DNA of 59,658 nt from Prosthecobacter debontii (lineage in GTDB: Bacteria > Verrucomicrobiota > Verrucomicrobiia > Chthoniobacterales > Chthoniobacteraceae). The stretch spans positions 1-59,658 of the forward strand of contig CAMDQC010000011.1 of assembly GCA_945905735.1 (NCBI GenBank), in the 5' to 3' direction. This document shows, in pieces, positions 1 to 59,658 of this stretch. The stretch's first letter is position 1. The number at the start of each line of letters is the position of its first letter. The notes below the pieces were generated by a model. It saw nothing but the letters and a program-made list of their open reading frames with translations. It was not told where the DNA came from and ran no database searches. Both the position numbers and the translations under genes were made by a program.

Positions 1-125
1 TATCCCAGCTTCGGACAGCGTTTCGCAACGGGGTCTTCTTCACTACAACGCCAAAAACCGCACGTCATCAGAGACGGCGCTCGGGCGCGGAGCGAGACCG
101 TCAGAGAAAAGCTTTTTCGCGCAGA

Positions 126-3100
126 GTGCGAAGTGCGGAACTCGGGTTAAAGGACTTGGTGCCGACCGGGACCACGGATCGTCCGAAATGGGAGGCCACG
201 ATCAATTTGCTGAAAACGAGGGTCGAAACCTTTGTGACCAATCCCGCGCAGGCCGGAAGTTACATTGTGGGGTCTTCTGCGGATGTGTACAAAAATGACC
301 TTGCGATCGTTGGCAACCCCGACACCGCAGTGGACAGCTACGCGATCACTGCAACTGGGAAGGGCGCAGGCTTCGTCACGATGGTCTTTGGCAATGGCCT
401 GGCTTTCACGCCGGAAGGCGACCCTGTGCAAGTGCAGGTGTTTAAGGTTGCCCGCCAGCTCTATGTCGGCGACCTCAAGATCGTGACATCGAGCAACCCG
501 CTCGATGAGCAGGTTACACTTCGCCACAGCGGCGATTTCGCCGGCAAGCCGGAGGACTACGAATTTGAATGGCGCTGGGCGACCGCCGGTCCCGTCGCTC
601 CCTCCACCTATCAAACCGTGATGACGGCGCGCATCGGCGTTCCGCTGAACGCGGCGACGAAGAATTGGACGCTCGTGAGTGATCCGAAAGCCATGTCGCT
701 CACCCCCGCGCAATACACGAGCCTCGGCACCATTGTGCCGCTTCCCCGCACGGAGAACGTGCGTCCGGCAAGCTATACGGAGGATGACGAGGCGGCGGGA
801 TTCCCGACCTTGATGTTCAAATCCACGACCGGTGTGAACTTCAGCTCCGGCATTCCGGGCAGCATCGTATTTAGCGCGGAACTCGGCGACCTCGACGGTC
901 TCGTGCTCTATGTGAACGGAACCGCCGCCATCGCCTACAACGCATCCTCATCGCTCACTCCGACGAACCCGAGTCCCGACCTGACCACGAGCGGTCTCTC
1001 CAAGCAATGGAGCGTCGAGCCAAGCTTCTTCACGCAAGGTTCCAATACGATTGAAGTGGCCATTTACTCGGCTGCCGATCCTGACACGCAGTCGGGCCTC
1101 GATTTCCGCCTGGAAGCGGCACAGGAAACGGATGTCGTGGATTCCGGCGGCGTCTGGCAAACGCCAGGCGACCCCCTCGTGCGCAATACGAATACTGCCA
1201 TCGTGGGCGGCAATCCTCTGAATCCGTTTGGCGGACCGCAATTTGTCATCAACGACCGCTGGTTCACGATGCGCTATCGGCCGAAAGCCGGCGCAGCCAA
1301 CGTGCTCGGAACGCCGTATTCGCGGTGGGTGCCGCCGCAGTTTGTCGAGGGCTGGATCAAGCGCGTCCTTGCGGGAATCAACCCTTTTATCCAACGCACG
1401 TCCGACCTCTATAACAACGCCGTGAACACCGACGTGAGCCTGCTGACCCAAGCTGGCACACGCTGGGAGGGCGATGTCGCGCTGACACTCGAAAACATCA
1501 ACGACGTGGGACTCATTGCGCTTTACGAGACCGTGCTCAATCGCGGCAAGGCGATGAGTATTGATGCGAATACGAACGACCCCGACACGAACAACGCGCT
1601 CACGCTCGCCGCTGGATATTTGAACGACCTCTACATCATCCTCGGCAACGAGGCGTATGCCGACGCCGTGAACTCGACGATCTCGGTGGACGATGCAGGC
1701 TCGGCAACGCAGGTGAATTCCAGCCGGTTCTCGTTTGAGGGGCAGGTGGTCAGCTCACTGGACGAGGAACTTACGCTCTTGCGGGGGCGCGACGACTTCA
1801 CGACGGCGGTCAACGTCTCGCCAGCATATAACAGGCTCTATTGGAACTACACGCATGGAATCAATTCCGGTGAGGCCATCTATGCGGTGAACTACAATAT
1901 TAAGGAAAAGGCGGGCAGTTCTGCCGCGAACGGAGTCATCGATGCCGCCGACGCGTATCGCATGTTCCCGCAGGGACACGGCGACGGCTACGGTCACTAC
2001 CTCACCGCTCTGACCGGCTACTACCAGTTGCTGACGAATAACAACTTCACGTGGACTCCGCGCGCCGAGACGGTGTCGGTGCTTGGTCAGCCCATCACCA
2101 TTGATTATTTCGACGAGCGCAAGTTTGCCGCCGCCGCAGGCAATGTCGCTCGCACTGCGCAACAGATCGTGGCGCTCACTTACCGAAAGAACTACAACGA
2201 CAATCCCGCCGCCGGTTGGAGCCACTTTCAGGATGGCGCGGTGAATTCAGGTACTGGCGTAACCCGGCGTCAGGGACTCGATGAGTGGTCGAGCCGTGCG
2301 ACACAGGGGGCCTACCTTCACTGGGCGGTGGCGAACGCGCTCTTGCCGGATGTGGATAATGTCCATTCCGGCGTCCAGAAGATTGACCGGACGACGGTTC
2401 CCGAACTCGCCGAGCTGCCCGCCATGGCAAGTTCGTTCCAGACCACGATGGACAACGCCAGCGCGCACCTCAATCCGCTCGGCCTCAGCCCCGGAGCCAT
2501 CGCGTTCGACATTGATCCGTTCTGGCTCGAATCCATGTCCGGCACGAGCCACTACGAGCAAGTCTCTGCACGCGCGCTGGCTGCGCTGAACAACGCCGCA
2601 GGCGCCTTCAACCAAGCGGCCAGCATGACCGGTGCGCTGCGCAATCAGGAGAACCAGCTCGACGATAACAACACATCGATCATCCAGCAGGAAACTTCTT
2701 ACATCAACGCGCTGATTGACATCTACGGGCGGCCCTACAGCGGCGAAGTCGGCCCCGGGAAACTCTACGCGCAAGGCTACGCAGGCCCCGATCTTGTCCA
2801 CTTTTTTATAGTGGATCGGCCGAGTGGTCTTATCAACACGGGCAAACCGCTCACTGTGACAATTCAGCAGATCAACCAAATTCAATATCAGAAGGTCGAG
2901 TTGGGTAATGGGAACAATGCAAGTGTTGCCGAACCCTTCAGTCTTTCAGCGCACGGCGGGCTTGCGACGGAGAGCGTCACGATTGATCCCCACAGCATGG
3001 TCCAATACAATGACACATGGAAAACAGGGGGACTCGGAACACGCCCGGAGACAGGCGAACTGCAGGCAGCTCTTCAGGACGCGCAACTTGCCTATCTCGC

Positions 3101-4862
3101 GATTGACGCATTTAACACGAGCTATCAGGTCGAAAGGGCGAACCTTCGGCACTTTGAGGCGCTTTTCAAAGACCTCGTGAAGACTCACAAGGAATTGAAC
3201 GACAAATTGGACTCGGGACAAACCGCGATTCTGAACCTCGAAAAGCTGGTGCGGGATCGCGAAATTACGGCCGGCGTTTTTGACGACGTAGCCGACTTTG
3301 CTTCCAATCTGGGCGAGGCAATTGCCGAAGGTTTTCCAACGGCGTTTGGGTTTAGCAACGATTTAACTGCACCGGGCCGCGCCGCGGCGAAGAGTGTTGG
3401 TTTTATCTCAGCCAACATTGCAAAGATCGTTGCGGCGGGAACACGGGCTTCCGCTCGCTACCTCCAGACTGACCAATTTGAAGAGGAGCAAAAGCTCGAG
3501 AAGAAGCTGAATAATTTGGGTGAAGACTACGAAAAGGTCCAACTCGGATTCGAGTATGATCAGGCCTATCTAGCCTCCGTCACCCACGCAAACGAACTCA
3601 TGCAGCTTCTGGTTACCTACCAGAGCGCCATTCAAAACGTGAGCAATGTGTTGGCAAAGGGCAACCGCATCCTCGCCGAGCGCGAAGTCTTCCGCCAACG
3701 TGCCGCTGTCATCATCCAAGGCTTCCGCACGAAGGACCTGACCTTCCGTGCATTCCGCAACGAGGCGCTGGAGCAGTATCGCTCCCTCTTCGACCTCGCC
3801 AGCCGCTACACCTATCTGGCTGCCAAGAGCTATGACTACGAGACAGGTCTGCTCGGCACCCCGGCTGGACAGAGCGTCTTTGCGAAAATCGTGGCATCAC
3901 GTGCGCTCGGCGACCTCACCGATGGCGTGCCGCAATCCACCGTAAGCACGCTGGGAGACAGCGGACTCGCCGGTTCGATCGCGCAACTCAACGCGGATTT
4001 CTCTGTGGCCGAAGGGCGTCTCGGGCTCAACAACCCGCAGATGAATAACACGGTCTTCTCGCTGCGCGGCGAACTGTATCGCCTGCTTGATGATCCGGAG
4101 ATTACGAGCGACGACGATGCTTGGCAGCAGACGCTGGAGCAGCACATCGTCCCCAACGTGATGGCTGACTCCGACGTGACGAAGCACTGCCTAAATATCC
4201 GCAAGCCGGATGGAACGCCAGTGCCCGGAATCATCATCTCGTTCAGCAGCACGATTCAGCACGGGAAGAACTTCTTCGGCTTGGATCTTGCCGCGTATGA
4301 TCACAACTACACGCCGAGCAATTTCGCGACAAAGATCTCCGCTGTCGGCTTTGCACTACCCGGTTACATTGGAATGGACGATGGTCCCGGAGCCTCGACG
4401 CCGGAGGAAGCGGCGAATGCGCTCAGCGCCACGCCATACTTTTATCTCATCCCGTGCGGTGCCGACTACATGCTCGCTCCGCCGCTCGGTGATACGAACA
4501 CGGTGCGCTCGTGGAATGTCGCGGATCAGGCACTGCCGCTGCCATTCAACCTCGGTGCGAATGACTTTAACAGCACGCAGTTCTTCAATGCCAACGGCAC
4601 GCTCAGCGAGCAGCCGTGGATCATCCGCAAGCACCCTGCATTCCGCCCTGTGACGGACCCGGCGGTGTTCCTCGATGGATCGTTGCCACTTGCTTTCACG
4701 AACACGCGCCTCACCTCGCGCAGCGTCTGGAACGGCCAGTGGAAGATTGTCATCCCTGCCTACACCCTGCTCAACAACGAGCAGGACGGGCTGAACCGCT
4801 TCGTGAAGAGTGTGAAGGACATCAAGTTCTTCATCCGCTCCTACTCGAACGCCGGGAACTAA
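126..4862 (+). CDS. Giant exported protein of PVC type, function unknown (5' end uncertain)
   Basis: A protein of about 1578 residues that I cannot assign to a characterised function. The reading frame has no stop between the left edge of the window and the GTG at 126, so the gene may be 5'-truncated or start further left; the first 40 codons before 126 do not look protein-like in this frame. Residues about 230-330 resemble a jelly-roll/galactose-binding module (GSNTIEVAIY then SGLDFRLEA). Residues about 840-880 and 1020-1190 are charged, helical and coiled-coil-like. The C-terminal 200 residues are beta-rich and end with a WKIVIPAYTLLNN / VKDIKFFIRSYSNAGN block which, from memory, recurs at the end of large uncharacterised planctomycete and verrucomicrobial proteins. 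The next genes follow closely (9 bp, then overlaps), suggesting an operon of surface proteins. No transmembrane anchor is evident. The coding call is sound; the function is not known. Confidence 0.8.
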   Translation: MRSAELGLKDLVPTGTTDRPKWEATINLLKTRVETFVTNPAQAGSYIVGSSADVYKNDLAIVGNPDTAVDSYAITATGKGAGFVTMVFGNGLAFTPEGDPVQVQVFKVARQLYVGDLKIVTSSNPLDEQVTLRHSGDFAGKPEDYEFEWRWATAGPVAPSTYQTVMTARIGVPLNAATKNWTLVSDPKAMSLTPAQYTSLGTIVPLPRTENVRPASYTEDDEAAGFPTLMFKSTTGVNFSSGIPGSIVFSAELGDLDGLVLYVNGTAAIAYNASSSLTPTNPSPDLTTSGLSKQWSVEPSFFTQGSNTIEVAIYSAADPDTQSGLDFRLEAAQETDVVDSGGVWQTPGDPLVRNTNTAIVGGNPLNPFGGPQFVINDRWFTMRYRPKAGAANVLGTPYSRWVPPQFVEGWIKRVLAGINPFIQRTSDLYNNAVNTDVSLLTQAGTRWEGDVALTLENINDVGLIALYETVLNRGKAMSIDANTNDPDTNNALTLAAGYLNDLYIILGNEAYADAVNSTISVDDAGSATQVNSSRFSFEGQVVSSLDEELTLLRGRDDFTTAVNVSPAYNRLYWNYTHGINSGEAIYAVNYNIKEKAGSSAANGVIDAADAYRMFPQGHGDGYGHYLTALTGYYQLLTNNNFTWTPRAETVSVLGQPITIDYFDERKFAAAAGNVARTAQQIVALTYRKNYNDNPAAGWSHFQDGAVNSGTGVTRRQGLDEWSSRATQGAYLHWAVANALLPDVDNVHSGVQKIDRTTVPELAELPAMASSFQTTMDNASAHLNPLGLSPGAIAFDIDPFWLESMSGTSHYEQVSARALAALNNAAGAFNQAASMTGALRNQENQLDDNNTSIIQQETSYINALIDIYGRPYSGEVGPGKLYAQGYAGPDLVHFFIVDRPSGLINTGKPLTVTIQQINQIQYQKVELGNGNNASVAEPFSLSAHGGLATESVTIDPHSMVQYNDTWKTGGLGTRPETGELQAALQDAQLAYLAIDAFNTSYQVERANLRHFEALFKDLVKTHKELNDKLDSGQTAILNLEKLVRDREITAGVFDDVADFASNLGEAIAEGFPTAFGFSNDLTAPGRAAAKSVGFISANIAKIVAAGTRASARYLQTDQFEEEQKLEKKLNNLGEDYEKVQLGFEYDQAYLASVTHANELMQLLVTYQSAIQNVSNVLAKGNRILAEREVFRQRAAVIIQGFRTKDLTFRAFRNEALEQYRSLFDLASRYTYLAAKSYDYETGLLGTPAGQSVFAKIVASRALGDLTDGVPQSTVSTLGDSGLAGSIAQLNADFSVAEGRLGLNNPQMNNTVFSLRGELYRLLDDPEITSDDDAWQQTLEQHIVPNVMADSDVTKHCLNIRKPDGTPVPGIIISFSSTIQHGKNFFGLDLAAYDHNYTPSNFATKISAVGFALPGYIGMDDGPGASTPEEAANALSATPYFYLIPCGADYMLAPPLGDTNTVRSWNVADQALPLPFNLGANDFNSTQFFNANGTLSEQPWIIRKHPAFRPVTDPAVFLDGSLPLAFTNTRLTSRSVWNGQWKIVIPAYTLLNNEQDGLNRFVKSVKDIKFFIRSYSNAGN

Positions 4863-4871
4863 GCCACGCGC

Positions 4872-5486
4872 ATGAACACGCCACATCGCCCGCGAAAGTA
4901 TTCCGCGCTCATTGCCATCACGGCAGTAGCGGGCGCGGGCTTGGCTTGGGGGCTTCTGCGTCCAGAGGCCACACCGCCAGCCTTGCCGGAGCTACCCGCT
5001 CCGAAGGCTGCGGTCGTCGAGCCGCCGACCAAAACGCTCACGGATGGGCCTGCGCTCTTTCGTCGGGCGTTTTGGAAAAAGGCCACCGCTGCCGATAAGA
5101 TACTACACGCCGAGCGCCACGAATGGGGCGAGGGAGAGGGATTGAAAAAGTGGCAGTGGTTCCTTGTCGTCGAGCCTTCACCCGAGCTGCTGAAATATCT
5201 GCGCGAAGAAAACGCCTTCGGCCTCACGCCCGCGAAAGACTTTCCGGCTCTCGAGAACGCACCCGATTGGTTCGCGTTTGCCGACGCCGAGTTCGACACG
5301 ATGCGCACCCGCACCGGCACCATGCGCGTCTCTTTTCACCGCACGAAACCGCTCATTTACGCAACCGCCTCCGGCGCGGGCTTCACCCCCGGAGCAAACC
5401 TGCCCGCCGCAAAAGTCGTGGCGGCAGTTACCACTCAACCAGCGGGACGCATCCCGCGCACCTCACCGCCCACACCGACTAAATGA
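4872..5486 (+). CDS. Short membrane-anchored or secreted protein, unknown
   Basis: A 204-residue product with a basic N-terminus and one hydrophobic segment at about residues 10-30 (YSALIAITAVAGAGLAWGLL), then a proline-rich linker and a domain of about 130 residues rich in Trp, Phe and Glu. The hydrophobic segment could be an uncleaved signal anchor or a signal peptide. The ATG at 4872 lies 9 bp after the preceding giant gene, and its TGA overlaps the ATG of the next gene (ATGA), so the three are likely co-translated. It shares the general plan of the exported protein at 8999 (N-terminal export signal, Lys/Trp-rich core, Pro/Ala-rich tail), so they may be distant paralogues; this is an impression, not an alignment. 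No known family recognised. Confidence 0.75.
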   Translation: MNTPHRPRKYSALIAITAVAGAGLAWGLLRPEATPPALPELPAPKAAVVEPPTKTLTDGPALFRRAFWKKATAADKILHAERHEWGEGEGLKKWQWFLVVEPSPELLKYLREENAFGLTPAKDFPALENAPDWFAFADAEFDTMRTRTGTMRVSFHRTKPLIYATASGAGFTPGANLPAAKVVAAVTTQPAGRIPRTSPPTPTK

Positions 5487-7255
5487 AATCTTTGCTCCGA
5501 ATCATACTCATCATCGCCATGATGCTGCCCGCATCGGCGGCAGTCCCATCGCGGATCAACTACCAAGGCCGCATCGCCGTGAATGGCGCAGGTTTCAACG
5601 GCACAGGCTCGTTCAAATTTGCGCTCGTGAACGCCGCTGGCACCACGACGTATTGGAGCAATAACGGCAGCAGCACGGCTGGCTCACAGCCGACCGCTGG
5701 CGTCTCACTGGCCGTCAGCAACGGCGTCTATAGCGTTCAGCTCGGCGACACCGCTCTGGCAAATATGACCGCGCTGCCCGCGACCGTTTTCGACAACGCC
5801 GATGTGTGGCTGCGCGTGTGGTTCAACGACGGCGTGAACGGCTTCGAGCAGATCGCTCCCGACCAACGTCTCGCCGCCGTCCCGTATGCGCTCGTCGCTT
5901 CCAAAGTCGAGCAAGTGCAGCTCTCCGAAGTCGTCGCTGCACCGCTCAAACCCGTCGTCGCGTGGGGCAAAAGCGCTGACGGACAGACCACGGTGCCCGC
6001 CATCGCGAATGTCGCCGCCATCGCCGCCAACGAATCGCTGAGCCTCGCGCTTCTCGACGCTGGCACCGTGGTAAAATGGGGCAACGGAGTCGCCGTGCCG
6101 CCCGGCCTTTCAAACGTCACGCACATCGCCGCTGGCACGTCGCACTACCTCGCCCGCAAAGGCGACGGAAGCGTCGTCGCGTGGGGCGATAACACGAGCA
6201 ACAAAGCCACCGTCCCCGGCGGACTCATCGATGCCACCGCAGTCGCAGCGGGCGAAAGCCACAGCGTCGCACTGCGAGCTGGCGGCACCGTCGTCGCGTG
6301 GGGCGACAACTCATTTAACCAAACCACCATCCCCGGCGGACTCGCAAACGTGACCGCGATCGCCGCCGGATACGACCACACGCTCGCGCTGACAAGCGGC
6401 GGCACCGTCGTCGCATGGGGACGCAACGACACGCAGCAGCTCGACGTGCCCGTCGGACTGAGCGGCGTCGTCGCCATCGGCGCAGGCGCGTATCACAGCC
6501 TCGCAGTAAAAAGCGACGGCAGCGTTGTCGCGTGGGGCTTCGATAATGCCGGACAAAGCACCGTCCCCGCTGGCCTCGCTGGCGTGGTAAAAGTAGCGGG
6601 TGGCTACGCACACAGCGTCGCCCTGAAGTCCGACGGCACTGTCTTCGTCTGGGGCGACAACGGCAACTTCCAGCAAGTCATCCCCGCCACCGCCAAGCAG
6701 GTGACCGCCATCGCCTCCGGAGCATTCCACGTCCTCGCACTCCGCGCCGATCTCATCTCCGCACAAGTCGCCCGGCTCGACCAAGAGAACCTCTTCACCG
6801 CGAACGTCGGCATCAAACGCACCGCCGGAAGCAACTCCCTCGAAGTCGAAGGCAACGCCTCCAAAAGCAGCGCCGGAAGCTGGCTCGCAAACTCCGACCG
6901 CCGCATCAAAGCCGACATCCAGCCCATCGGCGACGCCCTCGAAAAACTCAGCCGCGTGCGCCTCGTGGACTTCCGCTATACCGCCGACTACCGCACCGCG
7001 CACCCCGGCGTGGACGGTCGCCGCTACCTCAACGTCATCGCCCAAGAGTTCGCCGAAGTCTTTCCCGAGCATGTAAAAAGCAGCGGCGAAAAAATGGCCG
7101 ACGGCACCGAGATTCTCCAAGTGGACACGTATCCGCTCACCATCTATTCCGCCGCCGCCGTGCAGGAACTCCATCGCGAAAACGAAGCGCTGAAAAAGCA
7201 GCTCGCCGACCAAGAAGCCCGCCTGCGCAAGCTAGAGCAATCCCTTGCGAAATAA
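5483..7255 (+). CDS. Secreted RCC1-repeat protein with C-terminal S74 intramolecular chaperone domain
   Basis: 590 residues. A signal peptide (MKSLLRIILIIAMMLPASA, cleavage near residue 19-20) precedes VPSRINYQGR, an N-terminal motif common in secreted PVC and Bacteroidetes proteins. Residues about 155-425 hold roughly seven RCC1-type repeats with the recurring core VVAWGxN...VAIAAGxxHSLAL, predicting a beta-propeller. Residues about 470-590 match the phage tail-spike S74 domain: NSDRRIKADI supplies the expected Ser471/Lys476 dyad, followed by the conserved LNVIAQEFAEVFPE and a C-terminal coiled coil from about residue 560. In known S74 proteins this tail drives trimerisation and then cleaves itself off before the Ser, so the mature product here would be the propeller part. 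The start overlaps the upstream stop (ATGA). Inference: an adhesin-like trimeric surface fibre partnered with the giant protein upstream. Confidence 0.88.
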   Translation: MKSLLRIILIIAMMLPASAAVPSRINYQGRIAVNGAGFNGTGSFKFALVNAAGTTTYWSNNGSSTAGSQPTAGVSLAVSNGVYSVQLGDTALANMTALPATVFDNADVWLRVWFNDGVNGFEQIAPDQRLAAVPYALVASKVEQVQLSEVVAAPLKPVVAWGKSADGQTTVPAIANVAAIAANESLSLALLDAGTVVKWGNGVAVPPGLSNVTHIAAGTSHYLARKGDGSVVAWGDNTSNKATVPGGLIDATAVAAGESHSVALRAGGTVVAWGDNSFNQTTIPGGLANVTAIAAGYDHTLALTSGGTVVAWGRNDTQQLDVPVGLSGVVAIGAGAYHSLAVKSDGSVVAWGFDNAGQSTVPAGLAGVVKVAGGYAHSVALKSDGTVFVWGDNGNFQQVIPATAKQVTAIASGAFHVLALRADLISAQVARLDQENLFTANVGIKRTAGSNSLEVEGNASKSSAGSWLANSDRRIKADIQPIGDALEKLSRVRLVDFRYTADYRTAHPGVDGRRYLNVIAQEFAEVFPEHVKSSGEKMADGTEILQVDTYPLTIYSAAAVQELHRENEALKKQLADQEARLRKLEQSLAK

Positions 7256-7259
7256 CGTC

Positions 7260-8894
7260 ATGAACCTCCGCGGCACCATACTCGCGGTTCTCGCGTTGCT
7301 CTCCGCCGTAGCGATGGCCTCCGGCGGCAGCGCCCACTATACGCTCTCCGCCGCGACGCTCGACGGCGGGGGCAGTGCGGGCGTGAGCGTCCACTACTCC
7401 AATGGCGGGCACATCCTAAGCCCTGCGGGAATCGGGGCGAGCGCTCACTACGGAAACACCGTCGGTTTTCAGTTTGCGGCGGGTTTAACGGTAAGTCTTC
7501 TCTCCGGTGGCGATGTGCCGGGACTACCGGGAGCAACGATCGTCGGCTCGAACGAAGTGCCTGGCCCGTTCGCTGGCGACGCCGTCCTGACAAAAATCAA
7601 ACTTCTGAGTGGTGCCACGGTGAGTGCTCTGGTGCGTCCATCAGGGGTGCTAGTGAAAGTGGGCGATACGCTTGCGTCGGCGGGCAACGCAGCAATATCC
7701 AAGCTCTACGCAATGAGCGGAGGTGCTTTCCTGGCTGAGCTCAAGTTGGGCACGGGGTCGCCTGTTGCGACGCTGACGAACAATCGGCTGGTTTGTTTCG
7801 CCCCGAACGCGGGCATCGAAGTCGTCGCACGGAGCGGGGATGTCGCCCCGGGTGGATTCACCACTTTTAAAAGATTTAGTGCATGTACCGGCGACGCGAC
7901 TGGAGATGTGTTTATCGGGGCGACTCTCAACGACCAAACGACGGTGGACACCGGGGTATGGGTCCGCCCGGTAGGAGGCGCGCTGAAGATATTGGTGAAA
8001 GAAGGTCAGAACGTCGATCTCGGCAGTGGAGTAAAGAGGGTCAATATTTTGGCCGCGTTTGCTTTCGCCTCAAAATCGCAAGCTGAAGGTCGAGTGCTCT
8101 ACGGGGACCACTCGATCATTACTAGGCTGACGATCGGGACCGAGCACGGGATCGTCGTGATTCCTGCCACTGCCAACAGCAGTGCTGAGTGGACTGTCTT
8201 AGCGCGCACAGGAGGCGACGCCCCCGGAGGTATCGGTAAGTTTTCGACGCTTGGTCTGCCAGCGGCAGAGGATACCAATGTTGCGTTCAAGGCATTGCTT
8301 CAGCCGTCACCCAGCGTATCGGCTGCGAACAACTCGATCGTGGTTGCCGGTGGAACCGTTATCGCGCGGAAAGGCAATTTGGCTCCGGGAACCGGCAATT
8401 TGTTCTTTAGCTTCGCGGATCCGGCGGCTGGCGCCCCCGGGCAAGCGAGTTTCGTCGCAAGACTTGCTGGGGCGAGCACTGCAAGCGATGAGGGTCTTTG
8501 GGAATTGCGCGACAATGCGCTTGGCCTCGTCGCCCGTGAATCAGATCCCGCTCCCAGTTTAAGTCCGCCCACAATTCGGAGCATCATCCGAAATGCACAC
8601 CCTCCTGGCGGACTCGGTCCAGTTTTCATGGCGACACTCAATGGGGTGCCGGTTTCTACTTTCTTAGTCCTCTACGGAGTGCCCGCGACAGGAGGGCCTG
8701 CTGTCGATCTCGCGCGAACCGGCGATCAGTTCGATGTCGGCGGTATGATGCGAACACTGACCTTAATCAAAGCCCTAAAAATGGATAATGGCAGTCAAGG
8801 CGTGGCGCGTGGCTACGACAACACGAGTGTATTCATGATTGGTTCTTTTGGCGTGAGGAATAGTGCCTTAATTGCCCTCCCGGTGACTCCGTAG
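7260..8894 (+). CDS. Secreted repeat protein, unknown function
   Basis: The ATG at 7260 is preferred over an upstream TTG at 7245 because it opens directly into a signal peptide (MNLRGTILAVLALLSAVAMA) and lies 4 bp after the preceding stop; the mature part starts SGGSAHYTLSAATLDGGG. About 544 residues. From residue about 80 there are loosely repeated beta-rich units of 50-60 residues with cores such as VARSGDVAPGGFTTF, LARTGGDAPGGIGKF and VIARKGNLAPG. This pattern (a gain/threshold-like ApG turn followed by a Phe-containing strand) is, from memory, common in exported planctomycete and verrucomicrobial proteins and suggests a beta-propeller. No catalytic motif or C-terminal anchor is seen. Position suggests it belongs to the same surface-protein operon. 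Confidence 0.78.
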   Translation: MNLRGTILAVLALLSAVAMASGGSAHYTLSAATLDGGGSAGVSVHYSNGGHILSPAGIGASAHYGNTVGFQFAAGLTVSLLSGGDVPGLPGATIVGSNEVPGPFAGDAVLTKIKLLSGATVSALVRPSGVLVKVGDTLASAGNAAISKLYAMSGGAFLAELKLGTGSPVATLTNNRLVCFAPNAGIEVVARSGDVAPGGFTTFKRFSACTGDATGDVFIGATLNDQTTVDTGVWVRPVGGALKILVKEGQNVDLGSGVKRVNILAAFAFASKSQAEGRVLYGDHSIITRLTIGTEHGIVVIPATANSSAEWTVLARTGGDAPGGIGKFSTLGLPAAEDTNVAFKALLQPSPSVSAANNSIVVAGGTVIARKGNLAPGTGNLFFSFADPAAGAPGQASFVARLAGASTASDEGLWELRDNALGLVARESDPAPSLSPPTIRSIIRNAHPPGGLGPVFMATLNGVPVSTFLVLYGVPATGGPAVDLARTGDQFDVGGMMRTLTLIKALKMDNGSQGVARGYDNTSVFMIGSFGVRNSALIALPVTP

Positions 8895-8998
8895 GAGCTG
8901 ACTGTTCGAGTATTGAGCCCTGTGCCGACCCGGGGGCATTGCGCTCTTATGATATTGAACGCTGGAACTTGCCGAGTTGGGTCGCTAGCCTTGCGCAA

Positions 8999-9745
8999 AT
9001 GCTCCGCGCTACTTTTGTCGCATTGTTTGCTTTCACCGTCTGCGCCCGTGCTCAGGGCAGCACCGCTATCGCTGCACTGAAGCTCTTGCCAAAGGACGCC
9101 GCCAAACGGCTCGCCCGCATCGAGGCGCGCGAGGGTGCGCCTTGGCCAGAGCGTTGGTATTTTCTCGTCCACGATCCTGCCACGCCGCTCGGCCTTCGCG
9201 AGTATGTCGTGGCAGACGGCGCGCTGGCGGCGACGCGGACGCTCTCGCAATTTGCCGACGCGCTAAAGCCCGCCGACGTAATTGGCGCCGATGCGGTGAA
9301 GTTCGACAGCGACGCAGTGGCCTCGCTCGCCGCAAGATACTCGGTGGCGAATGGCGCGCGCTTTGGCTCCGTGAATTTCGAGCTGGGCAAGTATGGAGAA
9401 AAGAGCGCGCCAGCGTGGCGGGCGACGGTCCTCAACGACAAAGGCGACGCGCTCGGCGTGCTCATCATCACCGCGCTCAAAGGCGTCGTGCAACAGCACG
9501 ATGGCTTTGACAATAAGCCCGTCGAGACCGTCGTCGTGCCGCCGCCCAAAGCCGTCGTGCTCAAGCCCGCGCCCACGCCTGCGCCAGCTAAGCCGGAAGA
9601 GCTGCTGACGAAGCCCTTCATCACCGCTCCAACCGTCGTCGCCAAGCCGCCGCAGGAGCGCGCCGCCCCGCTCCCACAGCCTACGCCGAAGCCGAATGCG
9701 GTGAAGCGATTTGGCAGCTCGGTGAAGAAACTTTTCGGCAACTGA
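8999..9745 (+). CDS. Exported protein with Pro/Ala-rich tail, unknown
   Basis: About 248 residues. The ATG at 8999 is chosen over a TTG at 8939 because it starts a good signal peptide (MLRATFVALFAFTVCARAQG). The core (residues about 22-175) contains KLLPKDAAKRLARIEAREG, a WYFLVHDP strand and a compact alpha/beta domain; from about 190 to the end the chain is Pro/Lys/Ala-rich and low in complexity, as in periplasm-spanning linkers. The TGA overlaps the ATG of the glcD-like gene (TGATG), which implies translational coupling with a metabolic enzyme and is unexpected for a surface protein. No family is recognised with confidence. Confidence 0.72.
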   Translation: MLRATFVALFAFTVCARAQGSTAIAALKLLPKDAAKRLARIEAREGAPWPERWYFLVHDPATPLGLREYVVADGALAATRTLSQFADALKPADVIGADAVKFDSDAVASLAARYSVANGARFGSVNFELGKYGEKSAPAWRATVLNDKGDALGVLIITALKGVVQQHDGFDNKPVETVVVPPPKAVVLKPAPTPAPAKPEELLTKPFITAPTVVAKPPQERAAPLPQPTPKPNAVKRFGSSVKKLFGN

Positions 9746-11127
9746 TGAACGTCGCTCAATCGCTCCGCCGCTTGCTCGGCCCCGGCGTCGTCGCCACGGA
9801 TGAAGCCACGCTCGCCACGCACGCGAAGGACCGCTGGTTTGCCTCGCGCCAGCCGGATGTCGTCGTCCTCGCCCGCGAGCGCAGCCATGTGGAAAAGACG
9901 CTCCGTTTTGCCAATGAACACGGCATCCCCGTGACGCCGCGTGGCGCAGGCTACGGCTACGTCGGCGGCTGCGTGCCGTCGTGCGGCGGCATCGCGCTGA
10001 GCGTCGCGGCGATGAACCGCATCATCGAAATCAACACCCCCGACGGCGTCGCAGTCGTGGAGCCCGGCGTCATCACCGGCGACTTGCAAGCGGCGGTGCG
10101 CGAGGTCGGCTGGTTTTACCCGCCCGACCCGGCATCGCTGAAAGATTGCAGCATCGGCGGCAACATCGCCACGAACGCAGGCGGCCCGCGTTGCTTGAAA
10201 TACGGCGTCACCCGCAACTACGTGCTCGGCCTCGAAGTCGTGCTCGCCGATGGCCGCGTGCTCGATTGCGGCGGGCGCACGCACAAGAACAAGCAGGGCT
10301 TCGATCTCGTCGGCAGCTTTGTCGGCAGCGAAGGGCTGCTCGGCGTCGTGACGAAGGCCACGCTGCGCATCCTCCCGCACCCGCCCACGCGATCCACGCT
10401 CGCCGCCAGCTTCCGCACATTTCGTGCAGCGGCGGATGCGGTGCAGAAGATTTTCGCCGCAGGCTTCCTCCCGAGCGCGTTGGAAATCGCCGACCCTTTC
10501 ACGCTGAAAAGTGCGCGTGAATATCTAGGCCGCGAGATCGCTCCCGGCGCGCAATCGCTCGTCCTCGTGGAACTGGACGGTCATGCGAAATCCGTGCGCG
10601 GCGAGACCGCCGACTTGGCGAAAAGACTGCGGGCGATGGATGCGATCAACGTTCTCACCGCCCACGGCGACGAGCAGTGTGAGAAGCTCTGGGGACTTCG
10701 CCGTGCCTACAGCGCATCGCTCAAAGCGACCGGCCTCACGAAGCTGAACGAAGACATCGTCGTCCCGCGCGGCAAGCTCGTGGAGCTTGCGGAGTTTGGC
10801 GAACGGCTGGCGGCGAAAACTGGATTTCCAGTCGCATGTTTCGGCCACGCGGGCGATGGAAATATCCACGTCAACATCATGGCCGCGCGCTACCACGAAG
10901 ACCCGAAAATCAAAGCCCGCGTGGACCGCGCGCTCGATGAGCTGTTCAAGTTTGTGCTGAAGGCGGGCGGCGTGATTACCGGAGAACACGGCATCGGCCT
11001 CGCCAAGAAACGCTGGTGGCCGCTCGCCGTGAACCAAACCGGGCGCGACGTCCACGCCGCGCTGAAAGCGGCCTTTGATCCGAAAGGGATCCTGAACCCT
11101 GGTAAGTTTGTCGGACCTACAGTCTAG
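9745..11127 (+). CDS. glcD: FAD-linked oxidase, GlcD/D-lactate dehydrogenase family
   Basis: 460 residues, the usual length for the GlcD subunit of glycolate oxidase and related D-2-hydroxyacid dehydrogenases, which oxidise glycolate or D-lactate using FAD. The FAD-binding type-4 domain occupies residues about 1-220, with PVTPRGAGYGYVGG and GGNIATNAGGPRCLKYGVTR contacting the cofactor. The C-terminal cap has FGHAGDGNIHVNIM (about 365-378) and TGEHGIGLAKKRWW (about 416-430), the conserved substrate and His motifs of the family, ending in FDPKGILNPGK. No glcE or glcF is adjacent, so the substrate is not settled by context and a stand-alone D-lactate dehydrogenase is equally possible. It begins within the stop codon of the preceding gene. 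Confidence 0.88.
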   Translation: MNVAQSLRRLLGPGVVATDEATLATHAKDRWFASRQPDVVVLARERSHVEKTLRFANEHGIPVTPRGAGYGYVGGCVPSCGGIALSVAAMNRIIEINTPDGVAVVEPGVITGDLQAAVREVGWFYPPDPASLKDCSIGGNIATNAGGPRCLKYGVTRNYVLGLEVVLADGRVLDCGGRTHKNKQGFDLVGSFVGSEGLLGVVTKATLRILPHPPTRSTLAASFRTFRAAADAVQKIFAAGFLPSALEIADPFTLKSAREYLGREIAPGAQSLVLVELDGHAKSVRGETADLAKRLRAMDAINVLTAHGDEQCEKLWGLRRAYSASLKATGLTKLNEDIVVPRGKLVELAEFGERLAAKTGFPVACFGHAGDGNIHVNIMAARYHEDPKIKARVDRALDELFKFVLKAGGVITGEHGIGLAKKRWWPLAVNQTGRDVHAALKAAFDPKGILNPGKFVGPTV

Positions 11128-11269
11128 CCCGAGGTCCGCAGTTCGCAGTTCGCCGTGATTGCCGCAATAGCGCAGCGAACAGCCACGCAGGAACTGCTTC
11201 CGCCGCGCTTGCACAGAACGCGCGACCCTGCTCCATATCGCGACTCTTTCACCAAAAACGAAACCATTT

Positions 11270-12415
11270 ATGAGCAAAAAAGCACTCAACATCGGCATCG
11301 TCGGCTACGGCTTCATGGGCCGCACCCACGCAAACGCATACCACAACGCGGCGAATTTCTTCGACCTCCCGCTCAATCCCGTCCTCAAGGCCGCTTGCGG
11401 GCGTGACGCCGCCAAAGTCAAAGCCTACGCAGACAACTGGGGCATCGAATCCACCGAGACCGACTGGCGCAAGCTGATCGACCGCGCCGACATCGATGCC
11501 ATCGACATCGTCACGCCGAACGACAGCCACGCCGAAATCGCCATCGCCGCCGCGAAAGCGGGCAAGATGGTCCTCTGCGAAAAACCGCTATCACTCGATG
11601 GGCCGCAGGGCGAAGAAATGGTCCGCGTCATCGAAGCCGCAGGCGTCCCGAATACTGTCTGGTACAATTACCGCCGCGTCCCCGCCGTCACCCTCGCCAA
11701 GCAAATCATCGACTCCGGAAAGCTCGGGAAAATCTTCCACTATCGCGCCAACTTCCTCCAAGACTGGACGATTTCTGCTGACCTCCCGCAAGGCGGCGCG
11801 GGCCTCTGGCGCTTGGATGCAAAGGCGGCTGGAAGTGGCGTGACGGGCGACCTTCTCGCCCACTGCATCGACACCGCGCTGTGGCTGAACGGCCCCATCA
11901 ACAACGTCACCGCGATGACCGAAACGTTCATCAAACAACGCACCCATACTGGCACTGGGAAGGTCGAGGAAGTCACCATCGACGACGCCTGCACCTTCAT
12001 GGGGCACTTCGCCAACGGCTCGCTCGCGCTGTTCGAAAGCACTCGCTACGCACGCGGCCACAAGGCGCTCTACACCCTCGAAATCAACGGGGAAAACGCC
12101 TCCATCCGCTGGGACCTTCACGACCTCCACCGCCTGCAATACTTCGACTACAAAGACGAAGGCATCGTCCGCGGATGGCGCTCCATCCACGTCACCGACG
12201 GCGACCAGCCCTACATGAAAAACTGGTGGGTCCCCGGCCTCCAAATTGGCTACGCCGAGAGCTTCACGCATCAAGTCGCCGACTTCATCCGCGCCGTCGG
12301 CGAAGGCAAGCCCTGCCACCCGACATTCCGCGATGCGCTGGAGACGCAATACGTCTGCGACGCCGTCCTGCAATCCGCTAAGAGCGGTGCATGGGTGCAG
12401 TGCAAGCACGCTTAA
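11270..12415 (+). CDS. Gfo/Idh/MocA-family oxidoreductase
   Basis: 381 residues with an N-terminal Rossmann fold ([17 protein letters not shown], glycine motif at residues 12-17), the [14 protein letters not shown] helix and the family signature CEKPLS at about residues 103-108, whose Lys and Pro sit at the nicotinamide. The C-terminal alpha/beta domain has [19 protein letters not shown], where His is the usual general acid/base. This family oxidises or reduces sugars, inositols and their derivatives with NAD(P). The [10 protein letters not shown] segment resembles sugar dehydrogenases of the levoglucosan/inositol type, but the substrate cannot be fixed from sequence alone. It ends 25 bp before a strong terminator, and a non-coding gap of about 140 bp separates it from glcD, so it is probably a single-gene unit. 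Confidence 0.9.
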
Positions 12416-12440
12416 AGAGCCCACCCATTTTACCAAAGAA

Positions 12441-12468
12441 ACGCGCTCTGCGAGGAGCGCGTTTTTTT
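12441..12468 (+). terminator. Rho-independent terminator after the Gfo/Idh gene
   Basis: Eight-base perfect stem acgcgctc (12441-12448) with gagcgcgt (12455-12462), a six-base loop, then a run of seven T. It lies 25 bp past the Gfo/Idh stop. The right half of this terminator is repeated at 13156-13174. Confidence 0.9.
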
Positions 12469-12472
12469 GTAT
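12453..12472 (+). repeat. Direct repeat copy 1 flanking the small-protein/HNH cassette
   Basis: This stretch (AGGAGCGCG, seven T, GTAT) recurs at 13156-13174 with only one T fewer. The two copies bracket the 12509-13157 gene pair. Copy 1 is the right half of the full terminator at 12441-12468. Confidence 0.7.
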
Positions 12473-12508
12473 TCGCGTTCCATCATGATTACCGTAAATT
12501 CCGCCCGT

Positions 12509-12730
12509 ATGAGTCAGACCGTTCAACTCACCGTGCCGATGCCTGCTGGCATGGCGAAGCTGCGTTTTCCAAAAGCACTGGACGACCGTCTGCACTTTTT
12601 ACTCGATGAGCAGGGCCGCAAAGGAAAGCTCACAGCAGCCGAGAAAAAAGAAGCTGAGGGACTGACGCAAATGGCCACGATCCTATCCATATTAAAGCTC
12701 GGCGCAGAGACTCGGGCAAAAAAGGCGTAA
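12509..12730 (+). CDS. Small protein paired with HNH endonuclease
   Basis: 73 residues from the ATG at 12509 (an ATG at 12485 would add eight residues; a TTG at 12467 falls inside the terminator T-run and is rejected). Mostly helical and charged, with FPKALDDRLHFLLDEQG, KLTAAEKKEAEGL and a terminal MATILSILKLGAETRAKKA helix. From memory, proteins of this size and pattern commonly precede a small HNH gene in cyanobacteria and PVC bacteria and have been likened to an antitoxin or accessory partner; that role is not proven. The stop is 4 bp before the HNH start, indicating an operon. The pair lies between near-identical direct repeats, which suggests it arrived as a unit. Confidence 0.75.
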   Translation: MSQTVQLTVPMPAGMAKLRFPKALDDRLHFLLDEQGRKGKLTAAEKKEAEGLTQMATILSILKLGAETRAKKA

Positions 12731-12734
12731 CGCG

Positions 12735-13157
12735 ATGGCGGTTTCTGCCAGTCTTCGTCGGCTCGTGGAGACGCGCGCAGAAAAACGCTGCGAATACTGC
12801 GGGCTTTCACAGCTCGGCCAAGCTGCGACGTTTCATGTGGATCACATCATTCCCATCGTGGCTAGTGGAGAGACGACACTCGAAAACCTCGCGCTCGCTT
12901 GCATCCACTGCTCCCTGCGAAAGGGCGCGCGGACGCTAGTGCCCGATCCCAAAAGCGGGAGGGCAGTCCACTTGTTTCATCCGCGCGAGCAGAGGTGGAA
13001 CAATCACTTTCGCTGGCATGGTTATGAGTTGATTGGCGTCTCTGCTGTGGGCCGGGCGACGATTGAAGCCCTCGCTCTCAACAGTGCTGAGCACTGGGTC
13101 ATTCGCTCCTTCGAGGCTCTTCTCCACAGACATCCGCCGCCAGAGCGCGGGCAGTAG
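12735..13157 (+). CDS. HNH endonuclease
   Basis: 140 residues. A treble-clef HNH fold is plain: CEYC at residues about 19-22, HVDHIIP at about 34-40 (metal-binding His/Asp), ENLALACIHC at about 50-59 with the conserved Asn and the second zinc Cys pair. The C-terminal 70 residues include FHPREQRWNNHFRW, typical of the stand-alone HNH family found in cyanobacteria and PVC genomes. The predicted activity is metal-dependent DNA nicking or cleavage. It may be a homing-type nuclease or the effector of a two-gene toxin-like module with the 73-residue neighbour. Its TAG stop overlaps the second direct-repeat copy, consistent with the gene pair being the inserted DNA. Confidence 0.9.
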   Translation: MAVSASLRRLVETRAEKRCEYCGLSQLGQAATFHVDHIIPIVASGETTLENLALACIHCSLRKGARTLVPDPKSGRAVHLFHPREQRWNNHFRWHGYELIGVSAVGRATIEALALNSAEHWVIRSFEALLHRHPPPERGQ

Positions 13158-13174
13158 GAGCGCGTTTTTTGTAT
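13156..13174 (+). repeat. Direct repeat copy 2 flanking the small-protein/HNH cassette
   Basis: Near-identical to 12453-12472 (one T shorter). Unlike copy 1 it lacks the complementary left arm upstream, so it does not form the terminator hairpin. It overlaps the stop codon of the HNH gene. Confidence 0.7.
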
Positions 13175-13228
13175 CGCCGAAGCGTTCGGCGTTGATCGTT
13201 CGTGCGGTGTCGTCCATGTCATCGCGCG

Positions 13229-15604
13229 ATGCGGGCAGACTTACATCTTCATTCACGACATAGCGGGGCTGCGGCCCAGTGGTTGTTCCGTCGGTTTGGG
13301 CTGCCGGACAGCTTTTCGGAGCCGCTCGACCTTTATGAAAAAGCGCGTGCTCGGGGGATGGATGCCTTCACCATCACGGACCGCGATACGCTCGATGGGT
13401 GCCTCTCCATCGCGGACAAACCGGGCGTTTTTCTGAGCACGGAAATCACCGCGCAATTCCCAGAAGACCGGGCGCGCGTGCATCTGCTGGTGTGGGGACT
13501 CACCGAGGCGGACCATCGGGAATTGCGGCTGCGGCGGGAGAATCTTTACGAGCTGCGGCGCTTCCTCGTGGAGCGGGATTTGGCGCACGCGGTGGCGCAT
13601 CCGCTCCACCGCGATGAGGACCGGCTGTCGCTGGCGCATGTGGAAAAATTGCTGCTGCTCTTCCGGCATTTCGAGGGAGTGAATGGGACGCGCGATGCGC
13701 TGACTAGCGACGTGCTGCGCTTTGTGACGCAGCGCCTTTCTCCGGTAAAAATGGAGGAGCTCTCGAACCGCCACGGCATCCCGGCGACGCCCGGCGCAAA
13801 GGTGCTTGTCGGCGGCAGCAATGACCGCAGCGGCCTCTTCGTGGCTCAGGCTTGGACGGATGCGGAGGCGGTAGATGCCTCCGAGTTTCTCAGCGAAGTG
13901 CGCGCGGGACGTTGCACGGCTGGAGGCATCGCGGGGACGCCGCTTGGGCAAGCGCACGGGCTCTACGGACAGGTGTTCCGTTTCGCCACGGAGAAGGTCG
14001 CGGGGCTGAACGGCGGCGGGCTCGTGGGGAAGGCGTTTTCGCGGTTCATGGAAGGCGAGAATCCGACGGAGTTTTCCATGGGCGAAAAGCTCGGCTTTCT
14101 CGCGCAGGGCATCCTCACCGGGCAAATCTTCGAGCTGGCAAAGCCGTCGCGTGCGAGCCTGTGGAAGCAGTTTGCCGCGACTGCGCGGGATACCGATTTG
14201 AACGCGCACATTGCCGAGGCGACGGCGGGCGTGGTGGAGCCGGAGCGCCGGGCCTTCCTCATCGCGTGCCTGTTTGCCGACCGGCTGCTGTACCAGTTCT
14301 TCACCTCGTTCGTGAAAAAGCTGAGCGGAGGGAAGCTCTTCGAGGCCATCCAAGATGTCGCGATGCTGGCTCCCGTGGCGCTCTCGCTGAGCCCGTATTT
14401 CCTAGCGTTCCGGCAGATGGCCCCTGACCGCGCGTGGCTCGGCGAGCTTTGCCAATCGCTCATCGGCGAGCCCGCTCCCGCGCTGCGCAATACGAAGCGC
14501 GCGTGGTTCACCGATACGCTGGAAGACGTGAACGGCGTAGCGACGACGATTCGCCGGATGACGGCTGCGACGGCGGAGAATGGCGACTCGCTGACGGTCA
14601 TCACCAGCCGCGAGAGCAGCACGCTCACGGGGATACCGCTCGTCAATTTCCAGCCCATCGGCGAGTTCGAGCTGCCGGAGTATGAGCTGCAAAAACTGTG
14701 CTTCCCGCCGGTGTTGCAGATTCTCGATTTCATCCAGCGCGGGGACTTCTCCGAACTGATCATCAGCACGCCTGGCCCAGTGGGGCTCACGGCGCTGCTG
14801 GCGGCACGGATGCTGGGTCTGCGGACGGCGGGCATCTATCACACGGACTTCCCGCAGTATGTGCGATTCCTCACGGACGACCGCTCTTGGGAGACGTTGA
14901 CGTGGTCGTTCATGCACTGGTTTTACTCGCAGATGGATGTCGTGTGGGTGAACAGCGAGAGCTACCGCCGGAGCTGGATCGAGCACGATTTGCCGGAGGC
15001 AAAACTGCGCATCCTCCCGCGCGGCTTGGACACCGCGCTCTTCCGCCCCGACCGACGGACGGCGGACTTCTGGCAAAAGCGCGGAGCCGCCGCCGGGGCC
15101 GTCGTGCTGCTGTATGTGGGCCGCATCTCGAAGGAGAAGAACCTCGACGTGATCACCGCGGCATGGACGCGGCTCCGAGCACCCGGACTCGCCCTAGCCT
15201 TCGTCGGCGACGGCCCACATTTGCCCGAGCTGAAGCGGCAAGCCCCCGACGCCATTTTTACCGGCTATCTCAGCGGCGAGGAGCTGGCTACGGCCTTCGC
15301 CAGCGCGGACGTGTTCCTTTTTCCCAGCACGACGGATACGTTCGGCAACGTAGTCATCGAAGCCCAAGCGTGCGGGCTCCCCAGCATCGTCTCCGACGTC
15401 GGCGGGCCGAAAGACCTCGTGAGTGAAGGCACCACCGGCTTCATCACCCGCGGGCTGGACGTGGATGATTTTACCCGAGCAACCGCCCGGCTCATCAATG
15501 ACAGTGCCCTCCGCGAAACGATGCGCGCTGCGTGCGTGCGAAGCGTCGCCAGCCGCTCGTGGAAGGATGCCGCGCGGAGATTCTGGGATGCGACGGCTGG
15601 GTAA
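13229..15604 (+). CDS. PHP-domain / family 4 glycosyltransferase fusion
   Basis: About 791 residues from the ATG at 13229, chosen because the PHP motif DLHLHSRHS starts at residue 4 (a GTG at 13202 would add nine residues). Residues about 1-230 form a PHP metal-dependent phosphoesterase-like domain: HxH (His6/His8), FTITDRDTLDG, a Glu before ITAQFPEDRARVHLLVWG, and AHAVAHPLHR. The C-terminal half (about 400-791) is a GT-B glycosyltransferase of the GT4 type: YHTDFPQY acceptor loop, LYVGRISKEKNL, FVGDGPHLPELK and FPSTTDTFGNVVIEAQACGLP with the E-x7-E-like nucleotide-sugar site. Reaction: probably transfer of a sugar from a nucleotide donor to a lipid or glycan, with a hydrolase acting on a related phosphoester. 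Both halves keep their key residues, so this looks like a working fusion. Substrates are unknown. Confidence 0.86.
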   Translation: MRADLHLHSRHSGAAAQWLFRRFGLPDSFSEPLDLYEKARARGMDAFTITDRDTLDGCLSIADKPGVFLSTEITAQFPEDRARVHLLVWGLTEADHRELRLRRENLYELRRFLVERDLAHAVAHPLHRDEDRLSLAHVEKLLLLFRHFEGVNGTRDALTSDVLRFVTQRLSPVKMEELSNRHGIPATPGAKVLVGGSNDRSGLFVAQAWTDAEAVDASEFLSEVRAGRCTAGGIAGTPLGQAHGLYGQVFRFATEKVAGLNGGGLVGKAFSRFMEGENPTEFSMGEKLGFLAQGILTGQIFELAKPSRASLWKQFAATARDTDLNAHIAEATAGVVEPERRAFLIACLFADRLLYQFFTSFVKKLSGGKLFEAIQDVAMLAPVALSLSPYFLAFRQMAPDRAWLGELCQSLIGEPAPALRNTKRAWFTDTLEDVNGVATTIRRMTAATAENGDSLTVITSRESSTLTGIPLVNFQPIGEFELPEYELQKLCFPPVLQILDFIQRGDFSELIISTPGPVGLTALLAARMLGLRTAGIYHTDFPQYVRFLTDDRSWETLTWSFMHWFYSQMDVVWVNSESYRRSWIEHDLPEAKLRILPRGLDTALFRPDRRTADFWQKRGAAAGAVVLLYVGRISKEKNLDVITAAWTRLRAPGLALAFVGDGPHLPELKRQAPDAIFTGYLSGEELATAFASADVFLFPSTTDTFGNVVIEAQACGLPSIVSDVGGPKDLVSEGTTGFITRGLDVDDFTRATARLINDSALRETMRAACVRSVASRSWKDAARRFWDATAG

Positions 15605-15714
15605 TCCCACTGCCTGCGCACTTTTTGTTCTTACATTCCAATGCTGATGGCATGTCCCCCGTTAGCGTGTGATTCGGGCCGTAGCTGTGTAGTTTCCCGA
15701 ATAGCAACTGACCG

Positions 15715-15727
15715 TACCGTAACGGTA
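15715..15727. promoter_or_regulatory. 13-bp palindrome upstream of secreted gene, possible operator
   Basis: TACCGT-A-ACGGTA, a perfect dyad, 65 bp before the ATG at 15792; half-sites accgt and taccgt recur at 15711 and 15784. The operator role is inferred from symmetry and position only. Confidence 0.3.
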
Positions 15728-15791
15728 GTCTTGTTGATCGGTCGTGATACGATGAGCACGACTTGGAAGCCTTAATTCTAGCAGTACCGTT

Positions 15792-17465
15792 ATGAAAACC
15801 TACCGACAACCGACAAACGCCGCGCAATCATCCGATGATCCCGAATCCCCGCACAATGGGAGTGCGCTCCGATGGGTGCGGATGCTGTTTTTGCTCATAG
15901 TTATAATTTCCGTTACGATGCCTGCGCAGGCGACCCACTTTCGCTACGGGAACTTGAACTGGCAGCCAACATCCAACCCAGGTGAGGTAAAATTTAGCCT
16001 CACGGCTGCATTTCGCCGGACAGCTTACGGCAATCCGAATGTGGGGGATATTTTCACGGAGAGTACGGGAGCGACTCGACTGTTTTTCGGCGATGGGACC
16101 CGCACCGGAACGCTGCAATTCCGAGTGACCGCGCTAAGTGCCACGGACGATTATGTGATCGGTGAAGCGCTGCATCCCGGAACGACCACGCCGGGCGTTC
16201 TGCACACTTATGAGGGCGCTGGGCCTTATACCGAAGTCGGCGTTTCGGCCTGTTGCCGTATTTCTACGGCGTTGAACCGGCGCGACGAAGACTACAATCT
16301 TTTGACGACGGTGACGCCGCTTTCCGGGAATGCGTCTCCAGTTTCCTCCCAAATCCCAATCGTTTCTGTGACGCAGGGAACTGCGAGCACTTTCACCGTT
16401 TCCGCGAATGACCCGAACGGCGACGGGCTTCGCTACCGTTTCGCTACGAATTCTGAGGCGGGCGGGGGTTCGGCGCCTCCCGGGATGACAATCAACCCGA
16501 ATTCGGGCGTGGTCACTTGGAACACTGTAGGGCTGAATACCAATGGATATTGGACGACGCAGGTAATCATTGAGGATCTCGATCTTGAGGGAGGAGTGAA
16601 GACGAGCAGCCCTGTTGATTTTCTGCTTAAGATTAACGTCCCGAGCGGCAACGCTCCGACATTGGCGATCAATCCGGCGGGGCCCATCAATGTTGCGCCG
16701 TTCACACCGATTTCGTTCAGCGTTTCTGGTGCGGATATCGACGGTGGAGCCGTAGTTACTTTGAATACCGGGGGGCTTCCCAATGGCGCGAGCATGACGC
16801 CTGTGCTCCCAATCTCTGGCGCGGGAAGTCCCGGTGTGAGCAGCACTTTTGCATGGACGCCTCAGCCTGCGGACTCTGGCTCTTACGTCATTACTTACTC
16901 GGTTACTGACGACACGGGCTCTCAAGCGCAGGCATCGATATCAATCAATGTTAGCACCCTTCCTGAGCCAACCGTCACAGCATCACCGGTGACGAATATC
17001 ACGTTCAACAGCGCTACGCTGAACGGAATTGTGAACCCAAACGGAGTCGCGACGACTTATCGTTTTGAATACGGGGTCAACGCCAGCTACGGCAACTCGA
17101 CGGCACCGCTTTCCGCAGGCTCAGGCGAATCCGGCATCGCCGTCACAGGGGCGCTCACCGGACTGTCGCTCAGCACCGAGTATCACTACCGACTCGTCGC
17201 CAGCAGCGCAGGCGGCACCACCGCGACCTCCGACGCCACATTTATCACCGCTGGCCCACCGAATATCCCGCCGACCATCACGCTCACCGCGCCGACAAAT
17301 CCCACGACAATCACGGAAATAGATCCTTTAATCGTGACGGCTACGGCGACCGATCAAGATGGCGTGATAGCGAAGGTTGAGTTTTTCCAAGGGATTACCA
17401 AACTCGGTGAAGACACAACGGCTCCGTATGAGTTCGACGCTGGCGTGTTTCCCGTTGGGACGTAA
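15792..17465 (+). CDS. Secreted Ig/fibronectin-like protein, 5' part of a gene broken by TAA
   Basis: 557 residues up to an in-frame TAA at 17463. A hydrophobic segment at residues 31-46 (MLFLLIVIISVTMPAQA) acts as the signal peptide; the ATG at 15882 could be the real start. The mature part starts THFRYGNLNW, followed by a PKD/cadherin-like pair of domains (FTVSANDPNGDGLRYRF; FSVSGADIDGG), a fibronectin type III-like domain (SATLNGIVNPNG, TTYRFEYG) and an Ig-like domain beginning ITLTAPTNPTTI. The reading frame continues without a shift past the TAA into LITTVATDDDGDS, which completes the last Ig strand; the TAA stands exactly where these domains have Tyr (PVGTY). So the 557-residue product is truncated inside a domain and the gene is best read together with 17466-18836. 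Confidence 0.75.
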   Translation: MKTYRQPTNAAQSSDDPESPHNGSALRWVRMLFLLIVIISVTMPAQATHFRYGNLNWQPTSNPGEVKFSLTAAFRRTAYGNPNVGDIFTESTGATRLFFGDGTRTGTLQFRVTALSATDDYVIGEALHPGTTTPGVLHTYEGAGPYTEVGVSACCRISTALNRRDEDYNLLTTVTPLSGNASPVSSQIPIVSVTQGTASTFTVSANDPNGDGLRYRFATNSEAGGGSAPPGMTINPNSGVVTWNTVGLNTNGYWTTQVIIEDLDLEGGVKTSSPVDFLLKINVPSGNAPTLAINPAGPINVAPFTPISFSVSGADIDGGAVVTLNTGGLPNGASMTPVLPISGAGSPGVSSTFAWTPQPADSGSYVITYSVTDDTGSQAQASISINVSTLPEPTVTASPVTNITFNSATLNGIVNPNGVATTYRFEYGVNASYGNSTAPLSAGSGESGIAVTGALTGLSLSTEYHYRLVASSAGGTTATSDATFITAGPPNIPPTITLTAPTNPTTITEIDPLIVTATATDQDGVIAKVEFFQGITKLGEDTTAPYEFDAGVFPVGT

Positions 17466-18836
17466 CTCATCACTACAGTCGCCACGGACGACGATGGCGA
17501 TAGCACGGTGAGTGGAGTCGCGACGCTGAATGTCATCGAAGCAATCCCCGTGGCGGTGGACGACCACGCGTTCTCCAGCCTCACCACCACGAGGATCAAC
17601 CCACGCCGCAACGATACCGGCCCAGCCTCCCTGCCGCTCACGATTGTCGCCGTAGGCGGCACGCCGACTAAAGGAACGGCGAGCGTCATCGAGGGGGGAC
17701 TCCGAGTAATGTATACGAGCAACGCTCCGCTCGCGACGAACGAGTTTGATTCTTTCACCTACACTGTGCGCAATAGCATCGGGCGTGAATCGACCGCTAC
17801 GATCTTCATATACCCCGCTCCACTCAAAGGCGCACAATTTGCCACCCACATGAAAGACCACCACGGTGAAGTATTCGGCTTCATCACCTACAAGTTTGTC
17901 CGCAACGGCACTTTCTCCGGCATCCTTACCTATGATGGAAAGCGGTATGGGATTCTCGGAACTGTGACTGGGGACAGCCCGCTTGTCCTAAATATCAAGC
18001 GCGGGCTTACGGTCCCCCCGCTCCCACTGGAAGTAAGCGCCGGCCCGATCGTCGATGGTTCGGTGACGCTATCCACCGAAGTGCTCGATCCGTTTGGAGA
18101 CGAATACTGGAGCGGGAACGCCGTGTATTCACCGTATAGTTCCGCAAATCAACCAGTCCGTGCTGGCTATTACACCGTGGGATTCGACTCGGACCCCGCA
18201 CACTTGGGCGACACCAACTACCCGCAAGGCGGCGCTGGACTGAGTGTCCGCGTCGTCAGCGACGGTTCGGTGCGCATTGTGGGTCGCTCGCCCGACGGGG
18301 TCGGCATCTCATTCTACGGCAACCTTATCAGCGGAGATCGTATCCCATTTTATCTCGCCACAGGCCCGAGTGCTCGCCGAGGAAAATGGCACGGCGAGAT
18401 GCAATTTACGACCTCCGGGCCAGAACTCACCGCAGATTCCGAGTGGACCATGCCTGCCCGCGATGGAACGCTCCTTTATCCAGGAGGATTTACCGTCGCC
18501 ATGCCTGGAGTCGGTTGCGCATACACACGGCCGACATCTCTCGAAATTCTCGGGGGTCCGAGCGCGACTTTCGAATTTTCGAATGGTGGATTTCTGTCGC
18601 CGATCACCGCGAATCTAACGGTCGGCACGCTCCCGCTGATCGCTGGGCCCGCTCCACTCACCACAACGCGGGTGAACCGCGTTTTCGGGTATATCTCAGG
18701 GCAGGTCCGCAACGTGCAAGCTGGGGGAATCCAAGGATTCTTCGGCGTAGCGCTCCAACACCCGGCGCTGAACCGGTTTCAAGGCTCCACCTACAGAAAA
18801 ACGGGCATCGGCAGCTTCGAAGGCGTCGTCCCGTGA
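17466..18836 (+). pseudogene. 3' part of the secreted Ig-like gene, downstream of the in-frame stop
   Basis: Same frame as 15792-17465 and clearly coding. A separate start is possible only at a GTG at 17508 (442 residues), which would lie inside an Ig strand and lack a signal peptide. The segment completes the Ig domain (TTVATDDDGDSTVSG), has a cadherin-like domain (AVDDHAFSS to SFTYTVRNSIG), then two copies of a beta-rich unit in which GGAGLSVRVVSDGSVRIVGR and YGNLISGDRIPFYLA stand out; from memory this unit recurs at the C-termini of verrucomicrobial surface proteins (GxGxxxVxxxGxxxxxGxLxDG pattern). There is no anchor. Explanations: true nonsense mutation, sequencing error, or readthrough. 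The joined gene would be about 1014 codons. Confidence 0.7.
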
Positions 18837-19002
18837 CCGACGGAATTAATACCGGCCCCCCGCTGACAAGCCTCGCGGTCCGTTTATTAATTGCAGGATC
18901 GCGCGGCGTTATTGAAACGGAATGATCGGGGTTTATAGCCGTGGTTTCATGGATTGCCGCAATTGCGTGCTGTAGTGATCGCCACTTCCCTAAACTTCTA
19001 CC

Positions 19003-19030
19003 TTGGCAGCCGCCGAGAACCGGCTATCTA
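19003..19030 (+). promoter_or_regulatory. Sigma-70-like promoter of the tRNA-His gene
   Basis: TTGGCA (19003-19008), 16-bp spacer, TATCTA (19025-19030), ending 15 bp before the tRNA. Close to the bacterial consensus and correctly placed. Confidence 0.6.
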
Positions 19031-19045
19031 CTTTCGTCGCGTGAT

Positions 19046-19121
19046 GGTGGCCATAGCTCAATGGTAGAGTACCAGATTGTGATTCTGGGCGTTGCGGGTT
19101 CGAGTCCCGTTGGTCACCCCA
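19046..19121 (+). tRNA. tRNA-His (anticodon GTG)
   Basis: A complete cloverleaf can be folded. The acceptor stem gtggcca (19047-19053) pairs with tggtcac (19111-19117); D arm gctc...gagt; anticodon stem ccaga/tctgg with loop ttgtgat, giving anticodon GTG at 19079-19081; T arm gcggg/cccgt with loop TTCGAGT. G at 19046 is the genome-encoded G-1 typical of bacterial tRNA-His, facing the discriminator C at 19118. CCA is encoded (19119-19121). Histidine identity is therefore supported by both anticodon and G-1:C73. Confidence 0.97.
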
Positions 19122-19185
19122 CCTCCCTATCGGGCGGTGTTATTAACACTTGAACTCACGAAAAGTCCCCCCACCCTCCGCGATT

Positions 19186-20664
19186 ATGTTTCGTCCCATC
19201 CTACTCGCCGCGTCCATCGCCTTCAGCACCGCCGCATTCGCCGCCGACCCGGTCGTCGTCGAGATGAGCTTCGACTCCGGCTTCGATAAAGCAACCGTCC
19301 TCGCCGATGAGGGCGCGCCTGCTTGGATCACCAAGGTTGAGCAGCAGGGCGGCAAGTTCATCGACGAACCGAAAGGCTGGCAGGTGCTCGCCACGCAGCC
19401 GGAAGGAGTAGGGCGGCTCACGCTGACCCTCGACCGCGAGAAAATGAAGAACAACCTCGTCGCCACGATCCTTTTCGATGGTGACGCCAAAGCCGACATC
19501 GCCGTGCAACTCCTCGATGCGGAAAACCGCGTCATCATCCTCGACCTCTTCGGCAACATCGTCGAAGTCGGCGAGACCGCCGCCACCAATACATTCGTCA
19601 TCCCCCTCGTGAAATATCCCACCGCACAGAAAATCGCCATCCGTCGCATCAGCGGCCAAGTCAACGTCCACGGGCTCGTCCTTTACCCCGTCGTCGTCGA
19701 AGGCGCTCCCGTCAAAGAAGCACTCCAAGACCTAGCCCGTGTCCTCGGCGATCCCCTCAGCCCGGAGAACCCTCTCGTCAAAGGGCTGCAACACGTCGCG
19801 CAGGAAAGCAACGTCGCCATCGCCCCCGTCAAACCCGCAGCTACCGCCGAAAAAGAGAAAAAGCCCTACCCCGCCGCACTCGTCGTAGCACCCGGCACGG
19901 CAGCACAGCCGATTCCTACGCAGGGCCTCGTCGCGCAGTGGACCTTTGATCTCGCTGACGCTGCGGACTCCGGCAACGGCAACGTCAAAGGCACACTCGT
20001 CGGCGGAGCGCGCGTGGCACCCGGCATTTTCGGCAAGGCGCTGCTCCTGCGAAAAAACCCATCTTCAGAACGGGAAATCCAATGGGACTGCATGACTATC
20101 CCCGCGACACCCGCGCTCGACCTCGCCGATAACGTAACCATCGCCGCGTGGGTCAACTTTAAGAGCATCGCAGGAACATGGGGCTCGCAGATCGCTTGGC
20201 ACGGCGACGACCAATTCGGCCGCGACCCGTGGACCCTACGCGTCTTGCCCGATGGCTATGTCGAAATGCGCTCCGACCGCTCCGTCACCGGCGCACCGAA
20301 GTTCACCGTGTTTGAGGAGGAAATCTACCTTTCCCCAAAGGGCAAACCCATGATGAACCAGCACGTCCGCGCAGTCTCCGACCGCGTCCTCTCGCCCAAC
20401 ACGTGGTATTTCCTCACTGGCACCATCGGCAAAGTCTCCGAGCGCCGCCACGCCATCCGCCTATTCATCAACGGCGAACTCGTCTCCGATGTCGATACCG
20501 ACGAGACCGTGAACTACCCCACCGCGAAGTTTTACACCACCATCGGCGCAGTGGACCGCGGCGGCTGGCAAAACTTCGACGGCATGATCGACGAAGTCCG
20601 CATCTACAGCCGCTCCCTCACGCCCGCAGAAATAAAGAGCCTCTACCTCCAGCCGCGCCGATAG
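19186..20664 (+). CDS. Exported LamG-domain protein, ending at an in-frame TAG
   Basis: 492 residues from the ATG at 19186, which opens into a clean signal peptide (MFRPILLAASIAFSTAAFA, cleavage before ADP); an upstream TTG at 19150 is less likely. Residues about 20-190 form an N-terminal beta-rich domain; a linker follows at about 200-250. Residues about 255-490 are a LamG/concanavalin-A-like jelly roll: LVAQWTFDLADAADSGNGN, LADNVTIAAWVNF, NTWYFLTGTIG, IRLFINGELV, then FDGMIDEVRIYSRSLTPAEI, the standard C-terminal strand of this fold. Such domains bind glycans or mediate adhesion. The TAG at 20662 comes just after the LamG domain, and strong coding potential continues in the same frame to 20979, so the protein may once have been, or may still be, longer. 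Confidence 0.83.
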   Translation: MFRPILLAASIAFSTAAFAADPVVVEMSFDSGFDKATVLADEGAPAWITKVEQQGGKFIDEPKGWQVLATQPEGVGRLTLTLDREKMKNNLVATILFDGDAKADIAVQLLDAENRVIILDLFGNIVEVGETAATNTFVIPLVKYPTAQKIAIRRISGQVNVHGLVLYPVVVEGAPVKEALQDLARVLGDPLSPENPLVKGLQHVAQESNVAIAPVKPAATAEKEKKPYPAALVVAPGTAAQPIPTQGLVAQWTFDLADAADSGNGNVKGTLVGGARVAPGIFGKALLLRKNPSSEREIQWDCMTIPATPALDLADNVTIAAWVNFKSIAGTWGSQIAWHGDDQFGRDPWTLRVLPDGYVEMRSDRSVTGAPKFTVFEEEIYLSPKGKPMMNQHVRAVSDRVLSPNTWYFLTGTIGKVSERRHAIRLFINGELVSDVDTDETVNYPTAKFYTTIGAVDRGGWQNFDGMIDEVRIYSRSLTPAEIKSLYLQPRR

Positions 20665-20979
20665 GAAACCGCCGCTTGGCGTGCGGTCGGCGCATTTCAG
20701 ATCAAAAAGGGCGACCAAGTCGTCGCGATTCATGCCGACGGGCAGGAAATCCCCGTCCCCGGCACTAAAGTCTCAGTGCTCGAAAAGAACACGTTTATCT
20801 TCCAAGTGAATGGCGACAAAATCTCGGTGGACCTCAACGGAACGTCCGTCATCAAAGACCACGATGCTTCCGAAATCGAGAAAGTCGCCACCGGAGGCCG
20901 CTGGGGCTTTTACATGCCGAAGGCGTGCGCAAAGAACACCTGGAAAATCTACGACGTCGAAGTCCAGAAGCTACCGTAG
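20665..20979 (+). pseudogene. In-frame continuation of the LamG gene after the TAG stop
   Basis: 104 codons in the frame of the preceding gene, no plausible separate start before an ATG-less or weak start region (first candidate codon at 20776), and codon use like the genome. It reads AAWRAVGAFQIKKGDQVVAI, then FIFQVNGDKISVDLNGTSVI and GRWGFYMPKACAKNTWKIYD, a small beta domain reminiscent of the last strands of DUF1080/3-keto-disaccharide-hydrolase-like jelly rolls (N-D-x-x-V-D-L-N-G, G-x-W-G-F-x-x-P pattern). Best explained as the C-terminal domain of the LamG protein detached by a nonsense change, a base-call error, or readthrough of TAG. Confidence 0.65.
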
Positions 20980-21032
20980 CCTCGCAATGCGGCGTTCGGG
21001 CCGGGATCCTCACTTCCCTTGGCGGGTGGGGC

Positions 21033-23741
21033 TTATATCCATTTCCGGATGAAATCGCGGAAGCGGTTGTAGAAGAATCCGAGCAGAATGAGCACCGCGC
21101 CGAGGACGAGGAACGCGGTGATCCGCTCGAACGTACCGAGTCGCCACACATCCACGAAAAACACTGCGCCCACCGCAAGTCCCAGCACACCCAGCCCTGC
21201 GCGGCGATACACGCGCTCGCGGCGGACGATGCCGAGGATGAGGATGGTCAGCGCGAAAATGGCCCAGAACACCGTGAGGAGATTACTATGTTTCTCGCAG
21301 GTGAGTCGCGTGCCGAGTTGCAAACCGGTGGCTGCCATCGCGATCGCTAAAATGCGCGGGAAGTTCCCGGCGGCAATTCGACCTTGTTCTCCCGCACTGC
21401 GGGTGAATTCGAATCCAACGATGCACAGCGCGAGGGCAAGCCAGCCTTGAGCGACGGGTGGCAGAATCACGAGCAGGAGAAGCGCGATCCCGGCGCAGGC
21501 TGCGGCTGGGATGTAGAAATCCGCCCGTCGCAGGCTTGCGGCGAATAGACCGCAGGCGACTGTTGCGAAGAAGACCGCGCGCCACTGCTCCGGCACGTAG
21601 TACATCGCCCAGATGCCTGTGAATGCGAGAGCGCCGATGCCCTGGAGTTGGGCGATTGTCTGCCACGGGATGATGGAATCCCACGGAAAGCGGCGAAGCC
21701 TCGTGAGCACCGCGAGTGCCGCCAACACACCGGGGACCGCAAGCGGCGGCAGCCAGAAATCTCCCCGGTCGAGTCGCTCGAAAAATGCCTCGATTCCCAG
21801 CAAGAGCGGGAGCTGTCCCACGAGGAAGACACCGGGCGAACGGACGGCGAGACCGACGATCGCGAACCCGAGAACGACAGCGGGCGCGAGCGTCTGGCGG
21901 GCGGCAAGTTCGTGCCGGGTGTAGAGCCAGTACATGCTCACCACGACGGCGATGGCCGCATTGGAAAACTCGGAGACGAGCCGCGAGTGAGGTCGAACTT
22001 CGACGCGACGTTGATGCTGCCACCACGCAGCGGCGGCGATTCCGCATCCGAGTAATCCGAGTGCGCGACCTCCGTGAAAGGGCTGGAGCATGAGCGACGC
22101 GAGCCCGAGGGACAGAAACCCGAGAGTCGAGACCGGCAGCTCGGCAACGCCGGTGAGATGCACGGACGCCATGCAGACGATGCCGGTCGCGGCGAGGATG
22201 GTGGATTGGTTCGCCGTCGCTGCGTGGGCATAGACGGTGAGCGCGCCGAGTGCCGCAGCCAGCAGGATTCGGAACGCTCCGCCGCTTGAAAACCGCGCCG
22301 GGTTGAGCAGCGCCAGACGCTGCTTCGTATGCCATGCGCTGAACACGTGCGCGGCGCAGACGGTCAGCGCGACGGGCAGCGAGTGCGCTTGTTTGTCGAT
22401 CAGCGCCACCATCGCAAACAGCACCGAGCCCATCGCGCTCAATACGGCCGCGATGTCGAGCAGCCACGCATGGCGCTTGTGGCTGATGAACCCGAACAGC
22501 ACGCTTTCCACCGCGAGCACGATGGCCATTTGCGGGCCCGTGAGCTTCATGATCAGCCCGGCAGTCACGAGCAATGCGCCCTGCGCAAAGAAGGTGCCGT
22601 CGAGCGCGAGATTCTCCAGTTCCCTCCTGCGGGCGAACACCCCGAGCGCGAGAAGTACGACACCGAATCCCACGGTAAACGCCCAGTATCGGTCCGGCTG
22701 ATGCGCGATCGCACTGAGACTCGCGTAGGTGAAAAGTGCGCCGTTATTGAGCGTGGCAAATACCGCCCGCGACATCGGCGGCGCCGTTCGCGTGATGAAT
22801 ACCGCCGCTGTGAAAAGCGCCCAGTAGCCGGAGAGAAACGCCGGCCCCGTCCACGCCGGCACGGGCGATGCGCCATGCACGAACCGCCAGTATGCGTAGC
22901 TCGCATACGTCGCGAAAAGGGCGGCGCTCGTCAGCCTCGCCCAGCCGTGCCGTGCGACGAAATAGACCGCGACCGCTGTGAGCAAGAGCGCGGAGAAAAG
23001 TGTGAACGTGCCGATCGGATTGATCGCCGACGTGTAGTAAGAGAGCAGCACGGCGAGCATCGCGATCGTCTCGGATCGCTTTCGATTTGCGAACCACACG
23101 ATGCCGCCCGCGAATCCGAGCAACAGTGCACCGCCGAGCACCGGGCTCTCGATGACGCGGAGCTTCTCCACGAAATGCGCGGCGTAAAAAGTGTAGTACC
23201 CCGTGGCCAGCCCGCCCGCCATCAGCACGCGGGCGTAGTTGCCCATCTCTTCGCGCGTCTTTTCCAGCCACGCGCCGACGCCAAACAGCCCGCCGCCACA
23301 CAGCAGAAGCATCGCGATTTTGCCAGCCGGGCCATGATGAAGGATCCACGTCTGATATGCGTAGTTGCCGAGGAAGACGAGGCCCGTCAGCAAAATGACG
23401 ATGCCCACGCGGACGAGCCAAACGGTGCCGAGTTGCATTTCTAAAGAGTCCTTCTCCACAGCGGGCGCCGGCCGGCGCGGCGGCACGATGGGAAGCGGCA
23501 CCATCGGCGGCGGCGGCTTCGGGAGTGGAGCTGGAATCTCCACATCCACCACGGTGGGTCGCCTGCTCTCGGCAAGGATCTTCGCAGCAGGCACCGGAGC
23601 GGGCTGTTGCTCGGGCACCACTTCCGCCTCGCAACGCTGGATCAGCCGCTCCACTTGACGCGCGAGCGCAGCCATTTCGTTCGCGATTGCTGTTTGTCGA
23701 TTACGGATGACGTCGAGTTCGACGCGAGTCACAGGGTTCAT
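21033..23741 (-). CDS. DUF2339 polytopic membrane protein
   Basis: 902 residues. The N-terminus (about 1-40) is a short coiled coil (RNRQTAIANEMAALARQVERL), followed by a Pro-rich cytoplasmic linker to about residue 95. From LGTVWLVRVGIVILLTGLVF onwards there are more than twenty predicted transmembrane helices to the C-terminus, with the hallmark GNYARVLMAGGLATGYYTFY near residue 170. This layout (coiled coil, Pro-rich linker, many helices) matches the DUF2339 family, whose members are inner-membrane proteins of unknown function. It is the only gene on its strand here; its 3' end converges on the LamG gene and its 5' side faces the inverted-repeat element at 23807. Confidence 0.86.
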   Translation of the reverse strand: MNPVTRVELDVIRNRQTAIANEMAALARQVERLIQRCEAEVVPEQQPAPVPAAKILAESRRPTVVDVEIPAPLPKPPPPMVPLPIVPPRRPAPAVEKDSLEMQLGTVWLVRVGIVILLTGLVFLGNYAYQTWILHHGPAGKIAMLLLCGGGLFGVGAWLEKTREEMGNYARVLMAGGLATGYYTFYAAHFVEKLRVIESPVLGGALLLGFAGGIVWFANRKRSETIAMLAVLLSYYTSAINPIGTFTLFSALLLTAVAVYFVARHGWARLTSAALFATYASYAYWRFVHGASPVPAWTGPAFLSGYWALFTAAVFITRTAPPMSRAVFATLNNGALFTYASLSAIAHQPDRYWAFTVGFGVVLLALGVFARRRELENLALDGTFFAQGALLVTAGLIMKLTGPQMAIVLAVESVLFGFISHKRHAWLLDIAAVLSAMGSVLFAMVALIDKQAHSLPVALTVCAAHVFSAWHTKQRLALLNPARFSSGGAFRILLAAALGALTVYAHAATANQSTILAATGIVCMASVHLTGVAELPVSTLGFLSLGLASLMLQPFHGGRALGLLGCGIAAAAWWQHQRRVEVRPHSRLVSEFSNAAIAVVVSMYWLYTRHELAARQTLAPAVVLGFAIVGLAVRSPGVFLVGQLPLLLGIEAFFERLDRGDFWLPPLAVPGVLAALAVLTRLRRFPWDSIIPWQTIAQLQGIGALAFTGIWAMYYVPEQWRAVFFATVACGLFAASLRRADFYIPAAACAGIALLLLVILPPVAQGWLALALCIVGFEFTRSAGEQGRIAAGNFPRILAIAMAATGLQLGTRLTCEKHSNLLTVFWAIFALTILILGIVRRERVYRRAGLGVLGLAVGAVFFVDVWRLGTFERITAFLVLGAVLILLGFFYNRFRDFIRKWI

Positions 23742-23806
23742 TGGCGAAGAGAATGGCAGAAGCTATCGGTTTGTCCAAATTGATGGTGTCAACGAGGGCC
23801 GTTCAT

Positions 23807-23920
23807 TTAGAGGCTGTGAAAAAGTGCCCGCGAAAGGCGCGAAAGCTCGCGAAAAAGCCGATTCTTTCGTGTCTTTTGCGCCTTTCGCGGGCCAAAGATG
23901 AATTCTTTCACAGCCTCTTA
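23807..23920. repeat. 114-nt nested inverted repeat (hairpin / MITE- or REP-like element)
   Basis: Outer arms 23807-23820 and 23907-23920 are complementary at 13 of 14 positions; inner arms 23826-23840 and 23878-23892 are a perfect 15-bp inverted repeat. The RNA or single-stranded DNA could fold into one long hairpin. It contains no gene and lies in the 259-bp space between two divergent genes. Confidence 0.75.
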
Positions 23921-24000
23921 GACGTTGTCGTTTGTGAGGGCAGAGGAAGTGTATAGGGGATTGCGCTTGTTCCGGCGAGGATGGCGCGGCAAAGAGGTGC

Positions 24001-24639
24001 ATGCTTCGTTTGGCCTCATGGATTCGGGAATGCGATGATGCGTGGTTCGGTAAGTTTTTGACGCCGCATCGGGAGATCGTCTTGGGCAATGCGCGCCTTG
24101 GTCCTGTCGATCCGGCGAGTGCGGATGGCTTGCTCATCACCGGCGGTGCCGATGTTGCGGCGGAGTTTCACAGCGAGCCGCCTGCGGACCTTTCGCTGAT
24201 TAAGAATCCCGATCCGGTTCGAGATGCGTGGGAGTTTGCGGCTGTGCGATCGGCCATTGAGCGCGGTATCCCGATTTTCTGTATTTGCAAAGGGATGCAA
24301 GTGTTGAACTTGGCCCTTGGGGGGACGCTGTTTCCCGATATTCGCGGTCACGATTTGCCGGAGCTGAAATCCGCAAACATTCAGCCGCTCCGCTTTGATT
24401 CGATCGCTCGGCACCGGGTCGAGAAAGTGAACAGCTCCCACCATCAGGCGCTCGACCGCGTGGCCGATATGCTCGAAATCGAAGCGTGGCACGCGGGCGA
24501 CGGCATCATTGAGCAGGTGCGAATTCGCAATTATCCGTGGAGTATGGGCGTCCAATATCACCCGGAGCGCGATTCCATTTATACGAGTCTCTTCGAGGAT
24601 TTCTTCGGGCAGCTCACGCCGACCTTTGATGGTCGATAA
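24001..24639 (+). CDS. Class I glutamine amidotransferase-like hydrolase (peptidase C26, PuuD-like)
   Basis: 212 residues. Nucleophile elbow FCICKGMQVLNLALGG (Cys at about residue 98), the oxyanion strand GLLITGGADVAAEF and the C-terminal dyad YHPERD (His about 181) identify the gamma-glutamyl hydrolase / C26 branch, related to gamma-glutamyl-GABA hydrolase. The conserved SSHHQALDRVAD and EAWHAGDGIIEQ segments are also those of this branch. It would cleave a gamma-glutamyl amide in the cytoplasm; the real substrate is unknown. The following transglutaminase-like gene starts within 2 bp of (or overlapping) its stop, so the two are an operon and may act on the same kind of isopeptide or amide bond. 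Confidence 0.88.
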   Translation: MLRLASWIRECDDAWFGKFLTPHREIVLGNARLGPVDPASADGLLITGGADVAAEFHSEPPADLSLIKNPDPVRDAWEFAAVRSAIERGIPIFCICKGMQVLNLALGGTLFPDIRGHDLPELKSANIQPLRFDSIARHRVEKVNSSHHQALDRVADMLEIEAWHAGDGIIEQVRIRNYPWSMGVQYHPERDSIYTSLFEDFFGQLTPTFDGR

Positions 24640-24640
24640 A

Positions 24641-25558
24641 ATGACCGACAGTCCACGCACCATCACTATCCGCATTGGTTTCGAGCTTACCTATGAAGCT
24701 GTGGACCCGACCCCGATCACGCTTCTCATTCAGCCCCGGCTGGAGCCATGGCAGAGGATGGAACGGCAACAGCTTTCATTTGAGCCGCAGGTCAATGTGG
24801 AGGAATACGAGGACGCCCACGGGAACACGGCGCATCGCTTCCGCCTTCCCGTAGGCCGCTCAACGATCCGCCAGGATGCGCTGGTGAGCGTTCCTTCCGA
24901 GCCCGAGAACCACGATCACGGCGGTGACCCGATTCCCGTGGGCGATCTGCCTACCGCGCTCCTACGGTATATTTTGCCGAGCCGATATTGCGATTCGGAC
25001 CGGCTGATGGATTTTGCGTTTGGGAAGTTTGGGCAGCTTCAGCACGGGTTCGTGAGGGTTCAGGCGATTTGCGACTGGCTTCACCGCAATATCCAATACC
25101 GGTGGGGCGGTGGCAGCCCTTTTACGTCGGCGAGCGAAGTCATCAGCCAGGGCTTTGGCGTTTGCCGCGATTTTGCACACACGGCCATCGCCCTCTGCCG
25201 CTGCTTTAATATCCCGGCCCGCTACGCGACCAGTCACTTGCCGGATGTGGGGTTTCAAGACTCCGGATCGCCGATGGATTTCCACGCCTATCTCCAAGTC
25301 TATATCGGGCATCGCTGGCACTCGTTCGATGCGCGCTTTAATGTTCCGCGTATCGGTCGCATTCAGATCGCCTGCGGACTCGATGCCGTGGACGGGGCTT
25401 TCTCGACGCTCTACGGCGCAGCGAACCTCTCAGCCTTCCGAGTGTGGGCCTATCAGATCGATCCCGCCGTGGTGAGGCTCGGCGACCCGATCGACCTGGC
25501 TAAACGGCTCGACGGCACTCCGGGGCTGCGCTTCTCATCGCAAGACCTCGCCCGGTAA
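24641..25558 (+). CDS. Transglutaminase-like cysteine protease
   Basis: 305 residues from the ATG at 24641, 1 bp after the C26 stop; an ATG at 24629 would overlap it by 11 bp. A beta-rich N-terminal domain (about 1-120: IRIGFELTYEAVDPTPITLL) precedes the transglutaminase core. The catalytic triad is visible: Cys175 in GFGVCRDFAHTAIALCR, His215 in MDFHAYLQVYIG and Asp230 in HSFDARFN. Family members with this N-terminal domain are mostly cytoplasmic peptidases or amidases of unknown substrate. No signal peptide. Probably works with the upstream C26 hydrolase. Confidence 0.88.
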   Translation: MTDSPRTITIRIGFELTYEAVDPTPITLLIQPRLEPWQRMERQQLSFEPQVNVEEYEDAHGNTAHRFRLPVGRSTIRQDALVSVPSEPENHDHGGDPIPVGDLPTALLRYILPSRYCDSDRLMDFAFGKFGQLQHGFVRVQAICDWLHRNIQYRWGGGSPFTSASEVISQGFGVCRDFAHTAIALCRCFNIPARYATSHLPDVGFQDSGSPMDFHAYLQVYIGHRWHSFDARFNVPRIGRIQIACGLDAVDGAFSTLYGAANLSAFRVWAYQIDPAVVRLGDPIDLAKRLDGTPGLRFSSQDLAR

Positions 25559-25647
25559 AAGGCGGCTAACCGGGATGACGCAACGCGCGCGAGTGGCAAA
25601 TCCTCTAACATCTGGGCGGTCTATGTATTTTTCCTACGCACTACACC

Positions 25648-26823
25648 ATGTCTCCAGCGCATCCACGCACACACCTTTACGCACTCGCACTGGCGATGAT
25701 CGTCGCCTCGGCGCTTATCGGTGTCGCCCTATTGCGGTGCCAGGATTTGGAGGTTCGATACGTCCACACGATAGCTCCCGAGTTGAGCGACTTGAAGCTT
25801 CAGGGGGTCGCTTTGCAAAAGGAAGCATTCAAAAAAGACGACCTGCTCGTGCTCTACGGCAGCTCCGAACTCGTGAAAAATGTACCCAACCGGGCGAGCG
25901 AGTTTTTTGAGCCTTACCCGACAGGCTTCCGGGTTTTCCCCGTGGGCAAAGCGGGCACCGTTTCCCTCGCCATCCTTCAGAAAATCGCCGCTGTCGGCAA
26001 CGATCTGCGCGGGCGCAAAGTCGCTCTCTCGCTCTCCCCGAGCTTCTTCTTCGATGAGACAGTGAACAGCGAGTACTACGACGGTAATTTTTCCGCGCTC
26101 CAAGCTACGGAACTCGCCTTCAGCACCGTGCTTTCCTACGAGCTGCGGCGTGATGCGGCTCGGCGGATGCGGCTTTACCCGGACACGCTCAATGGGAATT
26201 GGACGCTCGATTTTGCCCTAGAGCGGCTCGCCGGCGACTCGCTCGCAGACCGCCTCCTGTATGCCGCCGTTTGGCCGTTGGGGAAGCTCTCAAACGCCGT
26301 CGGGCGCGCGCAAGACCACATCGAAGCGGGTATCCAAATCTCCGATGAGAACGATCGCGACTCCGACACCCGGCCTTTGAAAATCCCGGGCATCAACTGG
26401 CGTGAAGTCATCCGCGTAGCCAACGCCACGACCAAGCGCCCGCCGTCGCCGCGCCTCACCCAGCGCCCGAAAGGCTCGCGGGACGCCAGCTTCGTGGCCA
26501 GCCTCACCGCCGCCGATGAATGGGACGACTTCGAGCTCATCCTGCGCACCTTTCGTGAGTTGGGTGCGGAGCCGCTCCTTGTCTCGATGCCACTTCACGG
26601 ACCCGATCTGGAAACGACCGGTGTTTCCGGCCAGGCTCGGGCAAGCTACGGGCAGCGCCTCGCGACTCTCGCGAAAGCCTACGCTACACCGCTCGTCTAT
26701 TTTCAGCAATTTGAAGACGACCCGGCTTTTTGGGAGGACAACCTCGACCATCCCGGCGTAAAAGGATGGGCGCACTACAACAAAGTGCTCGACGACTTTT
26801 TCCACGAACGCACCAAACTTTGA
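25648..26823 (+). CDS. dltD: DltD-like D-alanyl transfer protein
   Basis: 391 residues, a normal DltD length. One N-terminal transmembrane helix (about residues 10-29) anchors the protein; the rest is an SGNH/GDSL-like extracytoplasmic domain. LVLYGSSELVKN at about 68-79 is the DltD signature around the catalytic Ser, and DHPGVKGWAHYNKVLDDFF near the C-terminus carries the paired catalytic His (368). DltD takes part in the last, extracellular step of transferring D-Ala from DltC through DltB to teichoic acids in Firmicutes. Here it precedes dltC and dltX with overlapping or adjacent ORFs, which confirms the assignment. A Gram-negative target such as a lipid or glycan is inferred. Confidence 0.88.
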   Translation: MSPAHPRTHLYALALAMIVASALIGVALLRCQDLEVRYVHTIAPELSDLKLQGVALQKEAFKKDDLLVLYGSSELVKNVPNRASEFFEPYPTGFRVFPVGKAGTVSLAILQKIAAVGNDLRGRKVALSLSPSFFFDETVNSEYYDGNFSALQATELAFSTVLSYELRRDAARRMRLYPDTLNGNWTLDFALERLAGDSLADRLLYAAVWPLGKLSNAVGRAQDHIEAGIQISDENDRDSDTRPLKIPGINWREVIRVANATTKRPPSPRLTQRPKGSRDASFVASLTAADEWDDFELILRTFRELGAEPLLVSMPLHGPDLETTGVSGQARASYGQRLATLAKAYATPLVYFQQFEDDPAFWEDNLDHPGVKGWAHYNKVLDDFFHERTKL

Positions 26824-27059
26824 ACACAGCCCAAATCCTCGACATCCTCGCCCGCGTCGCCGAAACCGACGAAGTCCGCACCAACCCCGACCTCGCGCTC
26901 TACGACCTGCAAATCCTCGACTCCATGAAGACCGTCGAACTCATCACTACCATCATGGAAGAGCTTGGCGTCGCCGTTTCTCCGTCTGAGTTTGACCGTG
27001 AAGCATGGGCGACCCCGGCGCTGATTATCGCCGACGTGAAACTGCGCATGACCGCCTAG
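26820..27059 (+). CDS. dltC: DltC-like D-alanyl carrier protein
   Basis: 79 residues from a TTG at 26820 that overlaps the dltD TGA by 4 bp; this gives exactly the usual DltC size (78-81). YDLQILDSMKTVELITTI contains the phosphopantetheine site Ser35 in the D-S-M context typical of DltC, followed by a four-helix carrier fold ending in TPALIIADV. It would carry D-Ala on a 4'-phosphopantetheine arm, charged by DltA and used by DltB/DltD. Neither dltA nor dltB is in the window. Start choice rests on length, the overlap and the absence of any ATG in the appropriate place. Confidence 0.88.
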   Translation: MNTAQILDILARVAETDEVRTNPDLALYDLQILDSMKTVELITTIMEELGVAVSPSEFDREAWATPALIIADVKLRMTA

Positions 27060-27062
27060 CGC

Positions 27063-27212
27063 ATGGAAGCGTCTCTCAAATGGCTGGCCGCTCGTCCCCG
27101 CCTGCAAGTGACGCTGACGGCGCTATACTACCTCGCGCTGATCGCCGTCCTGTTGCTCATGTATGGGCGGGGCAACTTCGAGACGCCGGAGTTTGTCTAT
27201 CAGGAGTTCTGA
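27063..27212 (+). CDS. dltX: DltX-like small membrane protein
   Basis: 49 residues, starting 3 bp after dltC. MEASLKWLAARPRLQVTL is followed by one transmembrane helix (about residues 18-36: LTALYYLALIAVLLLMYG) and a C-terminus ending FVYQEF. DltX proteins of Firmicutes are about 50 residues with one helix and a required C-terminal F-I-Y-N-E-F-like motif; FVYQEF matches this. The position next to dltC supports it. It is too short for most gene callers and could be missed. The gene ends 2 bp from the end of the convergent HD phosphodiesterase gene. Confidence 0.85.
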   Translation: MEASLKWLAARPRLQVTLTALYYLALIAVLLLMYGRGNFETPEFVYQEF

Positions 27213-27214
27213 AG

Positions 27215-28888
27215 CTACGCCGCGCTGGCGTCGGGGCGGGGGCGGATGGAGGAATGTTCGGAGCGGTCCTGGCGGCGGGTTTTCGTCTCTTTGTCTTCGG
27301 GGTAGGCGACGCGCGAGTGCATCATGCTGCTGAGGGTGTGGCGGAAGCTCTCGGCGACTTCTTGGAGTTCGTTAAACTGGAGGTTGCAGTCGTCGAGTTG
27401 CCCGTCGGCGATTCGCTTGCGGATGATGTCGGTGATGAGCTGTTCGAGCTTTTGCGGGGTGACGCGTTCTAAACAGCGCGAGGCGCTCTCGATGGAGTCG
27501 GCGAGGGAGATGATAGCGGTCTCTTTCGACTGCGGCTTCGGCCCGCCGTAGCGGAAGGAGGATTCGCTGACTGCGGGGAGGTCTTCGTCGTGGATGGAGG
27601 CGATCTTTTTGTCCTGCCGCGCGACTTCTTGGGCATCGAGCGCCTTTTTGTAAAAGAAGAAGACGAGCGAGGTGCCGTGGTGCTGCTGGATGACGTCGAT
27701 GATCTCTGTGTTCAGCTTGTGCTCTAATGCGAGGGAGACGCCTTCTTTGACATGGGCGACGATGATGAGCGTGCTCATGGTTGGCGCGAGGTCGTCGTGC
27801 GGGTTGCGGTCGTGCCGCATGTTTTCGGTAAAGTACTCGGGCTTCACGAGCTTGCCGATGTCGTGGAAGTAGCTGCACACGCGGGCCATTGTCGCGTTGG
27901 CCCCGATGGCTTCGCAGGCGGCCTCGGCAAGGTTCGCGACGGCGAGGCTGTGCTGGAAAGTGCCGGGCGCTTCGAGCGTCATGCGCTTGAGCAGCGGGTG
28001 GTTCAAGTCGGCCATCTCCTGCCAGCGCACGCGCGTGGTAATGCGGAAGAGCCCCTCAATGGGCGGCAGCGCGCCGCTCATCAGCAGCGTGAGGACGATG
28101 GGCGAGCCGATGGCGACGGCGGTGAGCGTCCACAGCGCGGACCAATCCATCGAGCCCGTCTCGACCCAAAGGTGCAGGCGGGTGATCTTCAGAAAGGCGA
28201 TGCCGAGCACCCAAGTCGCCAGCCCCACGAAAAGCCCGGCGCGCAGAAGGTCGCTGCGTTTCCGCACCTCCAGCGTGAGGAAGACGGAGACGAATCCGCA
28301 GACAAGCCCCGTGGTCATATTCGAGACGACCATCGAGTAGTCGGCATCAATACTCGCGAGCGTCGGGATGCTCAGCAGCGTGCAGAAAACGGTAACGAAT
28401 ACGCCCATCGCACGCCCTAGCAGCACGCTGATGAGTAGCGGCGCGAAGGAGAACGGCACCGCCAGTTGCCACATGTCGCGCTTGATAAAACGACCGAGAC
28501 TTTCCTTCGCGACATCGCCGGAGACGACGAGCGCATCGCCCGCAGAAAGGAAGCACCACTTCACCGCGCCGAGGTGCGCGGCCATGACGAGGAGGAGGAG
28601 CAGTAGCCGTGAGTTGCGGCCCCAGACTTCTGGACGGTTTAGGCAAAGATGCGCGGTGCCGGTGCCGAAGATCAGCACGCCGACGAGGAGCACCTCGCTC
28701 GGCAAATCCGTGGTGTGCTGGAGGAGCAGCCAGCAAAACGCGATAGCGAATACGACCAAGAGGACCACCTTCGCGACAATGCCGTGTTCCAGTGTATCGA
28801 GAAGTTCGCTCTCGGTAACACGACGTCTCGTTTTCTGCGGTGCGAGGCCCTTTTTAACGAGCCGCTGACGTTCAAAGAAGCCAAGCAT
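27215..28888 (-). CDS. 7TM receptor-type HD-domain phosphodiesterase (PgpH-like)
   Basis: 557 residues. About seven to eight transmembrane helices lie between residues 38 and 275, followed by a cytoplasmic HD domain: HPLLKRMTLEAPGTFQHS (His313), SYFHDIGKL (His342-Asp343, the HD pair), VAHVKEG (His379), QQHHGTS (403-404) and the late ISLADSIESASR. This is the arrangement of 7TMR-HD proteins such as PgpH, which hydrolyse cyclic di-AMP. The family usually carries a large extracellular 7TMR-HDED domain between helix 1 and the rest; only a few dozen residues are present here, so this is a shortened form of about 560 rather than about 700 residues. Function inferred: c-di-AMP turnover linked to membrane or osmotic state. 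The C-terminal tail is charged and disordered. Confidence 0.86.
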   Translation of the reverse strand: MLGFFERQRLVKKGLAPQKTRRRVTESELLDTLEHGIVAKVVLLVVFAIAFCWLLLQHTTDLPSEVLLVGVLIFGTGTAHLCLNRPEVWGRNSRLLLLLLVMAAHLGAVKWCFLSAGDALVVSGDVAKESLGRFIKRDMWQLAVPFSFAPLLISVLLGRAMGVFVTVFCTLLSIPTLASIDADYSMVVSNMTTGLVCGFVSVFLTLEVRKRSDLLRAGLFVGLATWVLGIAFLKITRLHLWVETGSMDWSALWTLTAVAIGSPIVLTLLMSGALPPIEGLFRITTRVRWQEMADLNHPLLKRMTLEAPGTFQHSLAVANLAEAACEAIGANATMARVCSYFHDIGKLVKPEYFTENMRHDRNPHDDLAPTMSTLIIVAHVKEGVSLALEHKLNTEIIDVIQQHHGTSLVFFFYKKALDAQEVARQDKKIASIHDEDLPAVSESSFRYGGPKPQSKETAIISLADSIESASRCLERVTPQKLEQLITDIIRKRIADGQLDDCNLQFNELQEVAESFRHTLSSMMHSRVAYPEDKETKTRRQDRSEHSSIRPRPDASAA

Positions 28889-28987
28889 GTAGATTCATTT
28901 ACGTGCCCAGTCTCCGCGCCCCGCTCCACGCTGGCAAATGGAAAAATCGGCTTCCCCACAGCTGCCCGCAGCAGGCAGCGTCGCCCG

Positions 28988-29764
28988 ATGCGCGTCACAA
29001 TCGTCCAGCTCGACTCGGTGTGGGAAAACAAACCGGCCAACTTTGCCAAAGTGCGCGCTCTATTAAAGAGCACGCCGCCCGCTGCCGGTGGGCTCGTCGT
29101 TCTCCCGGAGATGTTCGCCACGGGCTTCAGCCTCGATCTTTCCGCGACGCTCCGCACCGGCACGGAGACGGAGGCGGCGTTCTGCGCGGCGCTGGCGAAA
29201 GAGCACGGCTGCTGTGTCATCGGCGGCTGCATCGCTCCGGCTACCGACGGGCGCGCATACAATATCGCCGCCGCATTTTCGCCAGACGGTGAACTCGCGC
29301 GGTACGTGAAGCAGCGACCGTTCACCGGCGCGGGTGAGCACGAGGCGCACGTCGGGGGTAGCTCGCCCGTCGTCTTTGAATGGGGCGGGTTCACCGTCGC
29401 GCCGCTCGTTTGCTACGACCTTCGCTTCCCGGAGCTTTTTCGCGCTGGGTTGGGCTTAGGGGCGACGCTGTTCGTCGTCATCGCCGCATGGCCCGTGCGG
29501 CGGATCGAGCACTGGCTTACGCTCCTCCGCGCCCGCGCCATCGAAAACCAAGCCTACGTCATCGGCGTAAATCGCACCGGCAACGAACCGCGTTTCGCCT
29601 ACACCGGGCGCAGCATCATCGTGGACCCACACGGCACCGTGATCCTCGCTGCGGGCGAAAGCGAATGCGCCACCAGCGCCGAACTCGACCCCGCGCTGCC
29701 GGCGAACTGGCGAGCGGAATTCCCGGCTGTGCGAGATTGGGGGCGGAACGGCCCGGACGCGTGA
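28988..29764 (+). CDS. Carbon-nitrogen hydrolase (omega-amidase/nitrilase family)
   Basis: 258 residues from the ATG at 28988, where the first beta strand of the fold starts (MRVTIVQLDSVWENKPANF). The catalytic triad is visible: Glu41 in VVLPEMFATGF, Lys108 in YVKQRPF and Cys142 in PLVCYDLRFPELFR. Length and motifs (NRTGNEPRFAYTGRS, the RAIENQAYVIGVN strand) fit omega-amidase/YafV-type enzymes, which convert alpha-ketoglutaramate or alpha-ketosuccinamate to the diacid in the cytoplasm. It is divergent from the HD phosphodiesterase gene, with a spacer of about 100 bp. Exact substrate is inferred from family only. Confidence 0.9.
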   Translation: MRVTIVQLDSVWENKPANFAKVRALLKSTPPAAGGLVVLPEMFATGFSLDLSATLRTGTETEAAFCAALAKEHGCCVIGGCIAPATDGRAYNIAAAFSPDGELARYVKQRPFTGAGEHEAHVGGSSPVVFEWGGFTVAPLVCYDLRFPELFRAGLGLGATLFVVIAAWPVRRIEHWLTLLRARAIENQAYVIGVNRTGNEPRFAYTGRSIIVDPHGTVILAAGESECATSAELDPALPANWRAEFPAVRDWGRNGPDA

Positions 29765-29934
29765 TGAGGGTATTCGCACATTCACAGGTTGCGTTTCTAG
29801 CCGTCTGCCGCAATTTAGGCGCGTGCGTGAAAGCCCGATTGCAAACAGCTCCTTGGCACCGCAGATGCTAAATCTCGCAGCCCAATGACTTTATCCATAC
29901 TACCGAGCCTGAGCCCGGTGAGTGCCGTGTTCCG

Positions 29935-31296
29935 ATGACGACCGCACTCAGTTTCCTCGTTTTTGGATTTTTGATTTCGGTGCTCACGACACCGTGGGTC
30001 ATCCGTGTCGCGCTTCAGGGAATCGGGCTTGATGCGCCGACGGAGTCGCGCAAAAAGCAGGAGGAACCCATCCCACGCCTCGGCGGGATGCCCATCATGC
30101 TCGCGCTGTCGCTCGCATTGATCATCATTCTACTGAAGCAGTCTGTGGGCGCTCTCGATTGGTTCCCCATCTTGGTTGGCTGTGTCTTGTTTTACACGTT
30201 GGGCCTCTGCGACGATATCAAGGCGATCGGCGCGAAGAAAAAGCTCCTCGGTCAAATCGCCGCAGCTGCGTTGGTGCATAGTCTGGGGCTCAGCATCGAT
30301 ACATTTTCGCTCCCTGACATCGGGCGGGTGGACCTCGGTATATGGAGTGCGCCAGCGACGATTTTCTGGCTCATCGCCATCCCAAATATCGTGAACCTGA
30401 TTGACGGTTTCGACGGGCTTGCGGGCGGGCTTGGTCTCTTTATGTCACTGACGCTGGGCATCGTCGGGTTTCATTATCAGCACTATCCGCTGGCTTGGTT
30501 CGCGTTCGCCCTCGGGGGCGCTTTGCTCGGGTTCTTGGTTTACAATTTTCCGCCCGCGAAAATCTATCTTGGCGACGGCGGGGCCTATCTCATCGGGTTT
30601 GTTATAGCAGCGCTTCCCGTCGCCACATCGCACAAGGGCTCGGCTGCGGCGGTGCTCGTGGTGACGATCGTGGGCCTCGGGTTGCCGATTTTGGACACGA
30701 GCTTCGCGATGCTTCGGCGGGCGTTCCGGGGGTTCCCGCTTTTCCATGCGGATGATGATCATTTCCACCATCGGCTTGAGCGGCTCGGGTTTTCTAAAGG
30801 GCGCATCTTGCTCGGCCTCTATTCGCTTTGTGCCGTGCTTTCCATTCTTGGCCTCATGGTCATGTGGAACCAAAACCCGACCATCCCGATCATCGTCGGA
30901 GCGGGCGCTTTGTTCCTGATGGCGCTCGGCGTTATCAGACATTTCCACCGCGTAAAGACGTGGGACGATGCGCACCGCAAAGTTTCGCGCGTCCTCAGCC
31001 GCCGCACGGAAAACCGCTACGCGCTGCTGCAGGCCAAAGTGCTCATGATCGAGATGCAGCGTTGCGAGTCGGAGGAGGAGTTTTGGGCTGTCTTTAACGA
31101 CACGATGCGCCGCGTGGGATTTGTCGAGGAGGGCGAAGTGGACGACGAGATTCGCATCGAGACGAAAGCGAACGGCGGCAAGCCGTGGGTCATCTTTGCC
31201 CCGCGCACAGACGGGACACCGATCGAGTGGCGGCGCATCGTCGAGGTATTTCGCCCCGTGTTTCTTTGCGCTCGCGAAAAGTGGAAGCGCGGTTAA
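29935..31296 (+). CDS. Undecaprenyl-phosphate sugar-1-phosphate transferase (WecA/MraY family)
   Basis: 453 residues with ten or eleven transmembrane helices in the first 345. Family motifs are present: IPRLGGMPI, GLCDDIKAIGAKKKL (the Mg-binding DD), NLIDGFDGLAGG, KIYLGDGGAYLIGF and HADDDHFHHRL. These enzymes transfer a HexNAc-1-phosphate from a UDP sugar to undecaprenyl phosphate on the inner membrane, starting O-antigen or other envelope polysaccharides. The last 110 residues are a soluble, charged extension (WDDAHRKVSRVLSRRTENRY onward) absent from E. coli WecA, of unknown role. Nine bp downstream is an O-antigen ligase/polymerase gene, so the pair probably serves surface glycan synthesis. 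Confidence 0.9.
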   Translation: MTTALSFLVFGFLISVLTTPWVIRVALQGIGLDAPTESRKKQEEPIPRLGGMPIMLALSLALIIILLKQSVGALDWFPILVGCVLFYTLGLCDDIKAIGAKKKLLGQIAAAALVHSLGLSIDTFSLPDIGRVDLGIWSAPATIFWLIAIPNIVNLIDGFDGLAGGLGLFMSLTLGIVGFHYQHYPLAWFAFALGGALLGFLVYNFPPAKIYLGDGGAYLIGFVIAALPVATSHKGSAAAVLVVTIVGLGLPILDTSFAMLRRAFRGFPLFHADDDHFHHRLERLGFSKGRILLGLYSLCAVLSILGLMVMWNQNPTIPIIVGAGALFLMALGVIRHFHRVKTWDDAHRKVSRVLSRRTENRYALLQAKVLMIEMQRCESEEEFWAVFNDTMRRVGFVEEGEVDDEIRIETKANGGKPWVIFAPRTDGTPIEWRRIVEVFRPVFLCAREKWKRG

Positions 31297-31305
31297 AACG
31301 ACGAC

Positions 31306-33789
31306 ATGGACGAACCACTTCCACCAGACGGTAAAAGACGCCACTCCCGCGAACGCCGTGCGCACAAGTCCCGCCGCCCGCCCTTATTTCCGCCGGGAAC
31401 GTTGCTCCGCTGGGCACCGGCCATCGTTTTCGCACTGCTCACCGTGCTCGCTCCTCTGCTTTTCGGGGCAGAAGATCGGGTCGTCCAGATCGGGCTGCTT
31501 TTCCTGCTCGCCGTCGGGATGGTCCTGCGCCCGCCCTCTTTGGTGCCACTCAGTCGCCGGGCAAATCTCGTCATTTTTTCGCTTCTCGCGATCTTTGTCC
31601 TCAAAGAGTTTGCGCCGTGGCAATGGTTTGGCGCGACGCGATGGAGGAGCGAACTCTCATCACCGGATTACGGCGTCATTTTCCCCAAGACTCACAACCC
31701 TGAGCCGCAACGCGCCCTCGATGCTTTGCTGGCCGGAGTGGCCGGCCTGCTGTGGTTTCAATGGGCGCGCACGCTGGCCTCGGAGCGCGGTACTCGGCGC
31801 GTGATGGGCTGGGCGCTCTTCGGGGCTGGTATCGCGTTGGCCGTCGTGTGCTTTGCTATGGGGCGGATGCAAGTCGCAGCGGGCGGCGGCATGATTTACG
31901 GCTTGCGATTCGCGACGAGCTGGGCGGGCTGGGGGCCATTTCCGAATCGCAACCACACCGCTTGTTTCCTAGCCATGTCGCTCCTCGTTGGCGTCGGCTG
32001 TGTGTCGTGGGCGGTAGTGAAAAGGCGGACGGCGCTCGTCGTCACGGGGAGCATCGGGCTCCTTCTCGTCGGCGCGGCTTTGCTCGCCAGTCAATCGCGC
32101 GGCGGGCTTCTCGTGGCGCTGGGCGTGGGCCTCACTGTCTTTGCGGTCTTTGTCAGCGTACGCTTTTTCAGCTTACGCACTCTCGTCCTCGTCGTGACCG
32201 CCGGGACGTTCGTGCTCGCCGCCGTGCTCTTGTTTGGCGGTGACGTGCTCGCCCGCTTCCAGTCCGTCGAAGCCGGGACCGTCTCCAACCAGATGCGCCT
32301 AGCCATATGGAAAGACACCCTCGCCATGTGGAAAGACGCCCCATTTTTCGGCCACGGGTTAGAGACGTTCCAGCAGGTTTTCCCTATTTACCAAAGCGTG
32401 CCGCTGGATGGCGCCGTCGCCAAACACCCCGAAAGCTCCTGGCTCGCTTGGCTGGCCGAGTTGGGCATCATCCCGCTCCTCACTGGCGTCGTCGCGCTGG
32501 TTGTATTTGCTAAATCGAACCTCGACGCAGTCCTTGAGCGGCGCGGCGGCTTTTTCATCAGCATTGGCGCGTTGGCCGGGTTCGTCGGCTTTCTCGCGCA
32601 TTCCGCCATTGATGTCCCAGCGCACCGCTGGGCAACGGCTGGGTTTGCCCTCGCCCTCCTCGCCGTCGCATCGCCCGTCCGCAGCCCGGAGGAGCCAGTG
32701 CAGCCGTCGTCGCGGCTTAGCGCATTCGTCCCCATCGTCATCGCGATTTTCTGGATGCTCCCACACCTTGGCCTCGGTCCGGCGTGGTCGCCGGTGAAGC
32801 CCCTCCTCTTACTCAACCGCGAGTATTGGTTCTCCAAAGGCGGCGGCGCGGACCGCCCGCCGCGCCCCACGCTGGAGGAATGGCAGACCGTCGCCACGCA
32901 GTTCCCGATCGATTGGGAAGTCCACCAAACCACCGCGATGCGCGAGCTAGAGCGCGACATCCCGCTTTGCAAAAAAGGCAAGTCGCTCGACCCCGCCGTG
33001 CAGTGGCGCTTCAACCTCGTCTCCCGCTTAGCCCCCGGCCTTTACGGCGAGTCCATGAACCAAGCCTACGCCATCGCGCAAGTCTCCGAAGCGCTCGCCG
33101 TCGGCTACTGGCAGATCGCCGTTGACCAAGCGCAGCACGCCAAAGCGGATGTGCTCCGCGACGCCGTCCGCCTATTTCCAAAGATGACCGGCCCGTGGGA
33201 CATCTTCTGCGAAGAGCGCCCCCAACTCCTCCTCACCTACGCCGGCATCCTCATTGAAGACCTCCGCTTTACCCCCGAGGAAACCCGTCCGCAATTTGCC
33301 GTCTGGTGGGAAAAGCGTGCCCTCACCGCAGAACTCACCGACGAAGAACGCAACGTCTTCCACCGCTACGGGCAACACTGGGCCACCCTCGAACAGCTCG
33401 ACCAGTGGATCAAACGCAACGCAGTCCGCCGTAAACAAGACTATCGCCGATGGGCTACGCTCCTCCACAAACTCCACGACGACCCGCGCGCATGGGAAAT
33501 TCTCAGCGGCGTAGATAAAGAGCCCGCCCCCATCGCCCTCCCGCGCAACGCCACTGTGGCATCCATGCGCGAACTCATGAACGCTACCCCCGACAATTTC
33601 AGCAACATCGCAGCCCTCGTGAGCGCTCTCGAAAAAGCCGACGAAACCGCCGAAGCCCGCCGCATCCTTCTACGCACCGCCACCCGCGCCAACGCCCCGA
33701 AATGGTTCCTCTACAAAGCTGCCTTCGCGATGGCCGCAGATGGCAAGACCACGCCGGCCGTAGAACTCATGCTCCGCGCCAAGCTTTAG
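31306..33789 (+). CDS. O-antigen ligase/polymerase-like membrane protein with helical C-terminal domain
   Basis: 827 residues. Residues about 30-480 hold ten to twelve transmembrane helices and the Wzy_C/WaaL signature: LLASQSRGGLLVALGVG with its Arg, then APFFGHGLETFQQVFP and HPESSWLAWLAELGIIP in the large periplasmic loop and the next helix, containing the His/Glu used in glycan transfer. The C-terminal 340 residues are soluble and all-helical, with repeated 30-40-residue units suggestive of a TPR-like array (about 560-827). The plan resembles O-antigen ligases with TPR tails seen in PVC and delta-proteobacterial genomes. It follows the WecA-like gene by 9 bp. Role inferred: transfer of the completed polysaccharide to its acceptor, with the tail assembling partners. 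Confidence 0.86.
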   Translation: MDEPLPPDGKRRHSRERRAHKSRRPPLFPPGTLLRWAPAIVFALLTVLAPLLFGAEDRVVQIGLLFLLAVGMVLRPPSLVPLSRRANLVIFSLLAIFVLKEFAPWQWFGATRWRSELSSPDYGVIFPKTHNPEPQRALDALLAGVAGLLWFQWARTLASERGTRRVMGWALFGAGIALAVVCFAMGRMQVAAGGGMIYGLRFATSWAGWGPFPNRNHTACFLAMSLLVGVGCVSWAVVKRRTALVVTGSIGLLLVGAALLASQSRGGLLVALGVGLTVFAVFVSVRFFSLRTLVLVVTAGTFVLAAVLLFGGDVLARFQSVEAGTVSNQMRLAIWKDTLAMWKDAPFFGHGLETFQQVFPIYQSVPLDGAVAKHPESSWLAWLAELGIIPLLTGVVALVVFAKSNLDAVLERRGGFFISIGALAGFVGFLAHSAIDVPAHRWATAGFALALLAVASPVRSPEEPVQPSSRLSAFVPIVIAIFWMLPHLGLGPAWSPVKPLLLLNREYWFSKGGGADRPPRPTLEEWQTVATQFPIDWEVHQTTAMRELERDIPLCKKGKSLDPAVQWRFNLVSRLAPGLYGESMNQAYAIAQVSEALAVGYWQIAVDQAQHAKADVLRDAVRLFPKMTGPWDIFCEERPQLLLTYAGILIEDLRFTPEETRPQFAVWWEKRALTAELTDEERNVFHRYGQHWATLEQLDQWIKRNAVRRKQDYRRWATLLHKLHDDPRAWEILSGVDKEPAPIALPRNATVASMRELMNATPDNFSNIAALVSALEKADETAEARRILLRTATRANAPKWFLYKAAFAMAADGKTTPAVELMLRAKL

Positions 33790-33859
33790 ACCGTACGGGT
33801 CGAAAAAGTGATCGAACGGCTTGACGCAGACGGCGCTTCACGCAATTTCCATCCTCACG

Positions 33860-34948
33860 ATGCTTACCCGATTTCTATACCCAGTCCTCATTGCCGCCGC
33901 CGCCTGCACCCTCGCACAGGGGCCCACCGAAAAGCCTGCCGCCGATGCACCCAAGCCTCCAGAGGCATTTATAAAGGCTAAAGAAGCCGCGGACAAAGGA
34001 GACTTCGCAGCAGCCCTCAAACTTCTCACCACAGAGGCGGACAAAGGGAACCTTGAAGCCATGACTGCCGTCGCCGAATTTCACGTCGCAGGACGCGGCA
34101 CCCCGGCTTCCCCCGAGGCCGCACTAAAATGGCTCGTCAAAGCCGCTGACGCAGGTCACCCACCCGCGCAAAACATGCTTGCGGGCCTTCTTTTCAATGG
34201 TGCAACCGGCATTAAAAAAGACGAAGAGCGCGCGCGCTTCTTCCTCCAACAAGCAGCCGAAGCCGGATATGCCCCCTCACAATTTCAAGCCGGAGCCCTC
34301 GCCGAATCCGCAGTGGACTCAAAAAGCCGCGAGCCCAACTGGAAGCCGTCTCGTGACTGGTACGAAAAAGCCGCAGCCCAAGGCCAACCCGACGCACTCC
34401 TCGCCATGGCCCGCTACTACGACAAAGGGCTCGGCGGCCCAGCCAGCCTCGAAAAAGCCACTGCCTCCTGCCTAGCCGCCGCACGCGCAGGCTCAACCAT
34501 CGCCATGAACGAAATGGCCGTCCGTTACCAACGCGGGACCGGCATCGCCCAAGACAACGTCGCCGCCATCGGCTGGTTCACGCTCGCCACGCAAAACGGC
34601 GTCGCCTCGGCATTCATCAACCTCGGCAACTGCTACGAAACCGGCAACGGAGTCCGCATAGACCTAGTCAAAGCCGGAGAATACTACGCCGCTGCCGCTA
34701 AAGCCGGGAACCCAGTGGCTCAGGCCTTGATCGCCCGCCTCTTTGAAGAAGGAAAAGGAACTGAAAAGAACCTCGCCTACGCCTACGTGAACTACAAACG
34801 CGCAGCCGACGGAGGCATCGCCGATGCCGCGAGAAAGCGCGACGAGATCAAAGCCAAACTCACACCAGCCGAGCTGAAAGAAGCCGAAAAAATTCTCGCC
34901 GCCAAACCCGAGGAGCCGAAGAAGGAAGACCCGAAGAAAAAGAAGTAA
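33860..34948 (+). CDS. Sel1-repeat (TPR-like) exported protein
   Basis: 362 residues from the ATG at 33860 (a TTG at 33821 is rejected because the ATG opens the signal peptide MLTRFLYPVLIAAAACTLAQG; the Cys after AAA could be a weak lipobox, so a lipoprotein is possible). About seven Sel1 repeats run from residue 35 to 320, for example AEFHVAGRGTPASPEAALKW, LLFNGATGIKKDEERARFF and LFEEGKGTEKNLAYAYVNYK. The end is a Lys/Glu-rich low-complexity tail. Sel1 proteins are scaffolds for protein-protein contacts at the cell envelope; the partner here is unknown. It lies 70 bp after the O-antigen ligase gene and could belong to that unit. Its 3' end converges with dusB at 9 bp. Confidence 0.85.
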   Translation: MLTRFLYPVLIAAAACTLAQGPTEKPAADAPKPPEAFIKAKEAADKGDFAAALKLLTTEADKGNLEAMTAVAEFHVAGRGTPASPEAALKWLVKAADAGHPPAQNMLAGLLFNGATGIKKDEERARFFLQQAAEAGYAPSQFQAGALAESAVDSKSREPNWKPSRDWYEKAAAQGQPDALLAMARYYDKGLGGPASLEKATASCLAAARAGSTIAMNEMAVRYQRGTGIAQDNVAAIGWFTLATQNGVASAFINLGNCYETGNGVRIDLVKAGEYYAAAAKAGNPVAQALIARLFEEGKGTEKNLAYAYVNYKRAADGGIADAARKRDEIKAKLTPAELKEAEKILAAKPEEPKKEDPKKKK

Positions 34949-34957
34949 CGCGAGCCC

Positions 34958-35935
34958 TCACACACCCGCCTGGGAGCGCAGATTGTCTTCGGCGATTCCG
35001 TCGAGCTGCATGAGGGACTCTACGTGCGAGAACCGCTCGCGCAGGCGCTTTGCATCCGGCATCCCACGGCTGTAAGCCATGAGCTGCGTGCGCATACTTT
35101 GCATCGCGTGCAGCTCGCTCCCCATGCGGGCGACCTCTGCAGCGCAGTGCCGTCGGACGTGTGCCCAAATCCCCGGAAGCGACGGAGGCGGGAGATGTTC
35201 GCCCGTCGCGAGGAAGTGCTTAATCTGCCGGAAGACCCACGGATGCTGCATCGCTGCCCGGCCAATCATCACGCCCGCCACGCCCGTCGTCTTTTTACGC
35301 AACTCGACGTCTTGCGGAGTGATGAGATCGCCGTTGCCGATGACGGGAATCTTCACCGTCGCTGCGACTTCGCCGATCACTCCCCAGTCCGCGAGGCCGG
35401 TGTAGCCTTGCTCTTTCGTGCGCCCGTGGACGGCGATGGCTTGGATGCCGCAGTCTTCAAGGATGCGCGCCGTCGTCGTCGCGTTGATCGTATCCGCGCT
35501 CCAGCCGATGCGCATCTTCGCCGTCACGGGCAGCGGAGCCGCCGCCTTCACGATAGCCGTCGCGATGCGGGCCAGCAGCGGGCAATCGCGGAGCAGCGAC
35601 GAGCCGCCGTTCTTGCTCACGACTTTGCTCACCGGGCAGCCGAAGTTAATGTCGATAAAATCGGGCCGTTTCCACTCGCACACGATACGCGCCGCCTCGC
35701 CCAGATGCTCCGGGTCTCCCCCGAAGATTTGCACCCCGAGCGGACGCTCCGCCTCCTCAAAGTCGAGGTATTCCATCGTCCGCTCGTTCTTCCGAAAAAT
35801 GCCCTCCGCGCTCACAAACTCCGTCACCATCACATCCGCACCATACTCCTTACAGAGCTGGCGGAAGGTCGTATCCGTCACCCCCGCCATCGGCGCGAGA
35901 TAAAGCGGGAACTTGTCCTGAAACCAAGGCAGCAT
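34958..35935 (-). CDS. dusB: tRNA-dihydrouridine synthase B
   Basis: 325 residues, typical for DusB. TIM-barrel FMN enzyme that reduces a uridine in the tRNA D-loop with NADPH. Visible landmarks: YLAPMAGVTDTTFRQLC (FMN phosphate side), DFIDINFGCPVSKV with the catalytic Cys (about residue 100), VTAKMRIGW with the conserved Lys, AVHGRTKEQGYTG and VPVIGNGDL-like PVIGNGDLITPQDV, then GVMIGRAAMQHPWVF. The C-terminal helical domain contacts tRNA. The start overlaps the stop of the upstream gene by 1 bp (TGATG), so it is cotranscribed with the deoxyhypusine-synthase-like gene. Confidence 0.95.
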   Translation of the reverse strand: MLPWFQDKFPLYLAPMAGVTDTTFRQLCKEYGADVMVTEFVSAEGIFRKNERTMEYLDFEEAERPLGVQIFGGDPEHLGEAARIVCEWKRPDFIDINFGCPVSKVVSKNGGSSLLRDCPLLARIATAIVKAAAPLPVTAKMRIGWSADTINATTTARILEDCGIQAIAVHGRTKEQGYTGLADWGVIGEVAATVKIPVIGNGDLITPQDVELRKKTTGVAGVMIGRAAMQHPWVFRQIKHFLATGEHLPPPSLPGIWAHVRRHCAAEVARMGSELHAMQSMRTQLMAYSRGMPDAKRLRERFSHVESLMQLDGIAEDNLRSQAGV

Positions 35936-36870
35936 CAGGCCAGAGCTTCCTTCACCGCCGCGAAGAGCAGCGGGATATTGAGTTCGTGGTGCCCCACAAG
36001 ATACACGCCCTTGCCGCCCATCGCCGTGGGTCGCCGCTGCACATTTTCGCTCGGGCGATAGTGCCGCACCATGTCGAACGTCCCCGTCGTGAACCGCTCC
36101 ACCTTATGCCCGAGATTCCGCGCAATCGTCAGCGCCTTCAAGAAAACCTCCGGCATAATGACCGCGCTCCCCACATTCAAAACAACGCCCCCTTCGAGTT
36201 GCGCACACACCGCCGCAAACGTCTGGAAGTCCCGGTAGCTCGCCTCCCCCAGCACATCCCCGCGCGTCGTCGGATGCTGGTGGATGATGTCCGTGCCGAT
36301 GGCGATATGCACCGTCACCGGCACCCCCAGCTCCGCACCCGTCGCCATGATGCTGAGCTGCCGATTTGGAAATGTGAGCGCCTTCTCCCCCAGCGCCCGC
36401 CCGGCCCCGAGCCCGCGCGCCACGCCATCCGCCAGCGCCGCATTCATCATCCGTCCCGTCTCATCCACCATCCCGAACGAGCCATCGTTCAGCCCCCGCT
36501 GCACGTCCTCGCTCGTCTCGCCATTATAGCACAGCTCGAAATCGTGAATTGCCCCCGCCCCATTAAACGCCACCGCGCTCACCAAGCCACACCGCATCGC
36601 ATCCACGATCAGCGGATTCAGCCCCACCTTGATCGCGTGCGCCCCCATCATCAGCAAAATCGGACGCCCATTCCGCACCGCCGCCGCCATCGCCGCGACC
36701 ACCAACTTCAAATCCTGCACCGCCAAAAAGTCTGGCAACGAATCCAAGAACGCCGCAAACGTCCCCCCCGGCACATGCGGGCGAGCAAACGCCTCGACCG
36801 CCACCTTATTCGCGCGGTCGGCGACGGGATACGTGCGGATTTTTGAAAAATCGAGAGATGGAAAATTCAT
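35935..36870 (-). CDS. Deoxyhypusine-synthase-like conserved protein, function unknown
   Basis: 311 residues. The sequence has a nucleotide-binding-like core: ILLMMGAHAIKVGLNPLIVD, AFNGAGAIHDFELCYNGETS, GSFGMVDETGRMMNA, and VTVHIAIGTDIIHQHP. From memory, proteins of this type are annotated as deoxyhypusine-synthase-like in PVC, Chlorobi and related genomes; bacteria lack eIF5A, so a hypusine role is unlikely. The dehydrogenase-like G-A-x-x-K and D-I-I-H-x-H-P motifs suggest a small-molecule NAD enzyme. It is the first gene of a two-gene unit with dusB and its 5' end faces the NRPS promoter region, 150 bp away. Confidence 0.7.
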   Translation of the reverse strand: MNFPSLDFSKIRTYPVADRANKVAVEAFARPHVPGGTFAAFLDSLPDFLAVQDLKLVVAAMAAAVRNGRPILLMMGAHAIKVGLNPLIVDAMRCGLVSAVAFNGAGAIHDFELCYNGETSEDVQRGLNDGSFGMVDETGRMMNAALADGVARGLGAGRALGEKALTFPNRQLSIMATGAELGVPVTVHIAIGTDIIHQHPTTRGDVLGEASYRDFQTFAAVCAQLEGGVVLNVGSAVIMPEVFLKALTIARNLGHKVERFTTGTFDMVRHYRPSENVQRRPTAMGGKGVYLVGHHELNIPLLFAAVKEALA

Positions 36871-36950
36871 ATCCGCCGCACTCTACACGGCTCTCGAGCG
36901 AACAGCCAGCGTTGCAAATCGCGAAGTCGGCGGGTCTCACCCGAAACCTT

Positions 36951-36965
36951 AAAGATGGCATCTTT
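36951..36965. promoter_or_regulatory. 15-bp perfect palindrome upstream of the synthase gene
   Basis: AAAGATG-g-CATCTTT, 55 bp before the NRPS start codon and 80 bp from the divergent start at 36870. Symmetric arms of seven with one central base suit a dimeric regulator. The role is inferred; it could also form a small RNA hairpin. Confidence 0.4.
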
Positions 36966-37002
36966 GCAGCACGACGCTGGCGGGGCGCGAGGCTTGCTGA
37001 TA

Positions 37003-37009
37003 GGGAGGT
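37003..37009 (+). promoter_or_regulatory. Shine-Dalgarno that fixes the NRPS start at 37020
   Basis: AGGGAGG lies about 11 bp before the ATG at 37020. The same frame is open back to 36843, but that start would run antisense through the neighbouring gene and encode a non-homologous leader. Confidence 0.65.
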
Positions 37010-37019
37010 TCTGTCCGAA

Positions 37020-40000
37020 ATGTCAGCCCAACTTTATCCGCTATCTCCTTTGCAGCAAGGGATGCTCTACCACGCCGTCGCCGAGCCGTGCAGCGGCGTC
37101 GATATTGAGCAATTAGTGCTCACGCTCCACGAGCCCGTGGACGCGGGGCGCTTGCTCGCGGCATGGCAGCGGGTGGTGGCGCGGCATGGGATTTTGCGTA
37201 CAGCCTTTGAGTGGCAGGGCGCGGAACCTTTGCAGCGGGTGCATCCGGCGGTGGCGCTAGTTTTGGAAAGCGGGGAGTGTTCGGATTTTGCGGCGTGGTT
37301 GCAGGTGGACCGGGAGCGCGGCTTTGCACTGGATCACGCGCCGCTGATGCGGCTGACGCTGTTCCGGATCGCCGATGCGCACTGGCGGCTGGTGTGGACT
37401 TTCCACCATGCGCTGCTGGATGGCCGGAGCTTTCCAATCGTGCTGGAGGAGGTGTTCGGGTTCTACGATGGCGCTGCCGAGGAGCCCGCGCTGCCGCGTC
37501 CGTATCGGGACTTTATCGTGTGGCAGGCGACGCAAGACCCAGCGCGCTCGGAGACTTTCTGGCGGGAGAAGTTGCGCGGCTTCCGTGCGACGACTCCGCT
37601 GCCCGTGGAGGGGCTGGAGGGCTGCTCCGCCACTCGCACGCAAGGCGACGCAGAGCTGCGACTGGATGCGGCGCTCACCGCGAAACTGGGCGATTTCGCG
37701 CGAGCAAACGACGTGACGCTGAACACGCTCGTGCAAGGTGCTTGGGCCATCTTGCTGGCACGTTACAGCGGCGAGGAAGACGTGTGCTTCGGCGCGACGC
37801 GGGCTTGCCGACACTCGACGATTGAGGGCGCGGAGTCGTGCGTGGGGCTCTTTATCAATACCGTGCCCGTGCGCACCACCGCTGCCGCCGAGACGCCCAT
37901 CGCGGAGCTGCTGAACGGTCTGCGCCAAGGCTGGCTCGATGTCCGCGCGCACGAACACACGCCGCTCTCGCGAGTGCAGGCGTGGAGTGATTTGCCGCCG
38001 GGACAGCCGCTCTTCCGCACGCTCGTTGTGTTTGAAAACTACGACCTGCCCGCTCAGTTCCGCGCTCGCGGCGGGGCGTGGGCGCAGCGGGAGCTACGGC
38101 TGCACGAGCAGACGAGTTTCCCCATTTGCCTAGCCGCTTACGCAGGCGAAGAACTGCGCTTCGTCGCAGAGTATGATCGTTCAAGACTCGATGCGGCGAC
38201 CATCCAGCGGATGCTCGGGCACCTCGCCAACATCCTGCGCGCGCTCCCAGAGAGCCGCACGGTGGGGGACATCGCGCTGGTTTCGAGTGCTGAGCGCGAG
38301 AGCCTCATCGCTCCGCGCAACACTCCGCCGCCGAGCGACTCCCGCGATGAACGCCCGCTTCACGCCCTTTTCTCCGAGCGCGCCGCGACTCAGCCGGATG
38401 CCGTCGCATTGATCCAAAACGATGAGTGTCTGACCTATCGCCAGCTCGACGACCGAGCGAACGCAGTCGCCGCGCATCTCGCAAGTGTCGGCGTGGGTGT
38501 GGGCGAAATCGTCGGTCTCTGTATGGAGCGTTGCCCGTCGCTTGTCGTCGCGCTGCTCGGCATCGTCAAAGTAGGTGCGGCGTATCTCCCCATTGATCTG
38601 GCGTATCCCGCCGAGCGTCTGGCCTTCATGCTCGCCGATGCGAAAGCGCCCGTGCTGCTCACGCAGCGCCACCTCGCAGACCGACTGCCCAGCGACCACG
38701 GAGCGCGGCTCGTCTTCGTGGAGGACATCGCGCTTTCCGCCGCTGCGCCCGCACGCGCAGGCACGCCGGAGCAACTCTGCTACGTGCTCTATACGAGCGG
38801 CTCTACGGGTAAACCCAAAGGCTGCTGCATCACCCACCGCAACATCGTGCGGCTATTTACCGCGACCGAGCCGTGGTTCCACTTCACTCGAAATGACGTG
38901 TGGACGCTCTTTCACAGCACGGCGTTCGACTTCTCCGTGTGGGAGCTGTGGGGCGCGCTGCTCTACGGTGGCACGCTGGTGGTAGTGCCGTTTGAGGTGA
39001 GCCGTTCGCCGGAGCAGTTTCACGAACTTCTCGTCCGCGAGGGCGTCACGATTTTGAACCAAACGCCGAGCGCCTTCCGCCAGCTCATCGCCGCCGACTC
39101 CGCATCGCCCCGCTCGCACGAGTTGGCGCTGCGCACCGTCGTGTTCGGCGGCGAAGCGCTGGAAATGCAGAGCCTCCGCCCGTGGTTCGAGCGCCACGGC
39201 GACACGAAGCCGCAACTCGTGAACATGTACGGAATCACGGAGACGACCGTGCATGTCACCTACCGCCCGCTCACCGCCAGCGACCTCACGCGCGGCAGCG
39301 TCATCGGCGAGCCGATCCCCGATCTCCAACTTTACATCCTCGACCCGCAGCTCCGCCCTGTGCCCATCAGCGTCCCCGGTGAACTCTTCGTAGGCGGCGC
39401 GGGCCTCGCGCGGGAATATCTCCACCGCCCCGAGCTGACCGCGCAACGCTTCATCCCGAGCCCATTTGCGCCGGGCGAAAAGCTCTACCGCACCGGCGAC
39501 CTCGCCCGCTGGCTGCCAAACCGCGACATCGAATATCTCGGGCGCATTGACCAGCAGGTGAAAATACGCGGCTTCCGAATCGAGCTCGGGGAAATCGAGA
39601 GCCACCTGCTCACTCACCCCGGCATCCGAGAAGCCGCCGTGCTCGTCCGCGACAAGCGCCTCATCGCATGGTTCGTCCCCACCGCCGCCGCGCCGGCCAC
39701 CGCTGAGCTGCGCGCACATTTGAAATCGTTCGTCCCCGACTACATGGTGCCCGCCGCATTCGTCGCGATGGAGCGGATGCCGCTGACGAATAACGGCAAG
39801 CTCGACCAGCGCGCATTGCCCAACCCCGCCGAAGAGCGCCCCGATGTCGCCGCGCGCTACGTCGCACCGCAGACGCCCGAACAGCACGCGCTCGCAGAAG
39901 TCTGGCAGCGTCTGCTGAAAATTGAGCGTGTCGGCATCCACGACAACTTCTTCGAGCTCGGGGGAGACAGCATCCTCAGTATCCTCGTCGTCACACAGGC

Positions 40001-43000
40001 TCGGCAACGCGGTATCGCAGTCACCCCGAAGCTCCTCTTCGATCACCCCACAATCGCCGAACTCGCCGCTCAAAAAGCTGCCGACCCGACACGCCTCGTC
40101 GAGCGTCCCGCGACGGGCGCAGTCCCGCTCACGCCCATCCAGCATTGGTTCTTCGCTCATCAGTTCGCCGACGCGCACCATTGGAATCAATCGTTCGCCT
40201 TCAGCCTGACGCGCCCCGTCGAGCGCGAGCGACTGCTCGCCGCAATAGGGAAAGTGCTGCAAGCACACCCGGTGTTCCGGCTGCGCTTCGATGGGAAAGG
40301 AGCACAGTTTTTCGGCCAAGTTCCCGCAGCCGAACTCTCGGAGCCCACCGCGCTGCAATCGTCCCTGCGACTCGACGGCCCGCTCATCCGCTTCGCACTT
40401 CTGGATGCGGAGACGCTGCTCATCGCCGCGCATCATCTCATCATAGACGGAGTCTCCTGGCGCATCCTGCTCGAAGACCTCGACCACGCACTGCGCGGCG
40501 TCGCGTTACCTTCGCCGACGACCGGCTTCCACACATGGGCCGATGCGTTGCCAAGCGCGCTGGCTGGAGCAGCGAACGAGCGAGCTTACTGGCTCGATGT
40601 GCTGAGTTCCGCAAACACGCCGCTGCCTGCCGACCACAGTCTCGGTGAAAACACGGAAGCCTCCGCCGAGACAATCGTCTGGCGCTTTTCTCCCGAGGAA
40701 ACGAACGCGCTGCTCCACAAGCAACCGCTCGGCGTGAGGACGCAAGAGGTTCTCCTCGCCGCGCTCGCCGAAGCCCTAGCGCACTGGACAGGGCGCGATG
40801 AACTCACCATTGAAACCGAGGGACACGGTCGTGAAGAAAGCGCGCTCAAAGACCTCGCGAAACTTGCGGGCACGCCGGACCTCTCCCGCACGATTGGCTG
40901 GTTCACGACGATCTTCCCGCTCCGTTTGCGACGCGCCAGCACGCCATCTGCGACGCTCGATTCCGTCGTTCGCTCGCTGCGCGACGTGCCGCATCACGGC
41001 TTCGGATATTCGCTCCTCCGCCAGCACGACGAGGCTCTGAATAGCCACGCCGACGTGCTCTTTAACTACCTCGGGCAATTCGACCAAACCGTCGCCGGGC
41101 TCGAACACTTCACGTTCTCCGCCGCACCGACAGGCCCGTGGCACGCCCCAGCCGCGCGGCGCACGCATGTCCTCGAACTCAACGCGCTCGTCATCAACGG
41201 CGCGCTGGAAGTCCGCTTCGCATTCAGCGCCAACCTCCACCAAGCCGCGACCATCGAGGCCGCAGCGCAACGCTTCATGGCAACCGTGCGCGAACTCTCT
41301 GCGCGGAAGTATCCGCTCGCTCGCCTGTCGGAAGAATCGCTTGCCGAACTCACCGCGAGCCAGCCGACGCTGGAGGACGTTTATCCGCTTTCGCCGATGC
41401 AGCGGCTGTTCCTCGCAGTCGAGGCAGCGCGCCCCGGCAGCGGCACCGACCAATGGCACTGCCGCTTAAACGGCCTGCTAGACCCAGACGCGCTCCGCTC
41501 CGCTTGGCAGCAAGTCGCCGCGCGCCATCCCGCGCTCCGCACCGGTTATCTGGCGGAGACTGCCGAGCCGCATCAATTCGTCCTCCGCGCCGCGCCGCCA
41601 CCGTGGCACTTCGAGGACATCTCGGCATCTACGAACGACGCACAGCGTACGCGCTTCGCGCAGTATTTGCAGACAGATGCCGCGCGCCCTTTCGACCTCG
41701 CGCAGCCGCCCCTCACTCGCCTCGCGCTCTTCCGTGTGAACGCGCAGGAGCACTGGTTCGTATGGACGCATCATCATCTCGAAATTGACGGTTGGTCGTG
41801 GCCGCTCGTCTTCCGCGAACTCTCGCTCGCGCTGAACCATCAGCTCGCCGAAGCCTCGCCAGCTCCGCCCTATCGCGACTTCATCGCGTGGCTGGCGATG
41901 CGCAACGCGAGCCGTTCCGAAGCGTTCTGGCGTTCGCAGCTCAGCGGCTTCCGCACGCCGACCCCGTTGCCCATCTCGCCTGCGCTTGCGCCGGAATGTG
42001 AGTGCTCGGAGACGTTCGATGCGGCGCAACTGAACTCCGCAGCGCGTCGCTTGCAGGTGACTGCAAACGTGATCGTCCAATGTGCATGGGCAGCGCTTCT
42101 GGCCCGCCACGGCGGAACTGGCGACATCGTTTTCGGCGCGGCATTTTCCGGTCGTCCGGCGGACCTCACTGGCTCGGATCGGATCGTTGGACACTTCGTG
42201 AACAACCTCCCTATCCGAGTCAAAGTCAGCGCGGAAACCACGTTGGCCACAGCGGCGGCGAGGCTGCACCAGAGCCTCTCGCGGGTTGCGGAACAGCAGG
42301 CCACGCCGCTCGCAGACATCCAGAGCTGGAGCGAGCTGCCGTGGCACGCGCGCCTTTTTGAAACGCTCGTCGTCTTTCAAAACTACGTCACCGATGGAGC
42401 GGCGCAATCGCTCGGCTCCGCCGCCATCGCAGACTTTCACGCGCCTGTGCGGACCAACTATCCGCTCACGCTCGTCGTCCAGCCGGGAAACGAACTTCGC
42501 ATCACGCTCGTAGCAAACGCGAACGTCGCCTCGCAGGAAGCGGTTCGGGCGCTGACGGGCCAACTTTGCGCGCTCGTCCAAGCCGCCATTGCCGCGCCGG
42601 ACCAAGCACTCGTAAGCATAGCCTCTTCGCTCGCCGAATTGCGAACCGCTCCAACCGCTCCGCTGGCGAGTGCTGGCCCGCAAGCGCCCGCTGCTTCGCA
42701 TCTCGAATCCCAAATCGCGAGCATCTGGGCCGAGGCATTTGGGCGCACGGTTTCCGTGACGGATAACTTCTTCGACCTCGGCGGGCATTCGCTGCTCATG
42801 CTCCGCGTCCACGCTCGACTCGTGTCGGTGCTTGGACGCGAGATACCTGTCGTGAAGCTCTTTCAGCATTCGACCATCAGCGCCCTAGCGCGCTTCCTCG
42901 GCGGCGAAACCAGCGCGCCAAACGTCGCGGGGGCAGCACAGGACCGCGCTGCAAAAGCCCGAGCCGCACTCGCGCGTCGCCCAGTCCCAAAGCGCACAAA

Positions 43001-43007
43001 TTTATGA
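37020..43007 (+). CDS. Nonribosomal peptide synthetase, C-A(Thr)-T-E-C-T
   Basis: About 1995 residues. C1 (about 1-425) has LYPLSPLQQGMLYHA and the active HHALLDG at 129-135, so it can acylate the first residue and may be a lipid-accepting starter. A1 (about 445-935) has YTSGSTGKPKG; its specificity residues, read by alignment to GrsA, are D-F-W-N-V-G-M-V-H-K, a threonine code. T1 (Ser984 in FFELGGDSIL) is followed by an E domain (about 1028-1435; HHLIIDGVSWRIL at 1138, RTIGWFTTIFPL, FNYLGQFD), which would invert Thr to D-allo-Thr. C2 (about 1448-1880) has intact HHLEIDG at 1585. T2 (Ser1924 in FFDLGGHSLL) has no A domain in front of it. The TGA overlaps the ATG of the next gene (ATGA). The empty C-T module must be loaded in trans or simply pass the chain. 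Confidence 0.94.
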   Translation: MSAQLYPLSPLQQGMLYHAVAEPCSGVDIEQLVLTLHEPVDAGRLLAAWQRVVARHGILRTAFEWQGAEPLQRVHPAVALVLESGECSDFAAWLQVDRERGFALDHAPLMRLTLFRIADAHWRLVWTFHHALLDGRSFPIVLEEVFGFYDGAAEEPALPRPYRDFIVWQATQDPARSETFWREKLRGFRATTPLPVEGLEGCSATRTQGDAELRLDAALTAKLGDFARANDVTLNTLVQGAWAILLARYSGEEDVCFGATRACRHSTIEGAESCVGLFINTVPVRTTAAAETPIAELLNGLRQGWLDVRAHEHTPLSRVQAWSDLPPGQPLFRTLVVFENYDLPAQFRARGGAWAQRELRLHEQTSFPICLAAYAGEELRFVAEYDRSRLDAATIQRMLGHLANILRALPESRTVGDIALVSSAERESLIAPRNTPPPSDSRDERPLHALFSERAATQPDAVALIQNDECLTYRQLDDRANAVAAHLASVGVGVGEIVGLCMERCPSLVVALLGIVKVGAAYLPIDLAYPAERLAFMLADAKAPVLLTQRHLADRLPSDHGARLVFVEDIALSAAAPARAGTPEQLCYVLYTSGSTGKPKGCCITHRNIVRLFTATEPWFHFTRNDVWTLFHSTAFDFSVWELWGALLYGGTLVVVPFEVSRSPEQFHELLVREGVTILNQTPSAFRQLIAADSASPRSHELALRTVVFGGEALEMQSLRPWFERHGDTKPQLVNMYGITETTVHVTYRPLTASDLTRGSVIGEPIPDLQLYILDPQLRPVPISVPGELFVGGAGLAREYLHRPELTAQRFIPSPFAPGEKLYRTGDLARWLPNRDIEYLGRIDQQVKIRGFRIELGEIESHLLTHPGIREAAVLVRDKRLIAWFVPTAAAPATAELRAHLKSFVPDYMVPAAFVAMERMPLTNNGKLDQRALPNPAEERPDVAARYVAPQTPEQHALAEVWQRLLKIERVGIHDNFFELGGDSILSILVVTQARQRGIAVTPKLLFDHPTIAELAAQKAADPTRLVERPATGAVPLTPIQHWFFAHQFADAHHWNQSFAFSLTRPVERERLLAAIGKVLQAHPVFRLRFDGKGAQFFGQVPAAELSEPTALQSSLRLDGPLIRFALLDAETLLIAAHHLIIDGVSWRILLEDLDHALRGVALPSPTTGFHTWADALPSALAGAANERAYWLDVLSSANTPLPADHSLGENTEASAETIVWRFSPEETNALLHKQPLGVRTQEVLLAALAEALAHWTGRDELTIETEGHGREESALKDLAKLAGTPDLSRTIGWFTTIFPLRLRRASTPSATLDSVVRSLRDVPHHGFGYSLLRQHDEALNSHADVLFNYLGQFDQTVAGLEHFTFSAAPTGPWHAPAARRTHVLELNALVINGALEVRFAFSANLHQAATIEAAAQRFMATVRELSARKYPLARLSEESLAELTASQPTLEDVYPLSPMQRLFLAVEAARPGSGTDQWHCRLNGLLDPDALRSAWQQVAARHPALRTGYLAETAEPHQFVLRAAPPPWHFEDISASTNDAQRTRFAQYLQTDAARPFDLAQPPLTRLALFRVNAQEHWFVWTHHHLEIDGWSWPLVFRELSLALNHQLAEASPAPPYRDFIAWLAMRNASRSEAFWRSQLSGFRTPTPLPISPALAPECECSETFDAAQLNSAARRLQVTANVIVQCAWAALLARHGGTGDIVFGAAFSGRPADLTGSDRIVGHFVNNLPIRVKVSAETTLATAAARLHQSLSRVAEQQATPLADIQSWSELPWHARLFETLVVFQNYVTDGAAQSLGSAAIADFHAPVRTNYPLTLVVQPGNELRITLVANANVASQEAVRALTGQLCALVQAAIAAPDQALVSIASSLAELRTAPTAPLASAGPQAPAASHLESQIASIWAEAFGRTVSVTDNFFDLGGHSLLMLRVHARLVSVLGREIPVVKLFQHSTISALARFLGGETSAPNVAGAAQDRAAKARAALARRPVPKRTNL

Positions 43008-46000
43008 GTAACTCCCATGATTCACTCGAAGGTATCGCAATCGTCGGCATGGCCGGGCGCTTCCCCGGCGCGCCGAGCGTCGCGGACTTTTGGAAGAACC
43101 TCATCGCAGGCGCAGAGACGATCTCCACGCTGACCGACGAACAACTGAGCGCGGCTGGGGTGAAGAAAGGAGATGCGTATGTTCCCCGTCGCGGGCTGTT
43201 GGAACGGCCCGAGTTTTTCGACGCCGCGTTTTTCGGCATCTCGCCGCGCGAGGCCGAGGCAATGGACCCGCAGCAGCGTATCTTTCTCGAAGAAGCATGG
43301 ACCGCTCTCGAAGACGCAGCCTGCGATTCCGCGCGCTACGCCGGAGCCATCGGCGTCTTTGCCGGGATGTCGAACAACACCTACTGGGCGAACAATGTGG
43401 TGCATCATCCAGAACTCATCGCGAGCGTCGGCTGGCTCACGGCGATGATGGGGAATGAGAAGGATTACCTCGCGACCCGGACCGCGTATAAATTGAACCT
43501 CCGTGGCCCCGCGATCAGCATCCACACGGCGTGCAGCACATCGCTCGTCGCGGTGTGTCAGGCTGTGCAAAGCCTACTCAGCTACGGCTGCGACATGGCT
43601 CTGGCGGGCGGAGTCTCCGCGACTTTCCCGCACGAGCGAGGATACGTCTATGATGAAGGCGGCATCCTCTCGCCCGATGGTCACTGTCGCGCATTCGACG
43701 TGAGTTCGGCAGGCACCGTGTTCAGCAATGGCTGCGGCGTCGTCGCGCTCAAACGCCTCGCCGATGCGGTGGCGGATGGCGACCGCATCTACGCGGTGAT
43801 CAAAGGTGCGGCCCTGAACAACGACGGTAGCAACAAAGTGAGCTTCACCGCGCCAAGCGTGGACGGGCACACCGAAGTCATCGCACTGGCGCAAGCTCTT
43901 GCTGGCGTCGAGCCGCGCAGCATTGGCTATGTCGAAGCGCACGGCACGGCGACGCCGCTCGGCGACCCCATAGAGATCGCCGGGCTCACCCAGGCATTCC
44001 GAGCCGGGACGGACGAGCGGGGCTTCTGCGCGCTGGGATCGGTGAAGAGCAATATCGGGCATCTCGATGCTGCGGCGGGCGTCGCCGGATTGATCAAAAC
44101 TGCGCTCGTCCTCCATCACGGGCGTATCCCTGCGAGCCTCCATTTCACGGCCCCCAATGCGAAACTCGACCTGCCCGACTCGCCGTTCTTCGTCGTGAAC
44201 GAAGCGCGGGATTGGCCAGCCAGCGCAGAGCCTCGGCGGGCGGCGGTGAGCAGCTTTGGCGTAGGTGGAACGAACGCGCACTGTGTGCTCGAAGACTTTG
44301 CCGCAGCTCCCGCGACGACGGAGGAGCCGACACCGCAAGTCCTTACACTTTCGGCCAAAACAGAAACGGCCTTAGTCACGATGGCGGAGAATCTCGCGCG
44401 GACTTTGGACGCGAATCCGCAACTCTCGTTCGGAGACATCGCACACACGCTTCACATCGGGCGGCACGATTTTGCCCACCGTCTCGCAGTCGCGGCGGCC
44501 CATCCCGCTGCGGCAGTAAACGCGCTTCGGGGCGTGGAGCGGCGGAGTTCCGTAAAAGGTCGTGCGTCGAGTTCACAGCCGCGCGTGGTTTTCATGTTCC
44601 CCGGTCAGGGCTCGCAATACGTGGGCATGGGCGCGCAGCTTGCGGCGACAGAGCCGGTCTTCCGCAAGGCGCTGCAACGATGTGCGGAGATTCTCCGTCC
44701 GCAGCTTGGCTGTGATCTTGTCGAGTTGCTGGGCGATACGACCGACGAAGCGCGCCTGCGTTTGCGAGAGACTCGCTTCACGCAGCCTGCGATTTTTTCC
44801 ATCAGCTACTCGCTGGCGGAACTGTGGCGTTCGTGGGGCGTTGAGCCTGCGCTGATGATCGGCCACAGCGTCGGCGAATATGTCGCAGCCACGCTCGCTG
44901 GAGTTTTCTCGCTGGAGGATGGGCTTTCGCTCGTCGCCGAGCGCGCGCGGCTGGTGCAGGCGCAGCCTTCGGGCTCGATGCTTGCGGTTCGGCTCCCGAG
45001 TGAGGAAGCCACTCGTTTTTGCAGCGCAGAAATTTCTCTCGCTGTGGTAAATGGGCCGTCGCTCTGTGTGCTCGCTGGGCCGAGTGAGGCCATCGCCGCC
45101 GTGGAGCAACAACTCGCTGCCGAGAATGTCGCGGCCAAGCGGCTGGAGACATCGCACGCTTTCCACTCTGCGATGATGGAGCCCGCTATCGCCCCGCTCC
45201 GTGCGGCTGCGCAGAAGGTTGCGCGCAATGCGCCGCGGACGCCGATCCTTTCTACGGTCACGGGCGATTGGCTCACTGCAGACGAGGCGACTGACCCAGA
45301 ATACTGGGCGCGACACGCACGGGCGACGGTGCAGTTTTCCCCGGCAATCGCGCGTCTGCTGGCGGAAGAAGATGTCGTCTTTCTCGAATGCGGCCCCGGC
45401 AACACGCTCACACAGCTCGGCAAACAGCACGCGAAATCGGACCGCGTTTTCGTCTCCACACTCCGCGATGGCGTGGCGGAACTCACCAGCGCGCATCTCG
45501 CGGCGGGGCAGCTCTGGACTAGCGGAGTGACCGTCGGTTGGCGGACGATGGACGGAGAACGTCAGCGTCGCAAAGTCTCACTGCCGACGTATCCCTTTGA
45601 GCGGCAGCGGTACTTTGCGGAAGCGCCAACGGAATGCACGGCAACGACGCAACCGCGCGTCGAGCCTGCACAAGTCGTAGAGGCCACGCTCGAAGCCGCA
45701 GCCACGACTCCAGCGGGACGCATGGGCGAAGTGATTGATGAGCTTCAACGGCTGTCCGGCCTCGACCTCAGCGGAGCAAGCCCGGACCTTTCGTTTACCG
45801 AGCTTGGCTTCGACTCGCTCTTCCTCACGCAAGTCGCCGTCGCTCTCTACAAGCGGTTCGGGGTGAAGATCACCTTCCGGCAGCTCTTGCAGGATTTGCC
45901 GAGCCCTGCCGCTGTTGCGGAGTTTCTCGACAAGCACGCGCCCGCTGCTGGGCCGTCCAAGAAGGTCGCCGCCGCTCCTGCCGCGCCGAGCAATGTGCCC

Positions 46001-49000
46001 ACGCCGCGCGCCCACGGGCCGTTCCGTGGGATTGACCGGACTTCGACGACGCTCTCGCCCGAGCAGGAAACGCACGTCGCCGACCTCATCGCCCGCTACA
46101 CGGCGAAGACGGCGTCCTCGAAGCGGGCCACCGCGCAACACCGCGCGCATCTCGCCGATCCTCGTGCGGTTGCTGGCTTCCGGCGCGAGTGGAAAGAGAT
46201 CGTCTATCCGCTCATCTGCGACCGCTCGGAGGGCGCAAAATTGTGGGATGCAGACGGCAACGAATACACGGACATCACGCTCGGCTTCGGCCAGATTCTT
46301 TTTGGGCACCGCCCTAAATGGCTCGTGGATGCGGTCGAGCGGCAGCTCAAGTCCGGCATCGAAATCGGGCCAACCTCGTCGCTCGCCGGTGCTTTGGCGG
46401 AGCGGCTTTCCCGCTACCTCGGGTTGGAGCGTGTGGCCTTTTGCAATACCGGCAGTGAAGCCGTGGCCGCAGCGTTGCGCGTGAGTCGCACGGTGTCTGG
46501 GCGCGAGCGAGTCGCGGTGTTTGGCGGAGCGTATCACGGCATTTTCGATGAGGTGCTCTTTCGTCCCGGACCTGCGCCGATTGCGCCGGGAATCCCGCAG
46601 AGTGCGGTGCAAAATCTCGTCGTTCTCGAATATGGGAGCGACGAGTCGCTCGTGTGGTTGCGGGAGAATGCGAGCGACCTCGCTGCAATTATCGTCGAGC
46701 CTGTGCAGAGCCGTCACCCAGCGCTCGCGCCGCGCGAGTTTCTCCACGAACTCCGCCGCATCGCCACTGCGGGCGGGGCGGCGTTGATCTTCGATGAGAT
46801 CGTCACCGGCTTCCGAGTCGCGCCCGGCGGCGCGCAGGAATACTTCGGCGTAAAGGCGGACCTAGGGACGTATGGCAAAGTCATCGGCGGCGGGATGCCC
46901 ATCGGCATCGTGGGCGGAAGCCGCGAATACATGGACGCGCTCGATGGCGGTGCATGGAACTACGGCGACGACTCTTTTCCGGAAATTGGCGCCACATTTT
47001 TCGCCGGGACGTTTGTCCGTCACCCGCTCGCGCTGGCAGCGGCGAGCGCAGTGCTCGATGCGCTGGAACGCAGTGGCCCAGAGCTTCAGCGAACGCTTGC
47101 CTCGCGTGCCGCGGGCTTGACGGTGAGGCTCAATGCGACGCTGGAAGCTCATGGGCTCGCGATGCGCTGGCAGAACTTTTCATCGCTCTATTATTTGCCG
47201 CTGCCGACGGAGTTGCGGTATGCGCCGCTCCTCTTCACCCACATGCGCCTGCGCGGGCTTCATGTGTGGGAGAATCGTCCGTGCTTCCTCTGCGCGGAGC
47301 ACACCGAGGCGGACCTAGATAAAATCGCGACCGTATTCGAAGAGAGCGTCGCGGAGATGGCGGCTGCCGGACTGCTCGGCGCGGTGACGCCTCAAGCGTC
47401 TTCTGAAACTTCTCCTTTGTCCGACGGGCAGCAGGAAATCTTTCTCGCTGCTCAACTCGGCGATGATGCGAACGCTGCGTTTAACGATTCGATCCGTCTT
47501 CGCATTCGCGGCGTTATCGAGCCGGAGAAACTGCGCGCTGCGCTTTGCGAGGTCGTCCAACGTCACGGCGCACTGCGCACGACGATTTCAGCGGATGGAA
47601 AAACTCAGCGAACCCACGCGGCACCTGACCCCGTCGAGCTTGCTGCCGTGCCCATCGCGGATGAAGCGGCGCTCTTGCGCGCAATCGCGGCGCAGGCGGA
47701 GAGGCCGTTTGCTTTGCAACACGGGCCGCTCTGGCGTGCGACGCTGTTTTCTTTGAGCGAGAGCGAGCACGAGCTGGTTTTCACGGCGCATCACATCGTC
47801 TGCGATGGATGGTCGTTCAGCACGGTCGCGAGCGAATTGTCGGCTCTCTATTCCGGCGCGACTGCGGCGTCGCTCCCGGCTCCAGAGAGCCTCGCTGCTT
47901 ACAACCACGAGCAGATCGGACGGCGGAAAACGGCGGACTTCTCCACGAGTGAAGCATGGTGGCTCCAGCAGTTCGCGACGGTGCCGCCTCTGCTCGATTT
48001 GCCAACGGACGCTCCACGCTCGGGACTGCGCACCTTCCGCTCCGCCACGCGAAGTGCGCTTCTGCCAGCGCCGACTTGCGACGCGCTGCGCAAGGCTGCG
48101 GCGGCGAATCGCTCGACGGTTTTTGCGTCCCTCTTCGCGACGTTTGCCACGTTGCTTGGGCGCCTCAGCGGGCAGTCCGAGCTGGTGGTAGGCATCGCAT
48201 CTGCCGGGCAGACCCGCGTGGATGGGCCGTTGATTGGACATTGTGTGAACTTCCTGCCGCTCTCCGTAAGGTTTGACCCGGAGGCATCGCTCACCACCGC
48301 GCTGCCTGCGCTCAACGCGCTCATCCTCGATGCGCAGGAGCACCAAGACCTCACGTTTGGCCGACTGTTGAAAAAGCTCAGCGTGCCTCGTGTCGCCGGG
48401 CGGATGCCGCTGGTGAGCGTGAGCTTCAATGTGGACCGCGCTCCGGGAGCGTTGCCGTTTGGCTCAGCGACGGCGGAGTATCTCCCGGCGGAAAAGTCGC
48501 GCTACCACCTCGAACTCAGTTTCAACCTCATCGAAGAAGCGGGCGGCTATCGGATTTTCTGCCACTTCAATCGCGAGCTATTTGGCGGCGAAACGATTGA
48601 GCGATGGCTGTCGCACTACGTCACCCTCTGCGAAGAAATCTCCGCACGACCCGATGCGCCACTCCGCGCACACTCGCTCCTCTCGCCCGCGGAACAGCGC
48701 GTTCTCCTAGAAGATATGAACCGGACCGCCCGCGACTATCCGCGTGCTGTCGGGCTCGATACACTCTTTGAAAAGCAGGCGGCTAAATCCCCCGGAGCGA
48801 TCGCCATCGTGGATGGCGAGCGCCGCTTCACCTACGCGCAGCTCAACGAACAATCGAACGCGCTCGCTGCCAGCCTCATCACTCGTGGTCTTGCCGCTGG
48901 CTCTTTCGTGGGGCTCGCGCTGGAGCGGTCCGCCGAGCTGATCGTGGCGACGCTGGCGATCATTAAAGCAGGGCTCGCATACGCACCGCTCGACCCATCG

Positions 49001-51244
49001 TGGCCTGCGGAGCGCCTGCGCTTCATGGCTGAGGATTTGTCGCTGCGGGTGATCATCGGCTCCGCCGAAATCGCGGGCATCGAACGAATGGCTGTGACGC
49101 TTCACGGGGATGGGAGCGCGGAGAATCCGAGCGTGCCGACCGATGGCGGGAGCACGGCCTACGTCATCTACACGTCTGGCTCCACTGGCACGCCGAAGGG
49201 AGTTGTCGTCCCGCACCGCGCGGTTTCGCGCCTTGTCTTGAATACGGATTACGCGGCGCTGACTGCGGACGATGCCGTCGGCCATGCGTCGAACCCCGCG
49301 TTCGATGCGGCTACGTTTGAAATATGGGGACCGCTCCTCAATGGCGGTCGCATCGTCGTTTTGCCGAAGACAACGATGCTCGATCCGGCACGCCTCGGGG
49401 CCGCGATCCGTGAGGACGGAATCACTGCGCTCTTCATCACCACGGCGTTGTTTAATCAGGTCGCGAACCACGCGGCATCAACGTTCCAGCTGCTCCGACA
49501 TTTGCTCTTCGGCGGAGATGCGGCCAATCCGCAGGCGGTCGGACGCATTTTTGGAAGTGGCGCGCCTACACGTCTGACGAACATCTACGGACCCACGGAG
49601 GTCACTACTTTTGCTGCGGCGCACCTTATTACCGAGCACCCGCACGGTGCTGCGATTCCTATCGGTCGTCCGATTGCGAATACCGAAGCCTACGTGCTCG
49701 ACGCCTACCAGCAGCTTGTCCCGCTCGGGGTCGCGGGCGAGCTTTTCCTTGGCGGCGACGGCCTTGCGCTCGGCTACCACAATCGGCCCGAGTTGTCGGC
49801 GGAGCGGTTTGTTCCACATCCCTTCAAGACGGGCGAGCGGCTCTATCGCACAGGAGACAGCGTGCGTTTGAGGGCGGATGGGGAAATCGAATTTCTTGGG
49901 CGGCTGGACAACCAGATCAAACTGCGCGGCTTCCGCGTGGAGCTTGGGGAGATCGAGGCGGAGCTGGCCAAGCATCCGCAAGTACGCGAGGTCGCAGTCA
50001 AAGTGTGCAGCCATGATGCAGGCGAGAAGTGGCTCGCAGCCTACGTCGTAGCGCGGGTCGGCGCACCGATGGACGAGACATCGCTGCGAACATTGCTCGC
50101 GCAAAGACTGCCGGACTACATGGTGCCGACGGTGTTTGTTTCGCTGGAGCGCCTCCCGCTCAACGCGAATGGGAAAGTGGACAGAGCGGCTCTGCCTGAG
50201 CCCGTCATCCGCTCGCAGGCCCCGGCCCCACAGTCTTCCACGGCGACGGCGGCTCGCGTCGCCGCGCTCATGGCGGCTTCACTTCGGCAGGCCGATGTCC
50301 CGATTGACGGCGACTTTTTCCGGCTCGGCGGACACTCGCTTCTCGCGATTGATTTGCTGGCGCGCTTGAAGGCGGAGTTCGGCGTTGAGCTTCCTGCGAG
50401 CCGGATTTTTGAAACCGCGACGCCCGCCGGGCTTGCGCAATTCATTGATGAACACCGGATTCAGGCACCTCCTGCGGACTCACGCTTCATCGTTCCCGTG
50501 CAGCGTGGGAATCCCGGCGTGCGCCCGCTTTTCCTCGTTGCAGGCGGCTGGGGTGGGGAGATTGAGTTTCTCGTCTATGGTCAACTCGCTCGCCATTTAG
50601 GTGAAGGTCAGCCGATCTTCGGGCTCAAGGCGCGTGGCGCAGGCACTGGCGAGGCACCGCATCGCACGGTGACGGAAATGGCTGCTGACTACCTACGCGA
50701 GATTCGGGCGATTCAGCCGCACGGCCCGTATCTCATCGCGGGCGAGTGCGTCGGTGGCATCTGCGCGCACGAGATCGCCTGTCAGCTCCGCAATGCGGGC
50801 GAGGAAGTCGGTCTGCTCCTGCTGCTCGACACCAGCACGCCCAACCCCGCAGAGCTTGCTGACTACCTCCGTGCCGAGGAGGAGAAACGGGCACTCGAAA
50901 CCAAATCCCACAGCCTTCTCGCTCGGGTGCGAAGCGGTATCTCCGCAGTCGTGAAGTCCGTGCTCGGCGCGCCTCAGACGCCAGCGCCAGTGCTCCATCC
51001 GCGCGGGCAGGCGGTGTACCCTGTCACGCTGATGAGCCATCAATTGCAGCCGTATTCTGGGCGCATCACGCTCTTCATTGATGCGGATGCGCACGCGGCC
51101 TATGACCGACTTGGCTGGGAAAAAATTTCCGGCGCGCAGCTCGATGTTCACGTCCTCCCTGGGACGCACATCACTTACATCCGCGACAACAATGTTACCG
51201 CTGCGGCGAAGCTACGCGAACTGTTGGATCGCGCTACTGCTTGA
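43004..51244 (+). CDS. Hybrid PKS-NRPS: KS-AT-ACP-AMT-C-A-T-TE
   Basis: 2746 residues. KS (about 5-430) has the full triad Cys177 (TACSTS), His313 (HGTATPLGDP), His353 (NIGHLDAAAG). AT (about 525-830) has Ser622 in GHSVGEY and HAFH at 718-721, the malonyl-CoA signature. ACP: Ser938 in LGFDSLF. Next is a class III PLP aminotransferase in cis (about 1025-1455; FCNTGSEAVAAALR, IFDEIVTGFR, Lys1292 in GTYGKVIGGGMPIG), the arrangement of mycosubtilin MycA and microcystin McyE. C (HHIVCDG at 1596), A (about 1915-2400; code read as D-A-F-F-L-G-I-T-F-K, nearest to Ile/Val), T (Ser2445 in LGGHSLLAI) and TE follow. The TE has GECVGG with Cys2582 in the nucleophile place, Asp2609 and His2722. No ketoreductase or dehydratase is present, so the keto group is left for the aminotransferase. 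The 3' end overlaps kdsB by 11 bp. Confidence 0.95.
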   Translation: MSNSHDSLEGIAIVGMAGRFPGAPSVADFWKNLIAGAETISTLTDEQLSAAGVKKGDAYVPRRGLLERPEFFDAAFFGISPREAEAMDPQQRIFLEEAWTALEDAACDSARYAGAIGVFAGMSNNTYWANNVVHHPELIASVGWLTAMMGNEKDYLATRTAYKLNLRGPAISIHTACSTSLVAVCQAVQSLLSYGCDMALAGGVSATFPHERGYVYDEGGILSPDGHCRAFDVSSAGTVFSNGCGVVALKRLADAVADGDRIYAVIKGAALNNDGSNKVSFTAPSVDGHTEVIALAQALAGVEPRSIGYVEAHGTATPLGDPIEIAGLTQAFRAGTDERGFCALGSVKSNIGHLDAAAGVAGLIKTALVLHHGRIPASLHFTAPNAKLDLPDSPFFVVNEARDWPASAEPRRAAVSSFGVGGTNAHCVLEDFAAAPATTEEPTPQVLTLSAKTETALVTMAENLARTLDANPQLSFGDIAHTLHIGRHDFAHRLAVAAAHPAAAVNALRGVERRSSVKGRASSSQPRVVFMFPGQGSQYVGMGAQLAATEPVFRKALQRCAEILRPQLGCDLVELLGDTTDEARLRLRETRFTQPAIFSISYSLAELWRSWGVEPALMIGHSVGEYVAATLAGVFSLEDGLSLVAERARLVQAQPSGSMLAVRLPSEEATRFCSAEISLAVVNGPSLCVLAGPSEAIAAVEQQLAAENVAAKRLETSHAFHSAMMEPAIAPLRAAAQKVARNAPRTPILSTVTGDWLTADEATDPEYWARHARATVQFSPAIARLLAEEDVVFLECGPGNTLTQLGKQHAKSDRVFVSTLRDGVAELTSAHLAAGQLWTSGVTVGWRTMDGERQRRKVSLPTYPFERQRYFAEAPTECTATTQPRVEPAQVVEATLEAAATTPAGRMGEVIDELQRLSGLDLSGASPDLSFTELGFDSLFLTQVAVALYKRFGVKITFRQLLQDLPSPAAVAEFLDKHAPAAGPSKKVAAAPAAPSNVPTPRAHGPFRGIDRTSTTLSPEQETHVADLIARYTAKTASSKRATAQHRAHLADPRAVAGFRREWKEIVYPLICDRSEGAKLWDADGNEYTDITLGFGQILFGHRPKWLVDAVERQLKSGIEIGPTSSLAGALAERLSRYLGLERVAFCNTGSEAVAAALRVSRTVSGRERVAVFGGAYHGIFDEVLFRPGPAPIAPGIPQSAVQNLVVLEYGSDESLVWLRENASDLAAIIVEPVQSRHPALAPREFLHELRRIATAGGAALIFDEIVTGFRVAPGGAQEYFGVKADLGTYGKVIGGGMPIGIVGGSREYMDALDGGAWNYGDDSFPEIGATFFAGTFVRHPLALAAASAVLDALERSGPELQRTLASRAAGLTVRLNATLEAHGLAMRWQNFSSLYYLPLPTELRYAPLLFTHMRLRGLHVWENRPCFLCAEHTEADLDKIATVFEESVAEMAAAGLLGAVTPQASSETSPLSDGQQEIFLAAQLGDDANAAFNDSIRLRIRGVIEPEKLRAALCEVVQRHGALRTTISADGKTQRTHAAPDPVELAAVPIADEAALLRAIAAQAERPFALQHGPLWRATLFSLSESEHELVFTAHHIVCDGWSFSTVASELSALYSGATAASLPAPESLAAYNHEQIGRRKTADFSTSEAWWLQQFATVPPLLDLPTDAPRSGLRTFRSATRSALLPAPTCDALRKAAAANRSTVFASLFATFATLLGRLSGQSELVVGIASAGQTRVDGPLIGHCVNFLPLSVRFDPEASLTTALPALNALILDAQEHQDLTFGRLLKKLSVPRVAGRMPLVSVSFNVDRAPGALPFGSATAEYLPAEKSRYHLELSFNLIEEAGGYRIFCHFNRELFGGETIERWLSHYVTLCEEISARPDAPLRAHSLLSPAEQRVLLEDMNRTARDYPRAVGLDTLFEKQAAKSPGAIAIVDGERRFTYAQLNEQSNALAASLITRGLAAGSFVGLALERSAELIVATLAIIKAGLAYAPLDPSWPAERLRFMAEDLSLRVIIGSAEIAGIERMAVTLHGDGSAENPSVPTDGGSTAYVIYTSGSTGTPKGVVVPHRAVSRLVLNTDYAALTADDAVGHASNPAFDAATFEIWGPLLNGGRIVVLPKTTMLDPARLGAAIREDGITALFITTALFNQVANHAASTFQLLRHLLFGGDAANPQAVGRIFGSGAPTRLTNIYGPTEVTTFAAAHLITEHPHGAAIPIGRPIANTEAYVLDAYQQLVPLGVAGELFLGGDGLALGYHNRPELSAERFVPHPFKTGERLYRTGDSVRLRADGEIEFLGRLDNQIKLRGFRVELGEIEAELAKHPQVREVAVKVCSHDAGEKWLAAYVVARVGAPMDETSLRTLLAQRLPDYMVPTVFVSLERLPLNANGKVDRAALPEPVIRSQAPAPQSSTATAARVAALMAASLRQADVPIDGDFFRLGGHSLLAIDLLARLKAEFGVELPASRIFETATPAGLAQFIDEHRIQAPPADSRFIVPVQRGNPGVRPLFLVAGGWGGEIEFLVYGQLARHLGEGQPIFGLKARGAGTGEAPHRTVTEMAADYLREIRAIQPHGPYLIAGECVGGICAHEIACQLRNAGEEVGLLLLLDTSTPNPAELADYLRAEEEKRALETKSHSLLARVRSGISAVVKSVLGAPQTPAPVLHPRGQAVYPVTLMSHQLQPYSGRITLFIDADAHAAYDRLGWEKISGAQLDVHVLPGTHITYIRDNNVTAAAKLRELLDRATA

Positions 51245-51983
51245 GTAGCTTTGCGAGCAACGGGGCGACGGCTTTGGCGTCGGCGGGCGTGTCCACTCCG
51301 AGGCTGATGTGCTTCACTTCAACGACGCGGATTTTCACGCCGTTTTCTAAAGCGCGGAGCTGCTCCAGCGACTCGGCCATTTCGAGAAGCGTCGGCTTCC
51401 ATTTCACGAACTGAAAGAGCAGCTCCATCGTGTAGCCGTAGATGCCTTGGTGGCGGAAAAAGCGGAGCCCGTGCGTCTCGTTGCGCACGTAGGGCAGTGG
51501 CGAGCGGCTGAAGTAGAGCGCGTCGCCTTTCCGATCCATGACGACTTTTACGGCGTTGGGATTTGCGATGTCGTCGTCGAGATCGAAGACGCTCGCGGAG
51601 GTGATCATCTTCACGCTGGAGTCCGCTGCGAGGGATCTCGCGAGCTTCGAGACGGTGCCGGGATCCACGAGCGGCTCATCGCCTTGGACGTTGATGACGT
51701 GGGTGAAGTCTTTGAGTTTTTTCTTCGCGACTTCGGCTACGCGGTCCGTGCCCGAGCGGCACTTATCGGACGTGAGGACGCACTCCGCGCCGAAGCGTGT
51801 GCAGGCGTCGGCGATGCGCTGATCCTCCGTGGCGACGATGACGCGCTCGATTCCCTTCGCTCGGCTGGCGCGCTCCCAGACGTGTTGGATCATGGGTTTC
51901 CCAGCGAGGATGAAGAGTGGCTTGCCGGGGAAGCGAGTGGCTGCGAAGCGGGCGGGAATGACGACGGCGATTTTAGCGGGCAT
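51234..51983 (-). CDS. kdsB: 3-deoxy-manno-octulosonate cytidylyltransferase
   Basis: 249 residues from the ATG at 51983, where the enzyme's first strand starts (MPAKIAVVIPARFAATRFPG); an upstream start would add 33 unrelated residues inside the next gene. Activates Kdo to CMP-Kdo in the cytoplasm for LPS inner-core synthesis. Family motifs: PARFAATRFPGKPL for CTP, TSDKCRSGTDRVAE, INVQGDEPLVDP (Mg binding), and YFSRSPLPYVR, HQGIYGY for Kdo. Its 3' end overlaps the converging synthase gene by 11 bp and its 5' end overlaps gmhB by 11 bp. Its presence is the best evidence that the organism makes LPS. Confidence 0.95.
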   Translation of the reverse strand: MPAKIAVVIPARFAATRFPGKPLFILAGKPMIQHVWERASRAKGIERVIVATEDQRIADACTRFGAECVLTSDKCRSGTDRVAEVAKKKLKDFTHVINVQGDEPLVDPGTVSKLARSLAADSSVKMITSASVFDLDDDIANPNAVKVVMDRKGDALYFSRSPLPYVRNETHGLRFFRHQGIYGYTMELLFQFVKWKPTLLEMAESLEQLRALENGVKIRVVEVKHISLGVDTPADAKAVAPLLAKLLKQ

Positions 51984-52503
51984 GGGTCTGGCGTATGATG
52001 AAATCGGCGGCGTCGGCAAGGTCTTTGGCGACAAACTCTGCGCCCGCTGGCGATGCGGTCGCGCCGATCCCGGTCTGGACAAGGATCGAGCGAGCGCCTG
52101 CTGCGACTCCGGCTTGGATGTCGCCTTCGCGATCCCCGATCATCCACGACGCTGCGAGGTCAATGGCGTGGTCACGTGCAGCCTCTCGCAGCATTCCCGG
52201 CTGCGGCTTGCGGCGGGACGATGGCATGTCGGCGTGGTCGGGGCAGAAGTAGGTCGCATCAATCAGCCCAGGGCCGAGCAATGCTTCGAGGCGCGCGGCG
52301 ACTTTATGATAGTCGGCCTCAGTGAATTTTCCCCGCCCGATGCCGCTTTGATTCGTGACCACGATCAGCCGGTAGCCCGCCGCTTTTAATCGCGAGAGCG
52401 TCGCTGGCACGCCGGGATAGACGACGACGCCCGCCGGGTCGCCGAGGTAGCCTGCGTCGTGCATGAGCGTGCCGTCGCGGTCGAGGAAGACTGCGGGCGT
52501 CAT
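51973..52503 (-). CDS. gmhB: D-glycero-beta-D-manno-heptose-1,7-bisphosphate 7-phosphatase (HAD family)
   Basis: 176 residues from the ATG at 52503, which places the HAD motif I near the N-terminus (AVFLDRDGTLMHD: nucleophile and acid Asp pair). Motif II VVTNQSGIGRGKF, the Cys/His zinc-knuckle-like YFCPDHADMPSSRRKPQPG (with the GmhB R-K-P motif) and motif III/IV MIGDREGDIQAG are all present. Removes the 7-phosphate of heptose bisphosphate on the way to ADP-heptose for the LPS core; a related histidinol-phosphate phosphatase role cannot be excluded. It overlaps kdsB and is 2 bp from the preceding glucosidase gene, so the three form one operon. Confidence 0.92.
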   Translation of the reverse strand: MTPAVFLDRDGTLMHDAGYLGDPAGVVVYPGVPATLSRLKAAGYRLIVVTNQSGIGRGKFTEADYHKVAARLEALLGPGLIDATYFCPDHADMPSSRRKPQPGMLREAARDHAIDLAASWMIGDREGDIQAGVAAGARSILVQTGIGATASPAGAEFVAKDLADAADFIIRQTHAR

Positions 52504-52505
52504 CC

Positions 52506-55190
52506 TCAGAACTCTTTGCGCCGTCCGACGAGGTTGATGCAGCGGGTGATGAGCGCCGTCCAGCCTGTCTGATGGCTGGCACCGAGGCCGCGCCCGGTGT
52601 CGCCGTGGAAGTATTCGTGGAACCACACAAGCTCGCGCCAATGCGTATCGGTGGCCAATTTCTGCGTGAGCGAATCGTCGCGGTGGCAGGGGCGCTCGCC
52701 CTTTTCATCGGGGAGGAAAATGCGCGTGACCCGGCGGGCGATGCGGGCGGCGATTTCGTCGAGCGCGAGGAAGTTGCCACTGCGTGTGGGAAATTCGAGC
52801 TTCAGCGAGTCACCGTAGAAACGGTGGTAGCGTTCGAGCGCCTCAATGAGCAGGTAGTTGAGCGGAAACCAGATCGGGCCGCGCCAATTACTATTGCCGC
52901 CCCACATGCCGTCGGTGCTCTCGCCGCCTTCGTATTCCACGGTAACGGTGCCGCCGTCGTGGTGTAAAGAGAACGGGTCTTTGGCCAGCGAGCGGCTGAG
53001 GGAGCGGACGCCGTAGGGCGAGAGGAACTCGTCCTCGTCGAGCATCCGTTGGAGGACGCGCTCCAGTCGTTCCCGCGAAGGGATGGCGAGGAGGCGTAGC
53101 TCGTCGCCGTCGTGGGTCGTGCGCTCCATGTAGCTCGTTTGCTTGGCCAACTCGGGGCGATTATCGAGGAACCAGCGCATCCTTTTGCGGAAGCCGGGGA
53201 GCTGCTTGATCGTGTCTTGCTCCAGAACTTCCACGGCGAGGAGCGGCACGAGGCCGACCATGCTGCGGACGCGGAGCGGCACGGATTCGTCGTCATCTCC
53301 GCGCAGGCGGTCGTAGTAAAATCCATCCTGCTCGTCCCACAGTCCGCTGCCGCCGAGGGTGTTCATCGCGTCGGCGATGGCGACGAAGTGCTCGAAGAAC
53401 TTGCTGGCGATGTCCTCATACGCAGGGCGCGTGCGGGCGAGCTCCACGGCCATCGAGAGCATGGTGACGCAGTAGAACGCCATCCACGCGGTGCCGTCGG
53501 CTTGCTCCAGCGTCTTGCCGCTGGGGAGCGGCTTGCTGCGGTCGAAAAGGCCGATGTTGTCCATGCCGAGGAAGCCGCCGCCGAAGAGATGCTGCCCGCG
53601 CGCATCTTTGCGGTTCACCCACCAGGTGAAATTGATGAGCAATTTCTGAAAGCACCGCTCCAAGAAAAGGGTGTCGCGCTCTCCGCGAGTGCCGGTGATT
53701 TTATACACACGCCAGCACGCCCAAGCGTGGACGGGCGGATTCACGTCGCCGAAGTTCCACTCGTAAGCGGGCAGTGCGCCGTCGGGCCGCAGGTACCATT
53801 CGCGGAGGAGGAGCATGAGCTGCCCTTTCGCAAACTCGGGGTCTATGCGGCACATCGGGATCATGTGGAAAGCAAGGTCCCATGCGGCGTACCACGGGTA
53901 TTCCCATTTGTCCGGCATGGAGATGATGTCGCCATTGTAGAGGTGCCCCCAGTCGGCATTGCGCCCGCGCTTGCGGACGGCGGGTGGCGCTGGTTGCGCG
54001 GGGTCTCCGGCGAGCCAAGTCTTCACGTCGTAGTGGTAAAATTGCTTGCTCCACAGCAGCGAAGCGTAGGCTTGGCGGATGATGTTGCGCTGCTCGTCGT
54101 CGAGGCCCGCCGCGCATTTCGAGGCGTTAAAGAGACGCGCGTCCTCGATGCGTGCGGCGAAGGTTTTCTCGAAGTCCTCGAAGCCCTGCGACGCCAATTC
54201 CAGCGTGCCGCCAAGCCGCAACCGCAGGACGATCTCGCCGCCTGCTGGCACATCCAGCGTGTAGTGCGCGGCGCATTTCGTGCCCGTGAGGTCAGGGTTC
54301 ACCGCGCCGGAATCGCCGTGAACGACTGCACGGTGAAAGGCATCTTTCACATACGGCTGGGGATTCGCGGAGCCGTAGAGCGCGTTCACGTTCGTCTCGT
54401 TTTCGGTGAAAAGGAGCGGCGCCTCCTTCTCCAGTACAAGCCGGTAATCGCCCAGCGAAGTGTGCGACGCCTCCACCGTTTGCGGCCCCAGCGCGCGGAG
54501 GAACGGACGCTCGCCATCCTTCGTCCAGCTCCACGTATTGCGAAACCACAGTGTTGGCAGAACATGAATGCGTGCCGCCTCCGGGCCGCGATTGGCCACG
54601 GTGATGCGGATCAATATATCCTCCTCCGAAGCCTTCGCGTATTCCGCGAATACGTCGAAGTAACGGTCCTCCGCAAATGCGTCCGTATCCCAAAGCTCGA
54701 ACTCGCGATCCTTTGGCCCACGGCGTCCATTTTCCTCGCGGAGCCATTGGTAAGGGAAGGCGCGCTGCGGGTACTTATAGAGCGCGCGGAGATAGGAGGA
54801 AGTGGGCGTGGCATCGAGATACCAGTATGCCTCTTTCACATCCTCGCCGTGCGGCCCCTCGCCATTCGCGAGGCCGAAGAGACGCTCTTTCAAAAGCGGG
54901 TCGCGCTCATTCCAAAGCGCCAGCGAGAAACACAACCGCGCCTGCCGGTCGCAGATTCCCATCAGCCCGTCCTCGCCCCAACGGTAAGTGCGGAGATGGG
55001 CGTGGTCGTGCGGGAAGTAGCGCCACGCGTCGCCCGAGTCCGAGTAGTCCTCACGCACCGTGCCCCACTGGCGCTCGCTGAGATACGGACCCCAACGCTT
55101 CCAGTTTCCCTCGCGCCGTGATTCGGTCGCGAGACGTTGATGTTCTGGAGTGTGGGCGGCGAGTGGTTCGCTGTGGTCGTCGGAGATCAT
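52506..55190 (-). CDS. GH63-type glucosidase (MGH1-like glycoside hydrolase)
   Basis: 894 residues from the ATG at 55190 (a TTG at 55232 would add 14). An N-terminal beta-sandwich (about 30-330, including WNERDPLLKERLFGLANG) precedes an (alpha/alpha)6 barrel. Conserved barrel landmarks include WEYPWYAAWDLAFHMIP (catalytic-acid region around Asp), YEWNFGDVNPPVHAWACW, and near the C-terminus GMWGGNSNWRGPIWFPLNYL and WFHEYFHGDTGRGLGASHQT (second carboxylate Glu/Asp). This is the layout of the bacterial GH63-like clan of glucosidases and glucosylglycerate/mannosylglycerate hydrolases. No signal peptide, so it probably acts on cytoplasmic storage or compatible-solute glucosides. Substrate not assigned. 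Operon with gmhB and kdsB. Confidence 0.88.
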   Translation of the reverse strand: MISDDHSEPLAAHTPEHQRLATESRREGNWKRWGPYLSERQWGTVREDYSDSGDAWRYFPHDHAHLRTYRWGEDGLMGICDRQARLCFSLALWNERDPLLKERLFGLANGEGPHGEDVKEAYWYLDATPTSSYLRALYKYPQRAFPYQWLREENGRRGPKDREFELWDTDAFAEDRYFDVFAEYAKASEEDILIRITVANRGPEAARIHVLPTLWFRNTWSWTKDGERPFLRALGPQTVEASHTSLGDYRLVLEKEAPLLFTENETNVNALYGSANPQPYVKDAFHRAVVHGDSGAVNPDLTGTKCAAHYTLDVPAGGEIVLRLRLGGTLELASQGFEDFEKTFAARIEDARLFNASKCAAGLDDEQRNIIRQAYASLLWSKQFYHYDVKTWLAGDPAQPAPPAVRKRGRNADWGHLYNGDIISMPDKWEYPWYAAWDLAFHMIPMCRIDPEFAKGQLMLLLREWYLRPDGALPAYEWNFGDVNPPVHAWACWRVYKITGTRGERDTLFLERCFQKLLINFTWWVNRKDARGQHLFGGGFLGMDNIGLFDRSKPLPSGKTLEQADGTAWMAFYCVTMLSMAVELARTRPAYEDIASKFFEHFVAIADAMNTLGGSGLWDEQDGFYYDRLRGDDDESVPLRVRSMVGLVPLLAVEVLEQDTIKQLPGFRKRMRWFLDNRPELAKQTSYMERTTHDGDELRLLAIPSRERLERVLQRMLDEDEFLSPYGVRSLSRSLAKDPFSLHHDGGTVTVEYEGGESTDGMWGGNSNWRGPIWFPLNYLLIEALERYHRFYGDSLKLEFPTRSGNFLALDEIAARIARRVTRIFLPDEKGERPCHRDDSLTQKLATDTHWRELVWFHEYFHGDTGRGLGASHQTGWTALITRCINLVGRRKEF

Positions 55191-55275
55191 GGGCGCAGCG
55201 TAAACGGACACATGGCCGAGAAGCACGGACAAATTGATGGGCTCGCAAATTTTTGCCCGCTACTGTGTTCCAACG

Positions 55276-56397
55276 ATGCGTGCATTACTTCTTGTCCTCG
55301 ATTCTGTCGGCTGTGGCGCCGCGCCGGATGCGGCCAGCTATGGCGATGTCGGCTCACATACGCTCGGCCACATTTACGAGCGAACGCCGGGCTTTTCTCT
55401 GCCGACGCTGGAGGGGCTCGGGCTGGCGGCGATCCTTGGTCGCCCCGGCACTCCGCGCGCATCGTGGGGGAAAATGCGGGAGCGTTCTGCGGGGAAGGAT
55501 ACGACGACGGGGCATTGGGAAATCGCGGGCGCGGAGCTGGAGGTGCCCTTTGTGACGTATGAGCGGTTCCCGGATTCCGTGGTGCGTGCGATTGAGGCGG
55601 AGGCGGGCGTGGAGTTCATCGGCAACTTCCCGCGCAGTGGGACGGTCGTGCTGGAGGAACTCGGCGCGGAGCACGTCCGCACGGGCAAGCCGATCCTTTA
55701 TACGAGCGCGGATAGCGTGATGCAGATCGCCGCGCACGAAGGCGTCTTCCCGCTGGCGAGGCTGTATGCGCTGTGCGAAATCGCGCGTCGCCACTGCGAT
55801 CCGCTGCGCGTCGGGCGGGTGATTGCGCGCCCGTTTGTCGGCGAGCCCGGCGCGTTCAAGCGCACTGGCGGGCGGCATGATTACGCGATGCTCCCGCCGC
55901 GCACCGTGCTCGCAGCGCTTGCGGAGGAGGGGCACGCGGTTCATGGCGTGGGGAAAATCAGCGACATCTTTGCAGGCTGCGGGATCACGACCAGCACGCC
56001 GACGGCGAGTAATGCGGAGGGGATGGCGGCTATCGAGCGACTGTGGCCCACGCACAGCGGGCTGATGTTTGCGAACCTCGTCGATTTCGACATGCTCTTC
56101 GGCCATCGCCGCGATGTCGCGGGCTACGCGCGGTGCCTCGCGGAGTTCGACGCTTGGCTGGCGACGTTCGTGTTTAATGCGGACGACCTCATCATCATCA
56201 CCGCCGATCACGGCAACGACCCGACGCATCCCGGCACAGACCACACACGCGAGGAAGTGCCGTTGCTCGTGATGCACGGCGGCACGGCGGTGCCGCTCGG
56301 CACACGCGAGAGTTTCGCGGATGTTGCGGCGACGCTGGCCGACTTCTTTCGACTCAAGACTTGGCCTCGCGAGCGGTCGTTTTGGAATGACGAATGA
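55276..56397 (+). CDS. deoB: Phosphopentomutase
   Basis: 373 residues from the ATG at 55276 (MRALLLVLDSVGCGAAPDA); the upstream frame to 55234 is not conserved. Alkaline-phosphatase-fold enzyme with two Mn: Asp in LLVLDSVGCG, the phosphorylated Thr in SAGKDTTTGHWEIAG, and the late metal motif IITADHGNDPTHPGTDHTREE. Interconverts ribose- and deoxyribose-1- and 5-phosphates in nucleoside salvage. Length is close to other DeoB proteins (about 390). The last codons (Asn-Asp-Glu-stop) lie in the arm of the following hairpin. Divergent from the glucosidase gene across about 85 bp. Confidence 0.95.
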   Translation: MRALLLVLDSVGCGAAPDAASYGDVGSHTLGHIYERTPGFSLPTLEGLGLAAILGRPGTPRASWGKMRERSAGKDTTTGHWEIAGAELEVPFVTYERFPDSVVRAIEAEAGVEFIGNFPRSGTVVLEELGAEHVRTGKPILYTSADSVMQIAAHEGVFPLARLYALCEIARRHCDPLRVGRVIARPFVGEPGAFKRTGGRHDYAMLPPRTVLAALAEEGHAVHGVGKISDIFAGCGITTSTPTASNAEGMAAIERLWPTHSGLMFANLVDFDMLFGHRRDVAGYARCLAEFDAWLATFVFNADDLIIITADHGNDPTHPGTDHTREEVPLLVMHGGTAVPLGTRESFADVAATLADFFRLKTWPRERSFWNDE

Positions 56398-56434
56398 CGA
56401 ATGACGAAGCTCGCAAGTTTCGTCATTCGTCATT
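56393..56434. terminator. Bidirectional hairpin between deoB and alaS
   Basis: A perfect 16-bp inverted repeat (56393-56408 with 56419-56434), each arm made of two AATGACG-type units, separated by a 10-base loop. It lies between the convergent ends of deoB and alaS and overlaps the deoB stop codon. There is no long T tract, so terminator strength is uncertain; it may equally be a repeat-derived element. Confidence 0.65.
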
Positions 56435-56439
56435 TCCCT

Positions 56440-59343
56440 CTAGCCGATCATCGCCTTCGCGGCTGTGAGGGCTGCGTCGAGTTGCGCGGCGTCTTTGCCT
56501 CCGCCTCGGGCGAAGTCGGGTTTGCCGCCGCCTTTGCCTCCGACGATTGGGGCGATGGTCTGGATGATTTTTCCGGCCTGCACCTTCGACTGGAATTCCT
56601 TGCCGACGCTCGCGATGAGCGTTACCGCGCCGTTGCTTGCTGCGCCGAAGACGACGATGCCGTGGAAGCTGCCCTTCAATGCTTCGGCGATGTGCATGAC
56701 GCTGTCGCCGTCGAGGTCGCCGAGGTTGGCGACGATGGCGTTGTTCTCCGCGCTGGCGATGAGCGTCTTAGCGCGGGCGGCGGCTTCGCGTTGTTGGGCG
56801 GCTTTGAGCACGCGCTCCAGCTCCTTTTGCTGCGCTAAAACGGCGTCGAGTTTCTTCTCCAGATCACCGATGGGCGTGCCGAGTTTCGCGGCAATGGCGA
56901 CGAGCCGCGAGGTGTCGGCGAGTGCGCCGTCGTAAGCGGTGAGGCCCGCGGCGGCTTCGATGCGGCGGACTCCAGCGGCGATGGCGGCTTCGCTGGCGAT
57001 TCGGAAAAGGCCGATCTCGCCGGTGGCGCGGGTGTGGGTGCCGGCGCAGAGTTCCTTGCTGTATCCGCCGATGTCCACGACGCGGACGAGCTCGCCGTAT
57101 TTGTCGCCGAAGAACTGCATGATGTCGGCGCGGCCACGCACGTCGGCGTATGGCACTTCGTTCCAGACGACGGGCGCGTTTTCGAGGATGCGCTCATTGA
57201 CGAGGCGCTCGATGTCGCGGACTTGCTGCGCGGAAAGCGCGGCGCTGTTGAAGTCAAAAGTCAGCTTGTCCGGCGCGACGCTGGAGCCTTTTTGCGTGGC
57301 GTCTTTGGAGACGACTTCGTGGAGCGCCCAGTGCAGCAAGTGCGTGACGGTGTGGTGCCGCTGGATGGCGGCGCGGCGGTCGCGGTCCACGGTGAGGGTG
57401 ACTTCCGCGCCGATGGACGGGATGGACTCAATGGACTCGGCGGACTCCAAAAAGTGCAGCCATGTATGGCCGACTTTGGTGGTGTTGGCGATGCGCCACG
57501 AATTCGCGCCGGCGGAAATCTCGCCGCTGTCGCCCACCTGCCCGCCCATTTCGGCATAAGCGGTGGAGGCGTCGAGGATGACGGCGGTCTTGTCTTTGAG
57601 CGCGACGACTTCGAGCACCTTCGCGGTGGTGGAAAGTTCGTCGTAGCCGATAAAGCGCGTGGCTTCCTTGGTCTCGACTTCCGAGAGCTCGATGACGGTT
57701 TTTTTCTGCGCAGCGCGGGCGCGGGTGCGCTGCTCTTCCATGTGTTTCTCAAAGCCAGCGGTGTCCACAGTCAGGCCGCGCTCGCGGGCCATGAGTTCGG
57801 TGAGGTCGAGCGGGAAGCCGTAGGTGTCGTACAGTTTGAAGGCGTCGGCTCCTGAAACCGCTGGGGGACTCTTCAGAATCTTCTTGAGTGCGCCATTCTG
57901 AACATCCTCAGCAGTGATCTGCTGGATTTGCGCCCCGATTCTAAATGAGAAGGTAGAAATCTCGTTCTCGGTCACTCCAATGTCTCGTCCTTTCCCATTC
58001 CATCCGGCTTCAGCACAGCCATCTCTTGTCAAAGCGAGGATAATGGAGTTTGCGAAAACGTCGTTCTCAAACAGCTTAATGCCTTTATCTAGCGTCTTGT
58101 TGAACGATTCCTCCTCCCGCTTGAGCGTGTCTTTCACGAGCTGCTGTTTTTCGCGGAGGTTGGGGAAGACGTCGCCCATGTGCTGCGCGAGGACGTCCAC
58201 GAGTTTGTAGAAGAAGGGCTCTTTGAAGCCGAGCGTGCGGCCGTAGCGGACGGCGCGGCGGAGGATGCGGCGGAGGACGTAGTTGCGGTCGTTGTTGCCG
58301 GGCGAAATGCCGTCGGCGATGGCGAAGCTGAGCGTGCGGATGTGGTCGGCGATGACTCGGAAGGCTATATCAGTTGAGAGTTGAGGGTTGAGAGTTGAGA
58401 GATTGCCGCCATCGGTCGGCAGCGTGCTTGTGTATTTGCAACCGCTCATTTTTTCCAATTCGTCGAACAGAGGGCGGAAAACGTCGGTGTCGTAGTTGGA
58501 GATGCGGGCGTTTTCGAAGTCGGTGAAGTTTTTCGTGCCGTGGATGATGGAGACGACGCGCTCGAAGCCCATGCCGGTATCGACGTGCTGGGCGGGGAGC
58601 GGCGAGAAGGTGCCGTCGGGGTTGGCGTTGTATTGGATGAAGACGTTGTTCCAAATCTCGATGCAGCGGGCGTCGGGGCCGTTGACGAGTTTTGCGCCTT
58701 CGCGCTGGCGCTCGATGCTCGTGTTCACGGGGCCGGACGTGAGGTCCACATGGATCTCGGTGCAGGGGCCGCACGGGCCGGTGTCGCCCATCATCCAGAA
58801 ATTGTCCTTCTTATTTCCGTTCACGATGTGGATGTCGGGGTCGAGGCCGATGCTGCGGAATTTTTCCGCCCACAGTTCCCAGGCTTCTTGGTCGCGCTGC
58901 GCAGGGTCATTTGCGCCGGGCTGGTAAATGGTGGCATACACACGCTCGGCGGGGAATTTCCACCGCTCGATGATCAGCTCCCAAGCCCAGCCGATGGCTT
59001 CCTTTTTGAAGTAGTCGCCGAAGCTCCAGTTGCCGAGCATCTCGAAGAAAGTGTGGTGGTAAGTGTCGAGGCCGACGTCATCGAGGTCGTTGTGTTTGCC
59101 GCCGGCGCGGATGCACTTCTGCGTGTCGGCGGCGCGGGTGTCGCTGCCGGGGACTGCGCCGGCCCATTTGCTCACGTCGGCGCTGCGCTCGCCGAGGAAG
59201 ATGGGGACGAACTGGTTCATGCCCGCGTTGGTGAAAAGGAGGTTCGGCGAATCCGGCATGAGCGAGCCGCTCGGCACAATGGTGTGCTGCTGCTGACGGA
59301 AGAAATCGAGGAACGACTGTCGGATTTGTGCGCTGGTCATCAT
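56440..59343 (-). CDS. alaS: Alanine--tRNA ligase with two atypical insertions
   Basis: About 967 residues from the ATG at 59343 (tandem ATGs at 59343/59340), beginning MTSAQIRQSFLDFF; the frame upstream of this is not homologous. Charges tRNA-Ala. The class II synthetase core (about 1-450) has VPSGSLMPDSPNLLFTNAGM and DDVGLDTYHHTFFEMLGN; the editing domain has HHTVTHLLHWALHE and CAGTHTRATGEIG (zinc-binding His and Cys), followed by the C-terminal coiled coil and C-Ala domain. Two features are unusual: a block of about 65 residues before VSGADAFKLYDTYGFPLDLT (roughly 57862-58068) where relatives have about 10-15, and a short block NLSTLNPQLST (58372-58401) made from a simple sequence repeat. 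Both are in frame, so a functional enzyme is expected. Confidence 0.93.
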   Translation of the reverse strand: MMTSAQIRQSFLDFFRQQQHTIVPSGSLMPDSPNLLFTNAGMNQFVPIFLGERSADVSKWAGAVPGSDTRAADTQKCIRAGGKHNDLDDVGLDTYHHTFFEMLGNWSFGDYFKKEAIGWAWELIIERWKFPAERVYATIYQPGANDPAQRDQEAWELWAEKFRSIGLDPDIHIVNGNKKDNFWMMGDTGPCGPCTEIHVDLTSGPVNTSIERQREGAKLVNGPDARCIEIWNNVFIQYNANPDGTFSPLPAQHVDTGMGFERVVSIIHGTKNFTDFENARISNYDTDVFRPLFDELEKMSGCKYTSTLPTDGGNLSTLNPQLSTDIAFRVIADHIRTLSFAIADGISPGNNDRNYVLRRILRRAVRYGRTLGFKEPFFYKLVDVLAQHMGDVFPNLREKQQLVKDTLKREEESFNKTLDKGIKLFENDVFANSIILALTRDGCAEAGWNGKGRDIGVTENEISTFSFRIGAQIQQITAEDVQNGALKKILKSPPAVSGADAFKLYDTYGFPLDLTELMARERGLTVDTAGFEKHMEEQRTRARAAQKKTVIELSEVETKEATRFIGYDELSTTAKVLEVVALKDKTAVILDASTAYAEMGGQVGDSGEISAGANSWRIANTTKVGHTWLHFLESAESIESIPSIGAEVTLTVDRDRRAAIQRHHTVTHLLHWALHEVVSKDATQKGSSVAPDKLTFDFNSAALSAQQVRDIERLVNERILENAPVVWNEVPYADVRGRADIMQFFGDKYGELVRVVDIGGYSKELCAGTHTRATGEIGLFRIASEAAIAAGVRRIEAAAGLTAYDGALADTSRLVAIAAKLGTPIGDLEKKLDAVLAQQKELERVLKAAQQREAAARAKTLIASAENNAIVANLGDLDGDSVMHIAEALKGSFHGIVVFGAASNGAVTLIASVGKEFQSKVQAGKIIQTIAPIVGGKGGGKPDFARGGGKDAAQLDAALTAAKAMIG
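57862..58068 (-). other. In-frame, low-G+C insertion inside alaS
   Basis: About 207 bp encoding NDVFANSIILALTRDGC onward, at a place where AlaRS proteins normally have a short loop between the RGLKLFEEE-like helix and the SGxxAFKLYDTYGFP motif. By my count 57861-58070 is about 49 percent G+C, against about 65 percent in 58201-58260. The boundaries are approximate. The origin is unknown. Confidence 0.6.
58372..58401 (-). repeat. Simple sequence repeat inside alaS
   Basis: Imperfect heptamer repeats of the GTTGAGA/GTTGAGG type (tcaactc/tcaaccc on the coding strand), four copies, encoding the Leu-Ser-Thr-Leu-Asn-Pro-Gln-Leu-Ser-Thr block at about residues 315-325 of AlaRS. Confidence 0.8.
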
Positions 59344-59398
59344 ATAGAAAAAGAGCGCGGAAGCTACATGGGGCGCGGCAAAGGTAAAGCGCAGTCGT

Positions 59399-59513
59399 GG
59401 CTCACGCGGCCCTCCGCGTGAAACCGTTTCACGCGAAGCGCAGATCAAAAGAGCGTCCCACCGGAAAGCGTGCGCTTCGCGGTTGGAGATTCACGCGGAG
59501 GGCCGCGTGAGCC
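59399..59513. repeat. 115-nt long inverted-repeat element upstream of alaS
   Basis: Outer arms 59399-59422 and 59490-59513 form a perfect 24-bp inverted repeat; inner arms 59432-59442 and 59471-59481 form a perfect 11-bp inverted repeat. The segment gaaaccgtttc between them is a further small dyad. The size (115 nt) is close to the other element at 23807-23920, but the sequence is different. No terminator-like T tract. Confidence 0.8.
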
Positions 59514-59658
59514 AGTGCGCCTGCACATAACCAAAGAAAGAAGGTGAAAGACCTGACCACAGAAAGACATGAAAACTGGAGAAGCCGGAGACAACTGCGG
59601 AGCAGCGATGCTGCCGTGGAGAGCAGTCCGAGGCGAGGCAACCAGTCCGCAACGCAAG
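59514..59658. other. Non-coding right end of the window
   Basis: I see no gene here. A minus-strand frame of about 70 codons runs through it and into the inverted-repeat arm, but it has no family resemblance. The stretch is A/G-rich (accacagaaagacatgaaa), of a kind often found in repeated intergenic DNA of PVC genomes. Confidence 0.5.

Follow-up and report, generated by a model that had tools for sequence, protein, structure and literature searches.

A recurrent two-gene NRPS-PKS line with an A-less C-T module, predicted to build a threonine-derived beta-amino peptide

It was found that two overlapping genes encode an NRPS-PKS assembly line (C-A-T-E-C-T, then KS-AT-ACP-AMT-C-A-T-TE) whose layout recurs in at least seven genomes of its order. 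Purifying selection acts on every domain, including a condensation-carrier module (C2-T2) that has no adenylation domain of its own. One adenylation domain (A1) may load threonine onto both carriers of the first protein (T1 and T2), and the line may then extend with malonyl, aminate the beta position and end with Ile or Val; this sequence-based reading is tentative, and I hold it with slightly less than even confidence. The window, that is, the whole stretch of 59,658 nucleotides that was analysed, is contig C11 of an assembly of 5.19 Mb in 258 contigs (93.5% complete; G000 below). The features are collected in Table 1.

Table 1. Features of the gene pair and its neighbours (positions in the window)
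Feature	Position	Strand	Basis
Glycosyl transferase family 4 + O-antigen ligase, upstream of the pair	29935-33789		
Dihydrouridine synthase	34958-35935	-	
311-aa protein, no Pfam match	35935-36870	-	
ORF1, NRPS C-A-T-E-C-T, 1995 aa	37020..43007	+	ORF calls, Pfam, dN/dS
C1, N-terminal condensation domain, DCL-like	37029..38306	+	
A1, code DFWNVGMVHK (taken to be Thr)	38370..39809	+	
T1, LGGDS carrier preceding E	39879..40079	+	
E, epimerization domain	40116..41342	+	
C2, DCL-like condensation domain, A-less module, HHxxxDG intact	41373..42617	+	
T2, carrier in A-less module, LGGHS intact	42720..42944	+	
ORF2, hybrid KS-AT-ACP-AMT-C-A-T-TE, 2746 aa	43004..51244	+	ORF calls, Pfam
KS	43028..44323	+	
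AT, HAFH (malonyl type by the general rule)	44579..45538	+	
ACP, borders approximate	45641..46063	+	
AMT, class-III aminotransferase domain, MycA-like	46124..47353	+	
C3, LCL-like condensation domain	47390..48712	+	
A2, code DAFFLGITFK (taken to be Ile/Val)	48764..50203	+	
T3	50249..50458	+	
TE, type I, Cys nucleophile (GECVG)	50504..51223	+	
Cytidylyltransferase	51234-52082	-	
Glycoside hydrolase	52506-55232	-	
Alanyl-tRNA-synthetase-type protein	56440-59448	-	

The borders and the domain string given by the first-pass annotation were both borne out by ORF calls, Pfam and motifs. The ORF1 stop codon (TGA, 43007) overlaps with the ORF2 start codon (ATG, 43004), which is the ATGA coupling that had been described. 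The open frame of ORF1 reaches back to 36843. Since the 59 codons 5′ of the ATG at 37020 are near-neutral between G000 and G034 (dN/dS 0.83; the six domains of ORF1 are at 0.03-0.18), this ATG is favoured as the start. Pfam places three Condensation-family, one AMP-binding and two PP-binding stretches on ORF1, the second module of which lacks an A domain, and KS, AT, Aminotran_3, Condensation, AMP-binding, two PP-binding and Thioesterase on ORF2. I take the middle Condensation-family domain of ORF1 to be an E domain from its LTPIQHWF start, and its position directly after the LGGDS carrier gives the same assignment. A motif scan found HHxxxDG in C1, E, C2 and C3, GGxS in T1-T3, GFDSL in the ACP, ACSTS in the KS, GHSVGE and HAFH in the AT, and YGKVIGGG in the AMT. 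Thus, the core residues, which had been called intact, are present in every domain type scanned, the TE nucleophile being a Cys. Between G000 and G034, dN/dS is 0.09 for C1, 0.07 for A1, 0.03 for T1, 0.17 for E, 0.18 for C2 and 0.13 for T2; in ORF2, it is 0.04 for KS, 0.11 for AT, 0.19 for ACP, 0.03 for AMT, 0.14 for C3, 0.14 for A2, 0.10 for T3 and 0.09 for TE. A tRNA-Ser called by ARAGORN at 47724-47815 (+) falls within ORF2 and is probably spurious.

The first-pass annotation knew of no described pathway with exactly this domain order. I searched ORF2 in 213 genomes of the order, scoring two candidates per genome and annotating loci for part of the genomes, so that the counts are lower bounds. 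The two-gene layout was found in at least seven genomes, namely six of the ten in the genus (G000, G034, G027, G031, G032 and G035) and G020 of another genus. The ORF2 of G034 is 93% identical to that of the window. Other members of the order share the KS-AT-ACP-AMT core but have different loading modules. In a scan of named genomes by AMT alignment, 80 of 567 confirmed loci were kept, and seven of these 80 have the layout: L071 (= G032), L072 (= G031), L081, L147, L106, L078 and L082. It is divided over more genes in L078 (G213) and L082, the start of the cluster lies on a separate contig in L106, and L122 is a piece of G020. As given, the MAG labels are Verrucomicrobiales for L081 and L106, Nitrospira for L147, Pseudomonadota for L078 and Acidobacteriaceae for L082. 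The order is therefore recurrent, and a cluster unique to the window genome was rejected. The domain profiles for the relatives were built from the window cluster and the relatives themselves, and would pass over KR, MT and other types; G020 runs into contig edges, so that its C1 is a fragment and its TE lies outside, and G216 has its start on another contig. A described product for this domain order was not found in the literature searched. As a separate observation, G019, G024, G071 and G073 (L055, L056, L061 and L064) have an A-T or C-A-T loader before KS-AT-ACP-AMT, with a code that begins DVQF and presumably resembles Pro codes. Their sequences suggest other aminoacyl-primed beta-amino products.

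What would the two A domains select? Alignment reproduced the reported codes, DFWNVGMVHK for A1 and DAFFLGITFK for A2 (the first nine letters come from the alignment, and the final K was appended). I take them to mean Thr and Ile/Val, respectively. The A1 code is DFWN[V/I]GMVHK in eight of the 12 ORF1s with the layout (G000, G034, G031, G035, G020, G213, G214 and G216), in agreement with the Thr-type A1 proposed earlier. It is one letter off in G027 (DFWNVGRVHK) and G215 (DFWSIGMVHK), and the readable part of the partial code in the frame-split ORF1 of G032 agrees with it. G217 has DVWHMSLVDK, presumably a Ser-type code, all other A1 codes being taken as Thr. The A2 codes are varied: DAFFLGITFK in G000, G027 and G032, DAFFLGATFK in G034, DAWLLGAVIK in G031 and DAWFIGGTFK in G035, all of the same genus, then DFWNIGMVHK in G020 and G216, DALWLGGTFK in G214, DILQLGVVWK in G215, DLFNNALTYK in G217 and DMLQWGFVYK in G213. 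The variation of A2 within the genus suggests that the species probably do not all incorporate the same last residue. Together with the alike A1 codes, it points to a core built on a conserved hydroxy amino acid, followed by a last residue that varies.

A1 and A2 are the only AMP-binding matches on the window contig. The genome has six others, including three weaker ones on C93, C131 and C127. The other three of the six were compared with models: a DltA (above the NF003417 cut-off, below that of TIGR01734), an acetate-CoA ligase (above the model cut-off) and a protein of the acyl-ACP/phospholipid acyltransferase type (below cut-off). None of the three is NRPS-like except DltA. Since these are the alternatives among the three of six compared, A1 or A2 is the likeliest loader of T2. 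A trans-acting A domain elsewhere in the genome may exist, as the C93, C131 and C127 matches and the 93.5% completeness of the assembly leave room for one. A-less modules are known from syringomycin, albicidin, ramoplanin and enduracidin (PMC8949500, section 4.1), and for the thalassospiramides, the accessible part of PMC5577590 proposes that a carrier is loaded by an A domain from another place in the pathway. The part of PMC11355689 consulted holds nothing on A-less modules.

Does the A-less module condense, or does it only pass the chain on? Among PDB sequences, the best scores of C2 were 245 bits with McyB, 234 with BacC, 214 with PvdL, 195 with TycB1 and 187 with SrfA-C, all of which I take to be DCL domains. 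It lies directly after E, has a DCL-like sequence and has HHxxxDG in the window; it thus appears DCL-like, as expected downstream of an E domain. C3 is LCL-like (Txo2 184, Txo1 169 and TycC 148 bits). Because dN/dS is low for C2 and T2 between G000 and G034, the module is maintained; between G031 and G035 the values are 0.20 and 0.17, the other ORF1 domains being at 0.11-0.22. The main rival reading is that C2-T2 adds no residue and serves as a relay or docking module between the NRPS and the PKS, with T1 handing the chain either to T2 or directly to the KS. This is unlikely, though not strongly so; the product would be X-D-allo-Thr-(C2 unit, beta-amine)-Ile/Val, which has the backbone of the first-pass annotation. 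Such a relay would agree with the finding that none of the 12 ORF1s compared has an A domain in its C2-T2 linker (35-64 residues). It would also agree with G020, G214, G216 and G217, where PD or PA replaces HH and the T2 serine is kept, as it is in all 12 aligned ORF1s including the window (LGAQS in G214, IGGHS in G032). The other C motifs looked at are retained in these four, and their C2 domains cluster in the C2 tree (96/94), the source records being labelled with two phyla. On the other hand, HHxxxDG is kept and under purifying selection in eight of the 12 C2 domains, the window among them (12 of 12 for E), and the E-domain tree, which is poorly resolved, does not group the four. In addition, the accessible part of PMC11546977 reports that mutation of the second His of a C domain does not always abolish activity, so a C domain without it may still work. 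Thus, a C2 without HH either still condenses or belongs to a relay module. It is rather improbable that this conserved module, where the NRPS meets the PKS, is the NRPS counterpart of the condensation-dead KS modules of trans-AT PKSs, a non-elongating relay that hands the D-aminoacyl chain to the KS with no residue added. Such a role would explain how one group could do without the histidines when every member compared has kept the carrier serine. For the window, I prefer condensation onto a second Thr, which A1 would charge, because HH is intact and the other AMP-binding genes compared (three of six) are a DltA, an acetate-CoA ligase and an acyltransferase/ligase type. The four relatives in which both histidines of C2 are lost count against the proposed line, as condensation may be absent there.

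The donor of C1 is the other point on which readings differ. ORF1 begins with C1 wherever the start was read, and HHxxxDG is present in 11 of 11 relatives with the stretch covered (the G020 fragment ends short of the motif). Among PDB sequences, C1 scored 296 bits with McyB, 284 with PvdL, 213 with BacC, 196 with TycB1 and 174 with SrfA-C, which I take to be domains with D-configured donors (DCL). Lower were TycC with 131, presumably an LCL domain, and 7c1k/7c1h with 49, presumably the starter domain RzmA-Cs; the C1 of CDA synthetase was absent from the matches at 1e-5. C1 is nearer DCL than starter or LCL domains, with PDB chains as the only reference and with subtype labels from general knowledge and the accessible part of PMC1894796, where starter C domains group with LCL and not with DCL (Rausch et al.). 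As a DCL domain, C1 has no preceding donor module with an E domain, being the first domain of the line in an assembly with no other Condensation-family match. In G000, G027, G031 and G035, the assembly has just four Condensation matches, all of them in the cluster (G032 and G034 have one additional match each), so no other NRPS with a condensation domain can feed C1, and a donor NRPS elsewhere in the genome was rejected. A DCL-like C1 at the very start, without another condensing NRPS in the genome, is an unexplained feature. An N-terminal acyl group had been proposed, which does not sit well with a C1 that is DCL-like and unlike the solved lipid starter domains. That C1 is a functional starter domain which acylates Thr, with a fatty acid or another acyl donor, is possible but on the doubtful side. 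Its first position, its retained motif and the lack of a feeding NRPS in those four genomes favour a lipopeptide, but the bit scores and the grouping of starter domains oppose it; moreover, A1 and A2 are the only AMP-binding matches on the contig, so no acyl-activating gene is adjacent. It is quite improbable that C1 and E work iteratively, D-Thr on T1 of one protomer being the donor for C1 of another to give oligo-Thr. This would suit a DCL-like C1, the ORF1 location of the only E-type domain of G000 and the failure to find another donor line, and single-module iteration is proposed for solanimycin in the accessible part of PMC10204066. A decayed or silent cluster is very hard to credit. ORF1 is frame-split in G027 and G032, and ORF2 in G035, where assembly error and decay are both possible, but neither ORF is interrupted in G000, G034 or G031, and dN/dS is 0.03-0.19 in every domain between G000 and G034.

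In the AT, HAFH is present as had been noted, and by the general rule it means malonyl selection. The closest PDB match of the AMT is that of mycosubtilin MycA (2.6e-118), with the PLP lysine kept, which supports the beta-amination that had been put forward. According to the accessible part of PMC3870968, the MycA AMT moves an amine from Gln to a beta-ketothioester. The TE nucleophile lies in GECVG and is Cys in eight members of the layout (G000, G034, G027, G031, G032, G035, G215 and G217) and Ser in G214 and G216; the TE is outside the stretch read in G020, and G213 matches the layout as far as its last T, with no TE found in the stretch read, which also counts against the proposed line. Other relatives in the order have TEs with GGYCNG or GGFCIG. 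As members of the layout use either nucleophile, a Cys here is no guide to a particular ring. The TEs of ObiF1 and SulM share the Cys nucleophile and GxCxG with the window TE, as far as the accessible parts of PMC6668435 and PMC11298585 show. They differ in that the window Asp (LLLLDT) aligns with the AB3403 Asp, the usual position, and not with position II of ObiF/SulM (a reading of the alignment), and in that a predicted structure of the window TE (mean pLDDT 85) is closest in fold to ordinary type I TEs, namely 7crn, EntF, Pks13 and AB3403. Thus, the Cys TE was rejected as a mark of a beta-lactone or beta-lactam. 7crn is titled bifunctional, epimerising and cyclising.

In the proposed line, A1 would charge Thr onto T1, C1 would link a donor X to it, and E would convert the T1-bound Thr to D-allo-Thr. 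The A-less T2 would receive a second Thr from A1, and the DCL-type C2 would join D-allo-Thr to it. The KS would then take the chain off T2 and add one malonyl unit, and the AMT would replace the beta-keto group of the thioester by an amine, so that a 3,4-diamino-5-hydroxyhexanoyl unit derived from Thr results. C3 would couple this unit to Ile/Val on A2-T3, and the Cys-type TE would free a small peptide, linear or cyclised. The Thr-beta-amine core would stay constant, the last residue changing between species. The first-pass annotation had proposed acyl-D-allo-Thr-(C2 extension, beta-amine)-Ile/Val. The Thr code of A1 and the MycA-like AMT support it in part; its acyl group is not supported so far, it passes over the C-T module in silence, and it stands as one among a few products that the line may make. 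The core chemistry appears to be of the known mycosubtilin/microcystin kind, while N-acylation and the exact product remain predicted.

The closest described systems are mycosubtilin MycA, iturin ItuA and microcystin McyE, where KS-AT-ACP is likewise followed by a cis class-III aminotransferase and a C domain. The starter units of those lines are fatty or aromatic acyl groups, and McyE includes a C-methyltransferase. In contrast, the KS of the window line is preceded by an E-containing NRPS module and the A-less C-T, Pfam shows no methyltransferase in either ORF, and the line ends after one more amino acid. An acyl- or aryl-activating starter unit is in neither ORF, A1 and A2 being the only AMP-binding matches on the contig; therefore, I class the pair as a variant within this beta-aminating PKS-NRPS kind and not as a MycA/McyE line proper. 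To my knowledge, few products of Verrucomicrobiota are characterised, and the product may be new though the type of machine is known. Among the similar cores listed in the accessible part of PMC3870968, Salinisphaera F7QBN5 (C-A-CP-KS-AT-CP-PLP1-C-HxxPF-A-CP) shares the succession of amino acid, malonyl extension, aminotransferase and second amino acid, but its listed string has no E and no A-less C-T, and its product is a prediction there. The A-less modules of syringomycin, ramoplanin and enduracidin are similar in that a C-T is charged from another A domain, with Thr in syringomycin, but they use a stand-alone A-T protein (PMC8949500), none of which was found among the genes compared (three of six AMP-binding matches). 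The thalassospiramide pathway is likewise a hybrid line with proposed carrier loading by an A domain located elsewhere (PMC5577590, accessible part). It differs in module order and in its statine-type units, which are not beta-amines. Cyanobacterial beta-amino units come with keto-acid or CoA-ligase starters in the accessible part of a preprint (PMC13252402). The present pair points to a compact, recurrent family in MAGs labelled with four phyla, the predicted products of which are beta,gamma-diamino (aminostatine-like) peptides derived from Thr. As a two-protein system, it is a small setting in which to study the charging of a carrier that lacks an A domain of its own, and the natural C2 versions with and without HH are ready test pairs for a condensation domain as a pure relay. 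The statine-type units of thalassospiramide, for their part, are ketoreduced.

A Pfam scan of 22 ORFs of the window, one for each stretch, showed no transporter or PPTase and nothing that looks like a regulator of the pair, as had been claimed, and the scanned neighbours look like housekeeping genes. A promoter and terminator scan found nothing. The PPTase expected elsewhere has candidates in two PPTase-family genes, on C36 and C29. Of the five genus relatives compared, only G034 has the whole neighbourhood in common. In G027, G031, G032 and G035, both direct flanking genes are on other contigs than the cluster; thus, its position differs between species. G031 and G035 keep the glycosyl transferase 4 and O-antigen ligase near the cluster on the opposite strand; these two were considered as cluster members and taken as chromosomal neighbours.

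A nitrilase-family amidase gene (28988-29764, +) lies about 7 kb upstream of the pair and is YafV-like (PRK10438, under cut-off). Relatives are ATGA-coupled directly before ORF1 in G214 (L161:808-1602, -) and adjacent in G216 (L168:2148-2951, -). The amidase could hydrolyse the ketoglutaramate left by a Gln-using AMT. It occurs in six of the ten genus genomes and is on another contig than the cluster in G027, and was set aside as a lead, not a firm cluster member. A degenerate ORF2 paralogue lies on contig C29 of G000 (L067:6736-10698, +), open and constrained in G000 and G034 (dN/dS 0.21). Its KS has the Cys and neither His motif, its AT has GHGSGE and RAFQ, its AMT remnants lack the PLP lysine, its TE is kept, and it has no ACP, C, A or T. 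No second copy was found in the eight other genus genomes (last 532 aa as query, E 1e-10). In both G000 and G034, a HetI/Sfp-like PPTase gene (L067:10695-11273, +), nearest HetI and below that model's cut-off, is ATGA-coupled to the paralogue. Near ORF1, Cupin_8/JmjC-like hydroxylase genes, 40% identical, were found in G215 (L158:11644-12531, Acidobacteriaceae) and G217 (L162:7212-8177, Nitrospira).
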